From assembly GCA_009778325.1 (NCBI GenBank), contig WRJZ01000046.1, positions 1-64,000 of the forward strand: a stretch of 64,000 nucleotides of DNA, written 5' to 3'. Below are positions 1 to 64,000 of the stretch, piece by piece. Position 1 is the first letter of the stretch, and every line of letters starts with the position of its first letter. The position numbers and the translations under genes were made by a program. The notes below the pieces were generated by a model. It was not told the origin of the DNA. It did no database searches and saw only the letters and a program-made list of their open reading frames with translations. Source of the stretch: Candidatus Endomicrobium neocapritermitis (lineage in GTDB: Bacteria; Elusimicrobiota; Endomicrobiia; Endomicrobiales; Endomicrobiaceae).

Positions 1-124
1 TTTTAGATGTTCAAATCATTAAAAACGCTTTGCTCAAAGGAGTCCACTTTTAATTTTTTAATAGTCCTGTTTTAAAATTTAAATAACATTTTTTGGAACG
101 CTTGGATAAAGAAATCAAAGTTTT

Positions 125-703
125 TTAATTCTTGATTATATTGTAGCCTGCGGGAATATCAAACGCATTGGCCGGGATATTTTTATCCAGCGCAAGAACT
201 ACCGTATCAACTTTACCTCCATTGACTACGTTCCTTATACCGGCAAGTTTACCGCCGTCAAAGAAAAACTGCGTTTTTCCATCTCCTTCTTTATCAGTAT
301 ATTCCTCATAAGGCAGATTTCTTCCGTCAAACATTGCGCTGCCGGAGCCGGTCAAAACCATACCGTCGGCCTGCATAAAGTCAGCCTTCGGATCCATGCT
401 CTCGGAAACCATAATCATCTTGGCTGAATCTATGATAACATGCATTTTGTTCCCTTTCAGTACCGTTCTGCCGGTTTGGCCGTCGCTGTCGCTTATCATC
501 GTAGTGGCTACATTGCCGTCTTTGGCAAAGGTTTCCATATCCATCTTGCTGCCGTCTTCAGCCGTTATTCTGGCTTTCATGTGAAAAGTCCCGCCTGCAA
601 GCATATTGAAATACTCCGCAGCTTTACCGCCTGCCGCTTTGCCGTAATCCGTCATGGCAAACAACAAACCGCAACACAATAACGTAGTCAACATCTTCTT
701 CAT
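125..703 (-). CDS. LolA-like periplasmic protein, unknown role
   Basis: A 192-residue protein begins with a clear signal peptide (MKKML start, hydrophobic core, likely cleavage after the GKA stretch). I chose the ATG at 703, not an ATG 11 codons further upstream, because a GGGAG ribosome site lies about 7 bases before it and the signal peptide starts there. The mature part is a run of short beta strands (K, D and G rich, with repeated 'hydrophobic-x-hydrophobic' patterns) and no obvious catalytic residues. This resembles LolA/LolB-type lipid-carrier folds in style only. No neighbour suggests a function. Secretion is well supported. The fold assignment is an inference from pattern. Confidence 0.6.
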   Translation of the reverse strand: MKKMLTTLLCCGLLFAMTDYGKAAGGKAAEYFNMLAGGTFHMKARITAEDGSKMDMETFAKDGNVATTMISDSDGQTGRTVLKGNKMHVIIDSAKMIMVSESMDPKADFMQADGMVLTGSGSAMFDGRNLPYEEYTDKEGDGKTQFFFDGGKLAGIRNVVNGGKVDTVVLALDKNIPANAFDIPAGYNIIKN

Positions 704-840
704 AATTTCGCTCCCATACTTACTTTTATTAAACAAAACCTGCCTTTATATTATATTTTTTCAATATGATAGTCAAAAAAATACCGCTCAACTATTATGA
801 ACGGTGTCACAGGCACGTATCTATTTAAAAGATAATTTAA

Positions 841-960
841 TCCAACTCTGAAAAATACCGCAGGTTTGCGGCTGATGTAGTGAAAAATCTCTCTGAGGGT
901 ACTCTAATATATGATTTATATAACTACTTTTCTACTAATGATTTAAATTTTGAGTTGTAA
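841..960 (+). pseudogene. Short coding-like fragment without a start
   Basis: A 39-codon open frame ending in TAA has a protein-like composition (KYRRFAADVVKNLSEG, then IYDLYNYF) but no start codon or ribosome site, and an in-frame stop lies just upstream. It looks like the surviving C-terminal end of a lost gene. The family is not recognised. The rest of 704-1009 shows nothing else I can support. Confidence 0.25.
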
Positions 961-1009
961 AAACCTGCAATCTGCACGCTGTACAAAAAACAATCCATTT
1001 GCTAAACAA

Positions 1010-2401
1010 TCAGAAAAGATAGCTGTTTTTATCCTTATAGCAATCCTCTAATCCTATTTCTCTAAAATATAAATATCTAATCATCATAGTTAATCTTCCA
1101 GATAAATACGATAGAGAATCCAAGTTTATTTTTCCTTCTTGGGTTATGAAATTTTTTGCAATTTTACACTTTGCATCTAATAAGTTTTTATTTTGACCGT
1201 CTAAGCAAGGGTGTATAAGATAATTCCTTATGCTTTGTAGATTTGTTTTTAAAATTTCTTTTGTGTCTGATTGTTTATATTCTTCAAAACCAAAAACTAA
1301 GCTCCATATACCATTATCAACAAATAATTTATTAAAAATATCATCCGGAATGGATTGGATTACAAACTCTATATCTTTTGCATTATTAGTTTTATTAACA
1401 CCATTGGACTTTATATTGCCATATGTTTCTATTACTTGTATTTGCTGTGAAGTATACACATCAATATACATATTAACATCAATATCAGTTAAGAAATTAA
1501 TTAGGTATGAAAATGTATAGTACACATTAAAAAATCGCTTTATAGAACAGGAAAGCTTGTTTTTTACGTGCTGAAAGTACATTCCTGTTGAAATTGAAAA
1601 ATAGTCTTTTGGAAGTGTGTACTCTTCAATTGGTATATTATTAGAGAAAAAATTTATTCTATATTTAAACTTTTCAAAAACAGATATATCATATATTCTA
1701 AATTCTTTATTCCACAAAATCGTAAAATACATTCTCAAAAGAGAGATAATTCTGTAAAAATAATATACTTCTATCTTTTTATCGCTTATTATTTCTAGTG
1801 AAGCGTTTTGAGCAAACTCTATATCTGGATATTTGCCTGCCCAAAAACTCAATCCTGATTTTAATACTATTGTAAAACCATCAATTTTTATCTTCTTTGA
1901 TAACTTTTTATTTTTAACAACATAATTGGCGATGTTTTCATAGTTAGCAGGGTTATCGTTTTCATCAAGTGCTATGACGATATCTTTAAGGTCATAAGTA
2001 TGTGATTTCCAAAGCCAATCGTCTAAATTTTTTACCCCAACTGACATTCGCTTAAATTTATCATTAGGCAATATAAATTTAGGAGTAATATTTTCTTTAC
2101 GCTCGTTTAAAAAGTCATTATAACTAATGCTTTCACTGAAATAAACATATCTGTCGTGTTGTATACATTCTTCCAAAGAGCCTTCTGTACGGCAATTAGT
2201 AAAGGAGTACCCCGTGCGTACTCGGCGCTCATCGTATATAACCGCAAAAAGCGTCTGCCCACCAAATTGAGAAAAGCTTTTGCCATAGAAATCTAAAACT
2301 TTTATTTTTGTGATATTATTCTTCTGTACTAGCTGTCCTAAAAATAAAAGCTTTTGACATTCCTTATCTGCGTAAAATTTACCTTTTATTTCTTTCTTCA
2401 T
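1010..2401 (-). CDS. HEPN-domain protein resembling ApeA (putative anti-phage)
   Basis: A 463-residue soluble protein. The first ~300 residues are beta-rich with many aromatic residues and resemble the ApeA N-terminal sensor region. The C-terminal ~170 residues are helical and contain RNYLIH (Arg392 to His397), which fits the R-x4-6-H catalytic motif of HEPN ribonucleases. In the known ApeA family this architecture gives abortive-infection defence, probably by RNA cleavage. The start is uncertain: GTG at 2422 or ATG at 2401 are both possible and neither has a strong ribosome site. The gene stands alone between remnant-bearing spacers and is AT-rich, which suits a transferred defence gene. The motif is seen; the family name is an inference. 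Confidence 0.5.
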   Translation of the reverse strand: MKKEIKGKFYADKECQKLLFLGQLVQKNNITKIKVLDFYGKSFSQFGGQTLFAVIYDERRVRTGYSFTNCRTEGSLEECIQHDRYVYFSESISYNDFLNERKENITPKFILPNDKFKRMSVGVKNLDDWLWKSHTYDLKDIVIALDENDNPANYENIANYVVKNKKLSKKIKIDGFTIVLKSGLSFWAGKYPDIEFAQNASLEIISDKKIEVYYFYRIISLLRMYFTILWNKEFRIYDISVFEKFKYRINFFSNNIPIEEYTLPKDYFSISTGMYFQHVKNKLSCSIKRFFNVYYTFSYLINFLTDIDVNMYIDVYTSQQIQVIETYGNIKSNGVNKTNNAKDIEFVIQSIPDDIFNKLFVDNGIWSLVFGFEEYKQSDTKEILKTNLQSIRNYLIHPCLDGQNKNLLDAKCKIAKNFITQEGKINLDSLSYLSGRLTMMIRYLYFREIGLEDCYKDKNSYLF

Positions 2402-2782
2402 AATTTTTTCTAAAACGACCACTTATTTTCTTTTATAGAGTTTAAATTATTACATCTGCCAATGCAATAATGTCAATATTTTAACTTCCTGTAAAAATGC
2501 ACCTATTGTAGAAATACCTGCAGCATATTCGAACATAGTTTTATTATTGAAAAGTTTTTTTCAACTTCGGATTCAATATCCATTATTCAATTCCTTAAAA
2601 TATAAATTTAATTTTCAAACAAAAGCAATTTAAAATAGTTGTACTGTTTTCTACTTTGCCCATTGCTTTGTTCACATGCCCCTAATAAAACTAATATTAT
2701 TATTTGATTATATCAAAAAGACAAAAAAAAACGTCATTTTGTTTATGCTATGTAATTTTATATAATAAAAAATAGATTTTAG

Positions 2783-2929
2783 GGATATTTTGTCGTATAT
2801 CTAAGCCAAAAGGCTTATAAAAAACTTAATATTGATTATTTGCTGGAAGTGCAGAGGAATGGTTATATAACGAGTCACGATTTAGAAAAATTATTTAAAT
2901 TCTATCCAAGAACAGGAAGCATATTCTAA
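2783..2929 (+). pseudogene. Short coding-like fragment upstream of lipoprotein
   Basis: A 48-codon open frame with no start codon ends in TAA 17 bases before the lipoprotein gene. Its content is protein-like (KAYKKLNIDYLLEVQ, then LEKLFKFYP). It may be the 3' end of a deleted gene or cassette. The rest of the 2402-2946 spacer is AT-rich with no gene I can support. Confidence 0.25.
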
Positions 2930-2946
2930 AAAAATAAGAGGCTGGA

Positions 2947-4398
2947 ATGAAAAAAATCAGTAAGAAATTTTCATTATTCCTTTGTATCTGCTTACTTTTA
3001 AATTCATGTTCCACAAAATTAATATCGCCTGACAGACTTCTATCTGAAAAAACTCAAAAGCTGCAAGAATATGACTATACAAAATTCAGTCATAAAAATT
3101 TTTTAGAAGAAATCAAATCTTTAAATAAAAAATTAATCAACTTCGACAAATCACAAACTATAGAAGAATGCGAAAAATTGGGTAAGGAATTCTCTGCAGT
3201 AATAGAACAATATAAAATATTCAAAGCTCTTGAATTTACCCGTAAAGACATATCATTTTCCGTACAGCCTAACAGTAAAATGACTTTCAAATTTAACTCA
3301 TACTGCTTAAACTCAGGAAAAGCATCTCCAAGACAGAATGAACAATTTGTTCTTAGAAAGAACTCTCCGGATATACCGTTATACAAAGACATAGTTTTAT
3401 ACACCAATTCTGGAAAAAAGATCAAACCAGTAAACAAACAACTTTTATTTTGGAATTTAAAAAACGATGTAAAGTTTGAAAATCTTCCACAAGACCAACA
3501 AGCATTTCTTACGGAAATAGATCCCATGGCTTATTTAAAAGTGAATAATATGATTAAATCTGAAGTGTCTGCACAACTGACAAAGTATGCTAAGGCTAAT
3601 ATCCCATTTTACAATGATACAAAGAAAACAATAGATTTAGTAAAAGGAAAAGCATACACATATCAGGATTATGCAAACAAAGTAGAAAAGCTTGCTTCAA
3701 AATTAAAACTTCTTCCTGACGAAGGACCCATCAAGGCAGACGGTTATGACATTTACACATTAACGCAAAGTTCTGGATTTTCAGGCACAACAATAACATT
3801 CATAAACATTACAAGTTTGCTCCATGTCATAAGCTGTGCGGCTTTTTTAGATCCCCTAAATAATAACGTGCAACCAATAGGCTTAGACATGCCTTCAATA
3901 CTTGAAGAATATGAAAAATACAAAAATGATATTGAAAATGAAATAGACAAATTGCTTGCTCTGTTGCTTTCTAAAATAGGAAACGACGGAGATTCCAAGT
4001 CGATACTGGATAATATTAAAAATAAACACGCGCTGCTGTCTTTTCTTGCGGAAGGCTTTATGTCCACACAATATACAAAAGCAGTTTTTTTACGAAATGG
4101 AGCCGATGATGAAAGCGATGCATTCAGGCATGCTCTTTGGAATGCTCTCATGGTAAGAGACATGGGCGAAAGTTTAGCTGAAGAATTTGCTACAAACCAT
4201 GAGATATTTGATAAGGATCAAACCAAAAGACAACAAGAGATGGATATGCACAACAATAAAGTCGGCAGAGAAATAGCTAAAGAATTATTCGAAAAAGGGA
4301 TCAAAGATGATATATCTTATATTAGAGAAATCCTTAAAAATAAAGACCTTTTGGATGTTATAGATAAAACGGGGAAGTGGTCATGGAGAAATTATTAA
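2947..4398 (+). CDS. Lipoprotein with C-terminal DUF6973-like domain (putative toxin)
   Basis: A 483-residue protein with a lipoprotein signal peptide (lipobox LLNSC, lipidated Cys near residue 21). Residues ~30-350 are mostly helical and of unknown function. The C-terminal region has DAFRHALWNAL (Asp391 to His395), an HE pair near 418 and MDMHNNKVG near 433. These conserved His/Asp/Glu/Asn residues match the pattern I associate with DUF6973, a small helical domain often found at C-termini of secreted bacterial proteins. The stop overlaps the next gene, a small membrane protein, by 16 bases, so the two are translationally coupled. A lipoprotein toxin with its immunity partner is a reasonable hypothesis but is not shown. 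Confidence 0.55.
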   Translation: MKKISKKFSLFLCICLLLNSCSTKLISPDRLLSEKTQKLQEYDYTKFSHKNFLEEIKSLNKKLINFDKSQTIEECEKLGKEFSAVIEQYKIFKALEFTRKDISFSVQPNSKMTFKFNSYCLNSGKASPRQNEQFVLRKNSPDIPLYKDIVLYTNSGKKIKPVNKQLLFWNLKNDVKFENLPQDQQAFLTEIDPMAYLKVNNMIKSEVSAQLTKYAKANIPFYNDTKKTIDLVKGKAYTYQDYANKVEKLASKLKLLPDEGPIKADGYDIYTLTQSSGFSGTTITFINITSLLHVISCAAFLDPLNNNVQPIGLDMPSILEEYEKYKNDIENEIDKLLALLLSKIGNDGDSKSILDNIKNKHALLSFLAEGFMSTQYTKAVFLRNGADDESDAFRHALWNALMVRDMGESLAEEFATNHEIFDKDQTKRQQEMDMHNNKVGREIAKELFEKGIKDDISYIREILKNKDLLDVIDKTGKWSWRNY

Positions 4399-4697
4399 AG
4401 ACAGTAGTATTTGCATTTTTTGCAGCATTGCTTTTGCAACTGTTTCCGAACATTCTTTATTATCTTGGTATTTCGACGCCCCTACCGGTTGAAATCGCAT
4501 ATGTTTTCAGTATTTTATATGTTATATTATTAGCATTGTCAGTATTATCTTTCATATTTATTATTCCTTTATTTATATCAGCATCAACTAACAAAAATAA
4601 AAAACATTTGCGGATCGCATTATTTTTAACTGTTTTCTCTATAACATCATTAGTTATAGCTTATATAGATATTGTGAAAGTTACCCGCAACAGTTAA
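4383..4697 (+). CDS. Small three-helix membrane protein, possible immunity partner
   Basis: A 104-residue protein of three strongly hydrophobic segments (residues ~5-25, ~35-65 and ~75-98) separated by short polar loops. The ATG at 4383 was preferred to the in-frame GTG at 4377 because GGGGAA sits 6 bases before it. It starts inside the 3' end of the DUF6973-type lipoprotein gene (16-base overlap), which implies coupled translation and a joint function. No named family is recognised. Small membrane proteins coupled to secreted toxins are often immunity proteins; that role is inferred from position only. Confidence 0.5.
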   Translation: MEKLLKTVVFAFFAALLLQLFPNILYYLGISTPLPVEIAYVFSILYVILLALSVLSFIFIIPLFISASTNKNKKHLRIALFLTVFSITSLVIAYIDIVKVTRNS

Positions 4698-4938
4698 AAA
4701 AATGCAGGAAAATAGCTTAAATTCAGCTTTCCATCTGTAACATTTACCCAAACAACAGTCATAATCTAAATATACCCTAATTTAAAAGAGTTGAGACATC
4801 AGCGGCATTGTTTATGACAAGATTATGTCTCTGTTTCAGGCATAAAAAAAGCCTTTCGCAAGTTGTCGACGGTAAAGGTTAATTTACTTAGCTTGTTTTG
4901 ATTTAAAAATTGATTTATTTTTCAATGTATTTTATAAA

Positions 4939-5016
4939 TGGGGTGAACGACGGGATTTGAACCCGCGACCTTCGGCTCCACAAACCGACGCTCTAACCAG
5001 CTGAGCTACGCTCACC
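4939..5016 (-). tRNA. tRNA-His (GTG)
   Basis: Read on the minus strand, the sequence folds as a full cloverleaf. The 7-bp acceptor GTGAGCG pairs with CGTTCAC (one G-U), the anticodon loop TTTGTGG has anticodon GTG, and the T arm carries GGTTCAAATCC. An extra 5' G opposite a C discriminator is the tRNA-His identity signature. CCA is encoded in the DNA (4939-4941). Confidence 0.95.
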
Positions 5017-5039
5017 AATAACAAGACAGGTATTAAATA

Positions 5040-5463
5040 GTAGAGTTTAGAGTATAGATACTACAAAGACAAACGGTTATTTTTACTAAGAGTTTTAGTA
5101 GTCGCTTTTAAGATTTTCAATATTTCTTCAGACTCTTTCTTTAAAGACAAATATGTATTATTGTCAATATAATTAGTTTCAAATAATAATTCTAACCAAT
5201 AAAGAGTTTCTGCCGCTTCTTTTAATGCAATATAAATCTTAGATAAAAAATCATTTTTGCTTACGGCATATTCCGATTCGGCCAAATTTGCGCCAATACT
5301 CGTTGCGCTCTTTACAAGTTGCTTAGAAAGTATAAATTCTTTTTGAACGCTATTTAAACTTTTATAGAGTTCAACTATTTTAATTGCAAATTTTCTGCTT
5401 TTATACTTGGCGGTATTTTCTTTTGTCATTATCTAAACTCTACACTCTATACTCTAAGCTCTG
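5040..5463. repeat. Inverted GAGTTTAGAGTATAG-type arms around a four-helix-bundle gene
   Basis: The arm at 5040-5056 (TAGAGTTTAGAGTATAG) is matched in inverted orientation at 5447-5463 with about two mismatches. Each arm consists of iterated 'TAGAGT'-like units. The left arm runs into CTACAAAGACAAACGG, which shares CAAAGACAAA with the repeats beside the histidine kinase. The arms lie just outside the gene at 5061-5429 and between two tRNA genes. This is part of the dispersed intergenic repeat family described in the findings. Confidence 0.5.
5061..5429 (-). CDS. Four-helix-bundle protein (S23/IVS family)
   Basis: A 122-residue, all-helical protein. The pattern 'FAIKIVELYKSL...QLVKSATSIGANLAE...DFLSKIYIALKEAAETLYWLELL' matches the four-helix-bundle family first known from intervening sequences within 23S rRNA genes. 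The molecular role of the family is unknown; RNA or nucleic-acid binding has been proposed. Here it is not within an rRNA gene but sits between tRNA-His and tRNA-Arg and inside inverted repeat arms, as if this tRNA interval is a tolerated landing site. The length is normal for the family and the gene looks intact. Confidence 0.85.
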   Translation of the reverse strand: MTKENTAKYKSRKFAIKIVELYKSLNSVQKEFILSKQLVKSATSIGANLAESEYAVSKNDFLSKIYIALKEAAETLYWLELLFETNYIDNNTYLSLKKESEEILKILKATTKTLSKNNRLSL

Positions 5464-5473
5464 TAGTGAAAAA

Positions 5474-5547
5474 CGTCTCCGAGGTGAGTTGAACACCTAA
5501 CCTACTGCTTAGAAGGCAGTTGCTCTATCCAGTTGAGCTACGGAGAC
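5474..5547 (-). tRNA. tRNA-Arg (TCT)
   Basis: On the minus strand the acceptor GTCTCCG pairs perfectly with CGGAGAC, the anticodon stem ACTGC/GCAGT encloses loop CTTCTAA (anticodon TCT, reading AGA), and the T arm is AGGTG-TTCAACT-CACCT. The discriminator is G. CCA is not encoded and must be added, unlike in the nearby tRNA-His. Confidence 0.93.
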
Positions 5548-5615
5548 ATATTAATTTAAGATTTAAGATTATAACAAAATCAGAATGGTTCAGTCAATAA
5601 AAACTTGAAAAACGG

Positions 5616-5734
5616 CAGAAGCTCGGAAGTGCGGAAGCTCAGCAGCTCAGCAAAGACAAAAGAGTTGTTGTTTCCGTTACCGAGCTGCCCAGGGTGTGCC
5701 GACATACCCTAGCTTCCGAGCCTCTGAGCTTCTG
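5616..5734. repeat. Intergenic repeat with GCTCGGAAG arms, copy 1
   Basis: The left part has iterated units (GCTCGGAAG, GCGGAAGCTCAG, CAGCTCAG) and the right part the complementary units (CTTCCGAG, CTCTGAGCTTCTG), so the whole can fold into a long imperfect hairpin. The centre (about 5650-5686) contains AAAGACAAAAGAGTTGTTG. This is the reverse complement of the centre of the copy at 8986-9083 with only a few differences. It lies just downstream of the histidine kinase stop. Confidence 0.7.
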
Positions 5735-5748
5735 ATTACGGATATAGT

Positions 5749-8700
5749 TTAACCAAATATATACTTGCGCAGTTTTTCCAGCACTACATTGATATCAAGC
5801 GGTTTTCCTATATGATCATTCATTCCGGCCTCAAGGCTTTTTTCAATATCGGCATTAAATACGTTGGCTGTCATAGCTACAATAGGAATTTTTTTCGCTT
5901 GCGGTATATCCAGCGCGCGAATCTGCCGCGTCGCTTCATAGCCGTCCATTTCCGGCATCTGTACATCCATTAATATCATGTCGTACTTTTGTGGCGCCTC
6001 TCTGAACATGCGGACCGCCTCAACGCCGTTTACGGCATATTCAACCGTAACATTGGTTGGTTTCAGCAGCGCTATTACGATCTCGCGGTTTATTTCCACG
6101 TCATCGACAAGCAGTATGGTGCGCCCTTCAAAATTATTAATGTCGGAAGACCTGTTTTTTTCAAGCTGTGTTTTCTCAATGCCCAGACACTCTGCGAGAG
6201 TGTCGGTAATTGTTGACGGAAACAGCGGTTTTGTCAGGAACCGGTCTACCCATGTGTGCTTTTCGTAGGATTCGATCATACTCCATTCCGCGGCCGATAT
6301 CATGACCACAACGGCTTTTCCTGGCGCAACGGCTTTCTCCTTCAGTTTTCTGGCCAATTCCAATCCGTATGCGCCTGGTATTTTCCAGTCGATAAAATAA
6401 ATGTTGTAGGGTCCGTTTTTGTCCGCAACGGATAATGCTTCCGACGCGCTCGCGGACGTATCGCAGGAAATTCCCTTCTCCTGCAGAATTTCTTTAAAAT
6501 ACGCCAATACCTTCGGATCGCTGTCTACAGCCAATACGCGGATATTTTTTATGTTTATCCCCGCCGTGAGCAGTCCTTGCGTTTTATCCGCGCCTTTATT
6601 CAATTTAACGACAAAAGAGAATACAGATCCTTTACCCGGTTCGGATTCTATCCATATCCTGCCGCCCATCATTTCCACGATGTTTTTTGAAATAGCCAGA
6701 CCAAGGCCCGTACCGCCGAATTTGCGCGTTATCGTATTTTCGGCCTGCTGGAACGACTGGAACAAATGCTTTTGCTGTTCGGAGCTGATGCCGATTCCGC
6801 TGTCGCTTACTTTGACCTGTATTGTACAAACATCGTTCGTTTCTTCGACCAGTTGGGAATCAAGGCTGATGCTGCCATGCGCCGGAGTAAATTTAACGGC
6901 GTTGGACAACAGGTTGGTAATGACCTGCGCCAGACGCTGGTCATCGCCGATTAAATTCTGCGGAATATTCTTGCCGATATGCACGTCAAGCTTTTGCTTT
7001 TTTTCATCAACGCGGAAGGTAATGACACCCACAGCCCGGCGGAGCATATTCTCGAAACCGAACTCCACCGGCGAAAGATCGAATTTTCCCGCTTCGATCT
7101 TTGATATATCCAGAATGTCGTTTATAACGCCGAGCAGATGGTTTGACGCTTCTTCAATTTTCATAAAGCAGTATTTCATCTTCTCGGTTTCATCCGATGA
7201 CATGCCTATGGAGGTCATACCGACAATCGCGTTGAGGGGTGTGCGTATCTCATGGCTCATATTTGCCAGAAAAGCGGACTTTGCCTGGTTTGCGGCTTTG
7301 GCTTCCGCTTCCTGTTTGGCCAAATGCTCCAAAGGCGTTATATCCTGTATAACCTCGATATAGCCGGTGGCTTCTCCATGAAGATTCTTAAGTATTTCAA
7401 CATCGGCCAGATATGACATACCTTTATATAAAAAGCGCGTCTGCTTTTTTCCCCGCAGCGCGCAGGCAATAGAGCAACTTTCGTTGCCGCAAATTTCAAT
7501 TCCCCATGTTTTACACGGAAGACCGATGAGTTCATCGCGTTTTTTTCCAAGCAGTTTTGCAAGCGCCGCGTTCACGAACGTCCATTTCATCTCCGTGTCC
7601 TGCACGGAAATAAGAAACGGAATTGAGTCAAGAATTGAGCCGTACCAATGGGCCATTGTTTCAAATTTCTGTGATTCTTCGCGAATCTTTCCAAGCATGG
7701 CCTGGCGCTCGCTTAATATACTGTCCAGTTTAGCGCTAAGCGTGTTAAACCAGTTGGCTAATTCTCCGATCTCATCCCGCTGACGGATGATGATCCGTTC
7801 ATTTAGATCCGCGCGGTCTTCGGCGATGGCCTGTATATTTGCCTTGATCTGATTCACCGGTTTGGTAACCAGCATGCGCAGCCCGATTAAAAGCGAGAAA
7901 GTGGGCAGCATAGCCATGCCAATCAGCATTAGCAGCATGATCATCGATGCTGTTCGCGTAAGAGCGGAGACTGTTTTGGTATCCATGGCAAAGACGATTA
8001 CGCCAACCTGGGATCCCCGGTAATCATCCAGCGGGAAAAGCGCGATCGTCATGGAACCGAAGTGTTCAAAAAAGGTGCCGTGTTTCGCCCTTGACAGCAT
8101 TTCCGGGGTTACGAGAGTATCAACCGTACTGTCCTTTGCCTTGACGACCTGTACAAAATCTCCTTTTGGCGGATATTTTTCCGCATTCTGCAGCTCAACT
8201 GAAAATTCAAGCAGTTCTTTATTCGCGTACAGGGAGAGAAAAATCCTGCCTTCTTCGGTAGCGGCATCCAGTATAGGATTAAAATCCTGAAGAGATTCGG
8301 CGGAACCGAGATGCTTGCCGTCAGGCGAGGTTACGGGGATAACCCCGCGGATGGCAAAACCTCCGCTGCCGGGTTCCAGCCCCATGGCAACACCGCCGTT
8401 TTTGTTAACATCCATGACTGTCGGGCGGTACCAACTGATGTCATCGGAAATATTGTTCCCTTTTCCGTCATTATTTTCCGGATTCCGCCACAGGCGGGCA
8501 AGGCTTAATCCGCTGGGCAGATGAAAATGCAGTTGAAGCTTTTTACCTATGAAATCGTTGTAACTGCTAAGCATCGGAGCGAGTTCCTTATACAACAATT
8601 CACGGGCTGCCCTGGATTCGGGCGAATGGGGGTCATAGATATCGCCTTTCAGCGCGATTTCATAGGCTCGCATCACAGCAGGCATACGTACAAATACTGA

Positions 8701-8892
8701 AGTCTCGCTTACCGACAGCAGCGAACTGGCTTTAATCTGCTTGTTTATAAACTGGAAACGGGTATCGATAACATCCATAACGTAGTGGTCACGGATACTT
8801 CGAAATGACGAATTGATTACAATGAAGCTGATAAGACCGCAGCATATGACAATACATATTTGTGGAATTGCCAGCTTCCAAATAAGCTTCAT
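5749..8892 (-). CDS. Hybrid sensor histidine kinase (dCache-HAMP-PAS-HK-REC-REC)
   Basis: A 1047-residue membrane kinase that senses an external signal and relays phosphate through its receiver domains. A TM helix (residues 7-27) precedes a periplasmic region (~30-310) with the LHFHLPSG...LWR pattern typical of dCache_3 sensors. Then follow a second TM (~315-340), HAMP, PAS (~410-520), HisKA with HEIRTPLN (phospho-acceptor His547), an ATPase domain (NLLSNAVKF, DSGIGIS, GGTGLGLAIS), receiver 1 (Asp835) and receiver 2 (ILLVDD, phospho-acceptor Asp976). No separate response regulator is nearby, so output must pass to a partner elsewhere. The coding sequence is clearly richer in G/C-ending codons than its neighbours and is bracketed by repeat copies, which suggests acquisition by transfer. 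Confidence 0.93.
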   Translation of the reverse strand: MKLIWKLAIPQICIVICCGLISFIVINSSFRSIRDHYVMDVIDTRFQFINKQIKASSLLSVSETSVFVRMPAVMRAYEIALKGDIYDPHSPESRAARELLYKELAPMLSSYNDFIGKKLQLHFHLPSGLSLARLWRNPENNDGKGNNISDDISWYRPTVMDVNKNGGVAMGLEPGSGGFAIRGVIPVTSPDGKHLGSAESLQDFNPILDAATEEGRIFLSLYANKELLEFSVELQNAEKYPPKGDFVQVVKAKDSTVDTLVTPEMLSRAKHGTFFEHFGSMTIALFPLDDYRGSQVGVIVFAMDTKTVSALTRTASMIMLLMLIGMAMLPTFSLLIGLRMLVTKPVNQIKANIQAIAEDRADLNERIIIRQRDEIGELANWFNTLSAKLDSILSERQAMLGKIREESQKFETMAHWYGSILDSIPFLISVQDTEMKWTFVNAALAKLLGKKRDELIGLPCKTWGIEICGNESCSIACALRGKKQTRFLYKGMSYLADVEILKNLHGEATGYIEVIQDITPLEHLAKQEAEAKAANQAKSAFLANMSHEIRTPLNAIVGMTSIGMSSDETEKMKYCFMKIEEASNHLLGVINDILDISKIEAGKFDLSPVEFGFENMLRRAVGVITFRVDEKKQKLDVHIGKNIPQNLIGDDQRLAQVITNLLSNAVKFTPAHGSISLDSQLVEETNDVCTIQVKVSDSGIGISSEQQKHLFQSFQQAENTITRKFGGTGLGLAISKNIVEMMGGRIWIESEPGKGSVFSFVVKLNKGADKTQGLLTAGINIKNIRVLAVDSDPKVLAYFKEILQEKGISCDTSASASEALSVADKNGPYNIYFIDWKIPGAYGLELARKLKEKAVAPGKAVVVMISAAEWSMIESYEKHTWVDRFLTKPLFPSTITDTLAECLGIEKTQLEKNRSSDINNFEGRTILLVDDVEINREIVIALLKPTNVTVEYAVNGVEAVRMFREAPQKYDMILMDVQMPEMDGYEATRQIRALDIPQAKKIPIVAMTANVFNADIEKSLEAGMNDHIGKPLDINVVLEKLRKYIFG

Positions 8893-8985
8893 AGGAATTG
8901 TTCCTTAACTTTCTTTTTTATCAGAAATAGTATAATAAGAAAATTATAACGAATATAACGTGATTGTGCAATATGGCACACAAGT

Positions 8986-9083
8986 AGAAGCTCAGAAGCT
9001 CGGAAGTTCGGAAGCTCAGTAACGGCAACAACAAATCTTTTGTCTTTGCCGAGCTGCTGAACTTCCGAGCTTCTAAGCTTCTG
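8986..9083. repeat. Intergenic repeat with GCTCGGAAG arms, copy 2
   Basis: Units AGAAGCTCAGAAGCTCGGAA and GTTCGGAAGCTCAG on the left are answered by CTGCTGAACTTCCGAG and CTTCTAAGCTTCT on the right, forming a long imperfect hairpin. The centre (about 9017-9056) carries GTAACGGCAACAACAAATC and TTTTGTCTTTGCCG. The copy is inverted relative to the one at 5616-5734. It lies between the divergent histidine kinase and alpha-2-macroglobulin genes, so it also sits in the promoter region of both. Confidence 0.7.
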
Positions 9084-9171
9084 CATCCGCATCGTATTAC
9101 TTACAAAATTTGCTATAATGTTTGCCTGCCATTCAACTTATTATTTATTTCATTTTTTAAAAGAGGATTTT

Positions 9172-12100
9172 ATGAAAAACAGGATTTCGCGGGCTGTACT
9201 TATTGCTTTCTTAGTTGTATTTGTTTTTGGCGCTTTTTTGGTAAAAAGAGGTTATGTATACTTTCCAAGCGCTTCTGAAATGCTTTCTAAGCCGGTAAAA
9301 GCGCTCAGGTATTTGGGAATAGGAAAAAAGAAAGAGTCCCAACAGTATCAGGACATATACCGCGATTCAAACTTATATATTTACCCTCCGAATATAACGA
9401 GAGTTCAGGAAAATTCAAAAGGCGAAGCAGAGCTGGCAAAGCCCGACCCTTTATCTTTTTATTTTAATTCGTCTGCGGCAAATATCGAGCTTGTCGGCAA
9501 AGAAGTATCGGGAATATCCATGTCTCCGAAATTTGAAGGAACATGGAAATGGGAAAATCAATATATGCTGGTATTTACGCCCGCGCAGGATTGGCCCGCG
9601 GGTGAAACGTATAAGATTAAGTTTCCCAGAGAAATTTTTAACAGCGAACTTAATCTTACGACTTTCTCTTATGAGGTTAGAACGCCGGCGTTTAGAGCTT
9701 CTTTATACAGTTTCGGCATATACCAGGATCCTAAAAATCCCAGAATACACCAGCTTCAGGCAGTATTCAGCTTCACCCACTCGGTGGACACCAAACTTTT
9801 TGAAAAAAATCTTGAGTTAACCATAGATAAAAAAAGAGTAACTACGACAATCTCTTATGATGCCGTAAAAAGAACCGCTTACGTGGTAAGCGATCCTATA
9901 AAAATCCTCGCAAAAGACCAGACAGCCGTTATAGAACTGAGTTCCGTTAAAGCCGCTACCGGCGGCAAAGCCATGGCAGATAAGATTAGAAGCGCTATAG
10001 ATATTCCTTCCGAAGAGAAATTTTTCAGAATTTCGGATGCAAGAACCGTGATTGTGAGAAATGACAAAGAAGAACCGGAACAATTTTTGGAAATAGCTTT
10101 TACTACGGGCGTTGAAGTTTCCGAAATGGAAGGAAAAGTCGAACTTTATCTTCTGCCGTTAAGGCATCCCACGTCAGACAAGAACAGCTCAAACGAATAT
10201 GACTATGACAATGAATACGACGAAGGATACTATGACGAATACGACAATTATATAGAGCCGCAAAGAACAACCCGTCCGGTAAGCTACAGATGGTCTTTCC
10301 CGGAAGTCACGCCTGAAATTCTTGAAAAATCGGAAAAATTGAACTTAGAACTTATGCCCACTGCAGAGAGCGCTTCCTCCGTTTTTATGTACAGATATTT
10401 TGCTCCGGATTTATCAAGAAGATATGTTTATGTAAAAGTTAAAGAAGGCATAAAATCGCAAATTGACTTCACAACCAAAAAGCCTTATGCCAATGTTTTG
10501 GTATCAGCGGAATTCCCGAAAGAAGTAAAACTTTTACAGAACGGCGCCATACTTCCTCTTGAAGGCTCAAAAAGGCTTACCTTTGTAACGCGCGGGGTTA
10601 GCGGAGTAAAAGTTGACCTTGCAAGAGTAATGCCGAACCAGATAAACCACCTGATATCGCAGACTTACGGAACTTTTGCCAATCCTTATTTCAGCAATTA
10701 TAATTTTAACGAAAATAATATATCCCAGATGTTTTCAAAAGTTATTCCGTTAAAAGTTTCCGTAAGCAAAGCGAATTATTCAAGCGTAGATTTGAGCGAA
10801 TTTTTGAAAACCCAGGATTCGTCGGGTTTATTTTTCGTAAATGTCCAGGGATTTGACCCGGCGACAAATTCAAATGACGGCCCGTCGGATAAAAGATTTA
10901 TTCTCGCGACTGACCTTGGAATTCTTGTAAAAAAAGATAACAGCAATAAGCACAGCGTTTTTGTAATGTCTATTAAAAACGGAAGGCCGGTCGCCAACGC
11001 GAAAGTTGAAATTCTCGGCATAAACGGAATTCCCGTGCTGACGCAATATACAAACGAGCAGGGATGCGCCGTTTTTAATAAAGTTGAAGGCTACAGCCGC
11101 GAAAAACAGCCCGTGGCTTACGTTGTTACCAGCGGCAGCGATATATCGTTTATGCCTTTCGGAAGATACGACAGATCCGTGGACTATTCAAAATTTAACG
11201 TCAGCGGCGAATATTCGTCAAACAGAGAAAAAGGCATGAAAGCCTTTATTTTCTCCGACAGGGGAATTTACCGCCCCGGAGACGATATTAATCTCGGAGT
11301 AATAGTAAGAAACTTTGACTGGAGCAATGTATCAGGCATTCCTGTTAAAATTGTTTTAAAAGATCCGTATTCAAAAACGGTTTTTGAAAAAACAGTGACA
11401 TTAAACAGCTCAGGATTTTTTTCAATTGACGCAATACCGACTCAAAACGTTTTTCCTACGGGCACTTATACTGCCATAGCCTATCTTGTGAAAGATGACA
11501 AAAAAGAGTTTATGCTCGGAAGCGAATCTATAAGAATAGAGGAGTTCAGAACCGATACGTTAAAAATTTCCGCTAAGATAGCAGGCTCTTCCGGAAACGG
11601 ATGGGCGCTTCCGGAAAATCTGAGAGCCGTAATATCTTTGAGCAATTTTTTCGGCACGCCGGCGCAGGACAGAATGATTAAAGCCGAATTTACCGTAAGC
11701 CCAACGGAGTTCCGTTTCCCCAAATTTCAGGAATACAGATTCCCCGACCCTTTTAAAAGAGACGACAGAAATGCCATACAAAGCGTGAGCGAAAGTTTTC
11801 CCAACGCAAGAAGCGATGAAAACGGCGAAGCTTCGCATGATTTTGATTTATCAAAATTTGCCGGAGGAACTTACAATCTTATATTGTCCGCGGAAGGATT
11901 TGAAGGAGACAGCGGAAAAAGCGTTTCCGCCTATGACAGCGTAAAAATGTCGCCTTACAAATATCTTCTCGGTTTTAAATCGGCTTCAAAACTCAGCTAT
12001 CTTAATAAAGACGCTTCCGCGGTTATTGACCTTATCGCCGTGGATAATAACCTTAAAACAATAGACCTGAAAAATCTTAAAGTCAGAATGATGCAGATTC

Positions 12101-14934
12101 AGTACATATCGTCGCTCGTAAAACAAAACTCAGGCGTGTATAAATATCAGACAATAACAAAAGAAAATCTTGTCGAAGAAAAGGATTTCGAAGTTTCTTC
12201 AAACGGCTCGAGAGTAAATTTAAACACGTCAAATCCCGGCAATTATGTAATTGAAATAACGGATTCAAACGGCATGAAGATATTATCTGTTCCGTTCTTT
12301 ATCGCCGGAGCGTCAAACCAGTCTTTTTCAATTGAAAAGGACGCGAACCTTATGGTAAATCTCCAAAATGACGATGTAGAGCCCGGCAGACAGATAACAT
12401 TAAATATTACCGCTCCTTATTCCGGCGCCGGGCTTATAACAATAGAAAAAGATAAAGTTTATGCTTATAAATGGTTTAGAACCGATTCAAACAGCACGGT
12501 TCAGACAATAACTGTTCCTGAAGATATTGAAGGAAACGGATATATCAACGTTTCTTTTATACGTTCGATGGATTCAAGAGAAATATTTTCAAGCCCGCAC
12601 AGTTACGCGGTTGTGCCTTTTAGAATAAGCCTCGCTAAAAGAACCGTTAAGATAGACTTAAATTCAAAAGAAACGGCAAGGCCCGGAGATGAGCTTGAAA
12701 TTTCTTATAAGACGTCAAGAAATTCAAAAATAATCGTTTACGCCGTAGACGAAGGAATTCTTCAGGTTGCGCAGTACAGGACGCCAAATCCATTAAATTT
12801 CTTTTTTAGAAAAGGCGCTCTTGAAATAGAAACTTTTCAAACGGTTGACATGATTCTGCCGGACTATAAAATTATCAGGGAAATAGCGGGTATCGGCGGC
12901 GGCGAAGGGTTTGACATGATAGAAAGAAATTTAAATCCTTTCTCCAGAAAACAGCACAAACCGGTTGTCTTCTGGTCAACGATGATTGATTCGACAACAG
13001 AGTACAAAACCGTCAAATACACTATTCCGGACTATTTTAACGGAAGCCTGAGAATTATGGCCGTAGCCGCAAACCCGGAACAGTTCGGCTCTGCCGAGAG
13101 AGAAGTTATAGTAAAATCGCCGGTAATAATTTTACCTATGGCTCCGCTTGCTGCAATAGCAGGAGATACGTTTGAAGTCAGCGCTACGGTATCAAATAAT
13201 ATTGAAGGCTCAAAATCCGCCTCTCTTGAAGTCTGGCTTGAAAGCAATGATAAATTTGAAATAACCGGAACAAATAACCAAACCATTGAAGTAAAAGAAG
13301 GCGGCGAAAAGATTGTCAGGTTTAATCTCAAAACAAATGACAAGCTTGGCTCGGGAGATTTGACGTTCAGAGCCAAACATAAAAATGAAGTTTTTAAGGC
13401 AAATGTCAGCGTAAGCGTAAGGCCGGCATTCGCGTACAGAACGTCAATTAATTCCGGAATTTCAAAAAACAGCAAGACTAAAGTTGACGGCTTTGCCAGA
13501 AATATGTACGACGAATACGCGAGAAGAGAAATCTCGGCGTCCTACAGCCCGCAGCTGCTTTTTAGAACTTTAAGACAGTATTTTGAAAAATATCCTTACG
13601 GCTGCACGGAACAGATAATAAGCGGTACATTCCCCTTCCTTTACAGCGCGACATCCGAAAGAAAAGGCTTTATAACGCCTCAGGAGCAGCAGGAACTTTT
13701 CAACCATACGCTTTCAAGAATACGCTCGAGACAGCTTAGCAACGGCTCTTTCGCTTTATGGCCTGAAGCTGCGCAAACGCACGCGTACGCAACGCTTTAC
13801 GCTTTACACTTTTTTACGGATGCTAAAGATCTGGGCTATCCTGTTCCCAATGAAATTCTTTCAAGAGGAAGAAACTGGCTGGAAAATTTTGCTTCAGACC
13901 TTCCCACAAGTTTTGAAGACGCAAGGCTCAAAGCTTACGCCAACTATATTCTTACAAGAAATAATGCCGTAACAACAAATAATCTTCTCAGAATTGAAGA
14001 TTACTTAAACTCAAACCATAAGAAGTGGAAAGAAGATATTGTTTCGGCTTATCTGGCTTCCTGCTATGCGATGCTGAAAGATTTCAAAAAGGCCGACGAG
14101 CTTATAAAATCTTTTAAACCCGATGCAAAAGAAAAATTCATATTCTATTCGGATTACGATTCAAGTTCCCAGCGCAACGCCACATACCTGTATTTGTGCA
14201 ATAAACACTTTCCCAACAATTTGAATCCTGATGCGCAAAGTATTGCGGACGGACTGATTAAAGTTTTGGCTGACGGCAAATTTAATACGATTTCATCTGC
14301 CAAAACGCTTCTCGCGCTTCTTTCATTCGGCAAAAGCGAGGAAGGCAAAGACGCTAACATAAAGATAAGCGTAAAGGGAAAAGACGGAAAAGAAAGAGAA
14401 TTAAGCCTTAATGCGGATCCGTTTCCGTTTTCTAAATTTGATTCCGAAGCAAATTCATTTAACATATCTGCCAATGAAAATTTAGGAAAAATATATTACA
14501 GCGTTTTGCAGCAGGGTTATGACAGAACGCTTAAAGAGTATGCCGAAGGCGTAGAAATATCAAGAGAGTATCTTGATTCAAACGGTGTGGCAATTAAATC
14601 CGCAAACGTCGGAGATACCATTACGGTGCGCATAAGAGCAAGAACAAAATCCAGCGATTATTTGACGGCGGTCATTGTTGATTTGCTGCCCGCAAGCTTT
14701 GAGATAATAAGCGGCTCCCAAAGCGGGCCGTTTTCAAGTTCCGACGCGAGAGAAGACAGAATGGTTTTCTACGCTACTATCGGAAAAAATATCAGCGAGT
14801 TTACTTACAATGTAAAAGTTGTCACAAAAGGAAATTTTACCATTCCTGGAATTTATATAACAGGGTTGTACGATACTGAAATCAGCGCAATGACAAAGCA
14901 ATCGAAAATAGAGATAACTCATCCGAATAACTAA
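9172..14934 (+). CDS. Bacterial alpha-2-macroglobulin (MG2 family)
   Basis: A 1920-residue envelope protein expected to trap attacking proteases in the periplasm. An N-terminal hydrophobic segment (residues ~7-25) anchors or exports it. Repeated macroglobulin beta domains fill the body. The thioester motif CTEQ is intact (Cys1478 to Gln1481, within YPYGCTEQ) and is followed by the helical thioester-domain repeats, so it belongs to the active thioester-containing class. An unusual acidic, Tyr-rich stretch (residues ~339-363) looks like a disordered insertion. The ATG at 9172, with AGAGG before it, was preferred to an upstream ATG at 9118. It is followed by PBP1C, as in the conserved yfhM-pbpC pair of other bacteria. 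Confidence 0.95.
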   Translation: MKNRISRAVLIAFLVVFVFGAFLVKRGYVYFPSASEMLSKPVKALRYLGIGKKKESQQYQDIYRDSNLYIYPPNITRVQENSKGEAELAKPDPLSFYFNSSAANIELVGKEVSGISMSPKFEGTWKWENQYMLVFTPAQDWPAGETYKIKFPREIFNSELNLTTFSYEVRTPAFRASLYSFGIYQDPKNPRIHQLQAVFSFTHSVDTKLFEKNLELTIDKKRVTTTISYDAVKRTAYVVSDPIKILAKDQTAVIELSSVKAATGGKAMADKIRSAIDIPSEEKFFRISDARTVIVRNDKEEPEQFLEIAFTTGVEVSEMEGKVELYLLPLRHPTSDKNSSNEYDYDNEYDEGYYDEYDNYIEPQRTTRPVSYRWSFPEVTPEILEKSEKLNLELMPTAESASSVFMYRYFAPDLSRRYVYVKVKEGIKSQIDFTTKKPYANVLVSAEFPKEVKLLQNGAILPLEGSKRLTFVTRGVSGVKVDLARVMPNQINHLISQTYGTFANPYFSNYNFNENNISQMFSKVIPLKVSVSKANYSSVDLSEFLKTQDSSGLFFVNVQGFDPATNSNDGPSDKRFILATDLGILVKKDNSNKHSVFVMSIKNGRPVANAKVEILGINGIPVLTQYTNEQGCAVFNKVEGYSREKQPVAYVVTSGSDISFMPFGRYDRSVDYSKFNVSGEYSSNREKGMKAFIFSDRGIYRPGDDINLGVIVRNFDWSNVSGIPVKIVLKDPYSKTVFEKTVTLNSSGFFSIDAIPTQNVFPTGTYTAIAYLVKDDKKEFMLGSESIRIEEFRTDTLKISAKIAGSSGNGWALPENLRAVISLSNFFGTPAQDRMIKAEFTVSPTEFRFPKFQEYRFPDPFKRDDRNAIQSVSESFPNARSDENGEASHDFDLSKFAGGTYNLILSAEGFEGDSGKSVSAYDSVKMSPYKYLLGFKSASKLSYLNKDASAVIDLIAVDNNLKTIDLKNLKVRMMQIQYISSLVKQNSGVYKYQTITKENLVEEKDFEVSSNGSRVNLNTSNPGNYVIEITDSNGMKILSVPFFIAGASNQSFSIEKDANLMVNLQNDDVEPGRQITLNITAPYSGAGLITIEKDKVYAYKWFRTDSNSTVQTITVPEDIEGNGYINVSFIRSMDSREIFSSPHSYAVVPFRISLAKRTVKIDLNSKETARPGDELEISYKTSRNSKIIVYAVDEGILQVAQYRTPNPLNFFFRKGALEIETFQTVDMILPDYKIIREIAGIGGGEGFDMIERNLNPFSRKQHKPVVFWSTMIDSTTEYKTVKYTIPDYFNGSLRIMAVAANPEQFGSAEREVIVKSPVIILPMAPLAAIAGDTFEVSATVSNNIEGSKSASLEVWLESNDKFEITGTNNQTIEVKEGGEKIVRFNLKTNDKLGSGDLTFRAKHKNEVFKANVSVSVRPAFAYRTSINSGISKNSKTKVDGFARNMYDEYARREISASYSPQLLFRTLRQYFEKYPYGCTEQIISGTFPFLYSATSERKGFITPQEQQELFNHTLSRIRSRQLSNGSFALWPEAAQTHAYATLYALHFFTDAKDLGYPVPNEILSRGRNWLENFASDLPTSFEDARLKAYANYILTRNNAVTTNNLLRIEDYLNSNHKKWKEDIVSAYLASCYAMLKDFKKADELIKSFKPDAKEKFIFYSDYDSSSQRNATYLYLCNKHFPNNLNPDAQSIADGLIKVLADGKFNTISSAKTLLALLSFGKSEEGKDANIKISVKGKDGKERELSLNADPFPFSKFDSEANSFNISANENLGKIYYSVLQQGYDRTLKEYAEGVEISREYLDSNGVAIKSANVGDTITVRIRARTKSSDYLTAVIVDLLPASFEIISGSQSGPFSSSDAREDRMVFYATIGKNISEFTYNVKVVTKGNFTIPGIYITGLYDTEISAMTKQSKIEITHPNN

Positions 14935-14965
14935 AAGAACAGCGCTGTGTCATTTGGTGTTTTAA

Positions 14966-17323
14966 ATGAAGTTCATAAAAAATATTTTTAAAAACAAAGC
15001 TTTGAAACGCACAGCAGTTGTTTTGCTGTGCGTTGTTTCTTTATTGCTTATCATAAGAATTTCTCCAAAAAACCCAATCCTCTCGGATTATTCTTTTTCT
15101 CAGGCAGTATTTGACAAAAACGATAAACTTCTCAGGCTGACAATTTCCCATGACGAAAAATACAGGCTTTTTATCCCCCTTTCCAAAATGCCCGAATCTT
15201 TGAAAAAAGGCACTCTGCTCTACGAAGATAAGTATTTTTATTTTCATCCGGGAGTAAATCCCGTATCGCTGCTGAAGGGCTTTCGGACAAGCATAATAAA
15301 AAAACAGCGGCCGGTCGGCGCGTCGACTATAACAATGCAGCTTGCAAGAATGATTTACGATATAGACAGTACGTCAATCCCCGGGAAGTTAAAACAAATT
15401 TTCGCAGCTTTATGGCTTGAAATGTGTTACGGTAAAAACGACATTCTTGAGGCGTATTTAAATATTGCTCCTTACGGATATAATATAGAAGGCGCGCCTG
15501 CCGCTTCGCTGATTTACTTCTCGGCTAAAGTTGAAAACTTAACCATACTGGAAGCTTTTACTCTGTGCGTTATACCGCAAAATCCAAATTTCAGGAGGCT
15601 TTCGCTTTCAAATACTGAAAACAGAGAAAAGCCTGAAAACGCAAGAAAAAGAGTTTTTGAAATGTGGATAAAAAAATATCCGCAGGATTCCGGTAAAAGA
15701 AATTATTTTGATATGCCGCTCCATATCAAAAAACCGTCGAATCTTCCGTTTGAAGCCCCGCATCTCGTAAATAAAATGCTGGCTTTAAGCGATGAATCAG
15801 TTATATCTACGACTTTAGATTTAAACCTCCAGCATCTTATCGAACAAAGAATCAGATTTTATGTGGAAAGAAATATAAATAAAGGCATCAATAATGCAAG
15901 TGTAATGCTTGTAAATTATAAAACAATGGAAGTTAGCGCCTATGCGGGTTCCGCGGATTTTTTTAATGAGCTGATTGAAGGGCAGGTTAACGGATGCGCC
16001 GCGTACCGCTCGCCGGGTTCTACGTTAAAACCTTTTATTTACGCTATAGCTTTAGATAAAGGAATTATACATCCTTTGACTCTAATGAAGGATACGCCGA
16101 AACATTACGGAATTTACGCGCCTGAAAATTCAGACAGAGATTTTCTTGGGCCGGTTTTCGCCAAAGACGCGCTCACACAAAGCAGAAATATACCTGCAAT
16201 AGACCTTCTCATCAGGATAAATCCTGACAATTTTCTTTATATGCTCCAAAAAGCCGGGGTAAGAAACTTAAAAAACGCCGAATATTACGGCTCTTCGTTT
16301 GCGATCGGCGGCTTTGAAATTTCCATGGAAAAAATTTCAGAGCTTTACGCCATGCTTGCCAACGGCGGAATATTAAAAAGTTTAAAATTTAATAAATTTG
16401 AAAAAGTTAAAGAAGAAAATATTTTAACCCCGGAAGCGGCCTTTCTGACTTTAGTAATGCTGAAAGACAATAAAAGGCCTGAAAATGAAATCAGAGCCGC
16501 CGAGAATTTTCACGATTTTGAAGTATATTGGAAAACAGGAACTTCTTACGCTTACAGAGACGCATGGACAGCGGGAGTCTTCGGCGATTATGTGCTTGTC
16601 GTATGGGTAGGAAAATTTGATAATGAGGGACGCCAGACATTCACTGCAAGAACTTCTGCAGCTCCTTTATTTTTTGAAATCGTTAAATCAATATCAGGCG
16701 AAAAAAGAGAAATCAGAGGTTCAAAAATATCTGATGACGGCTTAAACATTTCCAAAATAGAAGTATGTTCCGTTTCAGGCGATTTGCCTTCGCAGTATTG
16801 CAATATGACAACAGAAACATATTTTATTCCGGCAAAATCGCCTATCAGGATATGCGATGTGCACAGACCAGTATATATAGACAAAAAAACAGGTTTAAGA
16901 ACTCCTTTCCATGACCCGGAAAAAACAAACACGGCTGTATATGAGTTTTGGAACTCAGAAATTATGTCTATTTTCGCAATGGCGGGAATATCTCACAGAA
17001 CTCCGCCGAAATATATGCCCGACTTGGAAATATCAAAAGTCACGGAATATGGAAACCCTCCGCAAATAATACTGCCTACGCAGAACATAACATATACTTT
17101 CCGCGCCGAGAATTTTGAGAATGAAACCGTTCCGTTTAAAGCGGACACCGACAGCGACGCAAAAAACGTTTTTTGGTTCTTAAATAATAAATTCATAGGT
17201 CAAAGCAAGTCAGGCACTGTGCTCAGCGCAAAGACTGAGCCGGGAGAGTACACGGTAAGAGCCGTTGACGATATGGGCAGAGCGTCATCCGCAAAGCTGA
17301 AAGTTGAGATTATAGGAAAATAA
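14966..17323 (+). CDS. pbpC: Penicillin-binding protein 1C
   Basis: A 785-residue bifunctional peptidoglycan synthase anchored by one N-terminal TM segment (~14-32). The GT51 glycosyltransferase domain (~55-240) has the catalytic Glu87 in EDKYFYFHPG and the GASTITMQLARM block. The transpeptidase has STLK (Ser352, Lys355), SRN near residue 405 and KTGTS at 523. The C-terminal ~150 residues form the BiPBP_C beta domain that marks the PBP1C type. It is 31 bases downstream of alpha-2-macroglobulin and surely co-transcribed. The known rationale is that the macroglobulin guards the wall at sites PBP1C repairs. All catalytic motifs are present. Confidence 0.95.
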   Translation: MKFIKNIFKNKALKRTAVVLLCVVSLLLIIRISPKNPILSDYSFSQAVFDKNDKLLRLTISHDEKYRLFIPLSKMPESLKKGTLLYEDKYFYFHPGVNPVSLLKGFRTSIIKKQRPVGASTITMQLARMIYDIDSTSIPGKLKQIFAALWLEMCYGKNDILEAYLNIAPYGYNIEGAPAASLIYFSAKVENLTILEAFTLCVIPQNPNFRRLSLSNTENREKPENARKRVFEMWIKKYPQDSGKRNYFDMPLHIKKPSNLPFEAPHLVNKMLALSDESVISTTLDLNLQHLIEQRIRFYVERNINKGINNASVMLVNYKTMEVSAYAGSADFFNELIEGQVNGCAAYRSPGSTLKPFIYAIALDKGIIHPLTLMKDTPKHYGIYAPENSDRDFLGPVFAKDALTQSRNIPAIDLLIRINPDNFLYMLQKAGVRNLKNAEYYGSSFAIGGFEISMEKISELYAMLANGGILKSLKFNKFEKVKEENILTPEAAFLTLVMLKDNKRPENEIRAAENFHDFEVYWKTGTSYAYRDAWTAGVFGDYVLVVWVGKFDNEGRQTFTARTSAAPLFFEIVKSISGEKREIRGSKISDDGLNISKIEVCSVSGDLPSQYCNMTTETYFIPAKSPIRICDVHRPVYIDKKTGLRTPFHDPEKTNTAVYEFWNSEIMSIFAMAGISHRTPPKYMPDLEISKVTEYGNPPQIILPTQNITYTFRAENFENETVPFKADTDSDAKNVFWFLNNKFIGQSKSGTVLSAKTEPGEYTVRAVDDMGRASSAKLKVEIIGK

Positions 17324-17399
17324 AAAAGACAGAGAATAGATAATAGAGAAAAGATAACAGCTTTTGCTAAAATATCTAAAGTCATTTTCAGGATAACTC

Positions 17400-18137
17400 A
17401 TGGAACAATTTTTAAGAACGGAATTACTTATAGGCAAAGAAAATCTAAAAAAACTGCATAATGCCGCGGTTACCGTAATAGGCCTTGGCGCGGTCGGAAG
17501 TTTTGCGGTTGAAGCGCTGGCAAGGGCAGGCGTCGGCAATTTTCTGCTTATAGACAGCGACAAAATACAAATAACAAACATTAACCGCCAGCTTTACGCA
17601 TTGCATTCAACGCTTAATAAAGCAAAAGCAGAATCGGCAAAAGAAAGAGTGATGGATATAAATCCAAAATGTAAAGTTAACACTATGCAGGTTTTTGTAA
17701 ACTCAGACAATTTAGATGAAGTTTTCAAGAGCAAACCTGATTTGGCAATTGACGCAATAGACTCATTCAGCCCTAAAGTAAGGCTTCTGGAATACTGCGT
17801 AAAAAATAATATCCCCGTAATATCTTCAATGGGAGCTGCTTTGAAAACCGAACCGGCGGCAATAAAAACCGCCGATTTATTTGAAACGCATCACTGCCGC
17901 CTTGCCGAAAGACTGCGCGGCGAACTGCGCAAATGCGGAATAAATAAAGGCATTCCGTGCGTATTCTCCGAACAGTCCGCGCAAATGAAGCCTTTATATC
18001 CTGAAAATTTGCCGGAAGGTACGGAAGAGTTTGAAAAAAACTCTACAAAAATATTAGGCAGCCTGCCGACAATAACCGGCATTTTCGGACTTAATCTGGC
18101 AAATCTTGCGATACAAAATATAATAAAAAAAGATTGA
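17400..18137 (+). CDS. tcdA: tRNA threonylcarbamoyladenosine dehydratase (TcdA/CsdL)
   Basis: A 245-residue E1-like, ThiF-family ATPase that cyclises t6A37 of ANN-decoding tRNAs to ct6A using ATP. The N-terminal Rossmann motif GLGAVGS (residues ~27-33) binds ATP, DSDKI and NINRQL follow in the family pattern, and the block from HHCRLAERLRGELRK to GIPCVFSEQ is typical of TcdA and not of ThiF or MoeB. There is no C-terminal rhodanese domain. The stop codon lies inside the left arm of a perfect 21-bp inverted repeat. It is about 75 bases after pbpC in an interval with iterated AGA-rich units. Confidence 0.9.
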   Translation: MEQFLRTELLIGKENLKKLHNAAVTVIGLGAVGSFAVEALARAGVGNFLLIDSDKIQITNINRQLYALHSTLNKAKAESAKERVMDINPKCKVNTMQVFVNSDNLDEVFKSKPDLAIDAIDSFSPKVRLLEYCVKNNIPVISSMGAALKTEPAAIKTADLFETHHCRLAERLRGELRKCGINKGIPCVFSEQSAQMKPLYPENLPEGTEEFEKNSTKILGSLPTITGIFGLNLANLAIQNIIKKD

Positions 18138-18224
18138 AGAGTGGAGAGTGAAAAGTTGAGATACGGCAACAACACTAAATATCCGCGCGAAGCGCTCATT
18201 ATCTTCACTCTCCACTCTTCAATC
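18132..18224. repeat. Perfect 21-bp inverted repeat around an ACGGCAACAAC core
   Basis: The arm 18132-18152 (GATTGAAGAGTGGAGAGTGA plus A) is perfectly complementary to 18204-18224. The arms are built from iterated 'GAGTG/GAGAG' units. The interior contains ATACGGCAACAACAC, matching the core of the repeats at 5616 and 8986, and CCGCGCGAAGCGC. The left arm includes the tcdA stop codon, so it could also end that transcript, although no T-tract follows. Confidence 0.7.
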
Positions 18225-18252
18225 TTCACTCTGCCTTTAAAAGGAATAAATT

Positions 18253-18633
18253 ATGAACAGAAACATTGCGGAACTTTCAAACCTCATAAATCAGGAGTTT
18301 ACTAAAAGAGGCGACGCGGAAGTACTGACCGGCCTTCGTAAACAAATTATTTCCGGCAATTCGGAAGATAATCAAACAGCCTTAAAAACTCTCACAACGC
18401 GCGGAATAAACCTAAACAGCGAAGAATTCCAAATGATAAAGGATTTCACTGCCTTTGAAGCTCAAAAGATGTCAAAAATGATGAAAACAACAGGAGTTAC
18501 ATATATTATTATCGGCATTGTGATCTTAGCCGCATGTTTGGTATTAAGGAACAGGCTTGCGGTATTCGGCGCAATAGCAGCGCTATTTTTTATTTCCTTC
18601 GGAATTTCGGTGTTGAAAAAAAGCAGGCTATAA
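18253..18633 (+). CDS. Small membrane protein, unknown
   Basis: A 126-residue protein with a soluble, charged N-terminal ~75 residues (repeated short helices with Asn and Glu) followed by two adjacent TM segments (~80-97 and ~102-120) and a basic tail. A ribosome site AAAGG lies about 9 bases before the ATG. The family is not recognised. The topology predicts a cytoplasmic domain held at the inner membrane by a hairpin. It follows tcdA but is separated from it by a repeat. Confidence 0.55.
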   Translation: MNRNIAELSNLINQEFTKRGDAEVLTGLRKQIISGNSEDNQTALKTLTTRGINLNSEEFQMIKDFTAFEAQKMSKMMKTTGVTYIIIGIVILAACLVLRNRLAVFGAIAALFFISFGISVLKKSRL

Positions 18634-18741
18634 ATCATCTCTTGTCATCATTACAAAGGCTATATTACGATATTTGCTAACAGAATATACTTTTAGTAAA
18701 ATAATCGTATAATAGTTGTTCAAAATAAAGTTGAAGGTTAT

Positions 18742-19569
18742 ATGAATAAAATAAAATTGTTTGAAGATAAAAAAATAAGAACGGTTTGGAACGAAAAAGA
18801 AGAAGAATGGTATTTTTCTGTTGTTGATGTTATTTCTGCATTGACAGACAGTACAAATCCTACGGACTATCTTAAAAAATTACGAAAGAGAGATAGAATA
18901 GTCGGTGTCTACATAGGGACAAATTGTCCCCAGGTAGATATGGTTACAAACACCGGAAAACTTCGTAAAACTTTAGCAGCAGCGCCAAAACAGCTTTTGC
19001 GTATAATTCAGTCAATCCCAAGCAAAAAAGCAGAACCATTTAAACTATGGTTAGCGCAAGTAGGACAGGAAAGGATTAATGAAGCCCAAAATCCTGAACT
19101 TACAATCAACCGCGCAATGAAACAATACAAGGCTCTTGGTTTTTCTAATGATTGGATAAATTTACGGCTTCAATCTATACAAGTTCGTAAAGAACTAACG
19201 GACGAATGGGATAATTCCGGAGTTAAGGAAGGTTTGGAATATGCAATTTTAACCAACTTAATGACTAAAGAATGGACAGGCAAAACTGTTAAAGAATATA
19301 AAAAACATAAAAATTTAAAAAAAGAAAATTTACGCGATAATATGACAACTCTTGAGCTGGTGCTCAATATGCTTGCAGAAACTACAACAACAGAATTATC
19401 AAAGACAAAACTGCCGAAGAATTTTAGCGAGAGCAAGACAATTGCCAAAGAAGGCGGAACTGTCGCGTCTAACACCAGAAAGGAAATTGAAAAACGCTCA
19501 GGACGATCGGTAATCAGCAGTAAAAATGCTAAAATACTTGGACATAGAGAAGTAAAGAAGTTGAAATGA
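18742..19569 (+). CDS. BRO/DinD-like DNA-damage-type protein
   Basis: A 275-residue protein. The N-terminal ~110 residues are a BRO-N domain (IRTVWNEKEEEWYFSVVDV, then LRKTLAAAPKQLLRIIQ), a DNA-binding module common in phage antirepressors. The remainder (WINLRLQSIQVRKELTDEW, NLRDNMTTLELVLNMLAE, and GG.VA...R.EIE near the end) matches the DinD-like C-terminal region. The expected role is in phage-type regulation or the DNA-damage response; the biochemistry is unclear. It stands alone with its own promoter region and is followed by a near-perfect palindrome and by an inverted fragment of its own 5' end. Probably mobile-element derived. Confidence 0.8.
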   Translation: MNKIKLFEDKKIRTVWNEKEEEWYFSVVDVISALTDSTNPTDYLKKLRKRDRIVGVYIGTNCPQVDMVTNTGKLRKTLAAAPKQLLRIIQSIPSKKAEPFKLWLAQVGQERINEAQNPELTINRAMKQYKALGFSNDWINLRLQSIQVRKELTDEWDNSGVKEGLEYAILTNLMTKEWTGKTVKEYKKHKNLKKENLRDNMTTLELVLNMLAETTTTELSKTKLPKNFSESKTIAKEGGTVASNTRKEIEKRSGRSVISSKNAKILGHREVKKLK

Positions 19570-19578
19570 TTTTAGAGA

Positions 19579-19611
19579 ATGAATTCGCTACACACTGTGT
19601 AGCGAATTCAT
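19579..19611. terminator. Near-perfect 33-bp palindrome after the BRO gene
   Basis: The 16-base arms ATGAATTCGCTACACA and TGTGTAGCGAATTCAT are separated by a single base. It begins 10 bases after the BRO stop and would form a very strong hairpin, but no T-tract follows on either strand. It may act as an RNA-stabilising 3' end, a recombination site, or the scar of the inverted duplication next to it. Confidence 0.55.
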
Positions 19612-19624
19612 CTTAGAGTCATAA

Positions 19625-19708
19625 CCTACGGAAAAAGAATTAGCGGAAGAAATAGAAAGACAGAAAACAATTTTACGCTTGCAGTTTAAAAAAGAAAAAT
19701 TAAAATAG
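19625..19708 (+). pseudogene. Short charged coding-like fragment
   Basis: A 27-codon open frame ending in TAG reads as a charged amphipathic helix (KELAEEIERQKTILRLQFK). It has no start codon. It lies between the palindrome and the inverted BRO fragment and is probably the C-terminal end of a deleted gene. The parent family cannot be named. Confidence 0.25.
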
Positions 19709-19758
19709 GGAACATTGCGGCAAAATGAAGCGTTGAAAGCCGCTTTTTTAAATTAATA

Positions 19759-19835
19759 GAAAAATACCATTCTTCTTCGTTTTCGTCCCAAGCAGTTCTT
19801 ATTTTTTTATCTTCAAACAGTTTTATTTTATTCAC
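19759..19835 (-). pseudogene. Truncated inverted copy of the BRO gene 5' end
   Basis: On the minus strand this reads GTG-AAT-AAA-ATA-AAA and encodes NKIKLFEDKKIRTAWDENEE then EWYFS, nearly identical to the first ~25 codons of the BRO gene at 18742. It then diverges and soon meets a stop. The similarity continues upstream of the start (AGGTTAT), so it is a duplicated DNA segment and not a chance match. Positions 19570-19960 hold the palindrome, the fragment at 19625 and this copy; beyond these I see nothing. Confidence 0.7.
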
Positions 19836-19960
19836 ATAACCTCAAGCTATATTTCTCTATGCTCAATCATTCTAGCAAACTATTTTATCATTACCCATTC
19901 ATCCATTACTTGGTTCAAGGGGAGTGGTCAAGGGTCCACATGACACACGGCTGATACCGC

Positions 19961-20665
19961 TTAATCTTGCTGCGCCGATTTGGCGCCGGCCTTTTTCAAA
20001 ATATCGACAATTTCAGTATAGTTTCCTTCAAGTGCCAGTGTTAAGGCTGTTTTGCCGTATAATAATTTCAAATTAGGGTCAACTCCGGATTTCAATAGTA
20101 GTTCAACTACATCTTTGTGCCCTCTCATTGAGGCATACAATAAGGCGATATTTCCTTTTATGGGGGGGGCTCCGGATTTTAATAATATTTCAACTACATC
20201 TTTGTGTCCACCTTTTGAAGCGAGTATTAAGGCAGTATCTCCATATGTATACTTGGGGATGATATCGCTTCCCGTAGTGTTTCGAAATTTACTTTCTATA
20301 TTAGGATCAGCTCCGGATTTTAATAATATTTCAGCTACATCTTTGCGCCCGTATTCCGAAGCACATATTAAGGCGGTAAATCCATATTGATCTTGCATAT
20401 TAGGGTCAGCTCCGGATTTCAATAGTAGTTCAACTATATCTTTGTGTCCTCTCCCTGAGGCGTACATTAAGGCAGTTCTGCCGTAGTCTGATAGCATATT
20501 TACATCAATTCCGTTTTTAATAGAAGAGGTTACTGCTTGCGTATCTCCATACTTGACGGCATTAAAGAACTCCTCTGTATCCCACCAACTTGCGTGGACA
20601 GTTGAAAACAGGACGATCATTGTTATTACGGAAACAAACCGTAAAGCGAAACGTTTTTTTAACAT
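19961..20665 (-). CDS. Secreted ankyrin-repeat protein
   Basis: A 234-residue protein with an N-terminal signal peptide (hydrophobic residues ~9-24, likely cleavage near VHA-SWW) followed by about five ankyrin repeats (units with G-TALIYAS-GHKDVVELLLKSGADPN). One central repeat is extended by ~12 residues and the next shortened, so the array is not perfectly regular. Ankyrin arrays bind other proteins; the periplasmic or secreted partner is unknown. Strong nucleotide similarity between repeats suggests recent expansion. It lies alone, downstream of ribF on the same strand but with a 77-base gap. Confidence 0.85.
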   Translation of the reverse strand: MLKKRFALRFVSVITMIVLFSTVHASWWDTEEFFNAVKYGDTQAVTSSIKNGIDVNMLSDYGRTALMYASGRGHKDIVELLLKSGADPNMQDQYGFTALICASEYGRKDVAEILLKSGADPNIESKFRNTTGSDIIPKYTYGDTALILASKGGHKDVVEILLKSGAPPIKGNIALLYASMRGHKDVVELLLKSGVDPNLKLLYGKTALTLALEGNYTEIVDILKKAGAKSAQQD

Positions 20666-20742
20666 GGTTTTTATATCCTTTTTATAATTATTGCGGCTTT
20701 TATTTTCCTGCGAGATTCAATGTTTTATTGTATCAACTTCAC

Positions 20743-21648
20743 CTATTTTTTCACAAAATATGTGACCTCAGGGATAATTCCGAAATATTTTTTTGCGAAG
20801 GAAATATCTTTTGAGATTTGTTTTTTTAGGTCTTCTATACTTTTAAATTTCTTTTCATTTCTGACTTTCTTAATCAAAGCGACCTTTGTCGTTTTTTTAT
20901 TCCACTTACCGCTAAAATCCAATATATGCGTCTCCGGAACAATATTTTCCCCTCTGTTAAAAGTAGGCCTGTTTCCTATGCTTGTTACTGAAGGATAAGT
21001 TTTACCGCCTTGCGAAATTATGCTTACAAAAACTCCTTTAGGCAGTATTTTATCTTTACCGACTCTCATATTAACTGTCGGAAAACCTATTTTAGAGCCT
21101 ATGCCTTTTTCTTTAAAAGGCATTCCCATAAAAGAGTATTCTCTGCCCAGCAGTTTGTTAGCGCTATTCAAATCATTTTTATGAAGCGAAGCTCTGATTA
21201 ACGACGAAGAAACTGTTTTAGACGCTGCTTTGAGGGGCTTTACAACGTCGACGGTTACATTTGTATCTTTTGCTTTTTTAAGAAGCCACTCCGTATTTCC
21301 AGCCCTGTTTTTTCCAAAGGCAAAATCACTGCCGCAAACTATATGGCAGGCATTAAAACTATCAATAATAATTTCCTTAAAAAACTCGTCCGGAGACAGT
21401 GATAAAACATCAGAAGGAACCGGAATAACAATAATCTCGTCAACTCCATAACTTTTCATCAACTCTGCTTTCTCTTCATTTGAAGACAGCAATCCTTTGA
21501 CGCTTTTTACGGGTTTTTTAAGCGCGATAATTACGCTTTTAAGATTATTTTTTTTCGCTGTTTCCAATGTTTTTTTTATAAGGAGCTGATGCCCTTTGTG
21601 AACGCCGTCAAAAGTGCCTATGGTTAAAGCTGATTTTTTATTTTTCAT
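20743..21648 (-). CDS. ribF: Bifunctional riboflavin kinase/FAD synthetase
   Basis: A 301-residue enzyme making FMN and FAD from riboflavin. The N-terminal adenylyltransferase domain has GTFDGVHKGHQ (residues ~12-22). The C-terminal flavokinase domain (~180-300) has the GIGSKIGFPTVN block. The length is normal. The start overlaps the truB stop by 11 bases, so translation is coupled, and it is the last gene of the rimP-nusA-infB operon on this strand. The truB-ribF pairing is widely conserved in bacteria. Confidence 0.95.
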   Translation of the reverse strand: MKNKKSALTIGTFDGVHKGHQLLIKKTLETAKKNNLKSVIIALKKPVKSVKGLLSSNEEKAELMKSYGVDEIIVIPVPSDVLSLSPDEFFKEIIIDSFNACHIVCGSDFAFGKNRAGNTEWLLKKAKDTNVTVDVVKPLKAASKTVSSSLIRASLHKNDLNSANKLLGREYSFMGMPFKEKGIGSKIGFPTVNMRVGKDKILPKGVFVSIISQGGKTYPSVTSIGNRPTFNRGENIVPETHILDFSGKWNKKTTKVALIKKVRNEKKFKSIEDLKKQISKDISFAKKYFGIIPEVTYFVKK

Positions 21649-22351
21649 TTGTCATACCGTTTAAATCTTCGATACTTATAATATTTTTAATTATTAAATC
21701 CGTATTTTCAAGGCCGCTTTCCTTCATTGCGTCATCAACCGAAAAATTGCCGATTTTTTCCCTTCTCAACCGGCTTACAGCAGCGCCGCATCCCAATATT
21801 TTTCCGATATCTTCCGCCAATGTCCTTATATATGTGCCGCTTGTGCATTCAACTCTTACTTCAACATTTATGCCGTCGAAAGATATAATATCAATATTTT
21901 TTATCGTAACTTTTCGCGGTTTTCTTTCAACTGTTATGCCTTCTCTGGCGAGTTCGTAAAGTTTTTTCCCTTTATGTTTGAGAGCCGAATACATCGGAGG
22001 AATCTGCTCAATCTCACCTTTAAAACAATCGGCAGCTTTAATGACTTTTTCAAGATTTATATCTTTCACTTCATTTTTTTCAATTATATTGCCGTCTAAA
22101 TCGCCGCTGTCGGTTATCGTGCCCAAAAGAAAAGTGCTCAGATAAACTTTATCCTGCTTCATAAATTTATTCTGAAGTTTTGTGGATGTTCCGGTTAAAA
22201 CAAGCAAAAGGCCTGTGGCCGACGGGTCGAGCGTTCCGCAGTGCCCTGCTTTTTTAATGTTTAAAATTTTTCTGATTTTATTAACCGCTTTAAAAGACGT
22301 CCAGCCCTCAGGCTTGTCAAAAAGCAGCATTCCCGAAATGTCATTTTGCAT
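21638..22351 (-). CDS. truB: tRNA pseudouridine-55 synthase
   Basis: A 237-residue enzyme that isomerises U55 in the tRNA T loop. The catalytic Asp42 sits in GTLDPSATG, and the family blocks KPEGWTSF (residues ~13-20), YSALKHKGKKLYELARE and TYIRTLAEDIG are all present. It lacks the extra C-terminal PUA domain found in the longer E. coli form. It overlaps nrnA upstream and ribF downstream by about 11 bases each, so all three are translationally coupled. Confidence 0.95.
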   Translation of the reverse strand: MQNDISGMLLFDKPEGWTSFKAVNKIRKILNIKKAGHCGTLDPSATGLLLVLTGTSTKLQNKFMKQDKVYLSTFLLGTITDSGDLDGNIIEKNEVKDINLEKVIKAADCFKGEIEQIPPMYSALKHKGKKLYELAREGITVERKPRKVTIKNIDIISFDGINVEVRVECTSGTYIRTLAEDIGKILGCGAAVSRLRREKIGNFSVDDAMKESGLENTDLIIKNIISIEDLNGMTNEK

Positions 22352-23336
22352 TGTTTAATTTATCTTTAAAAGCATCGCTTATTATTGTTAAAGCGGAATT
22401 TATGTCCGATTTTAATGTGCATCCCGCGGCATTCTTATGCCCGCCTCCGCCGCATTTTTTTACAGTTTCAAGAATATCAAATCCTTTTACGGAACGTAAA
22501 CTTACTTTAGTTGTATTTTTATCAATTTCATTAAACAAACAGCTTACTTTAACGCCCTTTATCATCATTCCGTAATTTACAATTCCTTCGGTTTCATCTT
22601 CTTTCGCGCTGCTTTGCCTGAACATATCTTTGGTTATAATCATATAAGCCATTTTTCCGTTAAAGTAAGTTTTGAGTCCGGTTAACGCAAACCCTAAAAG
22701 TTTTAAACTTTCCGCAGTGCTGTTAACATAAACTTTGTTGAAAATGTCATTCGGAGAAACGCCGTAATTAAGCAATTTTTCAGCCGCGGCATGAGAATCC
22801 GAGTTTGTATTAAGCTGCTGAAAACGCCCTGTATCGGTAACGAGGCCGGTATATAAACAATCCGCTTCGTCTTTTGAAGGTTTTATTTTCATAAATTCAA
22901 AAATTTTAAGAATAAGTTCAGAAACAGACGAAGAGTGCGGAACGATATAGTTGACGCTCCCGAAGTCCGTAAACATCGAGTGATGATCGATATTAATAAT
23001 TTTTTTAGCCTGTGAATGAGAAATAATATCGCCCATGCGCGCAAAATTTATTGATTCAAGTATTATCGCGCAGTCAAAAACCGCATTTTTAGACACAGAT
23101 TTTTTTATCGATTGGGCGCCATGCATAAATTTAAGCATATCAGGCACATCATCCGCACAGCAGACAATCGCTTTTTTACCAAGCCTTTTAAGCATTGACC
23201 ATAAAGCCAAACAGGCCCCTAAACTGTCTCCGTCAGGCTTAACGTGCCCCGCAATAAAAAATGTTTTCGATTGTTTTATTATCTTAGATATTTCGGAAAG
23301 CTGTTTTAATTCTGATTTAGTAATTGATTTGTTCAT
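22341..23336 (-). CDS. nrnA: DHH-family oligoribonuclease/pAp phosphatase NrnA
   Basis: A 331-residue DHH-DHHA1 phosphoesterase that degrades nanoRNAs and dephosphorylates pAp. Metal-binding motifs are seen: GHVKPDGDSLG (residues ~31-41), a later FDCAIILES and the DHH triad in NIDHHSMF (~114-121). The C-terminal DHHA1 domain carries GGGGHKNAAG. It sits between rbfA and truB, the usual place for nrnA in bacteria without Orn. A repeat with ATTCGTAA units separates its start from rbfA. Confidence 0.92.
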   Translation of the reverse strand: MNKSITKSELKQLSEISKIIKQSKTFFIAGHVKPDGDSLGACLALWSMLKRLGKKAIVCCADDVPDMLKFMHGAQSIKKSVSKNAVFDCAIILESINFARMGDIISHSQAKKIINIDHHSMFTDFGSVNYIVPHSSSVSELILKIFEFMKIKPSKDEADCLYTGLVTDTGRFQQLNTNSDSHAAAEKLLNYGVSPNDIFNKVYVNSTAESLKLLGFALTGLKTYFNGKMAYMIITKDMFRQSSAKEDETEGIVNYGMMIKGVKVSCLFNEIDKNTTKVSLRSVKGFDILETVKKCGGGGHKNAAGCTLKSDINSALTIISDAFKDKLNNAK

Positions 23337-23349
23337 TGTTAATTATTTT

Positions 23350-23399
23350 TTTGTCTTTGCCGTTGATTCGTAATTCGTCATTCGTAATTCGTAATTGCC
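23350..23399. repeat. ATTCGTAA tandem units with TTGTCTTTGCCG core
   Basis: TTTGTCTTTGCCGTTGATTCG is followed by about four units of 'ATTCGTAATTCGT' type. The first part equals the core seen at 9040-9050 beside the histidine kinase; the tandem units recur at 63955-63995. It fills nearly the entire spacer between nrnA and rbfA within a single operon. Confidence 0.65.
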
Positions 23400-23400
23400 G

Positions 23401-23748
23401 TTATTCTTCTTCTATTTTTTTCAGTATATCAAAAACCCTTGAAGCGCTTTCATTTGTATCGTCGTAAACAAAAGTAATTTCCGGCGTTCTTCTTAAATTA
23501 AGATTTACCGCAAGCCGGTGTCTTACGGCTTTTGTATTATCTTTTAGAATACCCGCAACTCTTTTTTTATCCTCTTCGCTTCCGAAAACGGAATAAAATA
23601 TTTTGCAAAAAAGCAGGTCGTCAGTCAGTTTTACTCCCATGACGGTAACAAGCCCTGCGTTCAGGTCGCGTATATCTCTTAAAATATCCGAAACTTCCTG
23701 CTGTATCAAAGCGCCCACTCTTGTCGAACGTTTATATGATGAACCCAT
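23401..23748 (-). CDS. rbfA: 30S ribosome-binding factor A
   Basis: A 115-residue KH-type protein for 16S rRNA maturation and cold adaptation. Family features are seen: the RVGALIQQEVSDIL start and LNLRRTPEITFVYDDT near residues 85-100. It lies between infB and nrnA in the conserved order. The length is typical. Repeats of the dispersed family lie on both sides, which is unusual for a spacer within an essential operon. Confidence 0.93.
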   Translation of the reverse strand: MGSSYKRSTRVGALIQQEVSDILRDIRDLNAGLVTVMGVKLTDDLLFCKIFYSVFGSEEDKKRVAGILKDNTKAVRHRLAVNLNLRRTPEITFVYDDTNESASRVFDILKKIEEE

Positions 23749-23762
23749 TTTAACCTCTGATG

Positions 23763-23824
23763 AAAGAAGCTGTGGTCGTTAAGTCGTTGCTGTTGCTCCG
23801 CATCCCCGCATCCCAACTTCTGCC
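23763..23824. repeat. Intergenic repeat variant between rbfA and infB
   Basis: GAAGCTGTGGTCGTTAAGTC, GTTGCTGTTGCTCCGCATC and CCCGCATCCCAACTTCTGCC form iterated and partly complementary units (GAAGCTG against CAACTTC). It shares the 'GTTGCTGTTG...CCG' character of the other copies. It fills the rbfA-infB spacer. Confidence 0.45.
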
Positions 23825-23827
23825 GTT

Positions 23828-26068
23828 TTAGTTTTCTTCCTCAAGCTTCCTTGCTACTTTTTCGGTTGTGAAACTTTCAATTATATCTCCTGCCTTTACA
23901 TCAGCAAAGTTTTCAAGCCCGATTCCGCATTCATAACCTTTTTCAACTTCTCTGACATCGTCTTTAAATCTCTTAAGTGACGATATATTGCCTTCAAAAA
24001 TGATTACATTATCTCTTAAAAGCCTTGCTTTTGCCCCTCTCTGAACTTTTCCGTCAATTACCGAACATCCTGAAATAGTCCCGTGGCTTGAAAGTTTGAA
24101 AACCTGTTTAACTACGGCTTTACCCAAAACTTTTTCTTTCATATCAGGGTCCAAAAGCCCTTCCATAGCGGCTTTCACGTCGGCAATTAAGTCGTAAATT
24201 ATTCTGTAAACATTAATGCTGACGCCTTCCGCTTCCGCAAGTTTTTCAACAGTAACGTCAGGCCTTAAATTAAAACCGACTATCAACGCGTCCGAAGCAA
24301 CTGCCAAAGCAACGTCGGACTCGGTTATCGAACCCGCGCCTCTATGAATTATTTTAAGGCTTATTTCAGACGTTGACAATCTTTCAAGGGCATCGCTCAA
24401 AGCGCCCAAAGAACCCTGAACGTCAGCTTTTAAAATTATTCTCAAATCTTTCGTTTTTCCCGAACTTATATCCTGCAGCGAAAGATGATGCCTGGGTCTT
24501 AAAGCATCTGCTTTAACTTTTTCTTTTCTTGACTGGGCAATCTCTCTGGCCTTCGATTCCTGATCAACCACGACAAACTTGTCTCCGGCCTGGGGAGGTT
24601 CGTTAATTCCCAGAATTTCAACGGGAGTACTAGGCGGAGCTTCGTTAAAACGTTTCCCGTGCTCATCAGCCATTGCCCTTACTTTTCCGTAAGTCGTGCC
24701 GACAACAAGATTATCTCCGACGCGCAAAGTACCGCTCTGCACCAAAACAGTCGCAACCGGACCTCTTCTGGAATCAAGCTTTGCTTCAACGACAATCCCT
24801 TCTGCATTTTTGTCGGGATTTGCTTTAAGCTCCATCATTTCGGCTTTTAACAAAACCATATCAAGAAGAGAATCTATATTTATTTTCTGTTTTGCCGAGA
24901 TATCAACCATTATAGTGTCTCCGCCCCATTCTTCAGGCATGAGATTATAATTGCTTAACTCCTGCCTTATTTTCTGAGGGTCGGAAGTAGGCAAATCTAT
25001 TTTATTAACAGCCACTAAAATAGGCACGCCTGCAGCTTTAGCGTGGTTTATAGCTTCAACCGTCTGAGGCATAACTCCGTCGGCAGCCGAAACCACCAAA
25101 ATAACTATATCCGTAGCCTGCGCTCCTCTTGAACGCATCGCCGTAAACGCTTCGTGGCCCGGCGTATCCAAAAAAGTCACGTACGCGCCGTTAGCCGTTT
25201 TAACTTTATACGCTCCGATATGCTGGGTTATTCCGCCGTGTTCACCTTCGGCAACCTGGCTTTTTCTTATGGCGTCAAGCAAAGAAGTTTTGCCGTGGTC
25301 AACGTGTCCCATAATTGTAACAACCGGAGGACGAGTCTTCAATTTTGCCGGATCTTCGGCTTCCTCGGCAACTTTTTCTTCGGAATATATTGACGCAAGC
25401 TTAGCGTCATATCCGAACTCATTTGCCAAAAGAATGGCTGTGTCGGTATCAAGACGCTGATTTATTGTTGCAAGGCTTCCCATTGAAAGAAGCTTTTTTA
25501 AAACATCGCCTACTTTAAGCTTCATCTTTTCAGCCAAATCTCTGACGGTTATAAGCTCATTTATTGAAATTTTGCCTATATATTTATTTTCAGGTTCTTT
25601 GATTTCTTCTTCTTTTTTCTCAACAGGCTTCTGAGACTCGGGCTTTTGTTCAATAACGGGAGGTTTGACCGGCTCAGGCGGTTTTACAGCCTCTTTTTGC
25701 GGTTCAACAGCAGGCTTAACCGGCTGCTTTTCTTCTTTTTTAGGTGGCTCTGTTTTCTGTTCAGCTTTTTTTATATCTGCATGTTTTTCATGATGAACAA
25801 TTGAGGGCTTCTTAATTTCTTCTTCTTTTTTCTTAATTGTCTTTTTTACGGCAGGAGCAGTTTTTACGCTTTTTGCCTTTGCCGTCTTCGGTTCCGCAGC
25901 TTTTTTAGGCGCAGCTTTCTCCTTAACGGTTTTTTTAGCCGTCGCTGTCACGACAGTTTTCGCAGCCGTTTTTTTCTTTGGAGCAGCTGTTTCCTTTGTT
26001 TTAGCCGTCGGCTTTTTTTTACTCTTCTCGGCGTCTGATTCTTTGGTTTTTATTTGTTTTGTTGGCAT
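23828..26068 (-). CDS. infB: Translation initiation factor IF-2
   Basis: A 746-residue GTPase that places initiator tRNA on the 30S subunit. The first ~165 residues are a low-complexity Lys/Pro/Glu/Ala region. An IF2_N domain follows (~165-215), then the G domain with GHVDHGKT (Lys260), DTPGHEAF and NKID, domain II, and the C-terminal IF-2 domains that bind fMet-tRNA. The [12 protein letters not shown]-like N-terminal run is probably a length-variable linker. It is in the usual place after nusA, with a 40-base gap. Confidence 0.97.
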
Positions 26069-26108
26069 AAGCTGTATTCACTCTCCTTATACTTAAATAC
26101 ATGACAAA

Positions 26109-27362
26109 TTAAGAAATACTTTTTTTCGCCGCCTCAATAATTTTTTCCGCAGTCTTAGGGCCTATTCCGGGAAGAGTCGTGAGATCGTCAATCGTAAGCT
26201 GCGACAATTTTTCTATATTCGTAAAACCCGCTTTAACTAAAATTTCTATATTTTTATCGCTGATACCTTCGAGTTTTTCAAGAGCTTCCGTCTGCTGCTC
26301 GGCTTTTTCTTCGCTCTCCTGTTTTTTCTGTCCTTCTGATTTAACGTCTATATGCCATCCGGTAAGCTTTGCGGCAAGTCTTACGTTATGCCCGTTTTTG
26401 CCTATCGCAAGAGAAAGCATATCGTCGGCAACCAAAACTTCGGCTTTTTTATCTTCCTGTGAAATTAAAACAACGGAAATAACTTTTGCCGGAGCAAGCG
26501 CGGACGAGATATATTTTGCCGCGTCTTCGGAATAAGGTATTAAATCTATTCTTTCGCCTCTGAGTTCGTCTATAATAGGTTTCACTCTGGCGCCTTTTAT
26601 TCCGACGCACGCGCCGACAGGGTCAACCTTCGGATTATGCGACACAACCGCGACTTTTGACCTCATTCCGGGGTCTCTGACAACATTTACGATATTTACG
26701 ACTTTCTCATATATTTCGGGAACTTCAAGCTCAAAAAGCCTTTTGACAAGCTCAGTGCTTGCGCGCGACAATACGGTTCCCGGGCCTTTAATACTTTTTT
26801 CAACTTTTATTATAACAGCCCTTATATGCTGCCCAACGTTAAACTTTTCTCTGAAAACCTGCTCGCTGACAGGCAAAATCGCTTCCGTTTTACCCAAATC
26901 AACGATTATATTCTTATTTGCAATGCGGTATATTACGCCGTTTATAATCTGTCCGACTTTTTCTTTCATTTCGTCATATAAAGAATCTCTTTCGGATTCC
27001 CTTATTTTCTGAACAATAACCTGCTTCGCCGTCTGAGCCGCGATACGCGAAAAGTCCTGCGTATCCAAAGGTATTTTAACCTCTGAACCTATCTCGTGCG
27101 GCTGCCCGAGTTTTTTTGCTTCCTGAACGCTTGCTTCAAGAAGAGGATTTGTAACGTCTTTGACAACCATTTTTACGACATAAGCTCCCATTTCGCCTGT
27201 CTCAGTATCAACCTTGGCGACAACGTTGACATTTTTGCCGACGTGTTTCTTATACGCCGATACCAAAGCGTTTTCTATAACGCTTAAAATATCTTCTTTT
27301 CTTATTTTCTTGTCTTTCTCGATCTGCTCAAGAGCCATTAAAAGTTCGCCCTTTTCTGCCAT
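26109..27362 (-). CDS. nusA: Transcription termination/antitermination factor NusA
   Basis: A 417-residue RNA-polymerase-associated factor. In order: an N-terminal RNAP-binding domain (~1-120), an S1 domain (IINGVIYRIANKNIIVDLG, ~135-200) and two KH domains (VGACVGIKGARVKPI and LSLAIGKNGHNVRLAAKL). The C-terminus is a helix-hairpin-helix (LPGIGPKTAEKIIEAA) and not the acidic repeats of enteric NusA. It lies between rimP and infB. It could act on the hairpin in the leader of its own operon at 27879-27899 (inference). Confidence 0.96.
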   Translation of the reverse strand: MAEKGELLMALEQIEKDKKIRKEDILSVIENALVSAYKKHVGKNVNVVAKVDTETGEMGAYVVKMVVKDVTNPLLEASVQEAKKLGQPHEIGSEVKIPLDTQDFSRIAAQTAKQVIVQKIRESERDSLYDEMKEKVGQIINGVIYRIANKNIIVDLGKTEAILPVSEQVFREKFNVGQHIRAVIIKVEKSIKGPGTVLSRASTELVKRLFELEVPEIYEKVVNIVNVVRDPGMRSKVAVVSHNPKVDPVGACVGIKGARVKPIIDELRGERIDLIPYSEDAAKYISSALAPAKVISVVLISQEDKKAEVLVADDMLSLAIGKNGHNVRLAAKLTGWHIDVKSEGQKKQESEEKAEQQTEALEKLEGISDKNIEILVKAGFTNIEKLSQLTIDDLTTLPGIGPKTAEKIIEAAKKSIS

Positions 27363-27394
27363 TGCATCCTCCGTTTTAACCTTTTAGTAAATTT

Positions 27395-27853
27395 TTATAT
27401 GTCTGCTTCTAAATTTGCTTTTTTTATGTCGGCAAGTTCTATTTCAACTTCGCCTTTTGTCACGTCATTAATTTTTATTTTGCCGTCTTTTGCGGAAAGT
27501 ATTTCGCCCAAAAAGTTGCGCTGGTTATTTATCGCGTTAAATGTCTGTATCCTTGCTTTGCTGCCAACAAAATTTTTAAAGTCTTTTTCTTTCTTTAAAG
27601 CCCTGTTTATCCCGGGCGAAGAAACTTCTAAAACGTAAGATTCATTCAATATGTCGCTCGCGTCCAGCATATCGCCGAAAACATAACTCATCCTTTCGCA
27701 GTCGCCCATTGTAATGCCGTTTTTTTTATCTATAAAAACCCGCGCCACCCAATTGCCGTTTTCTTTAAGATATTGCACGTCGATAATCTCAATATTTTCC
27801 GCTTCCGCAGCCGGCGTCAAAAGTTCTTCAAGCGCTTTTGTTTTGCTCATCAT
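27395..27853 (-). CDS. rimP: Ribosome maturation factor RimP
   Basis: A 152-residue protein for 30S assembly. The N-terminal alpha/beta domain has VARVFIDKKNGITMGDCERMS, and the block LEVSSPGINRALKKEKDF (~84-101) is the family signature. The C-terminal SH3-like domain is complete. It is the first gene of the operon. Two ATG codons stand in tandem at the start. The leader of ~50 bases contains a terminator-like hairpin. Confidence 0.94.
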   Translation of the reverse strand: MMSKTKALEELLTPAAEAENIEIIDVQYLKENGNWVARVFIDKKNGITMGDCERMSYVFGDMLDASDILNESYVLEVSSPGINRALKKEKDFKNFVGSKARIQTFNAINNQRNFLGEILSAKDGKIKINDVTKGEVEIELADIKKANLEADI

Positions 27854-27869
27854 ACCGTAAATCCCGTAT

Positions 27870-27899
27870 CAAAAATAAAAGGCGGCTTTTGGCCGCCTT
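27870..27899 (-). terminator. Terminator-like hairpin in the rimP leader
   Basis: On the minus strand the stem AAGGCGGC pairs with GCCGCCTT around a 5-base loop and is followed by TTTTATTTTT. This is a classic intrinsic terminator shape. It ends transcripts of the sugar nucleotidyltransferase gene upstream, but it also lies between a strong promoter (27910-27938) and rimP, so it may work as an attenuator. Confidence 0.8.
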
Positions 27900-27909
27900 A
27901 ACGTAAAAT

Positions 27910-27938
27910 ATTATACAAATTAATATAAAAATATACAA
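27910..27938 (-). promoter_or_regulatory. Promoter of the rimP-nusA-infB operon
   Basis: Read on the minus strand: -35 TTGTAT (27938-27933), 17-base spacer, -10 TATAAT (27915-27910). Initiation would be expected near 27903, only a few bases before the GC hairpin at 27879-27899. Confidence 0.6.
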
Positions 27939-27947
27939 CTGCTAACT

Positions 27948-28943
27948 TTATCGTCTCATTATTATTGAATCAAAAAGAGAAATTCCTTTGGGAATTATGG
28001 TTTTAAATCCAACTATAGTATTTGAAAGTGTTACATTCTTGCTTATCTTCGAACCGTTCCAGACAATTGCTTTTTCTAAAACGACATTATCACCTATTTC
28101 ACAGTTTTCAGATATAACAGAATAAGGTTTTATTACGACATTTTTTCCTATTTTAACATTTTTTCCTATAAAACACGGATATTCAATTTTTACGTCTTTT
28201 CGTGATTGTTCATTATACGACGATGCACTTTTTATTTTAACTTTTCCGTCTAAAACATCGAAAATACCTTTTTTATATTCCGAAATATTTCCTATGTCAG
28301 TCCAGTATTCTTTCATTACATAACCATAAATATTTTTTTTATTTTTTAAAAGCAGCGGGAACAAGTCCATGCTGAAATCAAAAAATTTATTTGCCGGAAT
28401 ATATTTAAATATTTCAGGCTCAAAAACATATATTCCCGTATTTATAGTATTGACAAAAATATCTTTCCATTTTGGTTTTTCAATAAAAGACTTTATTTTT
28501 CCATTTGAGTCAGGCAATATTATTCCATATTCGAATTTAGCATCAATTTCTTTTAAAACTACAGTGGCAAGGGATTTCTTTTTTTTATGAAATTCTAATA
28601 CTTTTTTAAGATTTATGTCTGTAAGTCCGTCACCTGATATAACTACAAAAGTATTATCGAAAAATTTCTCATGTTTTTTTATAGCTCCGGCAGTGCCAAG
28701 AAGTTCTTTTTCCGCTGAATAAATTACATTTAACCCTGATTTGTTATTTTTAAAATAATCTGTAATAACCTCAGGGCAATGATAAAGATTTATACAGGCA
28801 TCTTTAAATCCATATTTTTTTAGGTTTTCAACAGTATGGTATAAAGCTGGTTTTTCTATTATTGGAACCATTGGTTTTGGTATATCATAAGTCAAAGGTC
28901 GCAAACGAGTACTGGCTCCGGCAGCTAAAATAAATGCTTTCAT
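27948..28943 (-). CDS. Sugar-1-phosphate nucleotidyltransferase
   Basis: A 331-residue NDP-sugar pyrophosphorylase. The Rossmann-type domain (1-235) begins FILAAGASTRLRPLT with the IPKPMVPI substrate block and has SGDGLTDI as the metal-binding loop. The C-terminal ~85 residues are a left-handed beta helix of hexapeptide-like units (IGKNVKIGKNVVIKP). The type fits mannose-1-phosphate guanylyltransferase or glucose-1-phosphate thymidylyl/uridylyltransferase; the base and sugar cannot be decided. It is downstream of GH81 on the same strand with a 63-base gap and is closed by the hairpin before rimP. Confidence 0.85.
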   Translation of the reverse strand: MKAFILAAGASTRLRPLTYDIPKPMVPIIEKPALYHTVENLKKYGFKDACINLYHCPEVITDYFKNNKSGLNVIYSAEKELLGTAGAIKKHEKFFDNTFVVISGDGLTDINLKKVLEFHKKKKSLATVVLKEIDAKFEYGIILPDSNGKIKSFIEKPKWKDIFVNTINTGIYVFEPEIFKYIPANKFFDFSMDLFPLLLKNKKNIYGYVMKEYWTDIGNISEYKKGIFDVLDGKVKIKSASSYNEQSRKDVKIEYPCFIGKNVKIGKNVVIKPYSVISENCEIGDNVVLEKAIVWNGSKISKNVTLSNTIVGFKTIIPKGISLFDSIIMRR

Positions 28944-29006
28944 TGAGTTAAGCCTTTGTAATATTATTTTCCGTCATTTATTGTGTAAATCATACAAAAT
29001 CAAAAT

Positions 29007-31313
29007 TCATTCTAATTCCGTAGAAAATTTGATTTGTTTAGGCAAAACTTTTAATTTTCCTAAAAATTCATTATTATGTCTTGAATAGAATTTAAATGTC
29101 TTATTTTTATTATATGGATTGTAACATACATAATAAAAATTGCCTTTTTCATTATTAAAAACATTAAACGACGGAATATTTGAATATATATTTGTGTTTA
29201 CTCTGCCTAAAACACTTAAATTATTTATCCAATAATATGTGAAAGTTTTCAGACCATTATCAGTCGCAATATCATTATTATATTTCAATAATGCTTCCGT
29301 TGCGTTATACAGGGCTTGAAACGGCAATATTACGTCTTCCCAAACATTTTCTTTTCCGTTATTTCGATAAATCATATATTCATAGTTTATTCTTACATAA
29401 TCCGGACAGTATCCTAAATATAAAGATGCCGGGGTTATTGGCAGAAATTGTATCCCATGAATATACTCTATCTTAACCGGTTTCCACCATATTCCGTATT
29501 TTACTTTTCCGCCAAAAAGTATGCCGATAGATTTGGGGTCATATTCTAAAGGATATATGTCATTGTCTATATCAAAATAATATTCTTTTATCGCCGAGTA
29601 TTCAGTAGCGTAACCCCAAATACCTAAATTCTTATATCTATCATTGCCTGTAATCAACCCCCATAAATATATACCTGCCCATGCATTCATAGATTCGGAA
29701 CTTGACTCTTGATCATTCCCGTCGTCAGATTTAGCAAACCCGTTAGCATAACAATGGCCTTCGTATATATCCATTGAACGCATAAAAGGGAATAATTTAT
29801 CTTTTCTAAAAGGAGAATTAGCATCCCTGATTAATAATTCAATAAATTTTCCGTATTCTTTTTGAAAGTTTTTATCATACATCGCAACTATCGCGCAAGC
29901 ATATATAAAATATCCGTAATGGAAATGATGGTCGTTAAATAATTCATTTCCAAATTCTGGCTCGTGTGCTATCAAAGAACCCCAAATATAATTATAAGAA
30001 AAATACCTGTTTTCTTTTTCGGAAAAATATGTAAACCAATCAATTAGAGATAACTTCAATTTTTTGATGAGTTCATCTCTTATCTGCATCTCATTAATTT
30101 GTTCTGCCACTGGAATTAACGACGCTACCTTCCAAAGCTGCTTACAATATTTATAAATCTTAGTTTCGTCAAGAGTTATGCATTGTTCAGATAACAACAG
30201 CTCTTTTAAATGCTGCTTATTAGATAAATTTACATTCGGCAAATATGGAAGTATTCCGTTGAAGTTGTTATATGTTTCAAACTTATTGTCCGTAATTAAT
30301 TTCATATTTCCGCGAATTGTATAGAACTCTTGGTTTAAATATTGATTGTTTTGAGAATTTTTATAGTGATGAGGAAGAATGGCAAGGATTGTTGCTTTTT
30401 GAGAGTTTTGTTTTGAAACCGTTGAAACTCTATATATGCTATGCACTACGTTTTTATTCTTTTCAATCTTCCAATATACTTTTGTATCTTTTATGAACGC
30501 ATATGCATATTTGCTCCATTGCTTTAAATCATCTTTGCTTTTCATTAAGCCTATTGATAAATAACGCTTATTTTTCGGCATTATTATGTCTATGCAATTA
30601 ACGCCGCTAAAAATAAAAGCAGAACCGCTTGGAGGAAATATGCCGTAAACCTTCTTTTCCTGAGCTTCGCTTTCAAATTCTACAACTGCAAAATTACAAC
30701 TAATTTTCTCCCCTTCCGATATTTCAATTCCTGTTTCATCATATAATTTTAATTTACCTTCACTTATTTCAGGAGGCAAAACTATTCTGGGATTCATTCC
30801 TTTTGAGAAATTAAAATATGTAAATATAAATCCTTGCCCTAACGTGGATTCAAAATATTTTGATTTGTCATTGATATCGACCCATTTAGTTGTAATTGCC
30901 CAATCCGAATAACCGGACACTTTAACATCGGATGATACTAAAACATTATTATTATATGTGCCTTGCACTAATATCTGTTTTCTATAAGGAGCTACTGTTT
31001 CTTTACCATAATATGCGATATCTCCATCTACATAAACATCAGGATATGAAATATACAATCCTGTTTTGTCACATTTATAACATAGAGGATACGCATACAT
31101 ATAACTTGAATATTGGGTTGACAATGCTGATGACCACCATTTATCGGTAGGAATGCGTGATTTTAAATTTGAAGTTTTATACTGATATGTTATTTCTTGA
31201 TCATACACTATTTGATATGATGCCTTTTCAGCTTTAGCAATATCATTGTCATAACAAAAACCTAAATTATAAACGCCTGTTAATAAAATAACTATTAATA
31301 TAAATTTATTCAT
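29007..31313 (-). CDS. Secreted GH81 endo-1,3-beta-glucanase
   Basis: A 768-residue secreted hydrolase expected to cleave beta-1,3-glucans such as fungal wall glucan, paramylon or callose. A signal peptide occupies residues ~1-20. The start chosen is the ATG at 31313, where the signal peptide begins; an upstream ATG at 31355 would add an odd charged tail. The catalytic pattern of GH81 is seen: NDHHFHYGYF with Asp461, then NDQESSSESMNAW with Glu536 and Glu540. The 4-residue spacing of the two Glu and their distance from Asp agree with characterised GH81 enzymes. It lies just after the radical SAM gene (stop at 31319) in an operon with carbohydrate-related genes. Confidence 0.88.
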   Translation of the reverse strand: MNKFILIVILLTGVYNLGFCYDNDIAKAEKASYQIVYDQEITYQYKTSNLKSRIPTDKWWSSALSTQYSSYMYAYPLCYKCDKTGLYISYPDVYVDGDIAYYGKETVAPYRKQILVQGTYNNNVLVSSDVKVSGYSDWAITTKWVDINDKSKYFESTLGQGFIFTYFNFSKGMNPRIVLPPEISEGKLKLYDETGIEISEGEKISCNFAVVEFESEAQEKKVYGIFPPSGSAFIFSGVNCIDIIMPKNKRYLSIGLMKSKDDLKQWSKYAYAFIKDTKVYWKIEKNKNVVHSIYRVSTVSKQNSQKATILAILPHHYKNSQNNQYLNQEFYTIRGNMKLITDNKFETYNNFNGILPYLPNVNLSNKQHLKELLLSEQCITLDETKIYKYCKQLWKVASLIPVAEQINEMQIRDELIKKLKLSLIDWFTYFSEKENRYFSYNYIWGSLIAHEPEFGNELFNDHHFHYGYFIYACAIVAMYDKNFQKEYGKFIELLIRDANSPFRKDKLFPFMRSMDIYEGHCYANGFAKSDDGNDQESSSESMNAWAGIYLWGLITGNDRYKNLGIWGYATEYSAIKEYYFDIDNDIYPLEYDPKSIGILFGGKVKYGIWWKPVKIEYIHGIQFLPITPASLYLGYCPDYVRINYEYMIYRNNGKENVWEDVILPFQALYNATEALLKYNNDIATDNGLKTFTYYWINNLSVLGRVNTNIYSNIPSFNVFNNEKGNFYYVCYNPYNKNKTFKFYSRHNNEFLGKLKVLPKQIKFSTELE

Positions 31314-31318
31314 AAACT

Positions 31319-32932
31319 TTAATATATTGTTATCTCTTTTATGAAAATATCCCATTCAAAATTACTTTTTGTAGAAATATAAAACAAACCGTTAATATCG
31401 GATAAATTCTTTTCTTTTAAATCTATTTCATAGTTGCAATACTCCATTCCGATTTCAACATCTTTAATACTTGCGTGATGCGAATCTGTTTTTTCTCCAA
31501 ACCCTATTTCATTAATGAATATATTTTTTGAAGCTTTGAGAACAAATTTTATTTTGCTCGCATTTATAAATTCAATACTCTTGCTTCTGTCATTTAAAGC
31601 AAATATTTCAGACGCTAAAAAATATATGCCTGCCCAACTTTCATTGCCCTTGCTATGCAATCTCATAACATAAAATCCTTCTTTATCATAACAGTGGTTA
31701 TCAATTAACAAAGATATGCCGTTCTTCTCTCCCATCAATTTATATCCGCATTGTTTTTGATGAGAATATACGCTAAAAGGCAAATCAGCTTTCTTACGGC
31801 AAATATTTTTGTATTTTAAAAGTTCATTGTTAAAATTATTACCTAACGCAAGGTCATTAATTACATTATTTCCTGCAAACTCTTCGCATAATAATCTTTT
31901 TAACAAATCGTTATAATTATAATGCGAAGGATTTAACACATCTCTTTCATTAAACTCATCCTTAGAATAAGTCCCCCAGTTATAGAGCAATTGAAAGTGA
32001 ACCATAACGCCATATTGCCTTGCCAACTTGATAAAAGGAATTATTTCAACATAATTATTATTTTGAACAACAAAATTCAGCTGTATCCAAGTTTTTTGCA
32101 ATTTTGACAAAAATTCTATATTTTCCCAAAGCTTCTTCCAATTTCCTCCGGGTCTGTTTATGTCGTATGTTTTCTCCGTAGCCGCATCAACCGATATTTC
32201 TATTCTTGTTATTTTTCTCTTAATAAAATCGTTAATTTTTTCCCAATACTCTTTTGTAAATAACACCCCGTTCGTTTGTATTACGATACTTTTAATATTT
32301 TTCAGCTCTTTTTCAATATAATTACGTAACATTTTCGTATCAAGCTCGTTAACCGTTATTTCTCCATACGAACCTAAAAAAATAGTTTCCGCATTTTCAA
32401 GAAATTGCATTCTGCGGGTTTCAAGCAATTTCCATTCTTCTTCGGTTTTAGAATCTTTTGTAATAAAATCACTCCTGCACGATGTACATTTTAAATTGCA
32501 TTTTGAGCTTGTCGCAAGAGTTAAGTTTATGGGATAATTTTCAAGCGTAGTAATTTTATTTTCTATACACTTATGCTCATGCTCATTTATCCCTTGAGTA
32601 AAGTAATCATTTAAAATTTTTGCCTTATCATTTTTAATTGAGACAGGCCCTGTACCTGATATTAAATGACAACAATAGTCCCCGCAAAATTTAAAAGAAC
32701 CGTTTAAAACAGATTCTCTAAATTGCTTAGCCATATTGCCGTTCCAAATATCTCTAATTAAATTCTTAGTCTTAAAAATATTTCCCAAAGGCGGCATACC
32801 GTTTTGGTCAGACCAAGCGCAAAAATATATATCGCCATTATCTTTTATCTTTAAGTCTCTAAACGGCACATTACAAAAACGGTCATAATAATAAATTTTG
32901 TTATATCTTACATTCTGAATATATTTGTTCAT
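31319..32932 (-). CDS. Radical SAM protein with N-terminal SPASM-like and C-terminal CBM-like domains
   Basis: A 537-residue protein of unusual order. Residues ~15-100 have a SPASM-like Cys set (FCNVPF, YFCAW, CGDYCCH) that could hold an auxiliary Fe-S cluster. The radical SAM domain follows, with Cys145, Cys149 and Cys152 in CNLKCTSC, and runs to about 350. The C-terminal ~170 residues (SWAGIYFLA, IKFVLKASK, YEIDLKEKNLSDINGLFYIS) resemble the beta-sandwich carbohydrate-binding modules attached to cellulases. No signal peptide is present, so it is cytoplasmic. It sits between a CBM9-like lipoprotein and GH81. The substrate is unknown; a modification of sugar or glycoprotein is a guess. Confidence 0.75.
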   Translation of the reverse strand: MNKYIQNVRYNKIYYYDRFCNVPFRDLKIKDNGDIYFCAWSDQNGMPPLGNIFKTKNLIRDIWNGNMAKQFRESVLNGSFKFCGDYCCHLISGTGPVSIKNDKAKILNDYFTQGINEHEHKCIENKITTLENYPINLTLATSSKCNLKCTSCRSDFITKDSKTEEEWKLLETRRMQFLENAETIFLGSYGEITVNELDTKMLRNYIEKELKNIKSIVIQTNGVLFTKEYWEKINDFIKRKITRIEISVDAATEKTYDINRPGGNWKKLWENIEFLSKLQKTWIQLNFVVQNNNYVEIIPFIKLARQYGVMVHFQLLYNWGTYSKDEFNERDVLNPSHYNYNDLLKRLLCEEFAGNNVINDLALGNNFNNELLKYKNICRKKADLPFSVYSHQKQCGYKLMGEKNGISLLIDNHCYDKEGFYVMRLHSKGNESWAGIYFLASEIFALNDRSKSIEFINASKIKFVLKASKNIFINEIGFGEKTDSHHASIKDVEIGMEYCNYEIDLKEKNLSDINGLFYISTKSNFEWDIFIKEITIY

Positions 32933-32951
32933 ATTTAGATTCTCATAAAAA

Positions 32952-33704
32952 TTATCGCTTAATTAATTCCAATGTCCCGAATTTATCAGAATTCATATAG
33001 CCGGTATCACCCTGTCCGGGAGTACTTCCATAAAAACATTCTCTTCCTTCGCCGTTATTATCTCCGTAAGCTACGGTAAATCCCATTTTTTTACCGGCAA
33101 AGAGTTTTATTTTGTTGCTCTCATTTGATTCTGATTTAGGATCATATTTATTTGAATAGACTGTTACAGCCATTTTCCAAACATATTTATCGCCATTTTT
33201 CGATATCACATAATTCACCGAATCAGGAAATATTTTCGGCTGACCGTCGGAATCAATATCTATCACTTCGCCGGTGTGCATAACATGATACGCAAAAGCA
33301 TTATTATTTTGATGGTGATCTCCGCCTTTATGCGATTCATCAATAAAAATTTCTACACAATCTCCCTGCCAATAATTCTCAAAACCATCTTCAAGCCAAT
33401 TCATTAAAAGTTTGTCACTAATCTCTACAAGTAAAAAAATCTTATCATCTCTCCATACGACTTTAAATCTTCCTGCAAAATCAGGCGAAGGAGTCCCAAC
33501 ATAGCATTGATTTATAGGATACCATGCAACTTTTTCCCAAATTTTTTCTTTCACTTCAGCGTTAATTTTTATATCTTCATCAGAATATAAAGCATAATAA
33601 TATCCATGTTCTTCATTATTTTTTTGATTAGCAATAATTGCTGTGCCGCAAGACTGAATACAAATAAATAATAATAAACATAACACAAAAAAAAATTTAT
33701 TCAT
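32952..33704 (-). CDS. CBM9-like carbohydrate-binding lipoprotein
   Basis: A 250-residue protein with a lipoprotein-type signal peptide (IQSC near residue 19). The mature part is a CBM9-like/DOMON-type sandwich: 'INAEVKEKIWEKVAWYPI', 'FKVVWRDDKIFLLVEISD', 'DCVEIFIDESHKG'. CBM9 modules bind the ends of plant and fungal polysaccharides. There is no catalytic domain. It is 19 bases before the radical SAM-CBM gene, so these belong to one operon with GH81. Likely task: surface capture of glucan for the neighbouring hydrolases (inference). Confidence 0.8.
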   Translation of the reverse strand: MNKFFFVLCLLLFICIQSCGTAIIANQKNNEEHGYYYALYSDEDIKINAEVKEKIWEKVAWYPINQCYVGTPSPDFAGRFKVVWRDDKIFLLVEISDKLLMNWLEDGFENYWQGDCVEIFIDESHKGGDHHQNNNAFAYHVMHTGEVIDIDSDGQPKIFPDSVNYVISKNGDKYVWKMAVTVYSNKYDPKSESNESNKIKLFAGKKMGFTVAYGDNNGEGRECFYGSTPGQGDTGYMNSDKFGTLELIKR

Positions 33705-33803
33705 TGCACACGCTCCGTTCTATTTTAAATTTTGAATCTGACACAGCTTTAATATTAGCGTATATAATAGTTTTTTGGACATCCGATAGATGATGTTCCA
33801 AAT

Positions 33804-34490
33804 TTAATTATCATTTGCCAATTTCGTAACAGCTTTAGAATATGCTTCTGAATTTAATGTATGCCCTCCGTTTTCAAAAATAAATATTTCTACCATACCT
33901 TCATTTTCTTTAAGTTCTTTTTCCGCAATATATGTTTCATTAACAGAAACAACTTTATCCTTATCTCCATGAAACAAATAAAATTTCTTCCCTTTGGCAT
34001 TAAAGATATACTGTCCGGAATCAAAGCGCCGCAACTTACTGCCGCTTATTGAGGCGCAGGAATAAAACGAATCGGGATAGCGCAAAAGAAGATTTATTGC
34101 AAGCATTCCGCCTGCCGACGTGCCTGCCGTATAAACTTTATCAATGTCAATTTTATATTTTGTATTTAACTCTCCGATCGCTTTTTCTATTTTATTGTAT
34201 ATATCCGCAATATCGGCATCAGTTTTGATATCGCCATAATTAATATCAAACCCGATAATAATAAATTTCTTTTTTTCCGCATTAAATTCCCAACGTTCTA
34301 CTTCTTGTTTAAAAGACATTCCCCAACCATGCAATATCACAAGAACTTTCGCATGATTATTCTCTATTGCTTTTGGCAAATAAATAACATAATTCTCTTC
34401 TTGATTTTTTATTTTTTCATACGTATAACCTGCCGTATAAAAATTAAAAAGAACTCCTAAAATAAATACTATCCTAATAAAATAATTCAC
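33804..34490 (-). CDS. Secreted alpha/beta-hydrolase esterase, paralog 1
   Basis: A 228-residue alpha/beta hydrolase of the PHB-depolymerase/feruloyl-esterase type. After a signal peptide comes the oxyanion block LVILHGWG, the nucleophile elbow GTSAGG (Ser125) and the terminal His in GGHT; the Asp is probably in FHGDKDKVV. I use the GTG at 34490 because AAGGAG lies ~7 bases before it and the paralog at 36687 starts at the same residue (NYFI). Likely substrates are acetyl or feruloyl esters on polysaccharide. It shares about two-thirds of its residues with the paralog on the other side of purM. Confidence 0.82.
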   Translation of the reverse strand: MNYFIRIVFILGVLFNFYTAGYTYEKIKNQEENYVIYLPKAIENNHAKVLVILHGWGMSFKQEVERWEFNAEKKKFIIIGFDINYGDIKTDADIADIYNKIEKAIGELNTKYKIDIDKVYTAGTSAGGMLAINLLLRYPDSFYSCASISGSKLRRFDSGQYIFNAKGKKFYLFHGDKDKVVSVNETYIAEKELKENEGMVEIFIFENGGHTLNSEAYSKAVTKLANDN

Positions 34491-34562
34491 ATGCACGCTC
34501 CTTGTTTATATTTTTGATGTATTATGCGATAAATTCTTTTCGATACCCTCTTACTTTTTATT

Positions 34563-34580
34563 TATTATTAGTCATATATT
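34563..34580 (+). other. Leftover half of the cluster-type promoter
   Basis: TTATTAGTCATATATTA here matches the 5' part of the promoter at 36743-36779 (GTTAGTCATATATTA), in the same position and orientation relative to the paralogous esterase. The second half-site and -10 are missing, and no plus-strand gene follows. It is best explained as a remnant of duplication. Confidence 0.45.
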
Positions 34581-34599
34581 ACCTTTTTTATTTTTCGTA

Positions 34600-35769
34600 T
34601 CAATAAATATATGAATTGCCGTTGTGTTTTATAACGACTTTATTTTGCGTCGGATTATCATTCTTTTCAACTTTTCCTATAACTTTTGCATCTATATTAT
34701 ATTTTTTGATTACATTGATAATTTCATCGGCATTATTTTCATTGCAGTATAATTCCATTCTATGTCCCATATTAAACACGCTGAACATTTCTTTATCCGG
34801 AATATTTCCTGCAGATTGTATTTCTTTAAATATTTCAGGAACATCGAAAAGATTATCCTTTATATAAACCAATCCCTTGCCGAAATTTTTACTCTTCATA
34901 ATGCCGCCGCCGGTGCAATGGATAATAGCGTGAACTTCATTAAATTTTTTATCTAATATTTCGTTAATTACCGGCAAATATGTTCTTGTAGGAGAAAGCA
35001 AAGCTTCTCCTACCGTTTGATTAGAGGCGCTTATTTTATCAGTCAATCTGTATTTACCTGAATAAATTTTCTCTTTATCTATCGTTGTCGAATACGTCTC
35101 GGGATAATTATCTTTATAATAAGACGACAATAAAACATGTCTTGCTAAAGTAAAACCGTTAGATCCTATTCCGGAATTATAAGAATTTTCATAAACTGAC
35201 TTTCCGTATGAACCCAATGCTATAATAACATCGTCCTCTTTGATATTGTCGCAAGTCAAAACTTTAGAGCGCTCAATCCTTGCAAAAACCGTAGAATCAA
35301 CAATTACAGTCGGCGTTAAATCTCCGATATCGGCAGTTTCACCTCCGGCCATATAAATATTAATATTATATTTTTTTAAACGCTGAATAACCTCGTCATA
35401 TCCTTCTATTACGGCTTTTAAAATATTTTTGTCAATCCTATGAGCGTTTCTTCCTATTGTATTTGAGACTATAAAATTATTTACCGCTCCTACGCAAAGC
35501 ATATCATCTATATTCATTACAAGCGAATCCTGAGCAATCCCTTTGAAAATTTCAGCATCGCCTGTTTCTTTATAATATAAATATGCCAATATTGATTTCG
35601 TTCCGGCTCCGTCTGCGTGTATTACGGAGCAATAATTTTCATCACCGGCTATATCCGGAACTATCTTACAAAAAGCTCCCGGATACAAACCTCTATTTTG
35701 CGTTTTAATCGCTTCTTTAACGTCTTCTTTTGTCGGTGATACGCCTCTTGATAAATAAGACTCCGCCAT
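34600..35769 (-). CDS. purM: Phosphoribosylformylglycinamidine cyclo-ligase (AIR synthetase)
   Basis: A 389-residue enzyme of purine synthesis converting FGAM to AIR with ATP. The protein starts YLSRGVS, has the HADGAGTKS block (~51-59), MNIDDMLCVGA, and MAGGETAD, all PurM signatures. The length and sequence resemble the longer Bacteroidota-type PurM rather than the ~345-residue E. coli form. A strong GGAGG site precedes the ATG. It lies alone between two paralogous esterases with no other pur genes, so it seems to have been inserted here or stranded. Confidence 0.93.
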   Translation of the reverse strand: MAESYLSRGVSPTKEDVKEAIKTQNRGLYPGAFCKIVPDIAGDENYCSVIHADGAGTKSILAYLYYKETGDAEIFKGIAQDSLVMNIDDMLCVGAVNNFIVSNTIGRNAHRIDKNILKAVIEGYDEVIQRLKKYNINIYMAGGETADIGDLTPTVIVDSTVFARIERSKVLTCDNIKEDDVIIALGSYGKSVYENSYNSGIGSNGFTLARHVLLSSYYKDNYPETYSTTIDKEKIYSGKYRLTDKISASNQTVGEALLSPTRTYLPVINEILDKKFNEVHAIIHCTGGGIMKSKNFGKGLVYIKDNLFDVPEIFKEIQSAGNIPDKEMFSVFNMGHRMELYCNENNADEIINVIKKYNIDAKVIGKVEKNDNPTQNKVVIKHNGNSYIY

Positions 35770-36003
35770 TTAAACCTCCGTTCTCTAAAATTTAATATTT
35801 TTCAAGATTTAAACGCAAACAGATATGTTCTATGAAACGGATGTCTCTGTAAACCTAAAATATTCCCATTTTTTCAAAAGCGGTGTTAGGCTTGCCTAAC
35901 TGGTATTTTGTTAAAAAGACCTTATTCCACAGCAACCTGCACTCGAATGTCTTAATCGAGTGTTATTGTTTTATTCTATTAAAAACAGAGTTTTTCGAGC
36001 AAC
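35770..36003 (-). promoter_or_regulatory. Structured leader before purM
   Basis: The 234-base spacer holds two hairpins: GTTAGGC-TT-GCCTAAC (35885-35900) and CACTCGA...TCGAGTG (35940-35962). No T-tract follows either. It could be a regulatory leader of purM or the 3' end of the upstream esterase transcript. I do not recognise a known purine, ZTP, PRPP or THF riboswitch consensus. Confidence 0.3.
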
Positions 36004-36687
36004 CTAATTAATATTTGATAATTCCGTTATAGCCTTATAATATGCATCTGAAGTTAATGTATGTCCGCCATTTTTAAAAATAAACATTTCTACTATACCT
36101 CCATTTTTCTTAAGTTCTTTTTCCGCAATATATGCTTCCTCAATTGGAATGTATTTGTCATCATCCCCATGAAAAAAATAAAATTTCTTCTCTTTGGCGT
36201 TGCCAATATAGCGCTCAGATCCGGAAAACAGCTTGTTTCCGCTTACTGAAACACAGGCATAAAATGAATCCGGATATCGCAAAAGAAGGTCTATGGCAAA
36301 CAGTCCGCCTAGCGACGTACCTACCGTATAAACTTTATCGACTTCAATGTTGTATTTTGTATTTAATTCCCCTATTGCTTTTTCTATTTTATTATATATA
36401 TTTTCAATATCAGCGTCGTTTTTTATGCCTTTATAATCGATATCAAATCCTATAATAATAAACTTCTTCTTTTCCGCGTTGAATTCCCAGCGTTGAGCTT
36501 CTTCTTTGAAAGACATTTTCGAACTATGAAATACCACAAGTACTTTAGAAGGATTATCCCCTATTGCTTTTGGCAAATAAATAAAATATTTCTCTTCCTG
36601 ATTTTCTATTTTTTCATATGCACAAGCTGTCATACAAAAACTAAAAAAAACTCCTAAAATAAATACTATCTTGATAAAATAATTCAT
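36004..36687 (-). CDS. Secreted alpha/beta-hydrolase esterase, paralog 2
   Basis: A 227-residue paralog of the esterase at 33804-34490 with the same layout: signal peptide, LVVFHSSKM in the oxyanion region (the first copy has LVILHGWGM), nucleophile GTSLGG (Ser125), FHGDDDKY and GGHT. The loss of the HGWG glycine pair here may weaken the oxyanion hole. I use the ATG at 36687 (GAGGAG 8 bases upstream) because an upstream start would put a charged tail before the signal peptide. The gene is divergent from the biosynthetic cluster and shares its 145-base upstream region with that cluster's first promoter. Confidence 0.8.
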   Translation of the reverse strand: MNYFIKIVFILGVFFSFCMTACAYEKIENQEEKYFIYLPKAIGDNPSKVLVVFHSSKMSFKEEAQRWEFNAEKKKFIIIGFDIDYKGIKNDADIENIYNKIEKAIGELNTKYNIEVDKVYTVGTSLGGLFAIDLLLRYPDSFYACVSVSGNKLFSGSERYIGNAKEKKFYFFHGDDDKYIPIEEAYIAEKELKKNGGIVEMFIFKNGGHTLTSDAYYKAITELSNIN

Positions 36688-36742
36688 TCGCAGACTCCTC
36701 TTTGATGTATTATGAGACAAATTCTTTTCAGCTTGATTTTTA

Positions 36743-36779
36743 TTGACTGTTAGTCATATATTATATATATTATAAGTCC
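36743..36779 (+). promoter_or_regulatory. Cluster promoter P1 with paired TWAGTC half-sites
   Basis: -35 TTGACT (36743-36748), 17-base spacer, -10 TATATT (36766-36771). Half-site TTAGTCATAT begins at 36750 inside the spacer and TAAGTCCTAT at 36773 just after the -10, with G to G distance of 23. It reads towards the BtrH-like gene. The same arrangement occurs at 40993 and 62481. Confidence 0.75.
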
Positions 36780-36831
36780 TATTAATATTTTATATAAAAT
36801 TTACGGAAAATGGAAATTTCAATTTATATTT

Positions 36832-37803
36832 ATGAGTAATAATTTAACAACCTACAACCATAATCAAAATTGTTTTTTTGAATCTCTGCAAACAATATTA
36901 AAGAGAAAAATAGGACGCTCTTGGAGTAACTTTATAGTAAACAGACATTGGAATTTTATATATCACATCAAGAATATGGACTATACGACAGTAAATATTT
37001 CATATGGAACATTTGACGATGTATTAAATTCATTAAAGATGCTTGAAAAAATTGAATTCCAAATCGTAAGCTCACAAAAAGAATGCCTAATAGAATATAT
37101 TGAAAAGAATCAGCCAGCTATGGTTTGCGGAGATACATTCTTTCTAAAATTCTTTCCTAAAAGAGTAGGACATGACATACATGTTTTTATAATTGAAAAA
37201 ATTGATAAAGCTCGTCAAAAAGTTTTAATAACCTGTTCAAAACCTTTTAGAGGCTGGATACCGTTAAAAGAATTAGAAATTGCAAGAAATTCAAATATAA
37301 GCGCAACTATGATTCAAAACAAATGGTTTAAACTGATTAATTTCAACGAAAATATCAAGGAAACAAATCTTCGCAAATATATATTTGAAGCAATACAGAT
37401 AAACATAAAATCAATGAATAACAATGATAATAAATACTACGGCATTCAAGGAATGACAAACTTTATAGAAGACTTAACTTATTTTTTTAATAATCTGGAA
37501 AAGAATCAGATTGATCAACTTCTAAGAAATATTTTTAAGTCATCGAAAACTATTGTCGAAGAACGCAAAAGATATTTATGCTTCCTTTATGAAATATCAA
37601 AAACAAAATTATATAAGACAAAAGATTTAATAAATTTATATAAAAAATTGACGTTCTCTTGGGATATATTGAGAAGTTTATGCTTAAAAAAAACTTTAGT
37701 CAATAATATAAGCAATGAAATGATAATAAATAAATTTAATACTTTATTACAAGAAGAAAAAAAAGCATTAAAAATGTTGGATAATATATTTAAATTAGGA
37801 TAA
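36832..37803 (+). CDS. BtrH-like acyltransferase/C39-like protein
   Basis: A 323-residue soluble protein. The N-terminal ~150 residues fit the BtrH_N pattern: Cys14 in HNQNCFFESLQ, an 'LKMLEKIEF...AMVCGD' middle, and GHDIHVFIIE with the partner His. The known member BtrH moves an acyl group from an acyl carrier protein to the aminoglycoside ribostamycin. The C-terminal half is helical (possibly DUF4872-like). It is the first gene after promoter P1, and an acyl carrier protein, a loading ligase and a ketoreductase follow in the same operon. This supports a role in transferring an ACP-bound acyl unit. A peptidase-like function cannot be excluded. Confidence 0.65.
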   Translation: MSNNLTTYNHNQNCFFESLQTILKRKIGRSWSNFIVNRHWNFIYHIKNMDYTTVNISYGTFDDVLNSLKMLEKIEFQIVSSQKECLIEYIEKNQPAMVCGDTFFLKFFPKRVGHDIHVFIIEKIDKARQKVLITCSKPFRGWIPLKELEIARNSNISATMIQNKWFKLINFNENIKETNLRKYIFEAIQINIKSMNNNDNKYYGIQGMTNFIEDLTYFFNNLEKNQIDQLLRNIFKSSKTIVEERKRYLCFLYEISKTKLYKTKDLINLYKKLTFSWDILRSLCLKKTLVNNISNEMIINKFNTLLQEEKKALKMLDNIFKLG

Positions 37804-37810
37804 TAAACTT

Positions 37811-38509
37811 ATGGCTATTAAAAATTTAACTACCGTATTAGATCAATTTGTTTTAGTAGATTTAAGAGAGTATTTTAACAATGATGCATTTTCGCATGAT
37901 TATCTGAAATGTGATGGAAATTTTGATTCAGGCGGCGCAACTTATCCCGCAGAAGAACTACCAAGATCTAATTCAATTATATGCAATAATGGAATACCAT
38001 TTTTCTTTCCTTCTAAAAACGACGGTTTCCTAAATAATATGGCTCTAAATGGACAAACTATTTGCATCCCAAACGATATATATAAATGTATACATATTTT
38101 AGGAGCTGTTGAAGGAAGCGGTGGCGAAGTGTATGAGGAAGAAGTAACAATTTCTTTTGAAAACGGCACATATAAAACGGTAATTTTAAAGTTAAGTAAC
38201 TGGCTGTTACCTGCAAAGTATAACGAAATCCCAGCTTTTTATTGCAGCCACTTGCATTATCCGGATATGGGACAAATTCCTAATGCCAACACTAAAATCC
38301 AAAATATAAAAACATATATCGATGACAGAAACATCAGTTATCAAACGCAATACGATAAACAATCCGATATTGAAAATATTAACAAAAATATTTGGCGTCC
38401 GAGAATCTGGTTGCAAAAAACAACATTTAAATTTAAACAAGAAATAGTCGCTCTAACGTTTATGGAAAACATAAATTTCCATATATTTTCTATGACTCTT
38501 GAAAAATAA
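37811..38509 (+). CDS. Beta-sandwich protein A (glycosidase-accessory-type domain, cytoplasmic)
   Basis: A 232-residue protein consisting of one domain: VDLREYFNNDAFS, CDGNFDSGGATYPAEELP (residues ~35-52), 'NGIPFFFPS', 'GQTICIPNDIYKCIHILGAV', 'LSNWL', and the last strand NFHIFSMTL. This pattern is known to me as an accessory module of secreted glycosidases ('NNDG...DGDFDG.G..Y.AE.LP...HVFA'). Here it stands alone with no signal peptide. A second copy is at 53787-54512 in the opposite operon. It is 7 bases after the BtrH-like gene. The function is unknown; sugar or product binding is a possibility. Confidence 0.65.
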   Translation: MAIKNLTTVLDQFVLVDLREYFNNDAFSHDYLKCDGNFDSGGATYPAEELPRSNSIICNNGIPFFFPSKNDGFLNNMALNGQTICIPNDIYKCIHILGAVEGSGGEVYEEEVTISFENGTYKTVILKLSNWLLPAKYNEIPAFYCSHLHYPDMGQIPNANTKIQNIKTYIDDRNISYQTQYDKQSDIENINKNIWRPRIWLQKTTFKFKQEIVALTFMENINFHIFSMTLEK

Positions 38510-38515
38510 AAACCT

Positions 38516-39979
38516 ATGTTAATAAAAGATATACTACTAAGACAAAAAAGTAATGATAATCTGGCGGTTACTTTCGGCAAAGAAAAATTAACCTATAGAC
38601 AATTATTTGAATTTGTGCAAAAAAATGCTGACAAATTAAAAATATATGCAAGCAATTCGCATAATATAGGATTATTGTTGCCGAACTCCTCAAACTATAT
38701 AATAGGCCTATTTACTATATTATTTTTGGACAAGGCGGCAGTTCCTCTTGAAGCAAGTATAAAAAAATCGGAACTTAAAAACATTATTAATTATTGCGAT
38801 ATAAATTTGATTATTACGGATACCAAGCACAAAAAATTACTTACGGATGTTGAAAATATTAATATATTTGATATTGAAACAAACACATTGGAAATCAACA
38901 GCCAGTCTTGCATTAAATGTGATTTACAAACACATTTTGACGATGTGACTATGCTGATGCACACTTCCGGAAGTTCAGACAAACCAAAAAGAGTAATGCT
39001 TACAAATAGAAATATAATTTCTAATATAGAAGCTAATATTGAAGCTTTGAATATTAAAGAAAATGACAAAACCTTAATATCCTTACCTATGTATTTTTCA
39101 TATTGCAATACAGCTCAATTGCTCAGTCATATGTACGTAGGCGCTCAAATAGTCATTCTGGATACTATCTTTTTACCTCATATATTCTTTTCAATTGTAG
39201 AGAAAGAAAAAATTACAAATTTTATGACAGTTCCTACAATAATAAAAACACTGTTAAACTATTCTAATCAAAAAACTATTCAATCTTTAAAATGGATTTC
39301 TATCGGCGGCGCTCCGATTGACAATGAAACTTTTAAAAAATTAATCGAATCTTTTAAAGATATCGAATTTATAAAAACATACGGTTTAACCGAAGCTTCT
39401 CCGAGAGTATCAACATTGCTTAGTAAAGATTGTCGTACAAAAACAGCTTCAATAGGCAAACCTATGAAAGGAATAGAAGTCAAAATTATTTTAGAAAACG
39501 GAAATGAAGCGAAAGAATATGAAAAAGGCGAGTTATCGCTAAAAGGCGATAATGTAATGAAAGGATACTATAAAAATACGCAGGAAACGGCAAAAACGAT
39601 TAAAGACGGATGGCTGCATACCGGAGACATCGGATATTATGATGAGGAGGGTTTTATATATTTATCAGGAAGAAAGAAGAATATTATAATCTCAAACGGC
39701 ATTAATATTTATCCAGAAGAAATAGAAGACGTATTAATGTCGCACCATGCGGTTGAGCAAGCTTATGTTTACGGCATATTGAACGAAACTTATGGAGAAA
39801 TCCCGGAGGCAAAAATTGTCATAAAAAAAGAAACCGCCATAAGCGATATGGAGCTGTTACAATATTGTAGAGAAAAACTTTCGGATTATAAAATACCGGC
39901 CAAAATAATTTTTGTCGATAAATTACAATATACGAATAATATGAAAATTAAGAGAACGGAGAGTTTAAATGTTAAATAA
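38516..39979 (+). CDS. Acyl/aminoacyl adenylate-forming ligase
   Basis: A 487-residue ANL-superfamily enzyme that activates a carboxylic acid as AMP ester and probably loads it on the ACP encoded next. Core motifs are seen: HTSGSSDKPKR (~147-157, A3), YGLTEASPR (~293, A5), HTGDIGYY (~366, A7), GRKKNIIISNGINIYPEEIE (~383, A8) and the C-terminal catalytic Lys in NNMKIKR (~477). There is no fused carrier or condensation domain. The stop overlaps the ACP start by 11 bases, so the two are coupled. The substrate is not predictable by eye. Confidence 0.85.
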   Translation: MLIKDILLRQKSNDNLAVTFGKEKLTYRQLFEFVQKNADKLKIYASNSHNIGLLLPNSSNYIIGLFTILFLDKAAVPLEASIKKSELKNIINYCDINLIITDTKHKKLLTDVENINIFDIETNTLEINSQSCIKCDLQTHFDDVTMLMHTSGSSDKPKRVMLTNRNIISNIEANIEALNIKENDKTLISLPMYFSYCNTAQLLSHMYVGAQIVILDTIFLPHIFFSIVEKEKITNFMTVPTIIKTLLNYSNQKTIQSLKWISIGGAPIDNETFKKLIESFKDIEFIKTYGLTEASPRVSTLLSKDCRTKTASIGKPMKGIEVKIILENGNEAKEYEKGELSLKGDNVMKGYYKNTQETAKTIKDGWLHTGDIGYYDEEGFIYLSGRKKNIIISNGINIYPEEIEDVLMSHHAVEQAYVYGILNETYGEIPEAKIVIKKETAISDMELLQYCREKLSDYKIPAKIIFVDKLQYTNNMKIKRTESLNVK

Positions 39980-40229
39980 GGATATCAATAATGAGTTGAA
40001 AAAAATAATAGTAAAAAATTCAAGATTAAAAACCTCAGTGGCAAATATATCAGATAACTCAGATCTAATTAACGATTTTGGATATGATTCCGTATCGCTT
40101 ATAGAACTTATAGTAAACATAGAGCAAACTTTTAATATAACGTTTAATTACGATATGCTTTCCATAGATATCATTTCCAACTTCAAAAATTTATGCGATT
40201 GTATAAAAACAACATTAAAAAATTCGTAG
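39969..40229 (+). CDS. Free-standing acyl carrier protein
   Basis: An 86-residue acidic helical protein with GYDSVSLIEL; Ser41 is the expected phosphopantetheine attachment site. It is coupled to the ligase upstream and sits 9 bases before the ketoreductase. In this setting it is more likely a dedicated carrier of the cluster than the fatty-acid ACP. No ketosynthase and no phosphopantetheinyl transferase are in the window. Confidence 0.88.
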   Translation: MLNKDINNELKKIIVKNSRLKTSVANISDNSDLINDFGYDSVSLIELIVNIEQTFNITFNYDMLSIDIISNFKNLCDCIKTTLKNS

Positions 40230-40238
40230 GAGTTCGTT

Positions 40239-40964
40239 ATGAATATTTCTGTTAAAGGAAAAACAATAGTAATCACAGGAGCAAGCAGAGGAATAGGAAA
40301 ATTTTTGGCTTATAAGTTTGCGAAAGAGCAAGCAAATGTCATAGTAAATTTCAAAAATTCAACAGATGCCGCAAATAATTTTATAAAAGAATTGAACTCA
40401 TTTAATAAAAATTGCATAGCAATACAGGCAGACGTTTCCGATCAAACCGATGTTAAAAAACTTAGAGATAAAGTTATCAAACGATTCGGCAGCATAGACA
40501 CTCTAATTAATAATGCCGGAGTATCAACAGCCAATCCAATCCCCATCATGAAAATAGAGGAATGGGAAGAAGTTATAGATACGAATTTAAAAAGCGTTTT
40601 TTTAACAAGTCGTATATTTGGTATTGAGATGATAAAAAAGCAAAGAGGTAAAATTATAAATATAAGTTCTTTACTTGGGCAAACAGGCAAAGAAAGCCTT
40701 TCTAACTATTCCGCTTCTAAAGCCGGAGTTATAGGTTTTACAAAATCAATGGCTAAAGAAATGGCAAAATTCAATATATGCGTAAATGCAATATGTCCCG
40801 GATTTATTGCGACAGATTTAAACAAATGCACTAAAGAAATGAAATCAAGTAAAGAAAATATTCAAAAAATGGAAGAACTTGCAAATTTTATTATCTATTT
40901 GTCTTCTGACTATTGCAACCATATAAATGGACAAATATTTAACGTAGATTCAAGAATAACATGA
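40239..40964 (+). CDS. Short-chain dehydrogenase/3-oxoacyl-ACP reductase-like
   Basis: A 241-residue SDR enzyme close to FabG. The NAD(P)-binding motif TGASRGIG (~12-19), NNAG (~90), and the catalytic Ser143-Tyr157-Lys161 set (ISS, then YSASK) are intact. FabG is usually a tetramer reducing beta-ketoacyl-ACP; here it should reduce (or oxidise) a group on the ACP-bound intermediate. A GGAG site precedes it. It is the last gene of the first operon; the next 130 bases hold promoter P2. Confidence 0.88.
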   Translation: MNISVKGKTIVITGASRGIGKFLAYKFAKEQANVIVNFKNSTDAANNFIKELNSFNKNCIAIQADVSDQTDVKKLRDKVIKRFGSIDTLINNAGVSTANPIPIMKIEEWEEVIDTNLKSVFLTSRIFGIEMIKKQRGKIINISSLLGQTGKESLSNYSASKAGVIGFTKSMAKEMAKFNICVNAICPGFIATDLNKCTKEMKSSKENIQKMEELANFIIYLSSDYCNHINGQIFNVDSRIT

Positions 40965-40992
40965 CAATCTTCATTTTTTTTGCAAATTAATA

Positions 40993-41030
40993 TTGATTAT
41001 TAGTCCTATTTTGTATATATTATTAGTCAT
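40993..41030 (+). promoter_or_regulatory. Cluster promoter P2 with paired TWAGTC half-sites
   Basis: -35 TTGATT (40993-40998), 17-base spacer, -10 TATATT (41016-41021). Half-sites TTAGTCCTAT (from 41000) and TTAGTCATAT (from 41023) are 23 bases apart, as in P1. It drives the operon beginning with the B12-type radical SAM gene. Confidence 0.75.
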
Positions 41031-41106
41031 ATAATGTATTTTTGTAATTGAATGCTTATTAGCTTTTTTTGATTTTTATTACTTTAATTTAATAAGGATG
41101 TGTATC

Positions 41107-42405
41107 ATGTCAGACATTTTAATAGTATGGCCAGATGAACAATATGTGATGAAAACCCATACAAAGATTCCAAAAAGATGGGCATATTTAATTGAAATAG
41201 TTTCTTATCTAGAAAAATTCACGCAATATTCTTATGATGTTGTAGACTGCTTGGATCCAAAGTTTAGCATAGGCGAAGTTATGGGATTAGTAGCAAAAAA
41301 TAAATATAAGTTAGTTATTTGTGTTAGTAGAATTGAGAATATAGTTTCAGTTTCATTTCTCTCAGATAAAATAAAAAAGATTTTGCCAAATACCAATATC
41401 CTATTATATGGTGACATATGCGCATATGCCCCCAATTATTTCAAAAATAATCTTAATATTGATGCCATTGTCACTTGCGGAGATTGGGAGATATCAATAT
41501 CTGAATATGCAGATTATATTTTTGGCAAAAAACAGCTGGATGAAGTTACAGGGATAACTTATAAACAATCCAGCATCTGGCATTCACATAAAAAAGGCAA
41601 TTACGTTTCTGACTGGGAACTTCCAAATACGCAAAGCAAATATTTATTTGACTTAAATACTTATAATACTATAACAAATAATGAAATAACATTATCTGTT
41701 GGCAGAGGCTGTCCATTTGATTGTAAATTCTGCACGGCAGTTATTACGTTTGGATTAAAAGACAGAAGAAAAAAACCTGAAGAAATCGTTGCGTATATGA
41801 AAGAAAACAGCAAGAAATTCAAATCTTTCAAACTTTTTTCCCCTACATTAACCTATAACACGGAATGGGTTAAAACTTTTTGTTCTATGTTGATAAAAGA
41901 AAATTTAAATATTCCATGGTGCGGAACAACAAGAATAGACACACTAAATGACGATGAAATGAAAAAGCTTATTGTAAAAAGCGGATGTTATAAGCTTGCT
42001 ATAGGCTTTGAAACATTAGATTTGGACTCCTCTCATGTCTTAAGCAAGCACAAAGAGGCTAATTTTTTAGAAAAAGCTGAATCCACGGTTAAGTTTTTTA
42101 CTTCAAACAAGGTAGAAATTAATTCTCTTATGATGCTTGGCATAAAAGGGCAAACAAGAGAAAATATTTGTTTATCATTTTCAAAACTTCAAGAATGGGG
42201 AGCAAACATAAGAGCTTCGGCATACTCTCCTAGAGAATACATAAGAGAATGGGATGCCGACTCAACAAAAAACTTAAGTTTTGATGAGATCATGGCTTTC
42301 GATAAAATGACATATTTAAATAATGAAATACCGGGTGTATCTTATTCACAATTTCTTGACCTTGTCTACAACACAGAAAATTATAAAAAAATACTAAATT
42401 ACTAA
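41107..42405 (+). CDS. B12-binding-type radical SAM enzyme
   Basis: A 432-residue enzyme. The N-terminal ~140 residues have the Rossmann-like layout of a cobalamin-binding domain (ILIVWPDEQ, then LLYGDICAY) but the usual DxHxxG box is not obvious, so B12 binding is uncertain. The radical SAM core has Cys202, Cys206 and Cys209 in GCPFDCKFC. Such proteins are often methyltransferases or ring-forming enzymes. I use the ATG at 41107 because AAGGA is correctly spaced from it; the ATG at 41098 would touch that site. First gene of the second cluster operon. Confidence 0.8.
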   Translation: MSDILIVWPDEQYVMKTHTKIPKRWAYLIEIVSYLEKFTQYSYDVVDCLDPKFSIGEVMGLVAKNKYKLVICVSRIENIVSVSFLSDKIKKILPNTNILLYGDICAYAPNYFKNNLNIDAIVTCGDWEISISEYADYIFGKKQLDEVTGITYKQSSIWHSHKKGNYVSDWELPNTQSKYLFDLNTYNTITNNEITLSVGRGCPFDCKFCTAVITFGLKDRRKKPEEIVAYMKENSKKFKSFKLFSPTLTYNTEWVKTFCSMLIKENLNIPWCGTTRIDTLNDDEMKKLIVKSGCYKLAIGFETLDLDSSHVLSKHKEANFLEKAESTVKFFTSNKVEINSLMMLGIKGQTRENICLSFSKLQEWGANIRASAYSPREYIREWDADSTKNLSFDEIMAFDKMTYLNNEIPGVSYSQFLDLVYNTENYKKILNY

Positions 42406-42419
42406 GTTATTGAACCCAA

Positions 42420-43025
42420 ATGAAACATATTTTTTTTGATATAGGCAATGTATTAATTAAATTTAAACTCATGTCCTTTCTGAAAGCTTTTAATAATTCA
42501 GAGCTTGATGAAAGTTTTTTAAATTGCCTTGATATGGCCTTTTTAGGGGAAGCACCAGAAGACAATATTATTATGTCCATGAACAAATTGGCAGGAAAGG
42601 ACATATTTGCCTTTTATGAAGAGACTAAATTCAAGAACTCTTGGATTCAAATAAATAATGAACTATTTGAAATAATACGCAATTATTCCGATAAATTTAA
42701 ATATGGGATTATATCTGACTTATGGTGTGTTCCCTATAAGATAATAACCGCAGAGTACCCATCTTTTTTTTCTCATTTTCCACAAAATAACATTTTTATT
42801 TCTTATAAAACAGGGTTTTCAAAAAGAGAACATGGCGCACAAGTTTTTGAAAACGTATTAAATACTTTAGATATTGCTCCAGGAAATATATTATATATTG
42901 ATGATGACTTTGAAAATGTAAAAAATGCCCAATTGGTTAATATGAACGCTATATGTTATAATATTGATGACAAAGCATCTAATAAACAATTATTACAAAA
43001 AATAGCTTTTTTTTATAACAGTTAA
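42420..43025 (+). CDS. HAD-family phosphatase
   Basis: A 201-residue haloacid-dehalogenase-type hydrolase, subfamily IA. The nucleophile Asp7 is in FFDIGNVL, a variant with Gly at the usual second Asp as in YihX-type sugar phosphatases. Motif II is in ISDLW, the Lys in SYKTGFSKRE, and motif IV in LYIDDDFENV. It probably removes phosphate from a cluster intermediate. It follows the radical SAM gene by 14 bases. Confidence 0.85.
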   Translation: MKHIFFDIGNVLIKFKLMSFLKAFNNSELDESFLNCLDMAFLGEAPEDNIIMSMNKLAGKDIFAFYEETKFKNSWIQINNELFEIIRNYSDKFKYGIISDLWCVPYKIITAEYPSFFSHFPQNNIFISYKTGFSKREHGAQVFENVLNTLDIAPGNILYIDDDFENVKNAQLVNMNAICYNIDDKASNKQLLQKIAFFYNS

Positions 43026-43075
43026 TTTGTATATTTTCATATATAAAATAATTTTAAATTCATAGGAAACAAAAA

Positions 43076-44776
43076 ATGAAACATTTAATCACTAGCGCTC
43101 TACCATATATCAATGGAATTAAGCATCTAGGAAATCTTGTCGGCTCTATGCTTCCTGCAGATGTTTATGCGCGTTATTTAAGGTCTCGCGATAATGAGGT
43201 TTTGTTCATATGCGCAACAGATGAGCACGGCGCTGCAACAGAAATAGCAGCTGCTAAAGCCAACATTCCCGTTGAGGAATTTTGTCGAATTCAACATGAA
43301 CTTCAAAAGAACGTTGGAGAACGTTTTTGGCTATCATTTGATTATTTTGGTAGAAGTTCAAGCGAAAACAACACACTGTTAACTCAATATATCGCAAAAA
43401 AACTTGAAGAAAACGGCTACATTGCAGAACGCACAATAAAACAATTTTATTCCAATACCGATAAAATGTTTCTGCCGGACAGATATGTGGAAGGAACTTG
43501 CCCGCATTGCGGATATTTGAATGCTAGAGGAGACCAATGCGAAAACTGCACCCGTGTTCTTGATCCTGAAGAACTTATCAATCCCCGCTCAGCAATATCT
43601 TCCAGTACAGATATTGAACTCAAAGAAACAAAACATTTATTTTTATTGCAATCGAAACTTGCAGATCAATTGGAAACATGGCTGCACAAACAAGACTCAT
43701 GGCCCAAATTAGTGCGTTCAATTGCAGACAAATGGCTTAAAGAAGGCTTGCTGGACAGAGCAATAACAAGAGATCTTAAATGGGGAGTACCCATAAATAA
43801 ACCTGGTTTTGAAAACAAAGTTTTCTACGTGTGGTTTGACGCACCGATAGCCTATATTTCCACAACAAAGGATTGGGCAGAACACAATGGACAAGATTGG
43901 CATCAATGGTGGGACTCCAAGGAACAAAAACAAGGGAATGTAAGATATACTCAGTTTATGGCAAAAGATAATATTCCTTTTCATACAATCACATTTCCGT
44001 CTACAATAATAGGGTCAGGCGAAGAATTTTTACTTCCTGATTATATAAAAGGCGTAAATTGGCTTAACTATTACGGCGGCAAATTTTCAACAAGCCAAAA
44101 ACGCGGAATATTTATGGATCAAGCAATAAATTTATATCCTTCAGATTACTGGCGCTATTATTTGATGAGCAACATACCTGAAACCGATGATGTAAGCTTT
44201 TCATGGGAATTATTCGCTTCTTGTGTAAACAAAGATTTATGCGGAGTTTTAGGAAACTTTTTTAACCGTTCATTTAAAATGTTATCTCAATATTTTGGTA
44301 CTGTTATTCCTGAAGGAGGAACTGAATCGGAACATGAAGAAAAATTAGTGCATGGCTTATGTGATTTTAAAAAAGAATATGAACACCATTTAGATAACTT
44401 GGAATTTAGAAAAGCTGCAATTGCATTGCGCAATATATGGAAGCTGGCAAATGAATATTGTGACGCAAGGGCACCGTGGAAAGCGTCCAAGGAAGGCCGT
44501 ATGGAAGACGTTGCAATTTGTATGCGTTACCTTGTTAATATGCAAAGAATTATCAGCATATTAAGCGCCCCATTTATACCGGAATTCGCGAAAATAACAG
44601 CAGACAACTTAAGTTTATTAGAAAATGAAAGAGCATGGACTACAGATGATATCTCTGTAGAATTAAAAAGTCTTGTCCCTGGAAGAGAAATAAAAGATCC
44701 AGGGATACTGCTTTTTAACCGCATTCTGCCCGAAGATGTAGAAAAGTACAAACAAAAATTTGGTTCCCAAGATTAA
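43076..44776 (+). CDS. metG: Methionyl-tRNA synthetase inside the biosynthetic operon
   Basis: A 566-residue class I synthetase that charges tRNA-Met. Catalytic HLGN (17-20) and a zinc knuckle (CPHC...CENC, ~141-157) are present. The second ATP motif reads KFSTS (336-340) in place of KMSKS, a known variant class. The anticodon-binding helical domain is present; the C-terminal tRNA-binding (EMAP-like) domain is absent. The gene sits between the HAD phosphatase and an aminotransferase fusion with the ribosome start of the next gene only 5 bases after its stop. Whether it is the cell's only MetRS cannot be told. Self-resistance or supply of Met-tRNA to the pathway are possible. Confidence 0.9.
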   Translation: MKHLITSALPYINGIKHLGNLVGSMLPADVYARYLRSRDNEVLFICATDEHGAATEIAAAKANIPVEEFCRIQHELQKNVGERFWLSFDYFGRSSSENNTLLTQYIAKKLEENGYIAERTIKQFYSNTDKMFLPDRYVEGTCPHCGYLNARGDQCENCTRVLDPEELINPRSAISSSTDIELKETKHLFLLQSKLADQLETWLHKQDSWPKLVRSIADKWLKEGLLDRAITRDLKWGVPINKPGFENKVFYVWFDAPIAYISTTKDWAEHNGQDWHQWWDSKEQKQGNVRYTQFMAKDNIPFHTITFPSTIIGSGEEFLLPDYIKGVNWLNYYGGKFSTSQKRGIFMDQAINLYPSDYWRYYLMSNIPETDDVSFSWELFASCVNKDLCGVLGNFFNRSFKMLSQYFGTVIPEGGTESEHEEKLVHGLCDFKKEYEHHLDNLEFRKAAIALRNIWKLANEYCDARAPWKASKEGRMEDVAICMRYLVNMQRIISILSAPFIPEFAKITADNLSLLENERAWTTDDISVELKSLVPGREIKDPGILLFNRILPEDVEKYKQKFGSQD

Positions 44777-44780
44777 ACTT

Positions 44781-46592
44781 ATGCAAAAGACAGAAAAACT
44801 TATTTTGGATTTAAAGGAAAGGGTAATTAAGGCTTTTGAAACAAAAGACCCTTATCTTGTATTGTACGGTTCCGCAGTACATGGAAAAATTACCAGTGAC
44901 TTTGACATATGTTTGTTTTTGCACACATATTCAAAAGAAGACGTTCAATTGCTGAAAAAAATTATTGTTGATTTTCATAAAGACAACAGTTTAAAGCTTG
45001 AATATGAAGTGCCTTACGAAAATAAAATCATTTATTCTTTTAAAGATATACTGAATGTCATAGATTTTTCCCCTTTTGATATAGTTGGAGATAACATTGT
45101 TATAAAAAAAATAGAAAAATCACAAGATTTCTTAAAATCTCTACATATTAAACTTAGATTGCTTTTCTTCGTTTTAACCTCAGATTCTTTGCTTATTCTA
45201 GGGAACAATGATATCTTTAATATGTATAAATCTTTGGCATTTAAAACTCTTGTAAAAACAATTTTCGCATATACTTATAATTTTCCTATAACGCAAGAAA
45301 CTTTTTTACAGTATCTGCTTAAAGATCCTTATACGTCTAGAAGAGCCGAAATGTATATCGGATATAAAAACCGACTTCCGCTAATTAAATATTTAAAATC
45401 GTCCATCAAAACGACATTTGTTGAATTATATAATGAAAAACATATGCTTAAATTACGCAATAACGCATATAAATTTACAGAAGACAGTTTAGAAGACTTT
45501 AAGTTTAATATGTATAATAAACCATCGAATACAAATATTAGAAAAAACTTGCCTTCTTCATATAAAAAATTGCAAACTTTTGATTTTGCAGAAAACGCCA
45601 ACCCGCTAGGGCCGTCAAGCATAATGAGTGACAGCATAAAGTTTTTTTCAAAATATGCAAATATTTATCCTGATTACAAAAACATTGAAATCAACAGACA
45701 TTTATCTGATTTTATAATGTCACCTAATAAAAACACTGTAGTATGTAATGGCTCTATGGAAGCTATTTTTGCTATTCCGCAATTATTAAAAACCAAGAAA
45801 GCCGGCGTAATCGTACCAACTTTCTGGGCGTTCGAATTTATAATTAATAAACTAAATATACCGTTAAAAAAAAGCTTTTTGAAAATCGATAACAACCTAA
45901 AATATAATATTCAAGATATTGATGAATTAGCTAAAGAATGCGATTTAATATATATATGTAATCCTAATAATCCTACCTCTTCATTCATACATCCCCAAAA
46001 ACTGATGAAAATAATAAAAAAATATAAAGACTGTCATTTTATGATTGACGAGTCACACATTCTATTAAAAAACAATCACATGAAGTTAAGCTTATTAAAT
46101 CATATTAAAAATTTCAGCAATGTAAAGAATGTTACGCTTATTTACTGCTTGTCAAAGATGTTTTCTGTCGCAGGGTGCCGAATAGGAGCTATGGTATCAA
46201 ATAAAAATACAGTCAAGCTTTTTAAAGACTGGCAAATACCGTATTCATTAAATACATTAGCTCAAGCTTTTTTTCCTTTGGCGCTAAAAGACAGAAATTT
46301 TGTTAATTCAACAAGAACAGAATTACATGATTTACGTAAATCTTTAATAAAAATGCTACAAACTATTAAAGAATTAAGAGTTATTCCAAGTAATACAAAT
46401 TTCATATTATGTGAAATAAAAAATGGATCCTCTGCCGTTAATTTGATTTCTAATTTGGAAAAAGAAAAATTTTATATTCGTGAATTAACTACACATTACA
46501 AAGATTTTCCTGGTGAATGGATAAGAATATCCGTAAATAATACTTATCTGAATACAAAATTAGTAGAGGCTATCAAATGCCACTTAAAATAG
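44781..46592 (+). CDS. Nucleotidyltransferase-PLP aminotransferase fusion
   Basis: A 603-residue two-domain protein. The N-terminal ~100 residues have the nucleotidyltransferase signature LYGSAVHGK and DFD (Ser31, Asp40, Asp42); a helical linker follows. From ~260 comes a fold-type I aminotransferase of HisC/CobD type: ENANPLGPS, NPNNPTS, DESH and the PLP Lys459 in LSKMFSVAGCRIG, ending RISV. CobD-type members decarboxylate O-phosphothreonine and HisC transaminates histidinol phosphate. The fusion suggests that an amine or amino-acid phosphate is made and then linked to a nucleotide. The ATG at 44781 is used; an upstream TTG is unlikely. Confidence 0.8.
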   Translation: MQKTEKLILDLKERVIKAFETKDPYLVLYGSAVHGKITSDFDICLFLHTYSKEDVQLLKKIIVDFHKDNSLKLEYEVPYENKIIYSFKDILNVIDFSPFDIVGDNIVIKKIEKSQDFLKSLHIKLRLLFFVLTSDSLLILGNNDIFNMYKSLAFKTLVKTIFAYTYNFPITQETFLQYLLKDPYTSRRAEMYIGYKNRLPLIKYLKSSIKTTFVELYNEKHMLKLRNNAYKFTEDSLEDFKFNMYNKPSNTNIRKNLPSSYKKLQTFDFAENANPLGPSSIMSDSIKFFSKYANIYPDYKNIEINRHLSDFIMSPNKNTVVCNGSMEAIFAIPQLLKTKKAGVIVPTFWAFEFIINKLNIPLKKSFLKIDNNLKYNIQDIDELAKECDLIYICNPNNPTSSFIHPQKLMKIIKKYKDCHFMIDESHILLKNNHMKLSLLNHIKNFSNVKNVTLIYCLSKMFSVAGCRIGAMVSNKNTVKLFKDWQIPYSLNTLAQAFFPLALKDRNFVNSTRTELHDLRKSLIKMLQTIKELRVIPSNTNFILCEIKNGSSAVNLISNLEKEKFYIRELTTHYKDFPGEWIRISVNNTYLNTKLVEAIKCHLK

Positions 46593-47293
46593 AGAATCTC
46601 GCCATGTCATTTAAGGAAAAATATAATAATTCAACCTATCAAATCAATCAGAGCGCAGGAATAATTTTATTTGATGATAACTTTTGTTATCTTTTATTAA
46701 ATAAAAAAAGAAAATGGGAAAAGAAAGATGCCTTTTCGTATGAAATAAAATATTCAGCAATAGGTGGAGCGATAGAAAATAATGAAACCCCTATACAATG
46801 TTTAGCAAGAGAGATAAAAGAAGAAATAACTTCAACCATTTCTGATATAGACATCAAATCCTTTAGGATAACATATATTATAGACAAGGATTCAAATATT
46901 TTAGAAAAATCATTTCCTGATGCCATTCCTGCTCCGCTATGCATTTTTGAAAGAGAGCTTCCTTTAAGAAAAGACGTTATATTTAAAAAAAATAATTGGG
47001 AAAAATCATGTTTACAATTGTTTCTATACATTGGGTATATATCCAAGCCTTTTAGAATCAATGAAGATGAGATTCCGGCGATAATAAAAGTTCCAAAAAC
47101 AGATTTAATTAATTTTATAAATAAAAGACAATCTTTTGTTCAAAATAGCTTTTTAAATAAATTTATATTAGACATTAATGCAAATTTTGTTAATAAATAT
47201 GGTGAAATACCGGAAAAGATTATTCTTTCCCCTCAGTTTTCTTTTACAGCTTTTAAAATTTTATTTGATAATAAAAAAATATTTGCTTTCTAA
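46577..47293 (+). CDS. NUDIX hydrolase
   Basis: A 238-residue protein with a clear NUDIX box at residues ~64-85 (GAIENNETPIQCLAREIKEE fits Gx5Ex7REUxEE). The last ~100 residues are an extra helical domain of unknown type. NUDIX enzymes cleave nucleoside-diphosphate-X compounds. Its start overlaps the end of the nucleotidyltransferase-aminotransferase gene by 16 bases, so the pair may make and cut an NDP-linked intermediate (inference). Confidence 0.85.
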   Translation: MPLKIENLAMSFKEKYNNSTYQINQSAGIILFDDNFCYLLLNKKRKWEKKDAFSYEIKYSAIGGAIENNETPIQCLAREIKEEITSTISDIDIKSFRITYIIDKDSNILEKSFPDAIPAPLCIFERELPLRKDVIFKKNNWEKSCLQLFLYIGYISKPFRINEDEIPAIIKVPKTDLINFINKRQSFVQNSFLNKFILDINANFVNKYGEIPEKIILSPQFSFTAFKILFDNKKIFAF

Positions 47294-47366
47294 CCATTAG
47301 AATGTATAATAACGATATAAGCGATACTAAATCTATAATGGACATTAAAAAAAGAGGAGAAAATTT

Positions 47367-47699
47367 ATGAAAATAGGGATTATACGCTGTATGCAAACAG
47401 AAGATTATTGTCCAGGGACAGCAGATTTTAGGGCAATAAAAAACAAAACGGGTATTTTTGAAAACATTAAAGACGATATAGAAATTATTGGCATGATAAA
47501 TTGCGGAGGATGTCCAGGAAAAAAAATAACAATGCGGGCAATGAAAATGATAGAAAAAGGAGCTGATACTATAGCAATGGCAACTTGTATAAACAAAGGA
47601 TCATCCAACAATTTTGCTTGTCCATTTTCCGAGAAGATTATGAACCATTTAACTGAAAGACTTGCTAAAGATATAAAAATTTTACCGTATACACATTAA
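47367..47699 (+). CDS. CGGC-domain protein
   Basis: A 110-residue protein with Cys46-Gly-Gly-Cys49 in INCGGCPGKK, the mark of the CGGC domain family, plus Cys at ~9, ~15, 75 and 83 regions (IIRCMQTEDYCPGTAD, MATCI). It probably binds a metal or an Fe-S cluster, or acts as a redox partner; the family function is unknown. AGAGGAG precedes the ATG. It is 6 bases before the large radical SAM gene and may serve it as electron or cluster donor (inference). Confidence 0.8.
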   Translation: MKIGIIRCMQTEDYCPGTADFRAIKNKTGIFENIKDDIEIIGMINCGGCPGKKITMRAMKMIEKGADTIAMATCINKGSSNNFACPFSEKIMNHLTERLAKDIKILPYTH

Positions 47700-47705
47700 T
47701 AGCAT

Positions 47706-49679
47706 ATGAAAAATAAAAACATCGACGTTTGTCTTATCAACATGCCTTATGCTGAAGTCACTGAGCCCTCTCTAGCTCTTGGGCTTTTAAAGGTTGCGCT
47801 TTCAGATGAAAACATATCTACAAAAATATTATATTCAAATATCAGTTTTGCTGAAAAAATAGGCCTAAAAAATTATCAACTTATTGCGTATGTAGGCAAA
47901 GGTGACGATATGCTAATATGGGATTGGACTTTTTCTCAAGTTGCCTTTCCCAACATGAAAAGAAATGACTTGTCATATCTGCGAAAAATTTATAGTTCCA
48001 TAAAATTTTATGAACATTATCCAGGAGAATTAAAAACTTTTATAAGAAGTTGTTTGGAAGTAAGAAAAGCCACTAAAAACTTTATAGAAGAAACCGCTAA
48101 AGCAGCTATTGCAACAGGCGCTAAAATAATTGCCTGCACTTCTACATTGAGACAACATGTTTCTTCGATTGCATTGTTAAGAAAAGTCAAAGAACTTGAC
48201 CCGTCAAAAATAACCATGATAGGTGGTGCGAATTGTTCAGCAGATATGGGAAAAGAAACTCACCGAAGTTTTGCTTGGATAGATTTTCTTGTATCTGGAG
48301 AAGGAGAAGAAATAATTGGAAAATTATGTAAAGATATTCTTGCTTACGGAACGAATCTTGACATAGAAAACCTTCCTTTTGGCGTATTTGGGCCTAAGCA
48401 TAGAGAACAAAACCATTATGATAAAATTGGAAGCAAATATTACGCAACAGTTAAAAATATTGATAACTCTCCTATTCCTGATTTTACAGATTATTTCGAC
48501 GCGTTGAATATATCGTCAATAAAGGAATCTGTTGTTCCTGGCATTATACTTTTAACATCAAAAGGATGTTGGTGGGGACAAAAATATCAATGCTCTTTCT
48601 GTGGATTAAACGGCGCCGATATCTGTTACAGAGTAAAGTCTCCTGAACGGGCATTAAAAGAAATAAAAACGTTAGAAATCCAGTACAAAACAAACCGACT
48701 TTTAATGGCAGATAATATCCTTGATATGGGATATTTTAACAGTCTGCTTCCAGACTTGGCATCTGACGGAAAAAAAAGATGTATTTTTTATGAAACTAAA
48801 TCAAATCTTAGCAAACAACAAGTAGAAATGTTGAAAAAATCCGGAGTTGAATGGATAGAACCTGGCATTGAAAGCCTCCACTCTGATCCCCTCAAGTTTA
48901 TGAATAAAGGCGTTAAAGCATGGCAAAACATACAATTATTAAAATGGGCCAGACAATACGGAGTGCGCACTTATTGGAATATCATGTGGAATTTCCCTGG
49001 AGAAGATGATAAATGGTATTTAGAGATGTCCAAATTTGTTCCCATGCTTGAACACCTTCATCCGCCAGCTAGACTTGCTGAATTGTTATATCATAGATAT
49101 AGTGATTACTATAACAACCCAGAAAAATATGACATCACACTAATACCCCACCCTGCATTACAATATATTTACCCTTTATCGCAGGAACAGTTAAAAAGTC
49201 TTACGTATACATTTTTTGTTGAAAAAAATAGTATTTTTGAAAAAAAAGAAAATTTAGCTAATGAAAAAGTTGGGGTATCTGCATTAAGAAAAGCTATTAG
49301 AGATTGGCAATCAGCATTTTGGATTCAAACAAAACCAATATTAAATATGGTAGATAACGGCAATTCAATAGATATTATTGATACTAGAAAATCTTCTTGT
49401 AAAAAGAATTTTTCTATCAAAGGCTTATCTCGCTATATTTATTTATTATGTGATAAAGCGCCTTTAAAGGAATCTCTATCTTCATTACTAAAAGAACAAT
49501 TTCATTTTGAAGCTAAACCAAAAGATGTTAACGAATGCATTGATATGCTTAAAGAAAACAATCTCATCATTGAAATTGATGAACGAATAATATCTTTGGC
49601 TGTACAAGGAGAAGCCATGGAATTACCTACTTGGGACGAAACTCCATTTGGTATAGTAAAAGGCATTTCTCATGTCTGA
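47706..49679 (+). CDS. B12-radical SAM protein of the RiPP-maturation type (rSAM_ocin_1-like)
   Basis: A 657-residue enzyme. The N-terminal ~230 residues are a cobalamin-binding-like domain (INMPYAEVTEPSLALGLLK start). The radical SAM motif is CX7CX2C: Cys288 in GCWWG, Cys296 and Cys299 in CSFCGLNG. Then come DNILDM, FYETKSNL, EPGIESL, MNKGVKAWQNIQLLKW and WNIMWNFPGE. These blocks match the family I know as radical SAM ribosomal-peptide maturation protein 1 (TIGR03975). The C-terminus is winged-helix-like. Members are linked with bacteriocin-type precursors, yet none is seen here. It ends the second operon. Confidence 0.85.
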   Translation: MKNKNIDVCLINMPYAEVTEPSLALGLLKVALSDENISTKILYSNISFAEKIGLKNYQLIAYVGKGDDMLIWDWTFSQVAFPNMKRNDLSYLRKIYSSIKFYEHYPGELKTFIRSCLEVRKATKNFIEETAKAAIATGAKIIACTSTLRQHVSSIALLRKVKELDPSKITMIGGANCSADMGKETHRSFAWIDFLVSGEGEEIIGKLCKDILAYGTNLDIENLPFGVFGPKHREQNHYDKIGSKYYATVKNIDNSPIPDFTDYFDALNISSIKESVVPGIILLTSKGCWWGQKYQCSFCGLNGADICYRVKSPERALKEIKTLEIQYKTNRLLMADNILDMGYFNSLLPDLASDGKKRCIFYETKSNLSKQQVEMLKKSGVEWIEPGIESLHSDPLKFMNKGVKAWQNIQLLKWARQYGVRTYWNIMWNFPGEDDKWYLEMSKFVPMLEHLHPPARLAELLYHRYSDYYNNPEKYDITLIPHPALQYIYPLSQEQLKSLTYTFFVEKNSIFEKKENLANEKVGVSALRKAIRDWQSAFWIQTKPILNMVDNGNSIDIIDTRKSSCKKNFSIKGLSRYIYLLCDKAPLKESLSSLLKEQFHFEAKPKDVNECIDMLKENNLIIEIDERIISLAVQGEAMELPTWDETPFGIVKGISHV

Positions 49680-49753
49680 CTAAAACTGACAATAAATAAA
49701 TTGCATAGACGGGGAAATACATATAACTAACGAGAAAGACTAAAATATCAGAA

Positions 49754-51286
49754 TCAACATTTATACATTCCCACATTTTCTAAATGATCCCCTACTTTTT
49801 TTATGTGTTTTATCATTTCTAGTACATCAGATTTCTTTAATAGGTGATTTCCACTCATATATCGCATAGGGTATAAAATATTTATATTTTTGTTAAATAT
49901 TTCCCCTAAGTCATAAAATGGAAATGTATGCAGATAATATTTATTATTTTTAAATAAATATTCTTGTATTTTTTTGTTAATAGCATTAACTTTTTCAACC
50001 TCTTTAGCTGAAATATCTTTGTTATTATTGATTTCATTTTTAATTTTTGCAGACACATACATAAACATCACTGAATTTATATCGGTATTTTTATTCAAAA
50101 CAATAAAGTTATCTCTCTCTTGTAATTTTTTACAAAGAAATTTAGCCAAATCATAACGCTTGTCAACAATTTCTCCAATTTTATTCTTCCCAAAATATTT
50201 TATAGAAGCCCACAATTTCAAACTATCAAAAGACTTACTTCCTATCATTGGGGTAATCTGCCCAAAAGCAAAATCTTCTTTCATAATAAGATCTGAATTA
50301 CTAGCTATTAATTTAAAATCTTTAGGGTTTTTAAAAAGTAATGAACTTAACACATACGGCATAAATAATACTTTATGAGGGTCCAACGTAATACTGTCAG
50401 CCCTGCTAATTCCATGTATTTTATATTTCAGCTTATCACTGAAAGCAAGCTGAAATCCGTGACATGCATCCACATGGAACCATAAATTTTCTTTTTGTGC
50501 TATATCACTTAAAGCTTCAATATTGTCTACTGACATCGCCCTGCTATCTCCAGCATAGCAAACTAAAGATATTATTTTATAGTCACATCTATAATCTCGT
50601 ATTTTGCGTTTTAACTTTACCAAATCGATTTTATATTCATCCGTTATATCAGCCTCAATAATATTTTTTTCTCCTAAGCCTATCCATGACAATCCACATC
50701 TTATACTATAATGAGAAATATATTTAGGCAGAATTACTTTTACTTTGGAAGTATCGAAAGTAATTCCATTTTCTCTGACCATAGGGAAAGCTTTATTTCT
50801 TGCAGCCATCATAGCAATGGTGTTAGATATCGTTCCTCCGAGAGTTACAATTCCGCCAATATCAAAAATATTTTCAGGGTCATAATTGACTTCATATCCT
50901 AAAATTTCTCTAAGCCAGTTTATAATTGACATTTCAACAAAACTTGCAACAGGAGAACAGTGTTCGGCATTTATCATATTTTGGTTAAGGAGTGGAACTA
51001 ACAACGCTGCTGCTATTGAAGAAACAGAATTGCCTGAATCAGGAAAAGCACAAAATTTTTTTGACGCAAAGTTTGTAGAAAATTTAACAATTTTATTATT
51101 TAATTCATTGTACAGTTTTTTTAAAGACATAGAAGTATTGGGTATGGGTTCTAATAATAAACCCTTGAAATATTTGGGATGCATTACTTTTGTAATGGAA
51201 TCCATGGTTTTAAAATCCACTCCCATATCTACTATTTCATGCAGATATTTTTTTATTTTTTTACCATTTGTATTATTAATAAACAT
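49754..51286 (-). CDS. PLP-dependent group II decarboxylase
   Basis: A 510-residue decarboxylase of the aromatic-amino-acid/glutamate/tyrosine type. The PLP-binding Lys305 is in DPHK, and HVDACHGFQLAFS gives the PLP-stacking His/Asp. It would turn an amino acid into its amine. Its start overlaps the stop of the PaaK-like ligase by 11 bases, so translation of the two is coupled. It is the last gene of the minus operon, converging with the second plus operon; the 74-base gap shows no hairpin. The substrate is unknown. Confidence 0.85.
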   Translation of the reverse strand: MFINNTNGKKIKKYLHEIVDMGVDFKTMDSITKVMHPKYFKGLLLEPIPNTSMSLKKLYNELNNKIVKFSTNFASKKFCAFPDSGNSVSSIAAALLVPLLNQNMINAEHCSPVASFVEMSIINWLREILGYEVNYDPENIFDIGGIVTLGGTISNTIAMMAARNKAFPMVRENGITFDTSKVKVILPKYISHYSIRCGLSWIGLGEKNIIEADITDEYKIDLVKLKRKIRDYRCDYKIISLVCYAGDSRAMSVDNIEALSDIAQKENLWFHVDACHGFQLAFSDKLKYKIHGISRADSITLDPHKVLFMPYVLSSLLFKNPKDFKLIASNSDLIMKEDFAFGQITPMIGSKSFDSLKLWASIKYFGKNKIGEIVDKRYDLAKFLCKKLQERDNFIVLNKNTDINSVMFMYVSAKIKNEINNNKDISAKEVEKVNAINKKIQEYLFKNNKYYLHTFPFYDLGEIFNKNINILYPMRYMSGNHLLKKSDVLEMIKHIKKVGDHLENVGMYKC

Positions 51287-52625
51287 TTTCTTCCTTAATT
51301 TTATCCTTTATCTTGCAATAAAAAAATTTAAATTTACCGCTTATCGGATCATTTGGAATTTGTTCTTTAGAAATATTAATTTTAATCCCTATTTCGTATT
51401 CTAAAACTCTTTCTAAATAATTTTTTAAAAATACTTTCACTTCTTCCATAATAACATAATTAGGAATTTCAGAACTTCTAAACTTAAATTGAAATTCATC
51501 AACTTTTTCTTGAATAATTTGATATTGGCTAAACTCAAATATATTCTTTAATTGTAAGGCAAGCATTGCATCGGTAGTTATCCAATGCTCATAATAATTA
51601 TTCTTACCTACTACCAAATCATTAAGTCTGTACTGCTTCAAATTTATAACTGGAGTTGTATTATCACAATCACAAGAATTTTCTTCCCAGTCGGCACAAT
51701 CGCCAATCTTATATCTAAGCAATGGCATTTGTTTATAGCACATTGTTGATATAACAACCTCTTTAACATTCTTATCAGTTTCAAGAAGCTCAACAAAAAC
51801 GTTCTTTGTAAAAACATGCATTTTACCTTTTGAACATGTTGAAGCAATAAATTGAACTTCATTTGTAGCATAAATATTAGTCGGTATTATATTGAAAGCT
51901 TCTTTAATTATCTGCGATTGCCAATCAAACATATATTCGCTTTGGCATTCTATATATCTTATATCCAAAATATTCTTTTTGGCATTTTTTATAATATAGT
52001 CTGAAAAATAAGATAAAATTGAAGGAGCAGCTATTATCCATTTTACTTTTTCCTTTAACATAAATTTAAATAATTTTTCAAAAACCATATCGTTATATTT
52101 GTATAAGTAATATATATTTCCATATTGATTAATCTGTTCAAAATCATTTTTACAACCAATACTTTCTATTCTAGTGATTGGATTAACAGGCCATATCCAA
52201 ATATATGGCATATTAAGAATATCGTCATTTTTTTTCTTTCTATGCATGTTTAACAATAAAAATGCATTATTGCTATCTCTATGATGTTTAGCTATAGTTA
52301 ATGGTTCCCCCGTGGATCCACTTGACATAACTAAATCGATGTTGTGTTTTTTAAAATATGCTCTCGGAAATTTTTTTTTAAGCGATTCTTCTAAATTAAA
52401 ACCTGCCGCCAAAATGTCCTCATTAATAAAATCAGAGATATTCTTCCTATAATCTTGTTTAGTAGTAATTGGAATTTTTTTAAAATCTTCATAATTTTTA
52501 ATATTTGCTATATCAATATTGCATTTTCTATATAATGATCTATAATAAGGTACATTAAGAGATGCTGCTAGCATTTGTTTAATATTTATTATGTTTTTAT
52601 TAAATTCTTTTTCTTCTATTTTCAT
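51276..52625 (-). CDS. PaaK-like adenylate-forming enzyme
   Basis: A 449-residue protein with the phenylacetate-CoA-ligase layout: the ATP loop SSGSTGEP at ~99-106, IECQSEYMF, YATNEVQF, and LLRYKIGD near 310. It activates an acid as acyl-AMP for CoA, carrier or amine transfer. The ATG at 52625 is used; the upstream TTG at 52643 lacks a ribosome site. It is coupled with the decarboxylase. A gap of 116 bases to the radical SAM gene contains TATAAT and may hold an extra promoter. Confidence 0.82.
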   Translation of the reverse strand: MKIEEKEFNKNIINIKQMLAASLNVPYYRSLYRKCNIDIANIKNYEDFKKIPITTKQDYRKNISDFINEDILAAGFNLEESLKKKFPRAYFKKHNIDLVMSSGSTGEPLTIAKHHRDSNNAFLLLNMHRKKKNDDILNMPYIWIWPVNPITRIESIGCKNDFEQINQYGNIYYLYKYNDMVFEKLFKFMLKEKVKWIIAAPSILSYFSDYIIKNAKKNILDIRYIECQSEYMFDWQSQIIKEAFNIIPTNIYATNEVQFIASTCSKGKMHVFTKNVFVELLETDKNVKEVVISTMCYKQMPLLRYKIGDCADWEENSCDCDNTTPVINLKQYRLNDLVVGKNNYYEHWITTDAMLALQLKNIFEFSQYQIIQEKVDEFQFKFRSSEIPNYVIMEEVKVFLKNYLERVLEYEIGIKINISKEQIPNDPISGKFKFFYCKIKDKIKEENVY

Positions 52626-52741
52626 GATAATACCAACTAACAAAAAATTATAGTCTGACAGTACTTCAACAAAATTCTACAAGCATTTCCATCTAACAAC
52701 AATACAAAAAGTATAAGCTTTTCAAAAGATTTTATTTAACT

Positions 52742-53782
52742 TTAATACTTACTCCTGTGTGCACACCTATAACATGTTGCTTTATACTCTTTATCCAAAC
52801 CATATAAAGAATAAATTTCCCTATTGTAAAAATTTTCATACTTACTAGTTTCAATACTTCCTATAACAGTGTCGGGAAAATCAGGACATATCACAATATT
52901 TCCGTTTGAATCAATTGCCAGCGATTCTTCAATTTCGGAACAGGGTTTGTTTATAGCTTCACAAGTTAAAGGTATTAGACTTTCCAGCAAAGTATCCGGT
53001 TTTTCATAGTATATCTCAAGATTTTTACTATCAGGTATGAAATTTTCATTTGACCATCTGACAAAAAAACCGTGCTTATTTACTATACTTTCACAAATCT
53101 GCCCTAGCTTATCATAATCAAATATATTCTTATAATCACCGCTGTATCCCTTCCATGATTCAAGTTTTTTACCGCATTTTTCAAAAACTTCCATAGCAAA
53201 TTCATTGCCCTTTTTTTTGTCCACAAGTATCAAAAAATTCATTGTTATGGAATGAACATCCCAAGATTTAATTTCATCACAAAACTCTTCTATGTCCAAG
53301 TAATTGTCCTTAAGTATCGTAAAATTAATTACCACGTTTTTTCGTTGATATTTTCTAGTTCCTTCTATATATTTGAAAAGTGATTCTTTAACTTTTTTAA
53401 AAAGCCCGCCTGTTCTTCTGATTGAATCATGGACATCGCCGAGCCCGTCTATTGAAACAATCATGGATTCTATGGGGGCTTCAATTAAAAAATCCAGATA
53501 CTTGTCTAATAAAAAAGCATTTGTATTTATTGAAACCTTTCCTTTTTTTGAAATAAAAAATTTTACTATCTCTTCAAAATCAGGATGAAGTAGCGGTTCG
53601 CCACCCCAAAGATAAACCTGCATATTTTCAGGAATGTTTTGAAAAAATTTTTTTAAAAGTTCCGTTTTTATGTATATTCCTCCGGCAGCACCTTCATTCC
53701 TCACCCGCTGTCCGCACATTACGCAATTTAAATTACATCTGTCGGTCAGTTTGATTACAATTTTTTTTATTTCTCTTTGCAT
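52742..53782 (-). CDS. SPASM-type radical SAM enzyme
   Basis: A 346-residue enzyme with Cys16, Cys20 and Cys23 in CNLNCVMC, the WGGEPLLHP block (~60-68) and SIDGLGDVHDSIRR. The C-terminus has the SPASM pattern (LAIDSNGNIVICPDF...IGSIE...CYRCAHR) for auxiliary Fe-S clusters. SPASM enzymes often modify peptides, but some act on sugars or small molecules. It is 4 bases after beta-sandwich protein B, which makes this protein a candidate partner or substrate (inference). Confidence 0.87.
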   Translation of the reverse strand: MQREIKKIVIKLTDRCNLNCVMCGQRVRNEGAAGGIYIKTELLKKFFQNIPENMQVYLWGGEPLLHPDFEEIVKFFISKKGKVSINTNAFLLDKYLDFLIEAPIESMIVSIDGLGDVHDSIRRTGGLFKKVKESLFKYIEGTRKYQRKNVVINFTILKDNYLDIEEFCDEIKSWDVHSITMNFLILVDKKKGNEFAMEVFEKCGKKLESWKGYSGDYKNIFDYDKLGQICESIVNKHGFFVRWSNENFIPDSKNLEIYYEKPDTLLESLIPLTCEAINKPCSEIEESLAIDSNGNIVICPDFPDTVIGSIETSKYENFYNREIYSLYGLDKEYKATCYRCAHRSKY

Positions 53783-53786
53783 AACT

Positions 53787-54512
53787 TTACACTGCCTCGT
53801 TTATTTTAAAAGTCATTGCAAAAATATGAAAGTTAAGATTTTCATTTTTAAATTTTATCTTATTTACTGCTTGTGAGTAAGGGAGCACAATCTCCTGAAA
53901 CCATATCTTAGGCTTCCAGTCACCTGAAGGCAGCTTGTCAAAAACAGCCTTGTCAAAAACTTCAGAAAAATATTCAACAGGATCCGATGCCGTATCATAT
54001 TCTTGCAGTTCGTTTTTTGTAAAAAGGTTTCTGTTAACTTTTTGCATATAATCAGGAATGTGAAAATGACTGCAGCAAAAAGCTGCTTTTTCATCAAACA
54101 CTGATGTTAAAAGCCAATTGCTTAACCCTGCATATGCAATCGTGATTATTTTATTTCCGTTCATTATGGCGATTTCTTCTTTTAAGTTATCTCCGGCTTG
54201 TCCTTCCGATGCCCCCAATATATATAATTTGTCATATTTTTGTTCATCAAGCAGCATTTCCTGCTTTCTTATAATCATATTGTTCTTGTTACCGTTTTCC
54301 TTAGAAGGAAATAAAAAAGGAATTCCGTCAACAGATATAAAGGAGTTAGACTGTGGAAGCTCTTCCGCAGGAAATGTCGCACCGGATCCATCAAATGCTC
54401 CGTCACATTTTAATGAGTCATACGAAATGCCGTCATTATTAAAATAGTTCCAGAGATCAAGCAGTAAAAACTGTATCCCCTTATTGAAAACTTTATACCT
54501 TTTAGAAGACAT
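53787..54512 (-). CDS. Beta-sandwich protein B, paralog of protein A
   Basis: A 241-residue single-domain protein clearly homologous along its full length to the one at 37811-38509: LLDLWNYFNNDGISYDS, CDGAFDGSGATFPAEELP, VDGIPFLFPS, LYILGAS, LSNWLL, CSHFHIPDYM, and the C-terminal NFHIFAMTF. It lacks a signal peptide. It keeps the family consensus (FNNDGIS, DGSGAT) better than protein A (FNNDAFS, DSGGAT). It lies between the DegT aminotransferase and the SPASM radical SAM genes with gaps of 14 and 4 bases. Confidence 0.65.
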   Translation of the reverse strand: MSSKRYKVFNKGIQFLLLDLWNYFNNDGISYDSLKCDGAFDGSGATFPAEELPQSNSFISVDGIPFLFPSKENGNKNNMIIRKQEMLLDEQKYDKLYILGASEGQAGDNLKEEIAIMNGNKIITIAYAGLSNWLLTSVFDEKAAFCCSHFHIPDYMQKVNRNLFTKNELQEYDTASDPVEYFSEVFDKAVFDKLPSGDWKPKIWFQEIVLPYSQAVNKIKFKNENLNFHIFAMTFKINEAV

Positions 54513-54526
54513 CTTTCTTACGCCTT

Positions 54527-55720
54527 TTATTTTGAAAGCTCTTTAAAATTATTTATCGCTATGATTATTTCATTAATCTGTTTTTCATCCCTTAACAAAA
54601 AAAACTGAGGTATCCATACAAATTCTTCGGCTAATTTCTCGGCATTTGTACAATCGTCGCTTTCAGGATAATGAAACGGATTTGCTTTGTACATTCTGCT
54701 CCATAAAGGATCTTCTTTTAAAAATACCTTATCCATGAAATATGGATATTTATTCAGCGGGATATCGTCATATCCGCCCCAGCATGGGATTTCATGCAAT
54801 CTGAGACATTCAATAAATTCACTTTTTGTTCTATTGTTGAATTTATCCTTATGATATCTGAACATAAAAAGATGGCAGCCGTGTTTTGTTAAGCCTTTGG
54901 GAATCTCCATCAAAGTTAAACCTTCCATTTTTGATAGTATATTCGCAAGGTAATAATAATTTTTTTCCCTTAATGCATTTTGTTTTTCATAACCGTCTAC
55001 CTGAGCTTCAAGTACTGCCGCTTGAAATTCGCTTATTCTGTAGTTTCCACCCAATAAAACATCATTATGAAGAATTCCGAACCAATGATTATAATCAAGA
55101 TATTTACTTATTTTATATGCCAATTCTTTGTTATTTGTAACAACGGCTCCGCCTTCCCCTGAAGTTATATTTTTGCTATTTTGAAAACTGAAACATCCTA
55201 TATCGCCGAAATTACCTACATATTTTCCTTTATATTCCGTGCCTATTGCCTGAGCACAATCTTCAACTACAGCAATTTTTTCACTCTTTGCCCAATTGCA
55301 CAACTCTTCTATATTGCAACACTGTCCGCCCATGTGAACTGGGATGATACACTTCACTTTTTCTCCGTATTTTTCCTTTAGCCTCTTTACTGACTCTATA
55401 TCAATACATGAAGTTTTTAAATCAACATCCGCAAAAACAGGAATTGCACCTACGTCTAAAACAGAAAAAGCCGTTGCTATAAAAGTAATACTCGGTACTA
55501 TTACATAATCCATATAGCCTATATCTAAAGCCCTTAACGCAAGCTTCAAAGCATGGCTTCCGTTAGTACACGCTAAGCAGTAAGTTACATCTAAAAAACC
55601 TTTAAATTTATCCTGAAATTTATATACAAACTCCCCTTCCCTGCTCCACCATACATTATTATCTATAACTTTAAGAAGATTTTCTTTTATAGCCTGTGAT
55701 TTTATTGGCCATTCAATCAT
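54527..55720 (-). CDS. DegT/DnrJ/EryC1 aminotransferase
   Basis: A 397-residue PLP enzyme that puts an amino group on an NDP-keto-sugar or a related ketone. The PLP Lys183 is in NSKNITSGEGGAVV; VEDCAQAIG (~159-167) and GGNYRISEFQAAV are family blocks. Such enzymes make amino sugars and C7N units in natural products. It lies before the beta-sandwich B gene and after the double glycosyltransferase, so it may make the sugar which that enzyme attaches (inference). Confidence 0.9.
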   Translation of the reverse strand: MIEWPIKSQAIKENLLKVIDNNVWWSREGEFVYKFQDKFKGFLDVTYCLACTNGSHALKLALRALDIGYMDYVIVPSITFIATAFSVLDVGAIPVFADVDLKTSCIDIESVKRLKEKYGEKVKCIIPVHMGGQCCNIEELCNWAKSEKIAVVEDCAQAIGTEYKGKYVGNFGDIGCFSFQNSKNITSGEGGAVVTNNKELAYKISKYLDYNHWFGILHNDVLLGGNYRISEFQAAVLEAQVDGYEKQNALREKNYYYLANILSKMEGLTLMEIPKGLTKHGCHLFMFRYHKDKFNNRTKSEFIECLRLHEIPCWGGYDDIPLNKYPYFMDKVFLKEDPLWSRMYKANPFHYPESDDCTNAEKLAEEFVWIPQFFLLRDEKQINEIIIAINNFKELSK

Positions 55721-55776
55721 TTTTTATTTCTCCTAATTTTTATTTCCTTTGAAGTCCTTATTGTAAACCTGACTTT

Positions 55777-58335
55777 TCAAGCCGGCAAACTCAATGCTTC
55801 CTGCTCAGTTTTTAATTTAATACTGCAAACAGCTTTCTCTGCAGCATGTTCCCATGTCCACTTTGTAACAATATCTTCTCTGGCTTTTTTAGCTTTTTGT
55901 TTTGAAATTTGTTTATTTTGATATGCATATAACATTTTTGATTTTACGTCTTCAATATCCGGTTCAGCCCATAAAGAATATTCTGAAAACGTGCTGTATT
56001 CGTGTTCGCATCCGGATTCTATATTTGCTTTTACCGGAAAACTATTTTCTTGCGTGCATAAATTATCGGGAAAGAAATGCAGAACCGTTATTACGTTTTT
56101 TTCGCAAGACATTGCTTTCATTACGTTCCCTGCTTGGAAATCGTTTCTATGCAAATGCATATAGACATCGCACTCTTGATAATTCTCCACTCTTTTTCTG
56201 GAGTTTAAATCGGCAAACTGTATTTTAATATTGGAAGACGTATCTTCATACAGTTTTTTGAATTTATTGATCTTTGCATAGTATAATTCTTTATATTGCT
56301 CATAATATTTCATATATTGTTTATAACTTATTTCCGTTTGAAAAAATCCGCGTTCGTAAACCGCCCGTATAGGTTCTATATAAACATAAAACTCCGCATT
56401 ATCATTGTTGCTAAACACGCTTTTAAAAGCTTCTAACGCTATATCTATTCCGCTTTCTTTAAAAACAGAACCCATTGCCATAAAAATAAATTTATCGTTA
56501 TTTTTTAACACCGGCTTATAAACTTGATGATTTACTCCTACAGGCACTACAAAAGATTTTTTTTTATCTCCGCCTTGTTTTATAAAGAAATCCATTAAAT
56601 ATTCAGAATAGTGCCACAAAACTCCCAGTTCATTATTTATAAATTCTATTTTTTCATTTAACGGAAAACCTACCAATTCACCGTCAGACCATCCGATAAT
56701 ATTAGGCGTATAGTTTTCAAGCCTTTCGATAGGTATTTCATGATAATTACTGCTCAAAAGCTTTAAATCATTGCTTAGCATTTTTGAAACTATCGCTTTT
56801 TCTTCTTCATAAAGATAGTCGTCATTAGCGAATACTTTACTTCTGTTAATTTCGTCATATTTTATGAAATGCTCAGTATTTTGAATATGGACGTTTATGC
56901 CCTGTTTGTTTAAAGCTATTGCAAACTCTAAAGCTGAAACTGTTTTCTCATACGGCACTTCCAAATCAATTGAAAAAGAAATATTTATATTGCTTTCTTT
57001 TAAAATACCATTTTGTTTGTCAATTTTTATAGAAAATATATCCGCATCTTCAGAAATGCTAAAGCTTTGTTCATTTATTCCAAATAGTTCAAGCAGTTTT
57101 ATTAATTCATATTTATAATCTTTAATATTTCCGATTGAAAAAAATTCAAAAATGTTCCTTAAATCATTTCTATCAATGACAAACAAAACACTCTTGGAAA
57201 TACGCAGCGCTTCTTTAAGGATCAAAGACATATACGGATAAATGATTTTATTCGTGCCTGAACCTATTATAACTTGCTCAAAATGACTGTCTGCATATTC
57301 TGTCCTTGCACCTATTAATCCGCCAAAATTTGAGTACGCTATAGACTTATTATTTAATCTCAATTTATCAATAACATCTAAATCTTCTATACCTGAAATA
57401 AAAACTTTATTTTTATTTTTGATATTTTCATTATAAAACTCTAAGACTTTTGATTTTATGCCGCTATCTGATATTTTATAATTCATTGTTTTAATATTTT
57501 TTATGCATTCCATATATTTCAATAAGCCTACCTTTAAATGGTCCGCATAAAGTTCAATCTCGTACTCTTTAAAATTGTTATGGAATATCACAAGATTTTC
57601 TTTTAATTCACTCAAGTTCTTGCGCCAGCTGGTATGATGAGGCAAATGATAGGCGCTTGCTTTCCTTATCAGCGTAAAATGTATTCCTGCTTTATATAAT
57701 CTATATCCCAAATCTACGTCTTCAACTCCCCATTTCTTCTGATATATCTCGTCAAATTTATGTTTAATAAAAATATCTCTTCCGATTGACATATTGTTTG
57801 AAAATAAACATACCCAAGGCGTAAAATATTTTTCAATGTTGTCATCGCACATTTTATATACGGTTTCTCTTTCATCAAGCAAAGACGGCAGATATTTTAT
57901 ATGCTCTATATTTGCGGCGACTTTTACCGGGGTTATGAAATTAAATAGTTCTAAAGTGGATTGCTCAAGCCTGTATCTATAACCTATTGCGACAATATTT
58001 TTTTGTTTAGAATGAGCCGATATATGTTCGTTTATCAATTCCGGCATCACAAGCATATCGTCGTCAAGAAATATCAATATTTCGCCATTAGCATTTTCCG
58101 CGCCAAGATTTCTCGCGCGCGCTCTTCCTGATTTTCCCGTCGTTTTACAATATTTTATATCCAGCTTATCTTTCCAACTATCGACTACTTTTATTGTCTC
58201 TTCTTCTTTCCCGTCGTTTACTACTACAATTTCAAAACTATCTTCCTTTGATAATTTCTGTTTAGACAAAGAAGCAAGAGTAACATCTAAAAATTTACTT
58301 TTATTACACGTAGGTATAACAACGCTGATAAACAA
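55777..58335 (-). CDS. Two-domain glycosyltransferase (GT2 + GT4-like)
   Basis: An 852-residue protein. The N-terminal ~280 residues are a GT2 domain (VVIPTCNKS, VVVNDG, LIFLDDDM with the DxD near residue 90, WGVEDVDLGYR). A middle linker (~280-470) is of unknown type. The C-terminal ~380 residues are GT4/GT1-like (IIGWSDGE, VPVGVNHQVYKP, FIFMAMGSVFKESGIDIALEAF). No TM segment. It could add two sugars in turn. The start is 2 bases after the TolC stop, within the export operon, so the exported product is probably glycosylated. Confidence 0.85.
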   Translation of the reverse strand: MFISVVIPTCNKSKFLDVTLASLSKQKLSKEDSFEIVVVNDGKEEETIKVVDSWKDKLDIKYCKTTGKSGRARARNLGAENANGEILIFLDDDMLVMPELINEHISAHSKQKNIVAIGYRYRLEQSTLELFNFITPVKVAANIEHIKYLPSLLDERETVYKMCDDNIEKYFTPWVCLFSNNMSIGRDIFIKHKFDEIYQKKWGVEDVDLGYRLYKAGIHFTLIRKASAYHLPHHTSWRKNLSELKENLVIFHNNFKEYEIELYADHLKVGLLKYMECIKNIKTMNYKISDSGIKSKVLEFYNENIKNKNKVFISGIEDLDVIDKLRLNNKSIAYSNFGGLIGARTEYADSHFEQVIIGSGTNKIIYPYMSLILKEALRISKSVLFVIDRNDLRNIFEFFSIGNIKDYKYELIKLLELFGINEQSFSISEDADIFSIKIDKQNGILKESNINISFSIDLEVPYEKTVSALEFAIALNKQGINVHIQNTEHFIKYDEINRSKVFANDDYLYEEEKAIVSKMLSNDLKLLSSNYHEIPIERLENYTPNIIGWSDGELVGFPLNEKIEFINNELGVLWHYSEYLMDFFIKQGGDKKKSFVVPVGVNHQVYKPVLKNNDKFIFMAMGSVFKESGIDIALEAFKSVFSNNDNAEFYVYIEPIRAVYERGFFQTEISYKQYMKYYEQYKELYYAKINKFKKLYEDTSSNIKIQFADLNSRKRVENYQECDVYMHLHRNDFQAGNVMKAMSCEKNVITVLHFFPDNLCTQENSFPVKANIESGCEHEYSTFSEYSLWAEPDIEDVKSKMLYAYQNKQISKQKAKKAREDIVTKWTWEHAAEKAVCSIKLKTEQEALSLPA

Positions 58336-58337
58336 TT

Positions 58338-59777
58338 TTATTCTCCTATTAGTCGTTCTATTTCTATGGCTGTCAAATTATTTTCAAAAATTGCTTTATT
58401 TAATTTTTCTTTAATATCTTTCATTTCATATAAGGTTTCTAAAATATCGTTATTTGATACCATTCCGCGCTTAAACTTTTCTTTCACGGCATCAAACCGT
58501 TTATTTGCAAGAGAAACTGTTTGTATTAATGCTTCAACTTGATTATTAAGAAATTCCAAACGGTTTATCTTCAACGCGACATCCGAATAATAATCTTTTT
58601 CCAGATCGGATAGTTTGATTTTTTCCTTATGTAATTCATTTTTGGCCTGCTCGTATGTATTTTGCTTATCTTTATTCCCGACAGGAACCGCAAGCTCAAT
58701 TCCTATCTGCCAGGTATAGTGATCCGCTTTTGCAGTTTGCGCGTAAGAATCAAACAAATTTCTTTCCATTCCGTTAATTTTTGCGCCGGCTATGGCATTT
58801 AGAATCGGCATATTAGTAGCTTTTGCAACTTTCAGCGTGATTTCTCTTTTTTCTATTTCTTTAAGCTGTTTAATGTATTCATAATTATGCGTCAGTCCTT
58901 TTTTGCGGACATATTCAAAATCGTATTTATTTATATATGTTTCGTATTTATCCTGAGGTATCAATTTCGTATTATAATTTTCATCGTCGTAATTTATGTT
59001 CATCAGTTTTTTTAATATGAATTCGGCTTCAATACATTGCCGTTTCATATCAATGCAAGAAGCTTGTTCTTCTGAGACTTTTTCTTTGACCTTTAAAACA
59101 TCTATTCCGGATATTTCGCCCGCTTTTAACTTAGCTAACGAATTATTCTCTATTTCTTTTATAGCAGACAGCGTTTCCTGTGATAATCTATAACCGTAAT
59201 AAGTGTAATTAAGTTCAAAATATGCTTTCTTTACATCGTTTTCTATTTGATTTTTTAAATCTTCATATTCATCATTTGCAATTTTTAAATTGATTTTTGC
59301 CGTTTCTATAGTTTGTGTTATAACAGCTACTTTTGCCCCGCTTAACACAGGTTGCCTAATATTGAAACCTATTGAATTTTTGTATAGGGGATTCATTACT
59401 TGATTTACTATATTCGTGTTTTCATAAAAATTATTAAACACGAAATCGACTTGTGTTCCCGTAATTAATTGTTTTGTAAGGCCTACGTCAGCGTATAAAT
59501 CCGTAATTTTTAAGATATCCACGCCGTCCAAAGTCGAATCTGCCGGAGTATTGATATTATTAAGCATTACATTTGACCACAAATAGGGCTCGAATATTGC
59601 ATTTGCGCGCTTAATTTCCAATTTCAAATTTGATATTTCATACAACTTTATCTTTAAATAATTTGACGATTGTATGGCCGTATCTACACATTCGTTTAAC
59701 GTTATTTCTTTTATTTTCTCGGCAAAACAATTATTAGACAATAAAAGAATTGACAGCAAGATACTAATTACTTTCAT
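58338..59777 (-). CDS. TolC-family outer-membrane efflux protein
   Basis: A 479-residue outer-membrane channel with a signal peptide (cleavage near CFA-EKI, residue ~19). The two OEP repeats show the typical long helices ('ITLNECVDTAIQSS', 'NDVKKAYFELNYTYYGYRLSQETL', 'FDAVKEKFKRGMVSNNDILETLYEM'). It overlaps the HlyD gene by 14 bases. With the next two genes it forms a complete tripartite exporter from cytoplasm to outside. Confidence 0.92.
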   Translation of the reverse strand: MKVISILLSILLLSNNCFAEKIKEITLNECVDTAIQSSNYLKIKLYEISNLKLEIKRANAIFEPYLWSNVMLNNINTPADSTLDGVDILKITDLYADVGLTKQLITGTQVDFVFNNFYENTNIVNQVMNPLYKNSIGFNIRQPVLSGAKVAVITQTIETAKINLKIANDEYEDLKNQIENDVKKAYFELNYTYYGYRLSQETLSAIKEIENNSLAKLKAGEISGIDVLKVKEKVSEEQASCIDMKRQCIEAEFILKKLMNINYDDENYNTKLIPQDKYETYINKYDFEYVRKKGLTHNYEYIKQLKEIEKREITLKVAKATNMPILNAIAGAKINGMERNLFDSYAQTAKADHYTWQIGIELAVPVGNKDKQNTYEQAKNELHKEKIKLSDLEKDYYSDVALKINRLEFLNNQVEALIQTVSLANKRFDAVKEKFKRGMVSNNDILETLYEMKDIKEKLNKAIFENNLTAIEIERLIGE

Positions 59778-60618
59778 TGCCTATTGTTTCCTTAATTAAA
59801 TATTCAAAAAATGTCATATGACCGTACATTATCCGCACATTAGCGCTCATCATCGGAAACATTTTAATATGCTGCATATATTCGCTCGGAGATATAAAAT
59901 TCGTAAGCAAAACGATAACCTCAAATACCCCTTTATCTCCGTCTATTTTTCCCTCCGGTAAAATTTTAATTACTTTTCCGTTTAAGACGGCTCTGTAATT
60001 TGAAAACCCTTTTATTTGTATTATCGCTTTCTGCGAAAGTTTTATTTTATAAACGTCTTTTTCTTGAACGTTCAAACGCACGACATATTCGTCTAAATCG
60101 GACATTTTTGCCAAAATGGTTCCTTTTTGGACATAATCGTCTTTTTTTAACTTTAATTCGGTGTTGCTAATTACAAACCCGGCCATTGACGATTTAATAG
60201 TAGTTTTTGCTATCCTGTCTTTATTTATTTTTGCGATTTTGTATTTATTCTCCGCCTCTAAAAACTCCCTCCTGGATACTATATCCTTCTGATAGAGTTC
60301 TTTTAAATTAGTATATATCTCTTCTTGCAGTCTATAATCTTCAAGCGCTATTTCATTATTAATTTCCTCATCCACGCCGCGTATATTAAACATCGGGAAG
60401 CCTTTGTCTATTTGACCGCCTTCTTCAATGTAAACATCTTCTATGATTCCGTCTATAGGAGCTTTTATTAATTCCTGATTATAAGGCTCTATAAAACCAT
60501 ATCCCGAAACAAAAAAGTTTTTCTTAAAAAAGAAAAATATGCAAACTATCGCGATTACAAGTATTATAAACAAACTATTTATTGCAAATATTATTTTACG
60601 GATGCTTTTAATAATCAT
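59764..60618 (-). CDS. HlyD-family periplasmic adaptor
   Basis: A 284-residue membrane fusion protein with one N-terminal TM segment (~10-30), a lipoyl-like half (LIKAPIDGIIEDVYIEEGGQIDKG, ~48-71), a coiled-coil hairpin (~75-130), the second lipoyl half (IKSSMAGFVISN) and a beta-barrel end. It links the ABC transporter to TolC. It is on the short side for the family but looks complete. Confidence 0.9.
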   Translation of the reverse strand: MIIKSIRKIIFAINSLFIILVIAIVCIFFFFKKNFFVSGYGFIEPYNQELIKAPIDGIIEDVYIEEGGQIDKGFPMFNIRGVDEEINNEIALEDYRLQEEIYTNLKELYQKDIVSRREFLEAENKYKIAKINKDRIAKTTIKSSMAGFVISNTELKLKKDDYVQKGTILAKMSDLDEYVVRLNVQEKDVYKIKLSQKAIIQIKGFSNYRAVLNGKVIKILPEGKIDGDKGVFEVIVLLTNFISPSEYMQHIKMFPMMSANVRIMYGHMTFFEYLIKETIGNESN

Positions 60619-60635
60619 TTCAAACGCTCTGTTAT

Positions 60636-62408
60636 TTATATGACATTCTGAATATATTCCTGCTTAAATTGTTCTTTGTATAATTTTGAATATAATCCGC
60701 CAGTTTTTAATAAATCCGAATGTCTGCCTTTTTCTTTTACGGTTCCAGCTTCCAAAACGATAATTTCATCGGAATTTATAATCGTTGACAATCTGTGAGC
60801 TATTGCTATTGTCGTTCTGTTTTTTACAAGCTGGCTTATAGCGTCTTTTATGACCGTTTCAGTCTGCGAATCAAGCGATGAAGTTGCTTCGTCTAAGATA
60901 AGTATCGGCAGATTTTTAATCATCGCTCTTGCTATCGCAATCAACTGTTTTTGCCCGCCGGACAGCTTCACACCGTTTTCTCCAACCATAGAATTATAGC
61001 CTTTCGGCAAGGAAATTATATAGTCGTGCAAATGTATTTTTTTGCAAATATCAACAACTTTCTCTCTGGAAATTCTATGACCATAGCTTATATTATTCAT
61101 TAACGTCGTATAAAATATATGCGGATGCTGCGGAACAACGGCTATATTTTTTCTTAATTCATTAACTTTATACTCTTTTATATCGCGCCCCGATACTAAA
61201 ATACTTCCAGAATCCGGTAAATAATATCTTAATATTAAAGAAGTAATAGTTGTTTTTCCTGCGCCTGTATGACCTACCAAAGCCACATTTTTGCCTGTTT
61301 CTATAGTTAAATTAATATTTTGTAAAACCTTTTTTGAATCTGATTTTGGATAAGAAAAACTTACGTTTCTAAATTCTATATTGGGAATAAAGTCATTATT
61401 GTTAATAATATTGCAAGCACTTACTCCCATTATCTTATCTTCTGTTTCTATGTTAGATATTTCCTCTATCCTGTCTATAGCGGGCCTGCCTTGTTTTAAA
61501 CTCGTCAATACTCCTACAAGAGCTTCTATAGGTCCTCTGACCATTTGCAAATATGACATCACCATAACCAAAAACCCCAGCGAAATATTTCCGCTCATAT
61601 ATTCGCTTACGGCAAAGAAAAAAGCTATGCATATTCCAATCGCAGGTATTGATTCGGCAAATATATTCATAACGCTGCATATTACAAAGCTTTTCATTCT
61701 CAGTCTGAACAAAGAACAGTTTTCGCTGACAAATATTTTACTTTCATGCTTTTCAGTAGTATAATTCTTAACTTCTTTAATTCCTGGAATTACGTCATAT
61801 ATTTTTGAATATAACTCGCCTACTTTAACTCCGATTGCACGGGAAGAAGTTTCTATCGGCTTCTTAAATAATGTGAGATTTAAAACATATAAAACCGACA
61901 TGAGAGCAAATAAAATAAGAAACTTAAACCCTATAAAGGATAAAATTATAACTATCATTACAACTTTTGTAACTTCAACACATATGTTTATAATTGTCCC
62001 GACTATCGTCCCCGCAACAATATCTACGTCTTCAAAAATCCTTTGGGATATTTTTCCGGTAGGGAAATCGGTAAAAAATGAAATTGGCAACTTTAAAAGA
62101 TATTCATAATATTCTTTTCTCAGGCTCAGGATTAATTTATTATGCAGCCATCCTTGTAAATATGCTCTAAAAAACGTAAGTACAATCATAAACATACTTG
62201 TAAAAAAACTTAATAAGATTGCAGTATATACTATAGTTGTATTTCTTATGATTAAATTATCTATGATTAAGCTGAAATACCAAGGGAATGCATAACTTAA
62301 TATGGAAAGAATAAGAGAGCTTATAACCAAAGTAATAAATACCTTGTAATAAGTTTTTGCTTTTTGAATCTGTATGAACCATTTTACGAACGTATTATCT
62401 CTTTTCAT
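60636..62408 (-). CDS. ABC exporter (fused membrane and ATPase domains)
   Basis: A 590-residue half-transporter with six TM helices (~20-310) and a C-terminal ATPase: Walker A GHTGAGKTT (~385), signature LSGGQ (~485), Walker B LPILILDEATSS (~505) and IAHRLST. It lacks the N-terminal C39 peptidase domain of bacteriocin exporters, so no double-glycine leader is expected to be cut here. First gene of the minus operon, 32 bases after promoter P3. Confidence 0.93.
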   Translation of the reverse strand: MKRDNTFVKWFIQIQKAKTYYKVFITLVISSLILSILSYAFPWYFSLIIDNLIIRNTTIVYTAILLSFFTSMFMIVLTFFRAYLQGWLHNKLILSLRKEYYEYLLKLPISFFTDFPTGKISQRIFEDVDIVAGTIVGTIINICVEVTKVVMIVIILSFIGFKFLILFALMSVLYVLNLTLFKKPIETSSRAIGVKVGELYSKIYDVIPGIKEVKNYTTEKHESKIFVSENCSLFRLRMKSFVICSVMNIFAESIPAIGICIAFFFAVSEYMSGNISLGFLVMVMSYLQMVRGPIEALVGVLTSLKQGRPAIDRIEEISNIETEDKIMGVSACNIINNNDFIPNIEFRNVSFSYPKSDSKKVLQNINLTIETGKNVALVGHTGAGKTTITSLILRYYLPDSGSILVSGRDIKEYKVNELRKNIAVVPQHPHIFYTTLMNNISYGHRISREKVVDICKKIHLHDYIISLPKGYNSMVGENGVKLSGGQKQLIAIARAMIKNLPILILDEATSSLDSQTETVIKDAISQLVKNRTTIAIAHRLSTIINSDEIIVLEAGTVKEKGRHSDLLKTGGLYSKLYKEQFKQEYIQNVI

Positions 62409-62440
62409 ATATTAAAATTTCCATTTTGCAATACATTATT

Positions 62441-62481
62441 AATCAGACTTATATTATATAAAAAATAAGACTAATAAACAA
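62441..62481 (-). promoter_or_regulatory. Cluster promoter P3 with paired TWAGTC half-sites
   Basis: Minus strand: -35 TTGTTT (62481-62476), 17-base spacer ATTAGTCTTATTTTTTA, -10 TATAAT (62458-62453). Half-site TTAGTCTTAT is in the spacer and ATAAGTCTGA just past the -10, 23 bases apart. It drives the exporter operon and lies about 90 bases from the divergent XRE gene. Confidence 0.75.
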
Positions 62482-62570
62482 TAGAAAAAAACCTTATTCT
62501 TTTGTAAAGTTAAAAAAATTTAAAGTTTTATTTTTATTGAAAAGTTTTGTTACAGCATAAAGGTATAGTT

Positions 62571-62918
62571 ATGGAAAATGAAGAATTATATAAATTAATC
62601 GGTAATAATATACGCAAAAATAGAAAAGACCAATGTCTTACTATACAAGACATTGCAAATTTAACAGACACGGATTGGTCTTTTTTGGCTAGGATAGAAA
62701 CAGGAAATGGGATTCCTTCAATAGCAACTGTTAATAAGATAGCTAAAGCTTTAAATATAGGATTAGAAGATATCTTTAAAAAACAAAAGAACGATAACTT
62801 GATAGATAAAACTGTCATTAATCTTATTGAATCTTTTTCAGAAAATGATAAAAAAAATATTGTAAAAATATTAAAAACTATTAAATTAATCAATCAAAAT
62901 AACAAATCTTCCATTTAA
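62571..62918 (+). CDS. XRE-family transcriptional regulator
   Basis: A 115-residue protein with an N-terminal helix-turn-helix (residues ~9-63: IRKNRKDQCLTIQDIANLT, FLARIETGNGIPSIATVNKIAKALNI) and a short helical C-terminus that may form dimers. I use the ATG at 62571, with AAAGG 8 bases before it, and not an upstream start at 62547. It is divergent from the exporter operon; the TWAGTC half-sites between them, shared with P1 and P2, are its likely targets (inference). No ligand domain is apparent. Confidence 0.87.
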   Translation: MENEELYKLIGNNIRKNRKDQCLTIQDIANLTDTDWSFLARIETGNGIPSIATVNKIAKALNIGLEDIFKKQKNDNLIDKTVINLIESFSENDKKNIVKILKTIKLINQNNKSSI

Positions 62919-63000
62919 AAACAACCTGCTTATTTAGAAACTTTTATATCCCAAAGCTTTTTGATACCACCGGCACTGCTGATGGCTTTATATACCAAAT

Positions 63001-63037
63001 AAAAAAGAACTGCCGTTTTTAGCAGCAGTTCTTTTTT
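63001..63037. terminator. Bidirectional terminator between XRE gene and rplA
   Basis: The stem AAAAAAGAACTGC (63001-63013) pairs with GCAGTTCTTTTTT (63025-63037), giving a U-rich run on both strands. It ends rplA on the minus strand and the XRE gene on the plus strand, so it also marks the boundary of the cluster. Confidence 0.85.
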
Positions 63038-63050
63038 TTATTTTATTTTT

Positions 63051-63728
63051 TTACATTCTCTGATCGACGTATATTCCGGGCCCCATTGTTGAAGAGATGG
63101 AAACGCTCTTTATATACTGGCCTTTTGAGCTTGAAGGTTTTGCTTTTGAAACTGCTTCAAACAAAGCTTTTATATTATCAACTAATTTTTCTTTATCAAA
63201 AGAAACTTTGCCTACGGAACAGTGAATAATTCCGTACGCGTCATTTTTGTATTCTACTCTGCCTTTTTTGAGTTCTTTCACGGCCGTGCCTACTTCAAAT
63301 GTGACCGTTCCTGATTTTGGGTTAGGCATAAGACCTTTAGGTCCCAAAATTTTTGCGACTTTGCTCAAATCTTTCATAATATCCGGAGTCGCTACCAAAA
63401 TATCAAAATCAAGGTTGCCTTTTGATATGTCTTCTATCAAATCATCGCCGCCGACCATGTCAGCGCCCGCGTCCTTAGCTTCTTTCTGTTTTTCGCCTTT
63501 TGTTATAACCGCGACTTTTCTTGTTTTACCGATGCCGTGAGGAAGAGTTATCGTTCCTCTTACAATCTGGTCACTTTGCTTTGGGTCAATGCCAAGCCTG
63601 ATGTGTATTTCAACGCTTTCGTCAAACTTTGCTTTTGCAGTCTGCTTTACAAGTTCGGCTGCTTCCGAAATCATGTAAAGTTTGTTCTTGTCAACTAATT
63701 TTGCCGCTTCATTTGTTCTTTTTCCCAT
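63051..63728 (-). CDS. rplA: 50S ribosomal protein L1
   Basis: A 225-residue L1 protein binding 23S rRNA helices 76-78 and forming the mobile stalk. The IRLGIDPKQSDQIVRGTITLPHG block and LGPKGLMPNPKSGTVT (~125-140) are diagnostic. A strong GGAGG site lies before the ATG. rplJ does not follow: a terminator comes directly after, so rplA ends its transcript here, and rplK would be expected beyond the window end. Confidence 0.97.
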   Translation of the reverse strand: MGKRTNEAAKLVDKNKLYMISEAAELVKQTAKAKFDESVEIHIRLGIDPKQSDQIVRGTITLPHGIGKTRKVAVITKGEKQKEAKDAGADMVGGDDLIEDISKGNLDFDILVATPDIMKDLSKVAKILGPKGLMPNPKSGTVTFEVGTAVKELKKGRVEYKNDAYGIIHCSVGKVSFDKEKLVDNIKALFEAVSKAKPSSSKGQYIKSVSISSTMGPGIYVDQRM

Positions 63729-63787
63729 TTTTTCCTCCTGTGGTTACGCGCAAAATTTTATTTTGCTCCCACAAATCTTTTTATTTA

Positions 63788-63995
63788 TTTACGAATTACT
63801 AATGATGAATCAACTTCAACCCCTCACCCTCTTGCTTCGCAAGTCCCAAGTAGTCAAGCTACTTCCAGGGCGCTCACATCTCGCGCCCGCTCGTGGCACG
63901 TGCTCCTTATTCGTCGCACACTCGCCCCGCAAGGGGCGAGGAAAAATACTTTTTTGTCGTTGATTCGTAATTCGTAATTTGTAATTCGTAATTGT
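63788..63995. repeat. Structured intergenic repeat upstream of rplA
   Basis: TTTACGAATTACTAATGATG and AATCAAC on the left are answered by GTTGATTCGTAATTCGTAAT and further ATTCGTAA units on the right (63958-63995). Between them lies a G+C-rich stretch with three hairpins: CTTGC-TTC-GCAAG (63831-63843), AAGTAG-TCAAG-CTACTT (63848-63864) and CTCGCCCC-GCAA-GGGGCGAG (63921-63940). The right arm shares its units with the repeat in the nrnA-rbfA spacer. Confidence 0.65.
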
Positions 63996-64000
63996 CTTTA

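Follow-up and report, generated by a model that had tools for sequence, protein, structure and literature searches.

A methionyl-tRNA synthetase (MetRS) gene embedded among biosynthetic genes raises the question of what such an enzyme does there: whether it serves translation in general, protects the producer from the product of the pathway, or takes part in making that product. We addressed this question for a MetRS gene of Candidatus Endomicrobium neocapritermitis, in a 64,000-nucleotide stretch of contig WRJZ01000046.1 (hereafter, the window). The preliminary description of this locus had suggested that the product might inhibit MetRS or that Met-tRNA might feed the pathway and, should this be the only MetRS, that the cluster had been placed around an essential gene.

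A complete MetRS of foreign type

The gene under study is the following:

43076..44776, + strand: accessory type-2 methionyl-tRNA synthetase, 566 aa (PF09334, PF19303, TIGR00398)

Pfam searches detected the class I catalytic domain (tRNA-synt_1g, PF09334, E=5e-144) and the MetRS anticodon domain (Anticodon_3, PF19303, E=8e-32), the score against TIGR00398 was above the cut-off, and neither a C-terminal tRNA-binding domain nor a C-terminal extension was found in the Pfam scan, in agreement with the preliminary description. All catalytic residues that were checked are present, and the methionine pocket is complete (A12, L13, Y15, D52, W253, Y260, H301), as are the residues that contact the CAU anticodon (N391, R395, W461); the second knuckle contains four zinc-binding Cys residues, with Pro at the position of residue 257 of the E. 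coli enzyme. The motif KFSTS, singled out earlier because it stands in place of KMSKS, is indeed there, but both this KMSKS-type motif and the HIGH-type motif HLGN are the norm in the clade; the interpretation of KFSTS as a degenerate motif was rejected, given that it is found clade-wide and carries no special meaning. The window MetRS departs from only 2 of 108 highly conserved columns, which argues that it is under constraint, and the enzyme is apparently intact. No T-box or other RNA regulation of the gene was detected at Rfam gathering scores.

The sole unusual feature near the active site is in the loop that adjoins the methionine pocket, which is altered at positions 53-55: DEHG-AAT replaces DEHG-TPA (T56A), next to the methionine-binding aspartate. 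Ala at the first position of the altered loop occurs in none of the 77 other MetRS sequences. Among 78 sequences, T56A in the window MetRS and L13F in the MetRS of L046 (see below) are unique residues near the methionine site, compared with any unique residue at the positions around this site in 3 of 76 other MetRS (Fisher p about 0.003), a small, post hoc result that involves few residues at positions picked after the fact.

A second metG, 29% identical to the window MetRS, is present on another contig of the same genome (G000:C27:29065-30573), in a locus that is syntenic with the metG region of two relatives (G004 and G014). By the definitions of PMC8165550, this housekeeping MetRS is of type 1: it lacks the distal Cys set, contains KMSKT, and carries Leu in place of Pro257; the residues of its active site are intact. 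In 40 relatives, ranging from genus to class, only MetRS matches of the ~29% level were found, and none of the 40 encodes the window type. The window copy thus lacks the hallmarks of a host housekeeping gene, namely, single copy, vertical inheritance and occurrence in relatives, and instead is an extra copy within a cluster, the other copy in this genome, of a different subtype, being located elsewhere.

The best matches to the window MetRS, 53-57% identical, come from Sneathiella, Kofleriaceae, Acidobacteria, Eremiobacteria, Nocardia, Streptomyces and others. This type is the sole MetRS in Sneathiella and several metagenome-assembled genomes (MAGs), and an extra copy in Nocardia amamiensis, Streptomyces flavochromogenes, a Micromonosporaceae MAG and the L046 genome. 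In the MetRS tree, the window copy belongs to a supported set that includes actinomycete extra copies and some sole copies, with an end branch (0.98) longer than those of the other members. The window and L046 copies are on different branches; the starred branches keep L046 outside the set of the window and require that the accessory label was gained or lost at least twice, so that separate recruitment of MetRS appears likely. Both checks proposed in the preliminary description, the search for another metG and the tree, yielded results in support of a cluster-dedicated duplicate: another metG exists, and the window copy groups with foreign rather than host sequences. By these sequence comparisons, the window MetRS is a second MetRS of foreign type, not the housekeeping copy, and was horizontally acquired.

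The biosynthetic island

The gene cluster that contains the MetRS is located within a 34-kb island between core genes and comprises two convergent operons:

27948..62408: low-GC island that contains the cluster (GC 0.31; flank and most other contigs sampled, 0.40-0.41)
36832..37803, + strand: BtrH/DarH-like acyltransferase (DUF4872 at cut-off; BtrH_N and DarH weak)
37811..38509, + strand: protein with no family match, 42% identical to its paralog at 53787..54512
38516..39979, + strand: AMP-forming acyl ligase (PF00501, E=2.9e-63)
39969..40229, + strand: acyl carrier protein (PF00550, E=2.6e-8)
40239..40964, + strand: short-chain dehydrogenase, ketoacyl reductase-like (PF00106, E=1.7e-61)
41098..42405, + strand: B12-type radical SAM protein (PF04055; B12-radical SAM models)
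42420..43025, + strand: HAD-like phosphatase, upstream of MetRS (weak HAD/PRK09456 match; PF00702, E=0.04)
44760..46592, + strand: fusion of a nucleotidyltransferase (NTase) and a HisC/CobD-like PLP enzyme (PF00155, CobD/HisC models, alignment with the L046 NTase)
46577..47293, + strand: NUDIX hydrolase (PF00293, E=1.1e-6)
47367..47699, + strand: CGGC-domain protein (PF08821, E=7e-30)
47706..49679, + strand: B12-radical SAM C-methyltransferase of the TIGR03975 type (E=4e-191, above cut-off)
49754..51286, - strand: group II PLP-dependent decarboxylase (PF00282, E=1.7e-45), of the family common to the L046 and actinomycete modules
51276..52643, - strand: PaaK-like ligase (from reading the sequence; no meaningful Pfam match)
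52742..53782, - strand: radical SAM/SPASM protein (PF04055, PF13186)
53787..54512, - strand: paralog of the protein at 37811..38509
54527..55720, - strand: DegT-like sugar aminotransferase (named from reading the translation)
55777..58335, - strand: glycosyltransferases (named from reading the translation)
58338..62408, - strand: exporter genes, TolC-like, HlyD-like and ABC transporter (named from reading the translations)

Core genes on the same contig have a GC content of 0.39-0.43. The island genes are low in GC3, and that of the MetRS gene (0.30) is close to the value for the island, compared with 0.37-0.41 in core genes. A contaminant contig is unlikely: the window flank matches contigs C27 and C20 in GC and in tetramer profile (0.96-0.97), and carries core genes. 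The MetRS gene is part of a same-strand run, from 36832 to 49679, with operonic spacing, and the two operons are tied together by the 42%-identical paralogs, one in each. Elsewhere in the island, two similar, apparently duplicated esterase-like genes on the minus strand (33804-34496 and 36004-36720) flank a purM-like gene (34600-35769).

The immediate neighbors of the MetRS gene had been described as a phosphatase and an aminotransferase fusion, on the same strand and with the same spacing. The strand and the tight spacing were confirmed, the likely start codon of the fusion gene being the ATG at 44781, 4 nt past the MetRS stop, and the phosphatase upstream was retained, with a weak HAD match; the supposed aminotransferase fusion, in contrast, consists of an NTase of the polymerase-beta type (about 44781-45570) and a C-terminal CobD/HisC-like domain. 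In the metal site of the NTase, GS-x(n)-DxD plus a third carboxylate, the G-S, D, D and E residues are invariant or conserved (alignments A2 and A5). The domain scores below the Pfam cut-offs and reaches no curated family cut-off: the match to MntA_antitoxin has E=5e-6 and 26 bits, against a cut-off of 60, and there are weak matches to PADLOC candidate families. Searches of PDB sequences and with the NTase family profile likewise yielded only weak matches, to MNT and ANT(3'') chains, and the predicted structure (pLDDT 45) was too poor for a fold search. The decarboxylase is 38% identical to that of L046 (E=5e-113), and its PLP lysine lies within an invariant DPHK motif.

A recurring decarboxylase-NTase-synthetase module

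The MetRS search led to L046, an alphaproteobacterial MAG contig (a stretch of this record is masked), in which a decarboxylase (2099-3664), an NTase (3684-4463) and a MetRS (from 4471) form an operon. Between this NTase and the N-terminal part of the window fusion, the identity is about 27-30%, and the MetRS is tightly coupled with the NTase gene in both loci. The L046 genome also encodes a separate housekeeping MetRS.

When the NTase alone was used as the query against plasmids and 395 actinomycete genomes, a decarboxylase, a methyltransferase, an NTase and an arginyl-tRNA synthetase (ArgRS) were found in a row at five actinomycete loci (L119, from Nocardia farcinica, and L148-L151). The presence of ArgRS is an independent result because the synthetase was not part of the query. 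The module ArgRS resemble one another at a level of about 60% and are distinct from the more distant ArgRS that G445, G431, G402 and G595 also encode. The modules of L149 and L151 look closely related; in L151 (9250-14718), the NTase is interrupted by an apparent transposase gene, and beyond the decarboxylase there is another copy that looks identical. Streptomyces plasmids L118 and L120 encode the decarboxylase and the NTase without a synthetase. On a plasmid of Streptomyces sp. NBC_00853 (L152:14992-18913), a decarboxylase of this same family is followed by a HisC-like enzyme, 21% identical to the C-terminal domain of the window fusion, and an MFS transporter, with no NTase or synthetase annotated nearby.

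These searches covered a sample of genomes. Beyond the genome of L046 itself, no further copy of the module turned up among the 33 genomes searched from its order. Samples from the phylum of L005 (296 genomes) and from the order of Nocardia amamiensis (399 genomes), neither of which included a positive control, likewise gave none. Within the class of the window (96 genomes), the only strong match was in the genome of the window itself. Our literature search for biosynthetic clusters that combine MetRS or ArgRS with a decarboxylase or NTase returned nothing specific, and no paper on the module.

Thus, across the genomes compared, the synthetase is swapped between Met and Arg while the decarboxylase and NTase stay; the recurrence of these partners is new here. 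That the synthetase changes and its partners do not points to a functional link, and the recurring module supports one of the self-resistance or Met-tRNA supply kind.

MetRS genes on plasmids and in other genomes

The MetRS clade of the window is also represented on plasmids of Streptomyces, Acaryochloris, Phyllobacterium and Phaeobacter, where the decarboxylase and NTase families are not nearby; in particular, no close homolog of either window protein was found near the copies in L112-L115. On a plasmid of Streptomyces sp. NBC_01724 (L112:15001-31710), a possible biosynthetic set, comprising P450, ScbR-type regulator, ATP-grasp, histidine decarboxylase and MFS transporter genes, is found at a distance of about 4-15 kb from the accessory MetRS. 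A Comamonas endophytica plasmid (L116:12001-13176) contains a fragment of this MetRS type, apparently a pseudogene, under two hypothetical genes. A 120 kb plasmid of E. coli (L159, NZ_CP062914.1 73223-86827) carries apbC-metG beside P1-like-looking genes (DNA polymerase III theta, S24 peptidase, type I R-M), and other E. coli and Shigella plasmids, of 106-113 kb, gave matches at the same 31% level.

In Nocardia amamiensis (L009:8770-12401), metK is directly upstream of the accessory metG, which is followed by a gene for a B3/4-domain protein, and in the Micromonosporaceae MAG (L007:6743-11692), metK is also upstream, with a B12-radical SAM gene between the two. The pairing of metK and metG, which encode two methionine-binding enzymes, would fit protection from a methionine antimetabolite.

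Role of the synthetase

The best supported reading is that the window MetRS is dedicated to the pathway, a role predicted here from gene content and homology. Within this reading, we consider it an even call that the MetRS works with the PLP decarboxylase and the NTase as a copy that confers self-resistance to an amino-acid or aminoacyl-adenylate mimic. Such a mimic, the product of the pathway, would inhibit the cell's own synthetase, MetRS in this case and ArgRS in the actinomycete versions, and the extra synthetase, which belongs to another subtype and has an altered surrounding of the methionine site, would keep the translation of the producer going as a substitute target. Two points favor self-resistance: in the Met and Arg versions alike, a normal housekeeping synthetase is accompanied by one of a foreign subtype, and inhibitors of type-1 enzymes (MetRS1) are known to be less effective, or ineffective, against type-2 MetRS (PMC8165550, PMC7916415). 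The exporter genes that adjoin the cluster also count in its favor, whereas the location of the window decarboxylase on the opposite strand, in the neighboring operon, and the synthetase-free loci L118, L120 and L152 count against it.

The main rival to self-resistance is aminoacyl donation, whereby the MetRS is a biosynthetic enzyme that provides Met-tRNA or Met-AMP, or itself passes methionine to an acceptor, in the manner of SbzA and AcmF (PMC12945691). This is a serious but distinctly less probable alternative. The exchange of Met for Arg with a constant decarboxylase and NTase would be expected if the amino acid were a building block, and the very tight coupling of the MetRS and NTase genes in the window and L046 points the same way; the minimal three-gene operon of L046 could equally use Met-tRNA or Met-AMP as a substrate. 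Against this, no aminoacyl-tRNA-dependent transferase of a known family was found among the cluster genes scanned, Met-tRNA is already made by the housekeeping MetRS, so that a foreign subtype is unneeded for supply, and all the canonical MetRS residues checked, including the anticodon contacts, are kept. Self-resistance and donation need not exclude each other, since SbzA does both jobs.

A somewhat more tentative proposal is an undescribed small system in which the decarboxylase and NTase would make an amine or nucleotide mimic of an aminoacyl-adenylate, with the matching MetRS or ArgRS providing self-protection or acting as the amino-acid donor. That the product could be such a mimic is speculation based on the weak resemblance of the NTase to ANT(3''), which places AMP onto hydroxyl groups.

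It is improbable that the window gene is a mobile accessory MetRS2, conferring general protection from drugs or antimetabolites, that came to reside in the island by chance with no specific link to its neighbors. The plasmid copies that lack the partner families fit such a scenario, as does the S. pneumoniae MetRS2 precedent, as cited in PMC7916415, but the same partner families adjoin the extra MetRS in L046 and the extra ArgRS in actinomycetes, the GC3 of the window gene is close to that of the island, and its spacing is operonic. Still less credible is a conflict or defence device, with an NTase related to MNT antitoxins, in place of a biosynthetic module: the weak NTase matches to MntA and PADLOC candidates, with similarly weak ones to ANT(3'') adenylyltransferases, speak for it, but the best conserved partner is a full group II decarboxylase, and the surroundings in the window are an acyl ligase, an ACP, an SDR, radical SAM proteins and exporter genes. 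Finally, an ordinary essential MetRS with the cluster assembled around it, as considered in the preliminary description, can be dismissed almost entirely: the window MetRS looks catalytically complete, but the idea is refuted by the separate, syntenic and vertically inherited metG with intact active-site residues, and the window type is missing from all 40 relatives.

Taken together, the data suggest that the product of the cluster either acts on tRNA-charging enzymes or is assembled by means of them. Extra synthetases in biosynthetic clusters have pointed to classes of inhibitors, for example, those of IleRS, and MetRS, for which synthetic inhibitors are being developed, is pursued as an antibacterial target. 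To our knowledge, neither MetRS nor ArgRS has a validated natural inhibitor; if the mimic reading is true, this would be the first known natural product family directed at these two enzymes, and would also show repeated recruitment of synthetase duplicates into specialized metabolism. With a module of three or four genes in which the decarboxylase and NTase are kept and the synthetase is swapped, and with the L046 operon being short, the functional question is directly testable.

Comparison with known systems

The closest relatives of the window MetRS in architecture are the type-2 enzymes of Rhodobacteraceae and Sneathiella (HLGN, KFSTS, a four-Cys zinc site, no C-terminal domain), to which it is similar in length and motifs, up to 57% identical, and the same in the catalytic and anticodon residues checked. 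Unlike these, it is a second copy, located in a biosynthetic island, and has DEHG-AAT rather than DEHG-TPA.

The MetRS2 of S. pneumoniae was horizontally acquired and confers resistance to MetRS1 inhibitors (Gentry 2003, as cited in PMC7916415). It resembles the window copy in being a type-2 enzyme beside a type-1 housekeeping one, whereas the window copy is in a biosynthetic cluster, and resistance is its candidate role.

SbzA, an extra IleRS-like enzyme in the SB-203208 cluster, is described as serving both self-resistance and aminoacyl donation, and AcmF, an AlaRS-like enzyme of ascamycin biosynthesis, is an aminoacyl donor (PMC12945691). As with SbzA, an extra full-length synthetase is present inside a biosynthetic cluster, but in the window it is a MetRS rather than an IleRS, its partners are a decarboxylase, an NTase and a CobD/HisC-like enzyme, and its function is predicted from sequence. 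As with AcmF, whose product is aminoacyl nucleotide-like, a synthetase-like gene is part of a pathway; AcmF handles alanine, whereas the window MetRS is canonical and complete, and known nucleoside-sulfamate genes were not recognized in the window.

Follow-up and report, generated by a model that had tools for sequence, protein, structure and literature searches.

TIGR03975 (rSAM_ocin_1) enzymes are B12-dependent radical SAM proteins that have so far been named and predicted as peptide-modifying. The CX7CX2C motif has been reported for PoyB/PoyC and the bottromycin methyltransferases (excerpts of PMC5682303) and again for PoyC (excerpts of PMC11285071). Methyl transfer of the PoyC type involves methylcobalamin and a 5'-deoxyadenosyl radical (excerpts of PMC5682303). 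A precedent for a different kind of substrate is TsrM: this RiPP-pathway methyltransferase of the B12 radical SAM class acts on tryptophan (excerpts of PMC11285071). AziU3/U2 is an aziridine synthase that closes the azinomycin aziridine by sulfate displacement (excerpts of PMC9570651 and PMC12559475); the original report (J Am Chem Soc 2022) is known as cited in excerpts of PMC9570651, and the complex is also mentioned in excerpts of PMC11168924. Type 2 methionyl-tRNA synthetases (MetRS) are described as insensitive or less sensitive to MetRS1 inhibitors (excerpts of PMC7916415 and PMC8165550).

Here we describe a gene cluster in which homologues of these systems occur together. The window analysed is a stretch of 64,000 nucleotides from Candidatus Endomicrobium neocapritermitis (contig WRJZ01000046.1); its features are listed in Table 1. 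In the initial annotation, the methyltransferase of the cluster was read as a RiPP-maturation enzyme for which no precursor peptide was seen, and a precursor elsewhere, a larger protein such as a beta-sandwich protein, or a non-peptide was proposed as the substrate. We lean towards the last of these. In our reading, a RiPP-derived B12 radical SAM C-methyltransferase serves a specialised-metabolite pathway without a ribosomal precursor, and a carrier-protein route leads to an aziridine-like product.

Table 1. Features of the cluster, with coordinates in the window
Feature	Position	Strand	Basis
Promoter/operator motif TTAGTC-N17-TAAGTC, upstream of U3 operon	36750..36778	+	
AziU3 homologue, BtrH/DUF4872-like	36832..37803	+	profile, BLASTP, model fold search
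AziU2 homologue 1, beta-sandwich subunit	37811..38509	+	profile vs PDB, model fold search
AMP-forming acyl/aminoacyl ligase	38516..39979	+	profile
Acyl carrier protein (ACP)	39969..40229	+	profile
FabG-like short-chain reductase	40239..40964	+	profile
Motif TTAGTC-N17-TTAGTC, upstream of operon ending with methyltransferase	41000..41028	+	
Second B12-type radical SAM protein, resembling HpnJ/BchE/AprD4, no NCBIfam cut-off reached	41098..42405	+	
HAD-like hydrolase	42420..43025	+	weak, under cut-offs
Second MetRS, type 2 like, candidate self-resistance gene	43076..44776	+	
Fusion: N-terminal nucleotidyltransferase-like part and class I/II PLP domain	44760..46592	+	
NUDIX-domain protein	46577..47293	+	profile
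CGGC-domain protein, PF08821 full length, 6 bp upstream of methyltransferase gene	47367..47699	+	
B12-dependent radical SAM C-methyltransferase, TIGR03975 type, CX7CX2C	47706..49679	+	profile and motif
PLP-dependent decarboxylase, group II, glutamate/aspartate/diaminobutyrate type	49754..51286	-	
FlxY/PaaK-like AMP ligase	51276..52643	-	
Radical SAM/SPASM protein	52742..53782	-	
AziU2 homologue 2, 42% identical to first	53787..54512	-	profile vs PDB
DegT-family aminotransferase	54527..55720	-	
Glycosyltransferase: GT2 domain, weak Glycos_transf_1 match towards C-terminus	55777..58335	-	
TolC-type outer membrane efflux protein	58338..59777	-	
HlyD-type adaptor	59764..60618	-	
MsbA-like ABC exporter without C39 peptidase	60636..62408	-	
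Motif TTAGTC-N17-TAAGTC, upstream of exporter operon	62446..62474	-	
XRE-type helix-turn-helix regulator, divergent from exporter operon	62571..62918	+	

Family and relatives of the methyltransferase

The methyltransferase gene starts with ATG and encodes 657 aa. In a profile search, TIGR03975 covered the protein at model positions 1-606 of 606 with 636.6 bits (E 4.2e-191) against a curated cut-off of 281.85 bits, which confirms the initial assignment to rSAM_ocin_1. The Cys motif, CWWGQKYQCSFC, starts at residue 288 and was read as C288-x7-C296-x2-C299, as originally described. CX7CX2C is typical for TIGR03975 and nothing odd, being present in 23 of the 23 rows of the family tree set. The gene is the single one over the TIGR03975 cut-off in its own genome; the cluster's second B12-type radical SAM protein scores far under it.

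The nearest sequences found for the enzyme are those of rhizobial plasmids (Sinorhizobium, Rhizobium, and Mesorhizobium; 37-38% identity). A 23-row maximum-likelihood tree, from which locus L046 was excluded because its match was broken into pieces, placed the window enzyme and four rhizobial enzymes in one group with a support of 100/100. Nif11 precursors are annotated near the gene in three of these four, and the fourth record carries no annotation. Because its nearest relatives found adjoin Nif11 precursors, the methyltransferase is assigned to a RiPP lineage, for which a peptide substrate is therefore the default. The general association of the family with RiPPs, asserted at the outset, was also seen among plasmids: an annotated precursor lies near the TIGR03975-family gene in seven of nine annotated loci (11 of 62 matching records were opened, 2 of the 11 without annotation). 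One of the seven is a pheganomycin-type hybrid with peptide ligase, glycine amidinotransferase, and Dpg genes. In phages, nothing matched the methyltransferase.

This kinship counts against our reading. Together with the plasmid loci, it favours a true RiPP pathway in which the precursor is elsewhere or of an unknown type and the other enzymes add a non-ribosomal part, as in a pheganomycin-like hybrid.

A methyltransferase scan of genome contigs yielded no close relatives of the cluster. Matches were found in 34 of 60 genomes, its own included, and the best outside its own genome reached 66 bits, against 1521, with partial coverage; these weak partial matches are therefore attributed to other B12 radical SAM proteins. 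The TIGR03975 cut-off was exceeded in 7 of 340 genomes of the phylum, again with its own included. When 22 cluster proteins of the window were compared by tblastn with the stretches around ten of those TIGR03975 loci, only the methyltransferase was recovered, plus weak matches to the SPASM protein and the glycosyltransferase.

Search for a precursor peptide and the cluster promoter

Nine ORFs of at least 15 aa lie mostly in gaps of the cluster, the longest of 47 aa, and none of the nine is leader-like. The 47.3-kb gap has one sense-strand ORF only (47302-47370, 22 aa), which lacks a visible ribosome site and has no Pfam match. The spacers named in the initial annotation match the computed gaps, and its negative finding for them was reproduced; a precursor hidden in the gaps is ruled out by the listing of ORFs of at least 15 aa.

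In six-frame searches of the whole genome, PF07862 (Nif11), TIGR03793 (NHLP leader), and TIGR03798 (Nif11-leader) gave nothing over cut-off; these three models define the scope of the genome-wide search and would miss an undescribed type of precursor. The best sub-threshold leader match (E 0.154, contig C51) was taken as chance because control genomes also give such matches. The genome is listed as 100% complete with 4.37% contamination. The contig of the window also bears a gene that reads like rplK, as well as rplA with 85-87% identity to genus members; the contig therefore belongs to the genome, and contamination is unlikely. The G+C content of the cluster genes is 24-37%, that of the MetRS gene being the highest, compared with 37% for window positions 1-36000. 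The neighbours of rplA vary among the genus genomes examined, and a clean empty site beside it was not shown.

The three operon starts of the cluster share the pattern TTAGTC-N17-TWAGTC, which has three exact matches (no mismatches allowed) in the 2.38-Mb genome, all of them at these operon starts; its reversed control has one. With one mismatch allowed, 4 matches were found in the window versus 0.52 expected. The longer promoter pattern was built from the three sites, which makes its zero expectation partly circular. The fairer test is the shorter pattern, yet it was likewise read from the three sites. A further candidate, AAATGGAAATTTYAAT, which stands upstream of two operons, showed no enrichment across the window (17 matches versus 15.8 expected) and was dropped. 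The methyltransferase gene is the last of the run behind the 41000 site, in which the biggest internal gap is 73 bases. The shared motif, together with a run that ends in the methyltransferase gene, ties the enzyme to the U3/U2 genes and the exporter. The XRE-type protein is the likely regulator of the cluster. Since the exact motif is confined to the cluster, a distant precursor gene under that exact motif is ruled out; weaker sites may exist elsewhere.

In the domain scan, the exporter matched ABC_membrane and ABC_tran, and no peptidase domain was seen. Its match to the NHLP exporter model begins at model position 146 of 710; the C39 part is therefore missing, in agreement with the first description of this protein. 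A C39 leader peptidase is not obligatory for all RiPPs. An amino-acid epimerase like the rhizobial partner is absent among the best 25 families for the SPASM protein. In a PADLOC run on five cluster proteins, only the SPASM protein was matched, to viperin models.

A RiPP pathway has the kinship of the enzyme in its favour but is opposed by the gaps without a leader-like ORF, the genome without a Nif11 or NHLP leader over cut-off, the exact promoter motif found nowhere else in the genome, the missing C39 peptidase, and the lack of a rhizobial-like epimerase among those 25 families. We regard it as unlikely, albeit to be reckoned with.

AziU3 and AziU2 homologues

The joint profile of both window U2 proteins matched AziU2/Azi28 in the PDB (E 5.4e-14 and 6.6e-14); beyond these, nothing better than E 0.3 was obtained. 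The AlphaFold model of the first U2 protein (pLDDT 82.7, 21-sequence alignment) gave four matches in the PDB at E≤0.001; each was AziU2, the best with E 5.7e-16 and TM 0.84 by target. The adjacent U3 protein had weak profile matches to DUF4872, BtrH_N, and DarH (DarH, 22.5 bits), and BLASTP against a small set matched it to a Streptomyces U3 (E 1.8e-11, 52.4 bits). Its AlphaFold model (pLDDT 76.9) had AziU3 as top match (7wuw_C, E 4.7e-9), followed by CtaG and CcbD; the alignment behind this model consists of U3 relatives and may favour AziU3. A direct PDB sequence search with the U3 protein alone did not find AziU3. Both subunits are thus encoded by adjacent genes and have matching folds, and the U3/U2 homology of the window proteins is well supported.

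A U2 profile scan of genome contigs confirmed 22 other AziU2-like loci, all actinobacterial by title. In all 22, as in the window, a U3 gene stands directly beside U2. A LysW homologue is found in 15 of the 22, and a TIGR03975 gene in none (DNA up to 10 kb on either side). Among 340 genomes of the window's phylum, the U2 profile matched four at E≤1e-6, its own included. One of the others, in a genome of the same family, is a decayed fragment with 68% identity to the first U2 across 87 residues; it adjoins a gene 73% identical to window 34600-35769. A second genus therefore probably once carried the cluster, or at least its U2 gene, and later lost it by erosion. The other two phylum matches were judged by reading to be modules within glycosidase-like proteins. 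The first window U2 scores higher with 22 of the 22 actinobacterial U2 proteins than with the two glycosidase modules, and the second does so with 21 of the 22. No report of AziU3/AziU2-type genes outside Actinobacteria appears in the titles and opening abstract lines of the matches listed for the aziridine, azinomycin, ficellomycin, and vazabitide literature.

The window proteins are divergent. Identity to the actinobacterial rows is 16-20% for U3 and 24-34% for U2. The alignments of U3 (A3) and U2 (A4) hold 19 of the 22 sequences each, with L073, L074, and L083 dropped as apparent near-duplicates. Six arginines invariant in 19 of 19 actinobacterial U2 rows are missing from both window U2 proteins, and the first has lysine at two of the six positions. 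In the U3 homologue, Cys135 replaces the Asp shared by all 19 actinobacterial U3 rows; Cys14, His114, His117, Asp101, and Asp125 are retained. With these invariant residues replaced, the substrate or the reaction may therefore differ from that of AziU3/U2. The U3/U2-like pair probably carries out ring-closing or related chemistry, as suggested by its homology; the same reaction as that of AziU3/U2 is not claimed. Profile scans of the cluster proteins recognised no sulfotransferase.

The replaced residues, the lack of a recognised sulfotransferase, and the U2-like modules in the two glycosidase-like proteins count against an aziridine-forming route, and so does the modelled resemblance of the U3 homologue to the BtrH-like acyl/condensing enzymes CtaG and CcbD. 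The two homologues could instead be an enzyme of the BtrH/CtaG/CcbD kind, acyl- or amide-forming and ACP-dependent, to which the beta-sandwich is an accessory. The product would then be amide-linked, glycosylated, and decorated by the radical SAM enzymes. The fold matches to CtaG and CcbD ranking after AziU3, the weak DarH, DUF4872, and BtrH_N matches, the ACP encoded in the cluster, and the lost U2 arginines are consistent with such an enzyme. Nevertheless, an AziU2 homologue is adjacent, AziU2 is the sole strong fold match of its model, the U3 homologue scores higher with U3 than with DarH, and Cys135 occupies the conserved Asp position. We consider this explanation distinctly improbable.

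The same results bear on the substrate alternatives of the initial annotation, of which the non-peptide is now favoured and the beta-sandwich protein is not. Beta-sandwich proteins are indeed encoded in the cluster, and one of them, taken as an intact folded protein, had been suggested as what the enzyme methylates. Both are full-length AziU2 homologues, of the kind adjoining U3 in the 22 other loci, one of them lies beside the AziU3 homologue, and they are therefore better read as enzyme subunits. In addition, the methyltransferase is seen in none of those 22 loci within the DNA covered, up to 10 kb on either side. A folded-protein substrate is accordingly very hard to credit.

Proposed pathway and comparison with known systems

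No peptide gene was found and relatives of aziridine enzymes are encoded alongside; the methyltransferase therefore probably acts on a small molecule. The route without a ribosomal precursor is built on the family and motif of the enzyme, the absence of a recognisable precursor, the U3/U2 pair with a second U2, the ACP with ligases, a second MetRS of another type, a type I exporter, and one motif at three operon starts. The substrate, the chemistry, and the role of the MetRS are inferred from these. An amino-acid-derived unit would be activated by an AMP ligase and then bound to the ACP. While held there, it could be reduced by FabG and transaminated or decarboxylated by the PLP enzymes, and the radical SAM enzymes may functionalise unactivated carbons. 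Among the PLP enzymes is the fusion protein, whose PLP domain is most like CobD threonine-phosphate decarboxylase, below cut-off, and whose N-terminal part has a GS...DFD motif judged by eye and no Pfam match. The CobD-like domain may provide a phosphate. The TIGR03975 enzyme would place a methyl group onto an sp3 carbon as PoyC does, on a substrate that might be ACP-held or free. The tryptophan on which TsrM acts is free tryptophan. The U3/U2-like complex would then form an aziridine or related small ring via intramolecular displacement, and the product would be glycosylated and exported.

The extra MetRS may protect the producer. The genome carries another MetRS on contig C27 (529-residue frame), which is type-1-like by its KMSK motif and length, read by eye. 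The nearest PDB entries to the cluster MetRS are the human cytosolic enzyme and 1rqg, and at E≤1e-60 it was present in 0 of 40 relatives. By analogy with the type 2 enzymes, it is a candidate for self-resistance. More tentatively, and with more doubt than confidence, we propose that, outside Actinobacteria, a RiPP-type methyltransferase was recruited to an ACP pathway in which a divergent AziU3/U2 complex helps to make a small electrophile of the aziridine type, that the product attacks MetRS or mimics its substrate, and that the type-2 MetRS encoded in the methyltransferase operon provides self-resistance.

If the methyltransferase takes a carrier-bound or free small-molecule substrate, the annotation of TIGR03975 genes would change and C-methylation of unactivated carbons would be on offer for small-molecule work. 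Within these searches, the AziU3/U2 kind of enzyme is extended beyond Actinobacteria. The extra MetRS suggests a directly testable target, and the narrow promoter motif delimits the complete gene set to be expressed.

Compared with PoyC/PoyB-type RiPP methyltransferases, the window enzyme has the same CX7CX2C motif and a full-length TIGR03975 match far above cut-off, but no precursor peptide was recognised in its cluster, none of the searched leader families gave a match over cut-off in the genome, and the enzyme is surrounded by carrier-protein and ligase genes. The closest enzyme sequences found are those of the rhizobial cassettes of Nif11, rSAM epimerase, and TIGR03975 genes, in which the gene lies downstream of Nif11 precursors and the epimerase, neither of which was recognised in the window. 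The pheganomycin-type cluster on a Streptomyces globosus plasmid (L097) likewise has a TIGR03975 gene in a pathway from which a non-ribosomal amino acid is also produced; unlike the window cluster, this hybrid encodes a peptide ligase and a precursor of the pheganomycin family. The likeness to the AziU3/AziU2 of azinomycin-type pathways lies in the adjacent homologues and their folds. Those systems are actinobacterial, whereas the window pair comes from a non-actinobacterium, and the window cluster has a second U2 and an ACP instead of the LysW, LysX, and transketolase of LysW-dependent azinomycin/vazabitide-type clusters, none of which was recognised among the scanned cluster proteins. What is shared with systems of type 2 MetRS insensitive to MetRS1 inhibitors is a type-2-like enzyme, here the cluster copy, in a genome with a type-1-like housekeeping enzyme.

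Promoter motif and cluster enzymes

Across the genome there are three exact matches to the motif TTAGTC-N17-TWAGTC, one at the start of each of the cluster's three operons. The MetRS encoded within the cluster is type-2-like; a type-1-like housekeeping MetRS is encoded outside it, on contig C27 of the same genome. Another cluster protein carries a nucleotidyltransferase-like N-terminus fused to a CobD-like PLP domain, and this fusion could supply a vicinal amino phosphate for ring closure. Weak matches to the cytosylglucuronate decarboxylase BlsE and viperin models were obtained for a radical SAM/SPASM protein of the cluster.

Positions of the features described
Feature	Sequence	Positions
TTAGTC-N17-TWAGTC sites	window	36750-36778, 41000-41028, 62446-62474
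AziU3/AziU2 homologues	window	36832-38509
Second U2	window	53787-54512
Cluster MetRS	window	43076-44776
Housekeeping MetRS	C27	~29491-30567
CobD-like fusion	window	44760-46592
Radical SAM/SPASM protein	window	52742-53782
Decayed U2	L065 (G018:C124)	~10465-10792
Counterpart of its neighbor	window	34600-35769
Proteins with U2-like modules	L118; L119	4825-7371; 1660-5019
Radical SAM protein, unusual order	window	31319-32932
Small protein	window	5061-5429
Flanking tRNA genes	window	4942-5015, 5474-5547
TIGR03975-like trio	L057	9257-15258
Hybrid cluster	L097	4143-13695

AziU3/AziU2 homologues

Homologues of AziU3 and AziU2 are encoded in the window, and all 22 other loci found were of actinobacterial origin. 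A further U2 homologue has no adjoining U3. In L065, from a different genus of the same family, a decayed piece of the first U2 (68% identical) adjoins a relative of a window gene and is probably a cluster remnant. Because glycosidase-like proteins of two other loci contain internal U2-like modules, common ancestry of AziU2 and sugar-binding modules is suggested.

Genes outside the cluster and TIGR03975 genes elsewhere

Outside the cluster, the window encodes a radical SAM protein in which the SPASM match is unusually N-terminal to the radical SAM domain, and a small protein, possibly of the four-helix 23S-intervening-sequence type, whose gene is flanked by tRNA genes. Three adjoining divergent TIGR03975-like genes were observed in a single genome of the window's phylum. 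On a Streptomyces globosus plasmid, a TIGR03975 gene lies with Dpg genes and a glycine amidinotransferase in a pheganomycin-type hybrid cluster.
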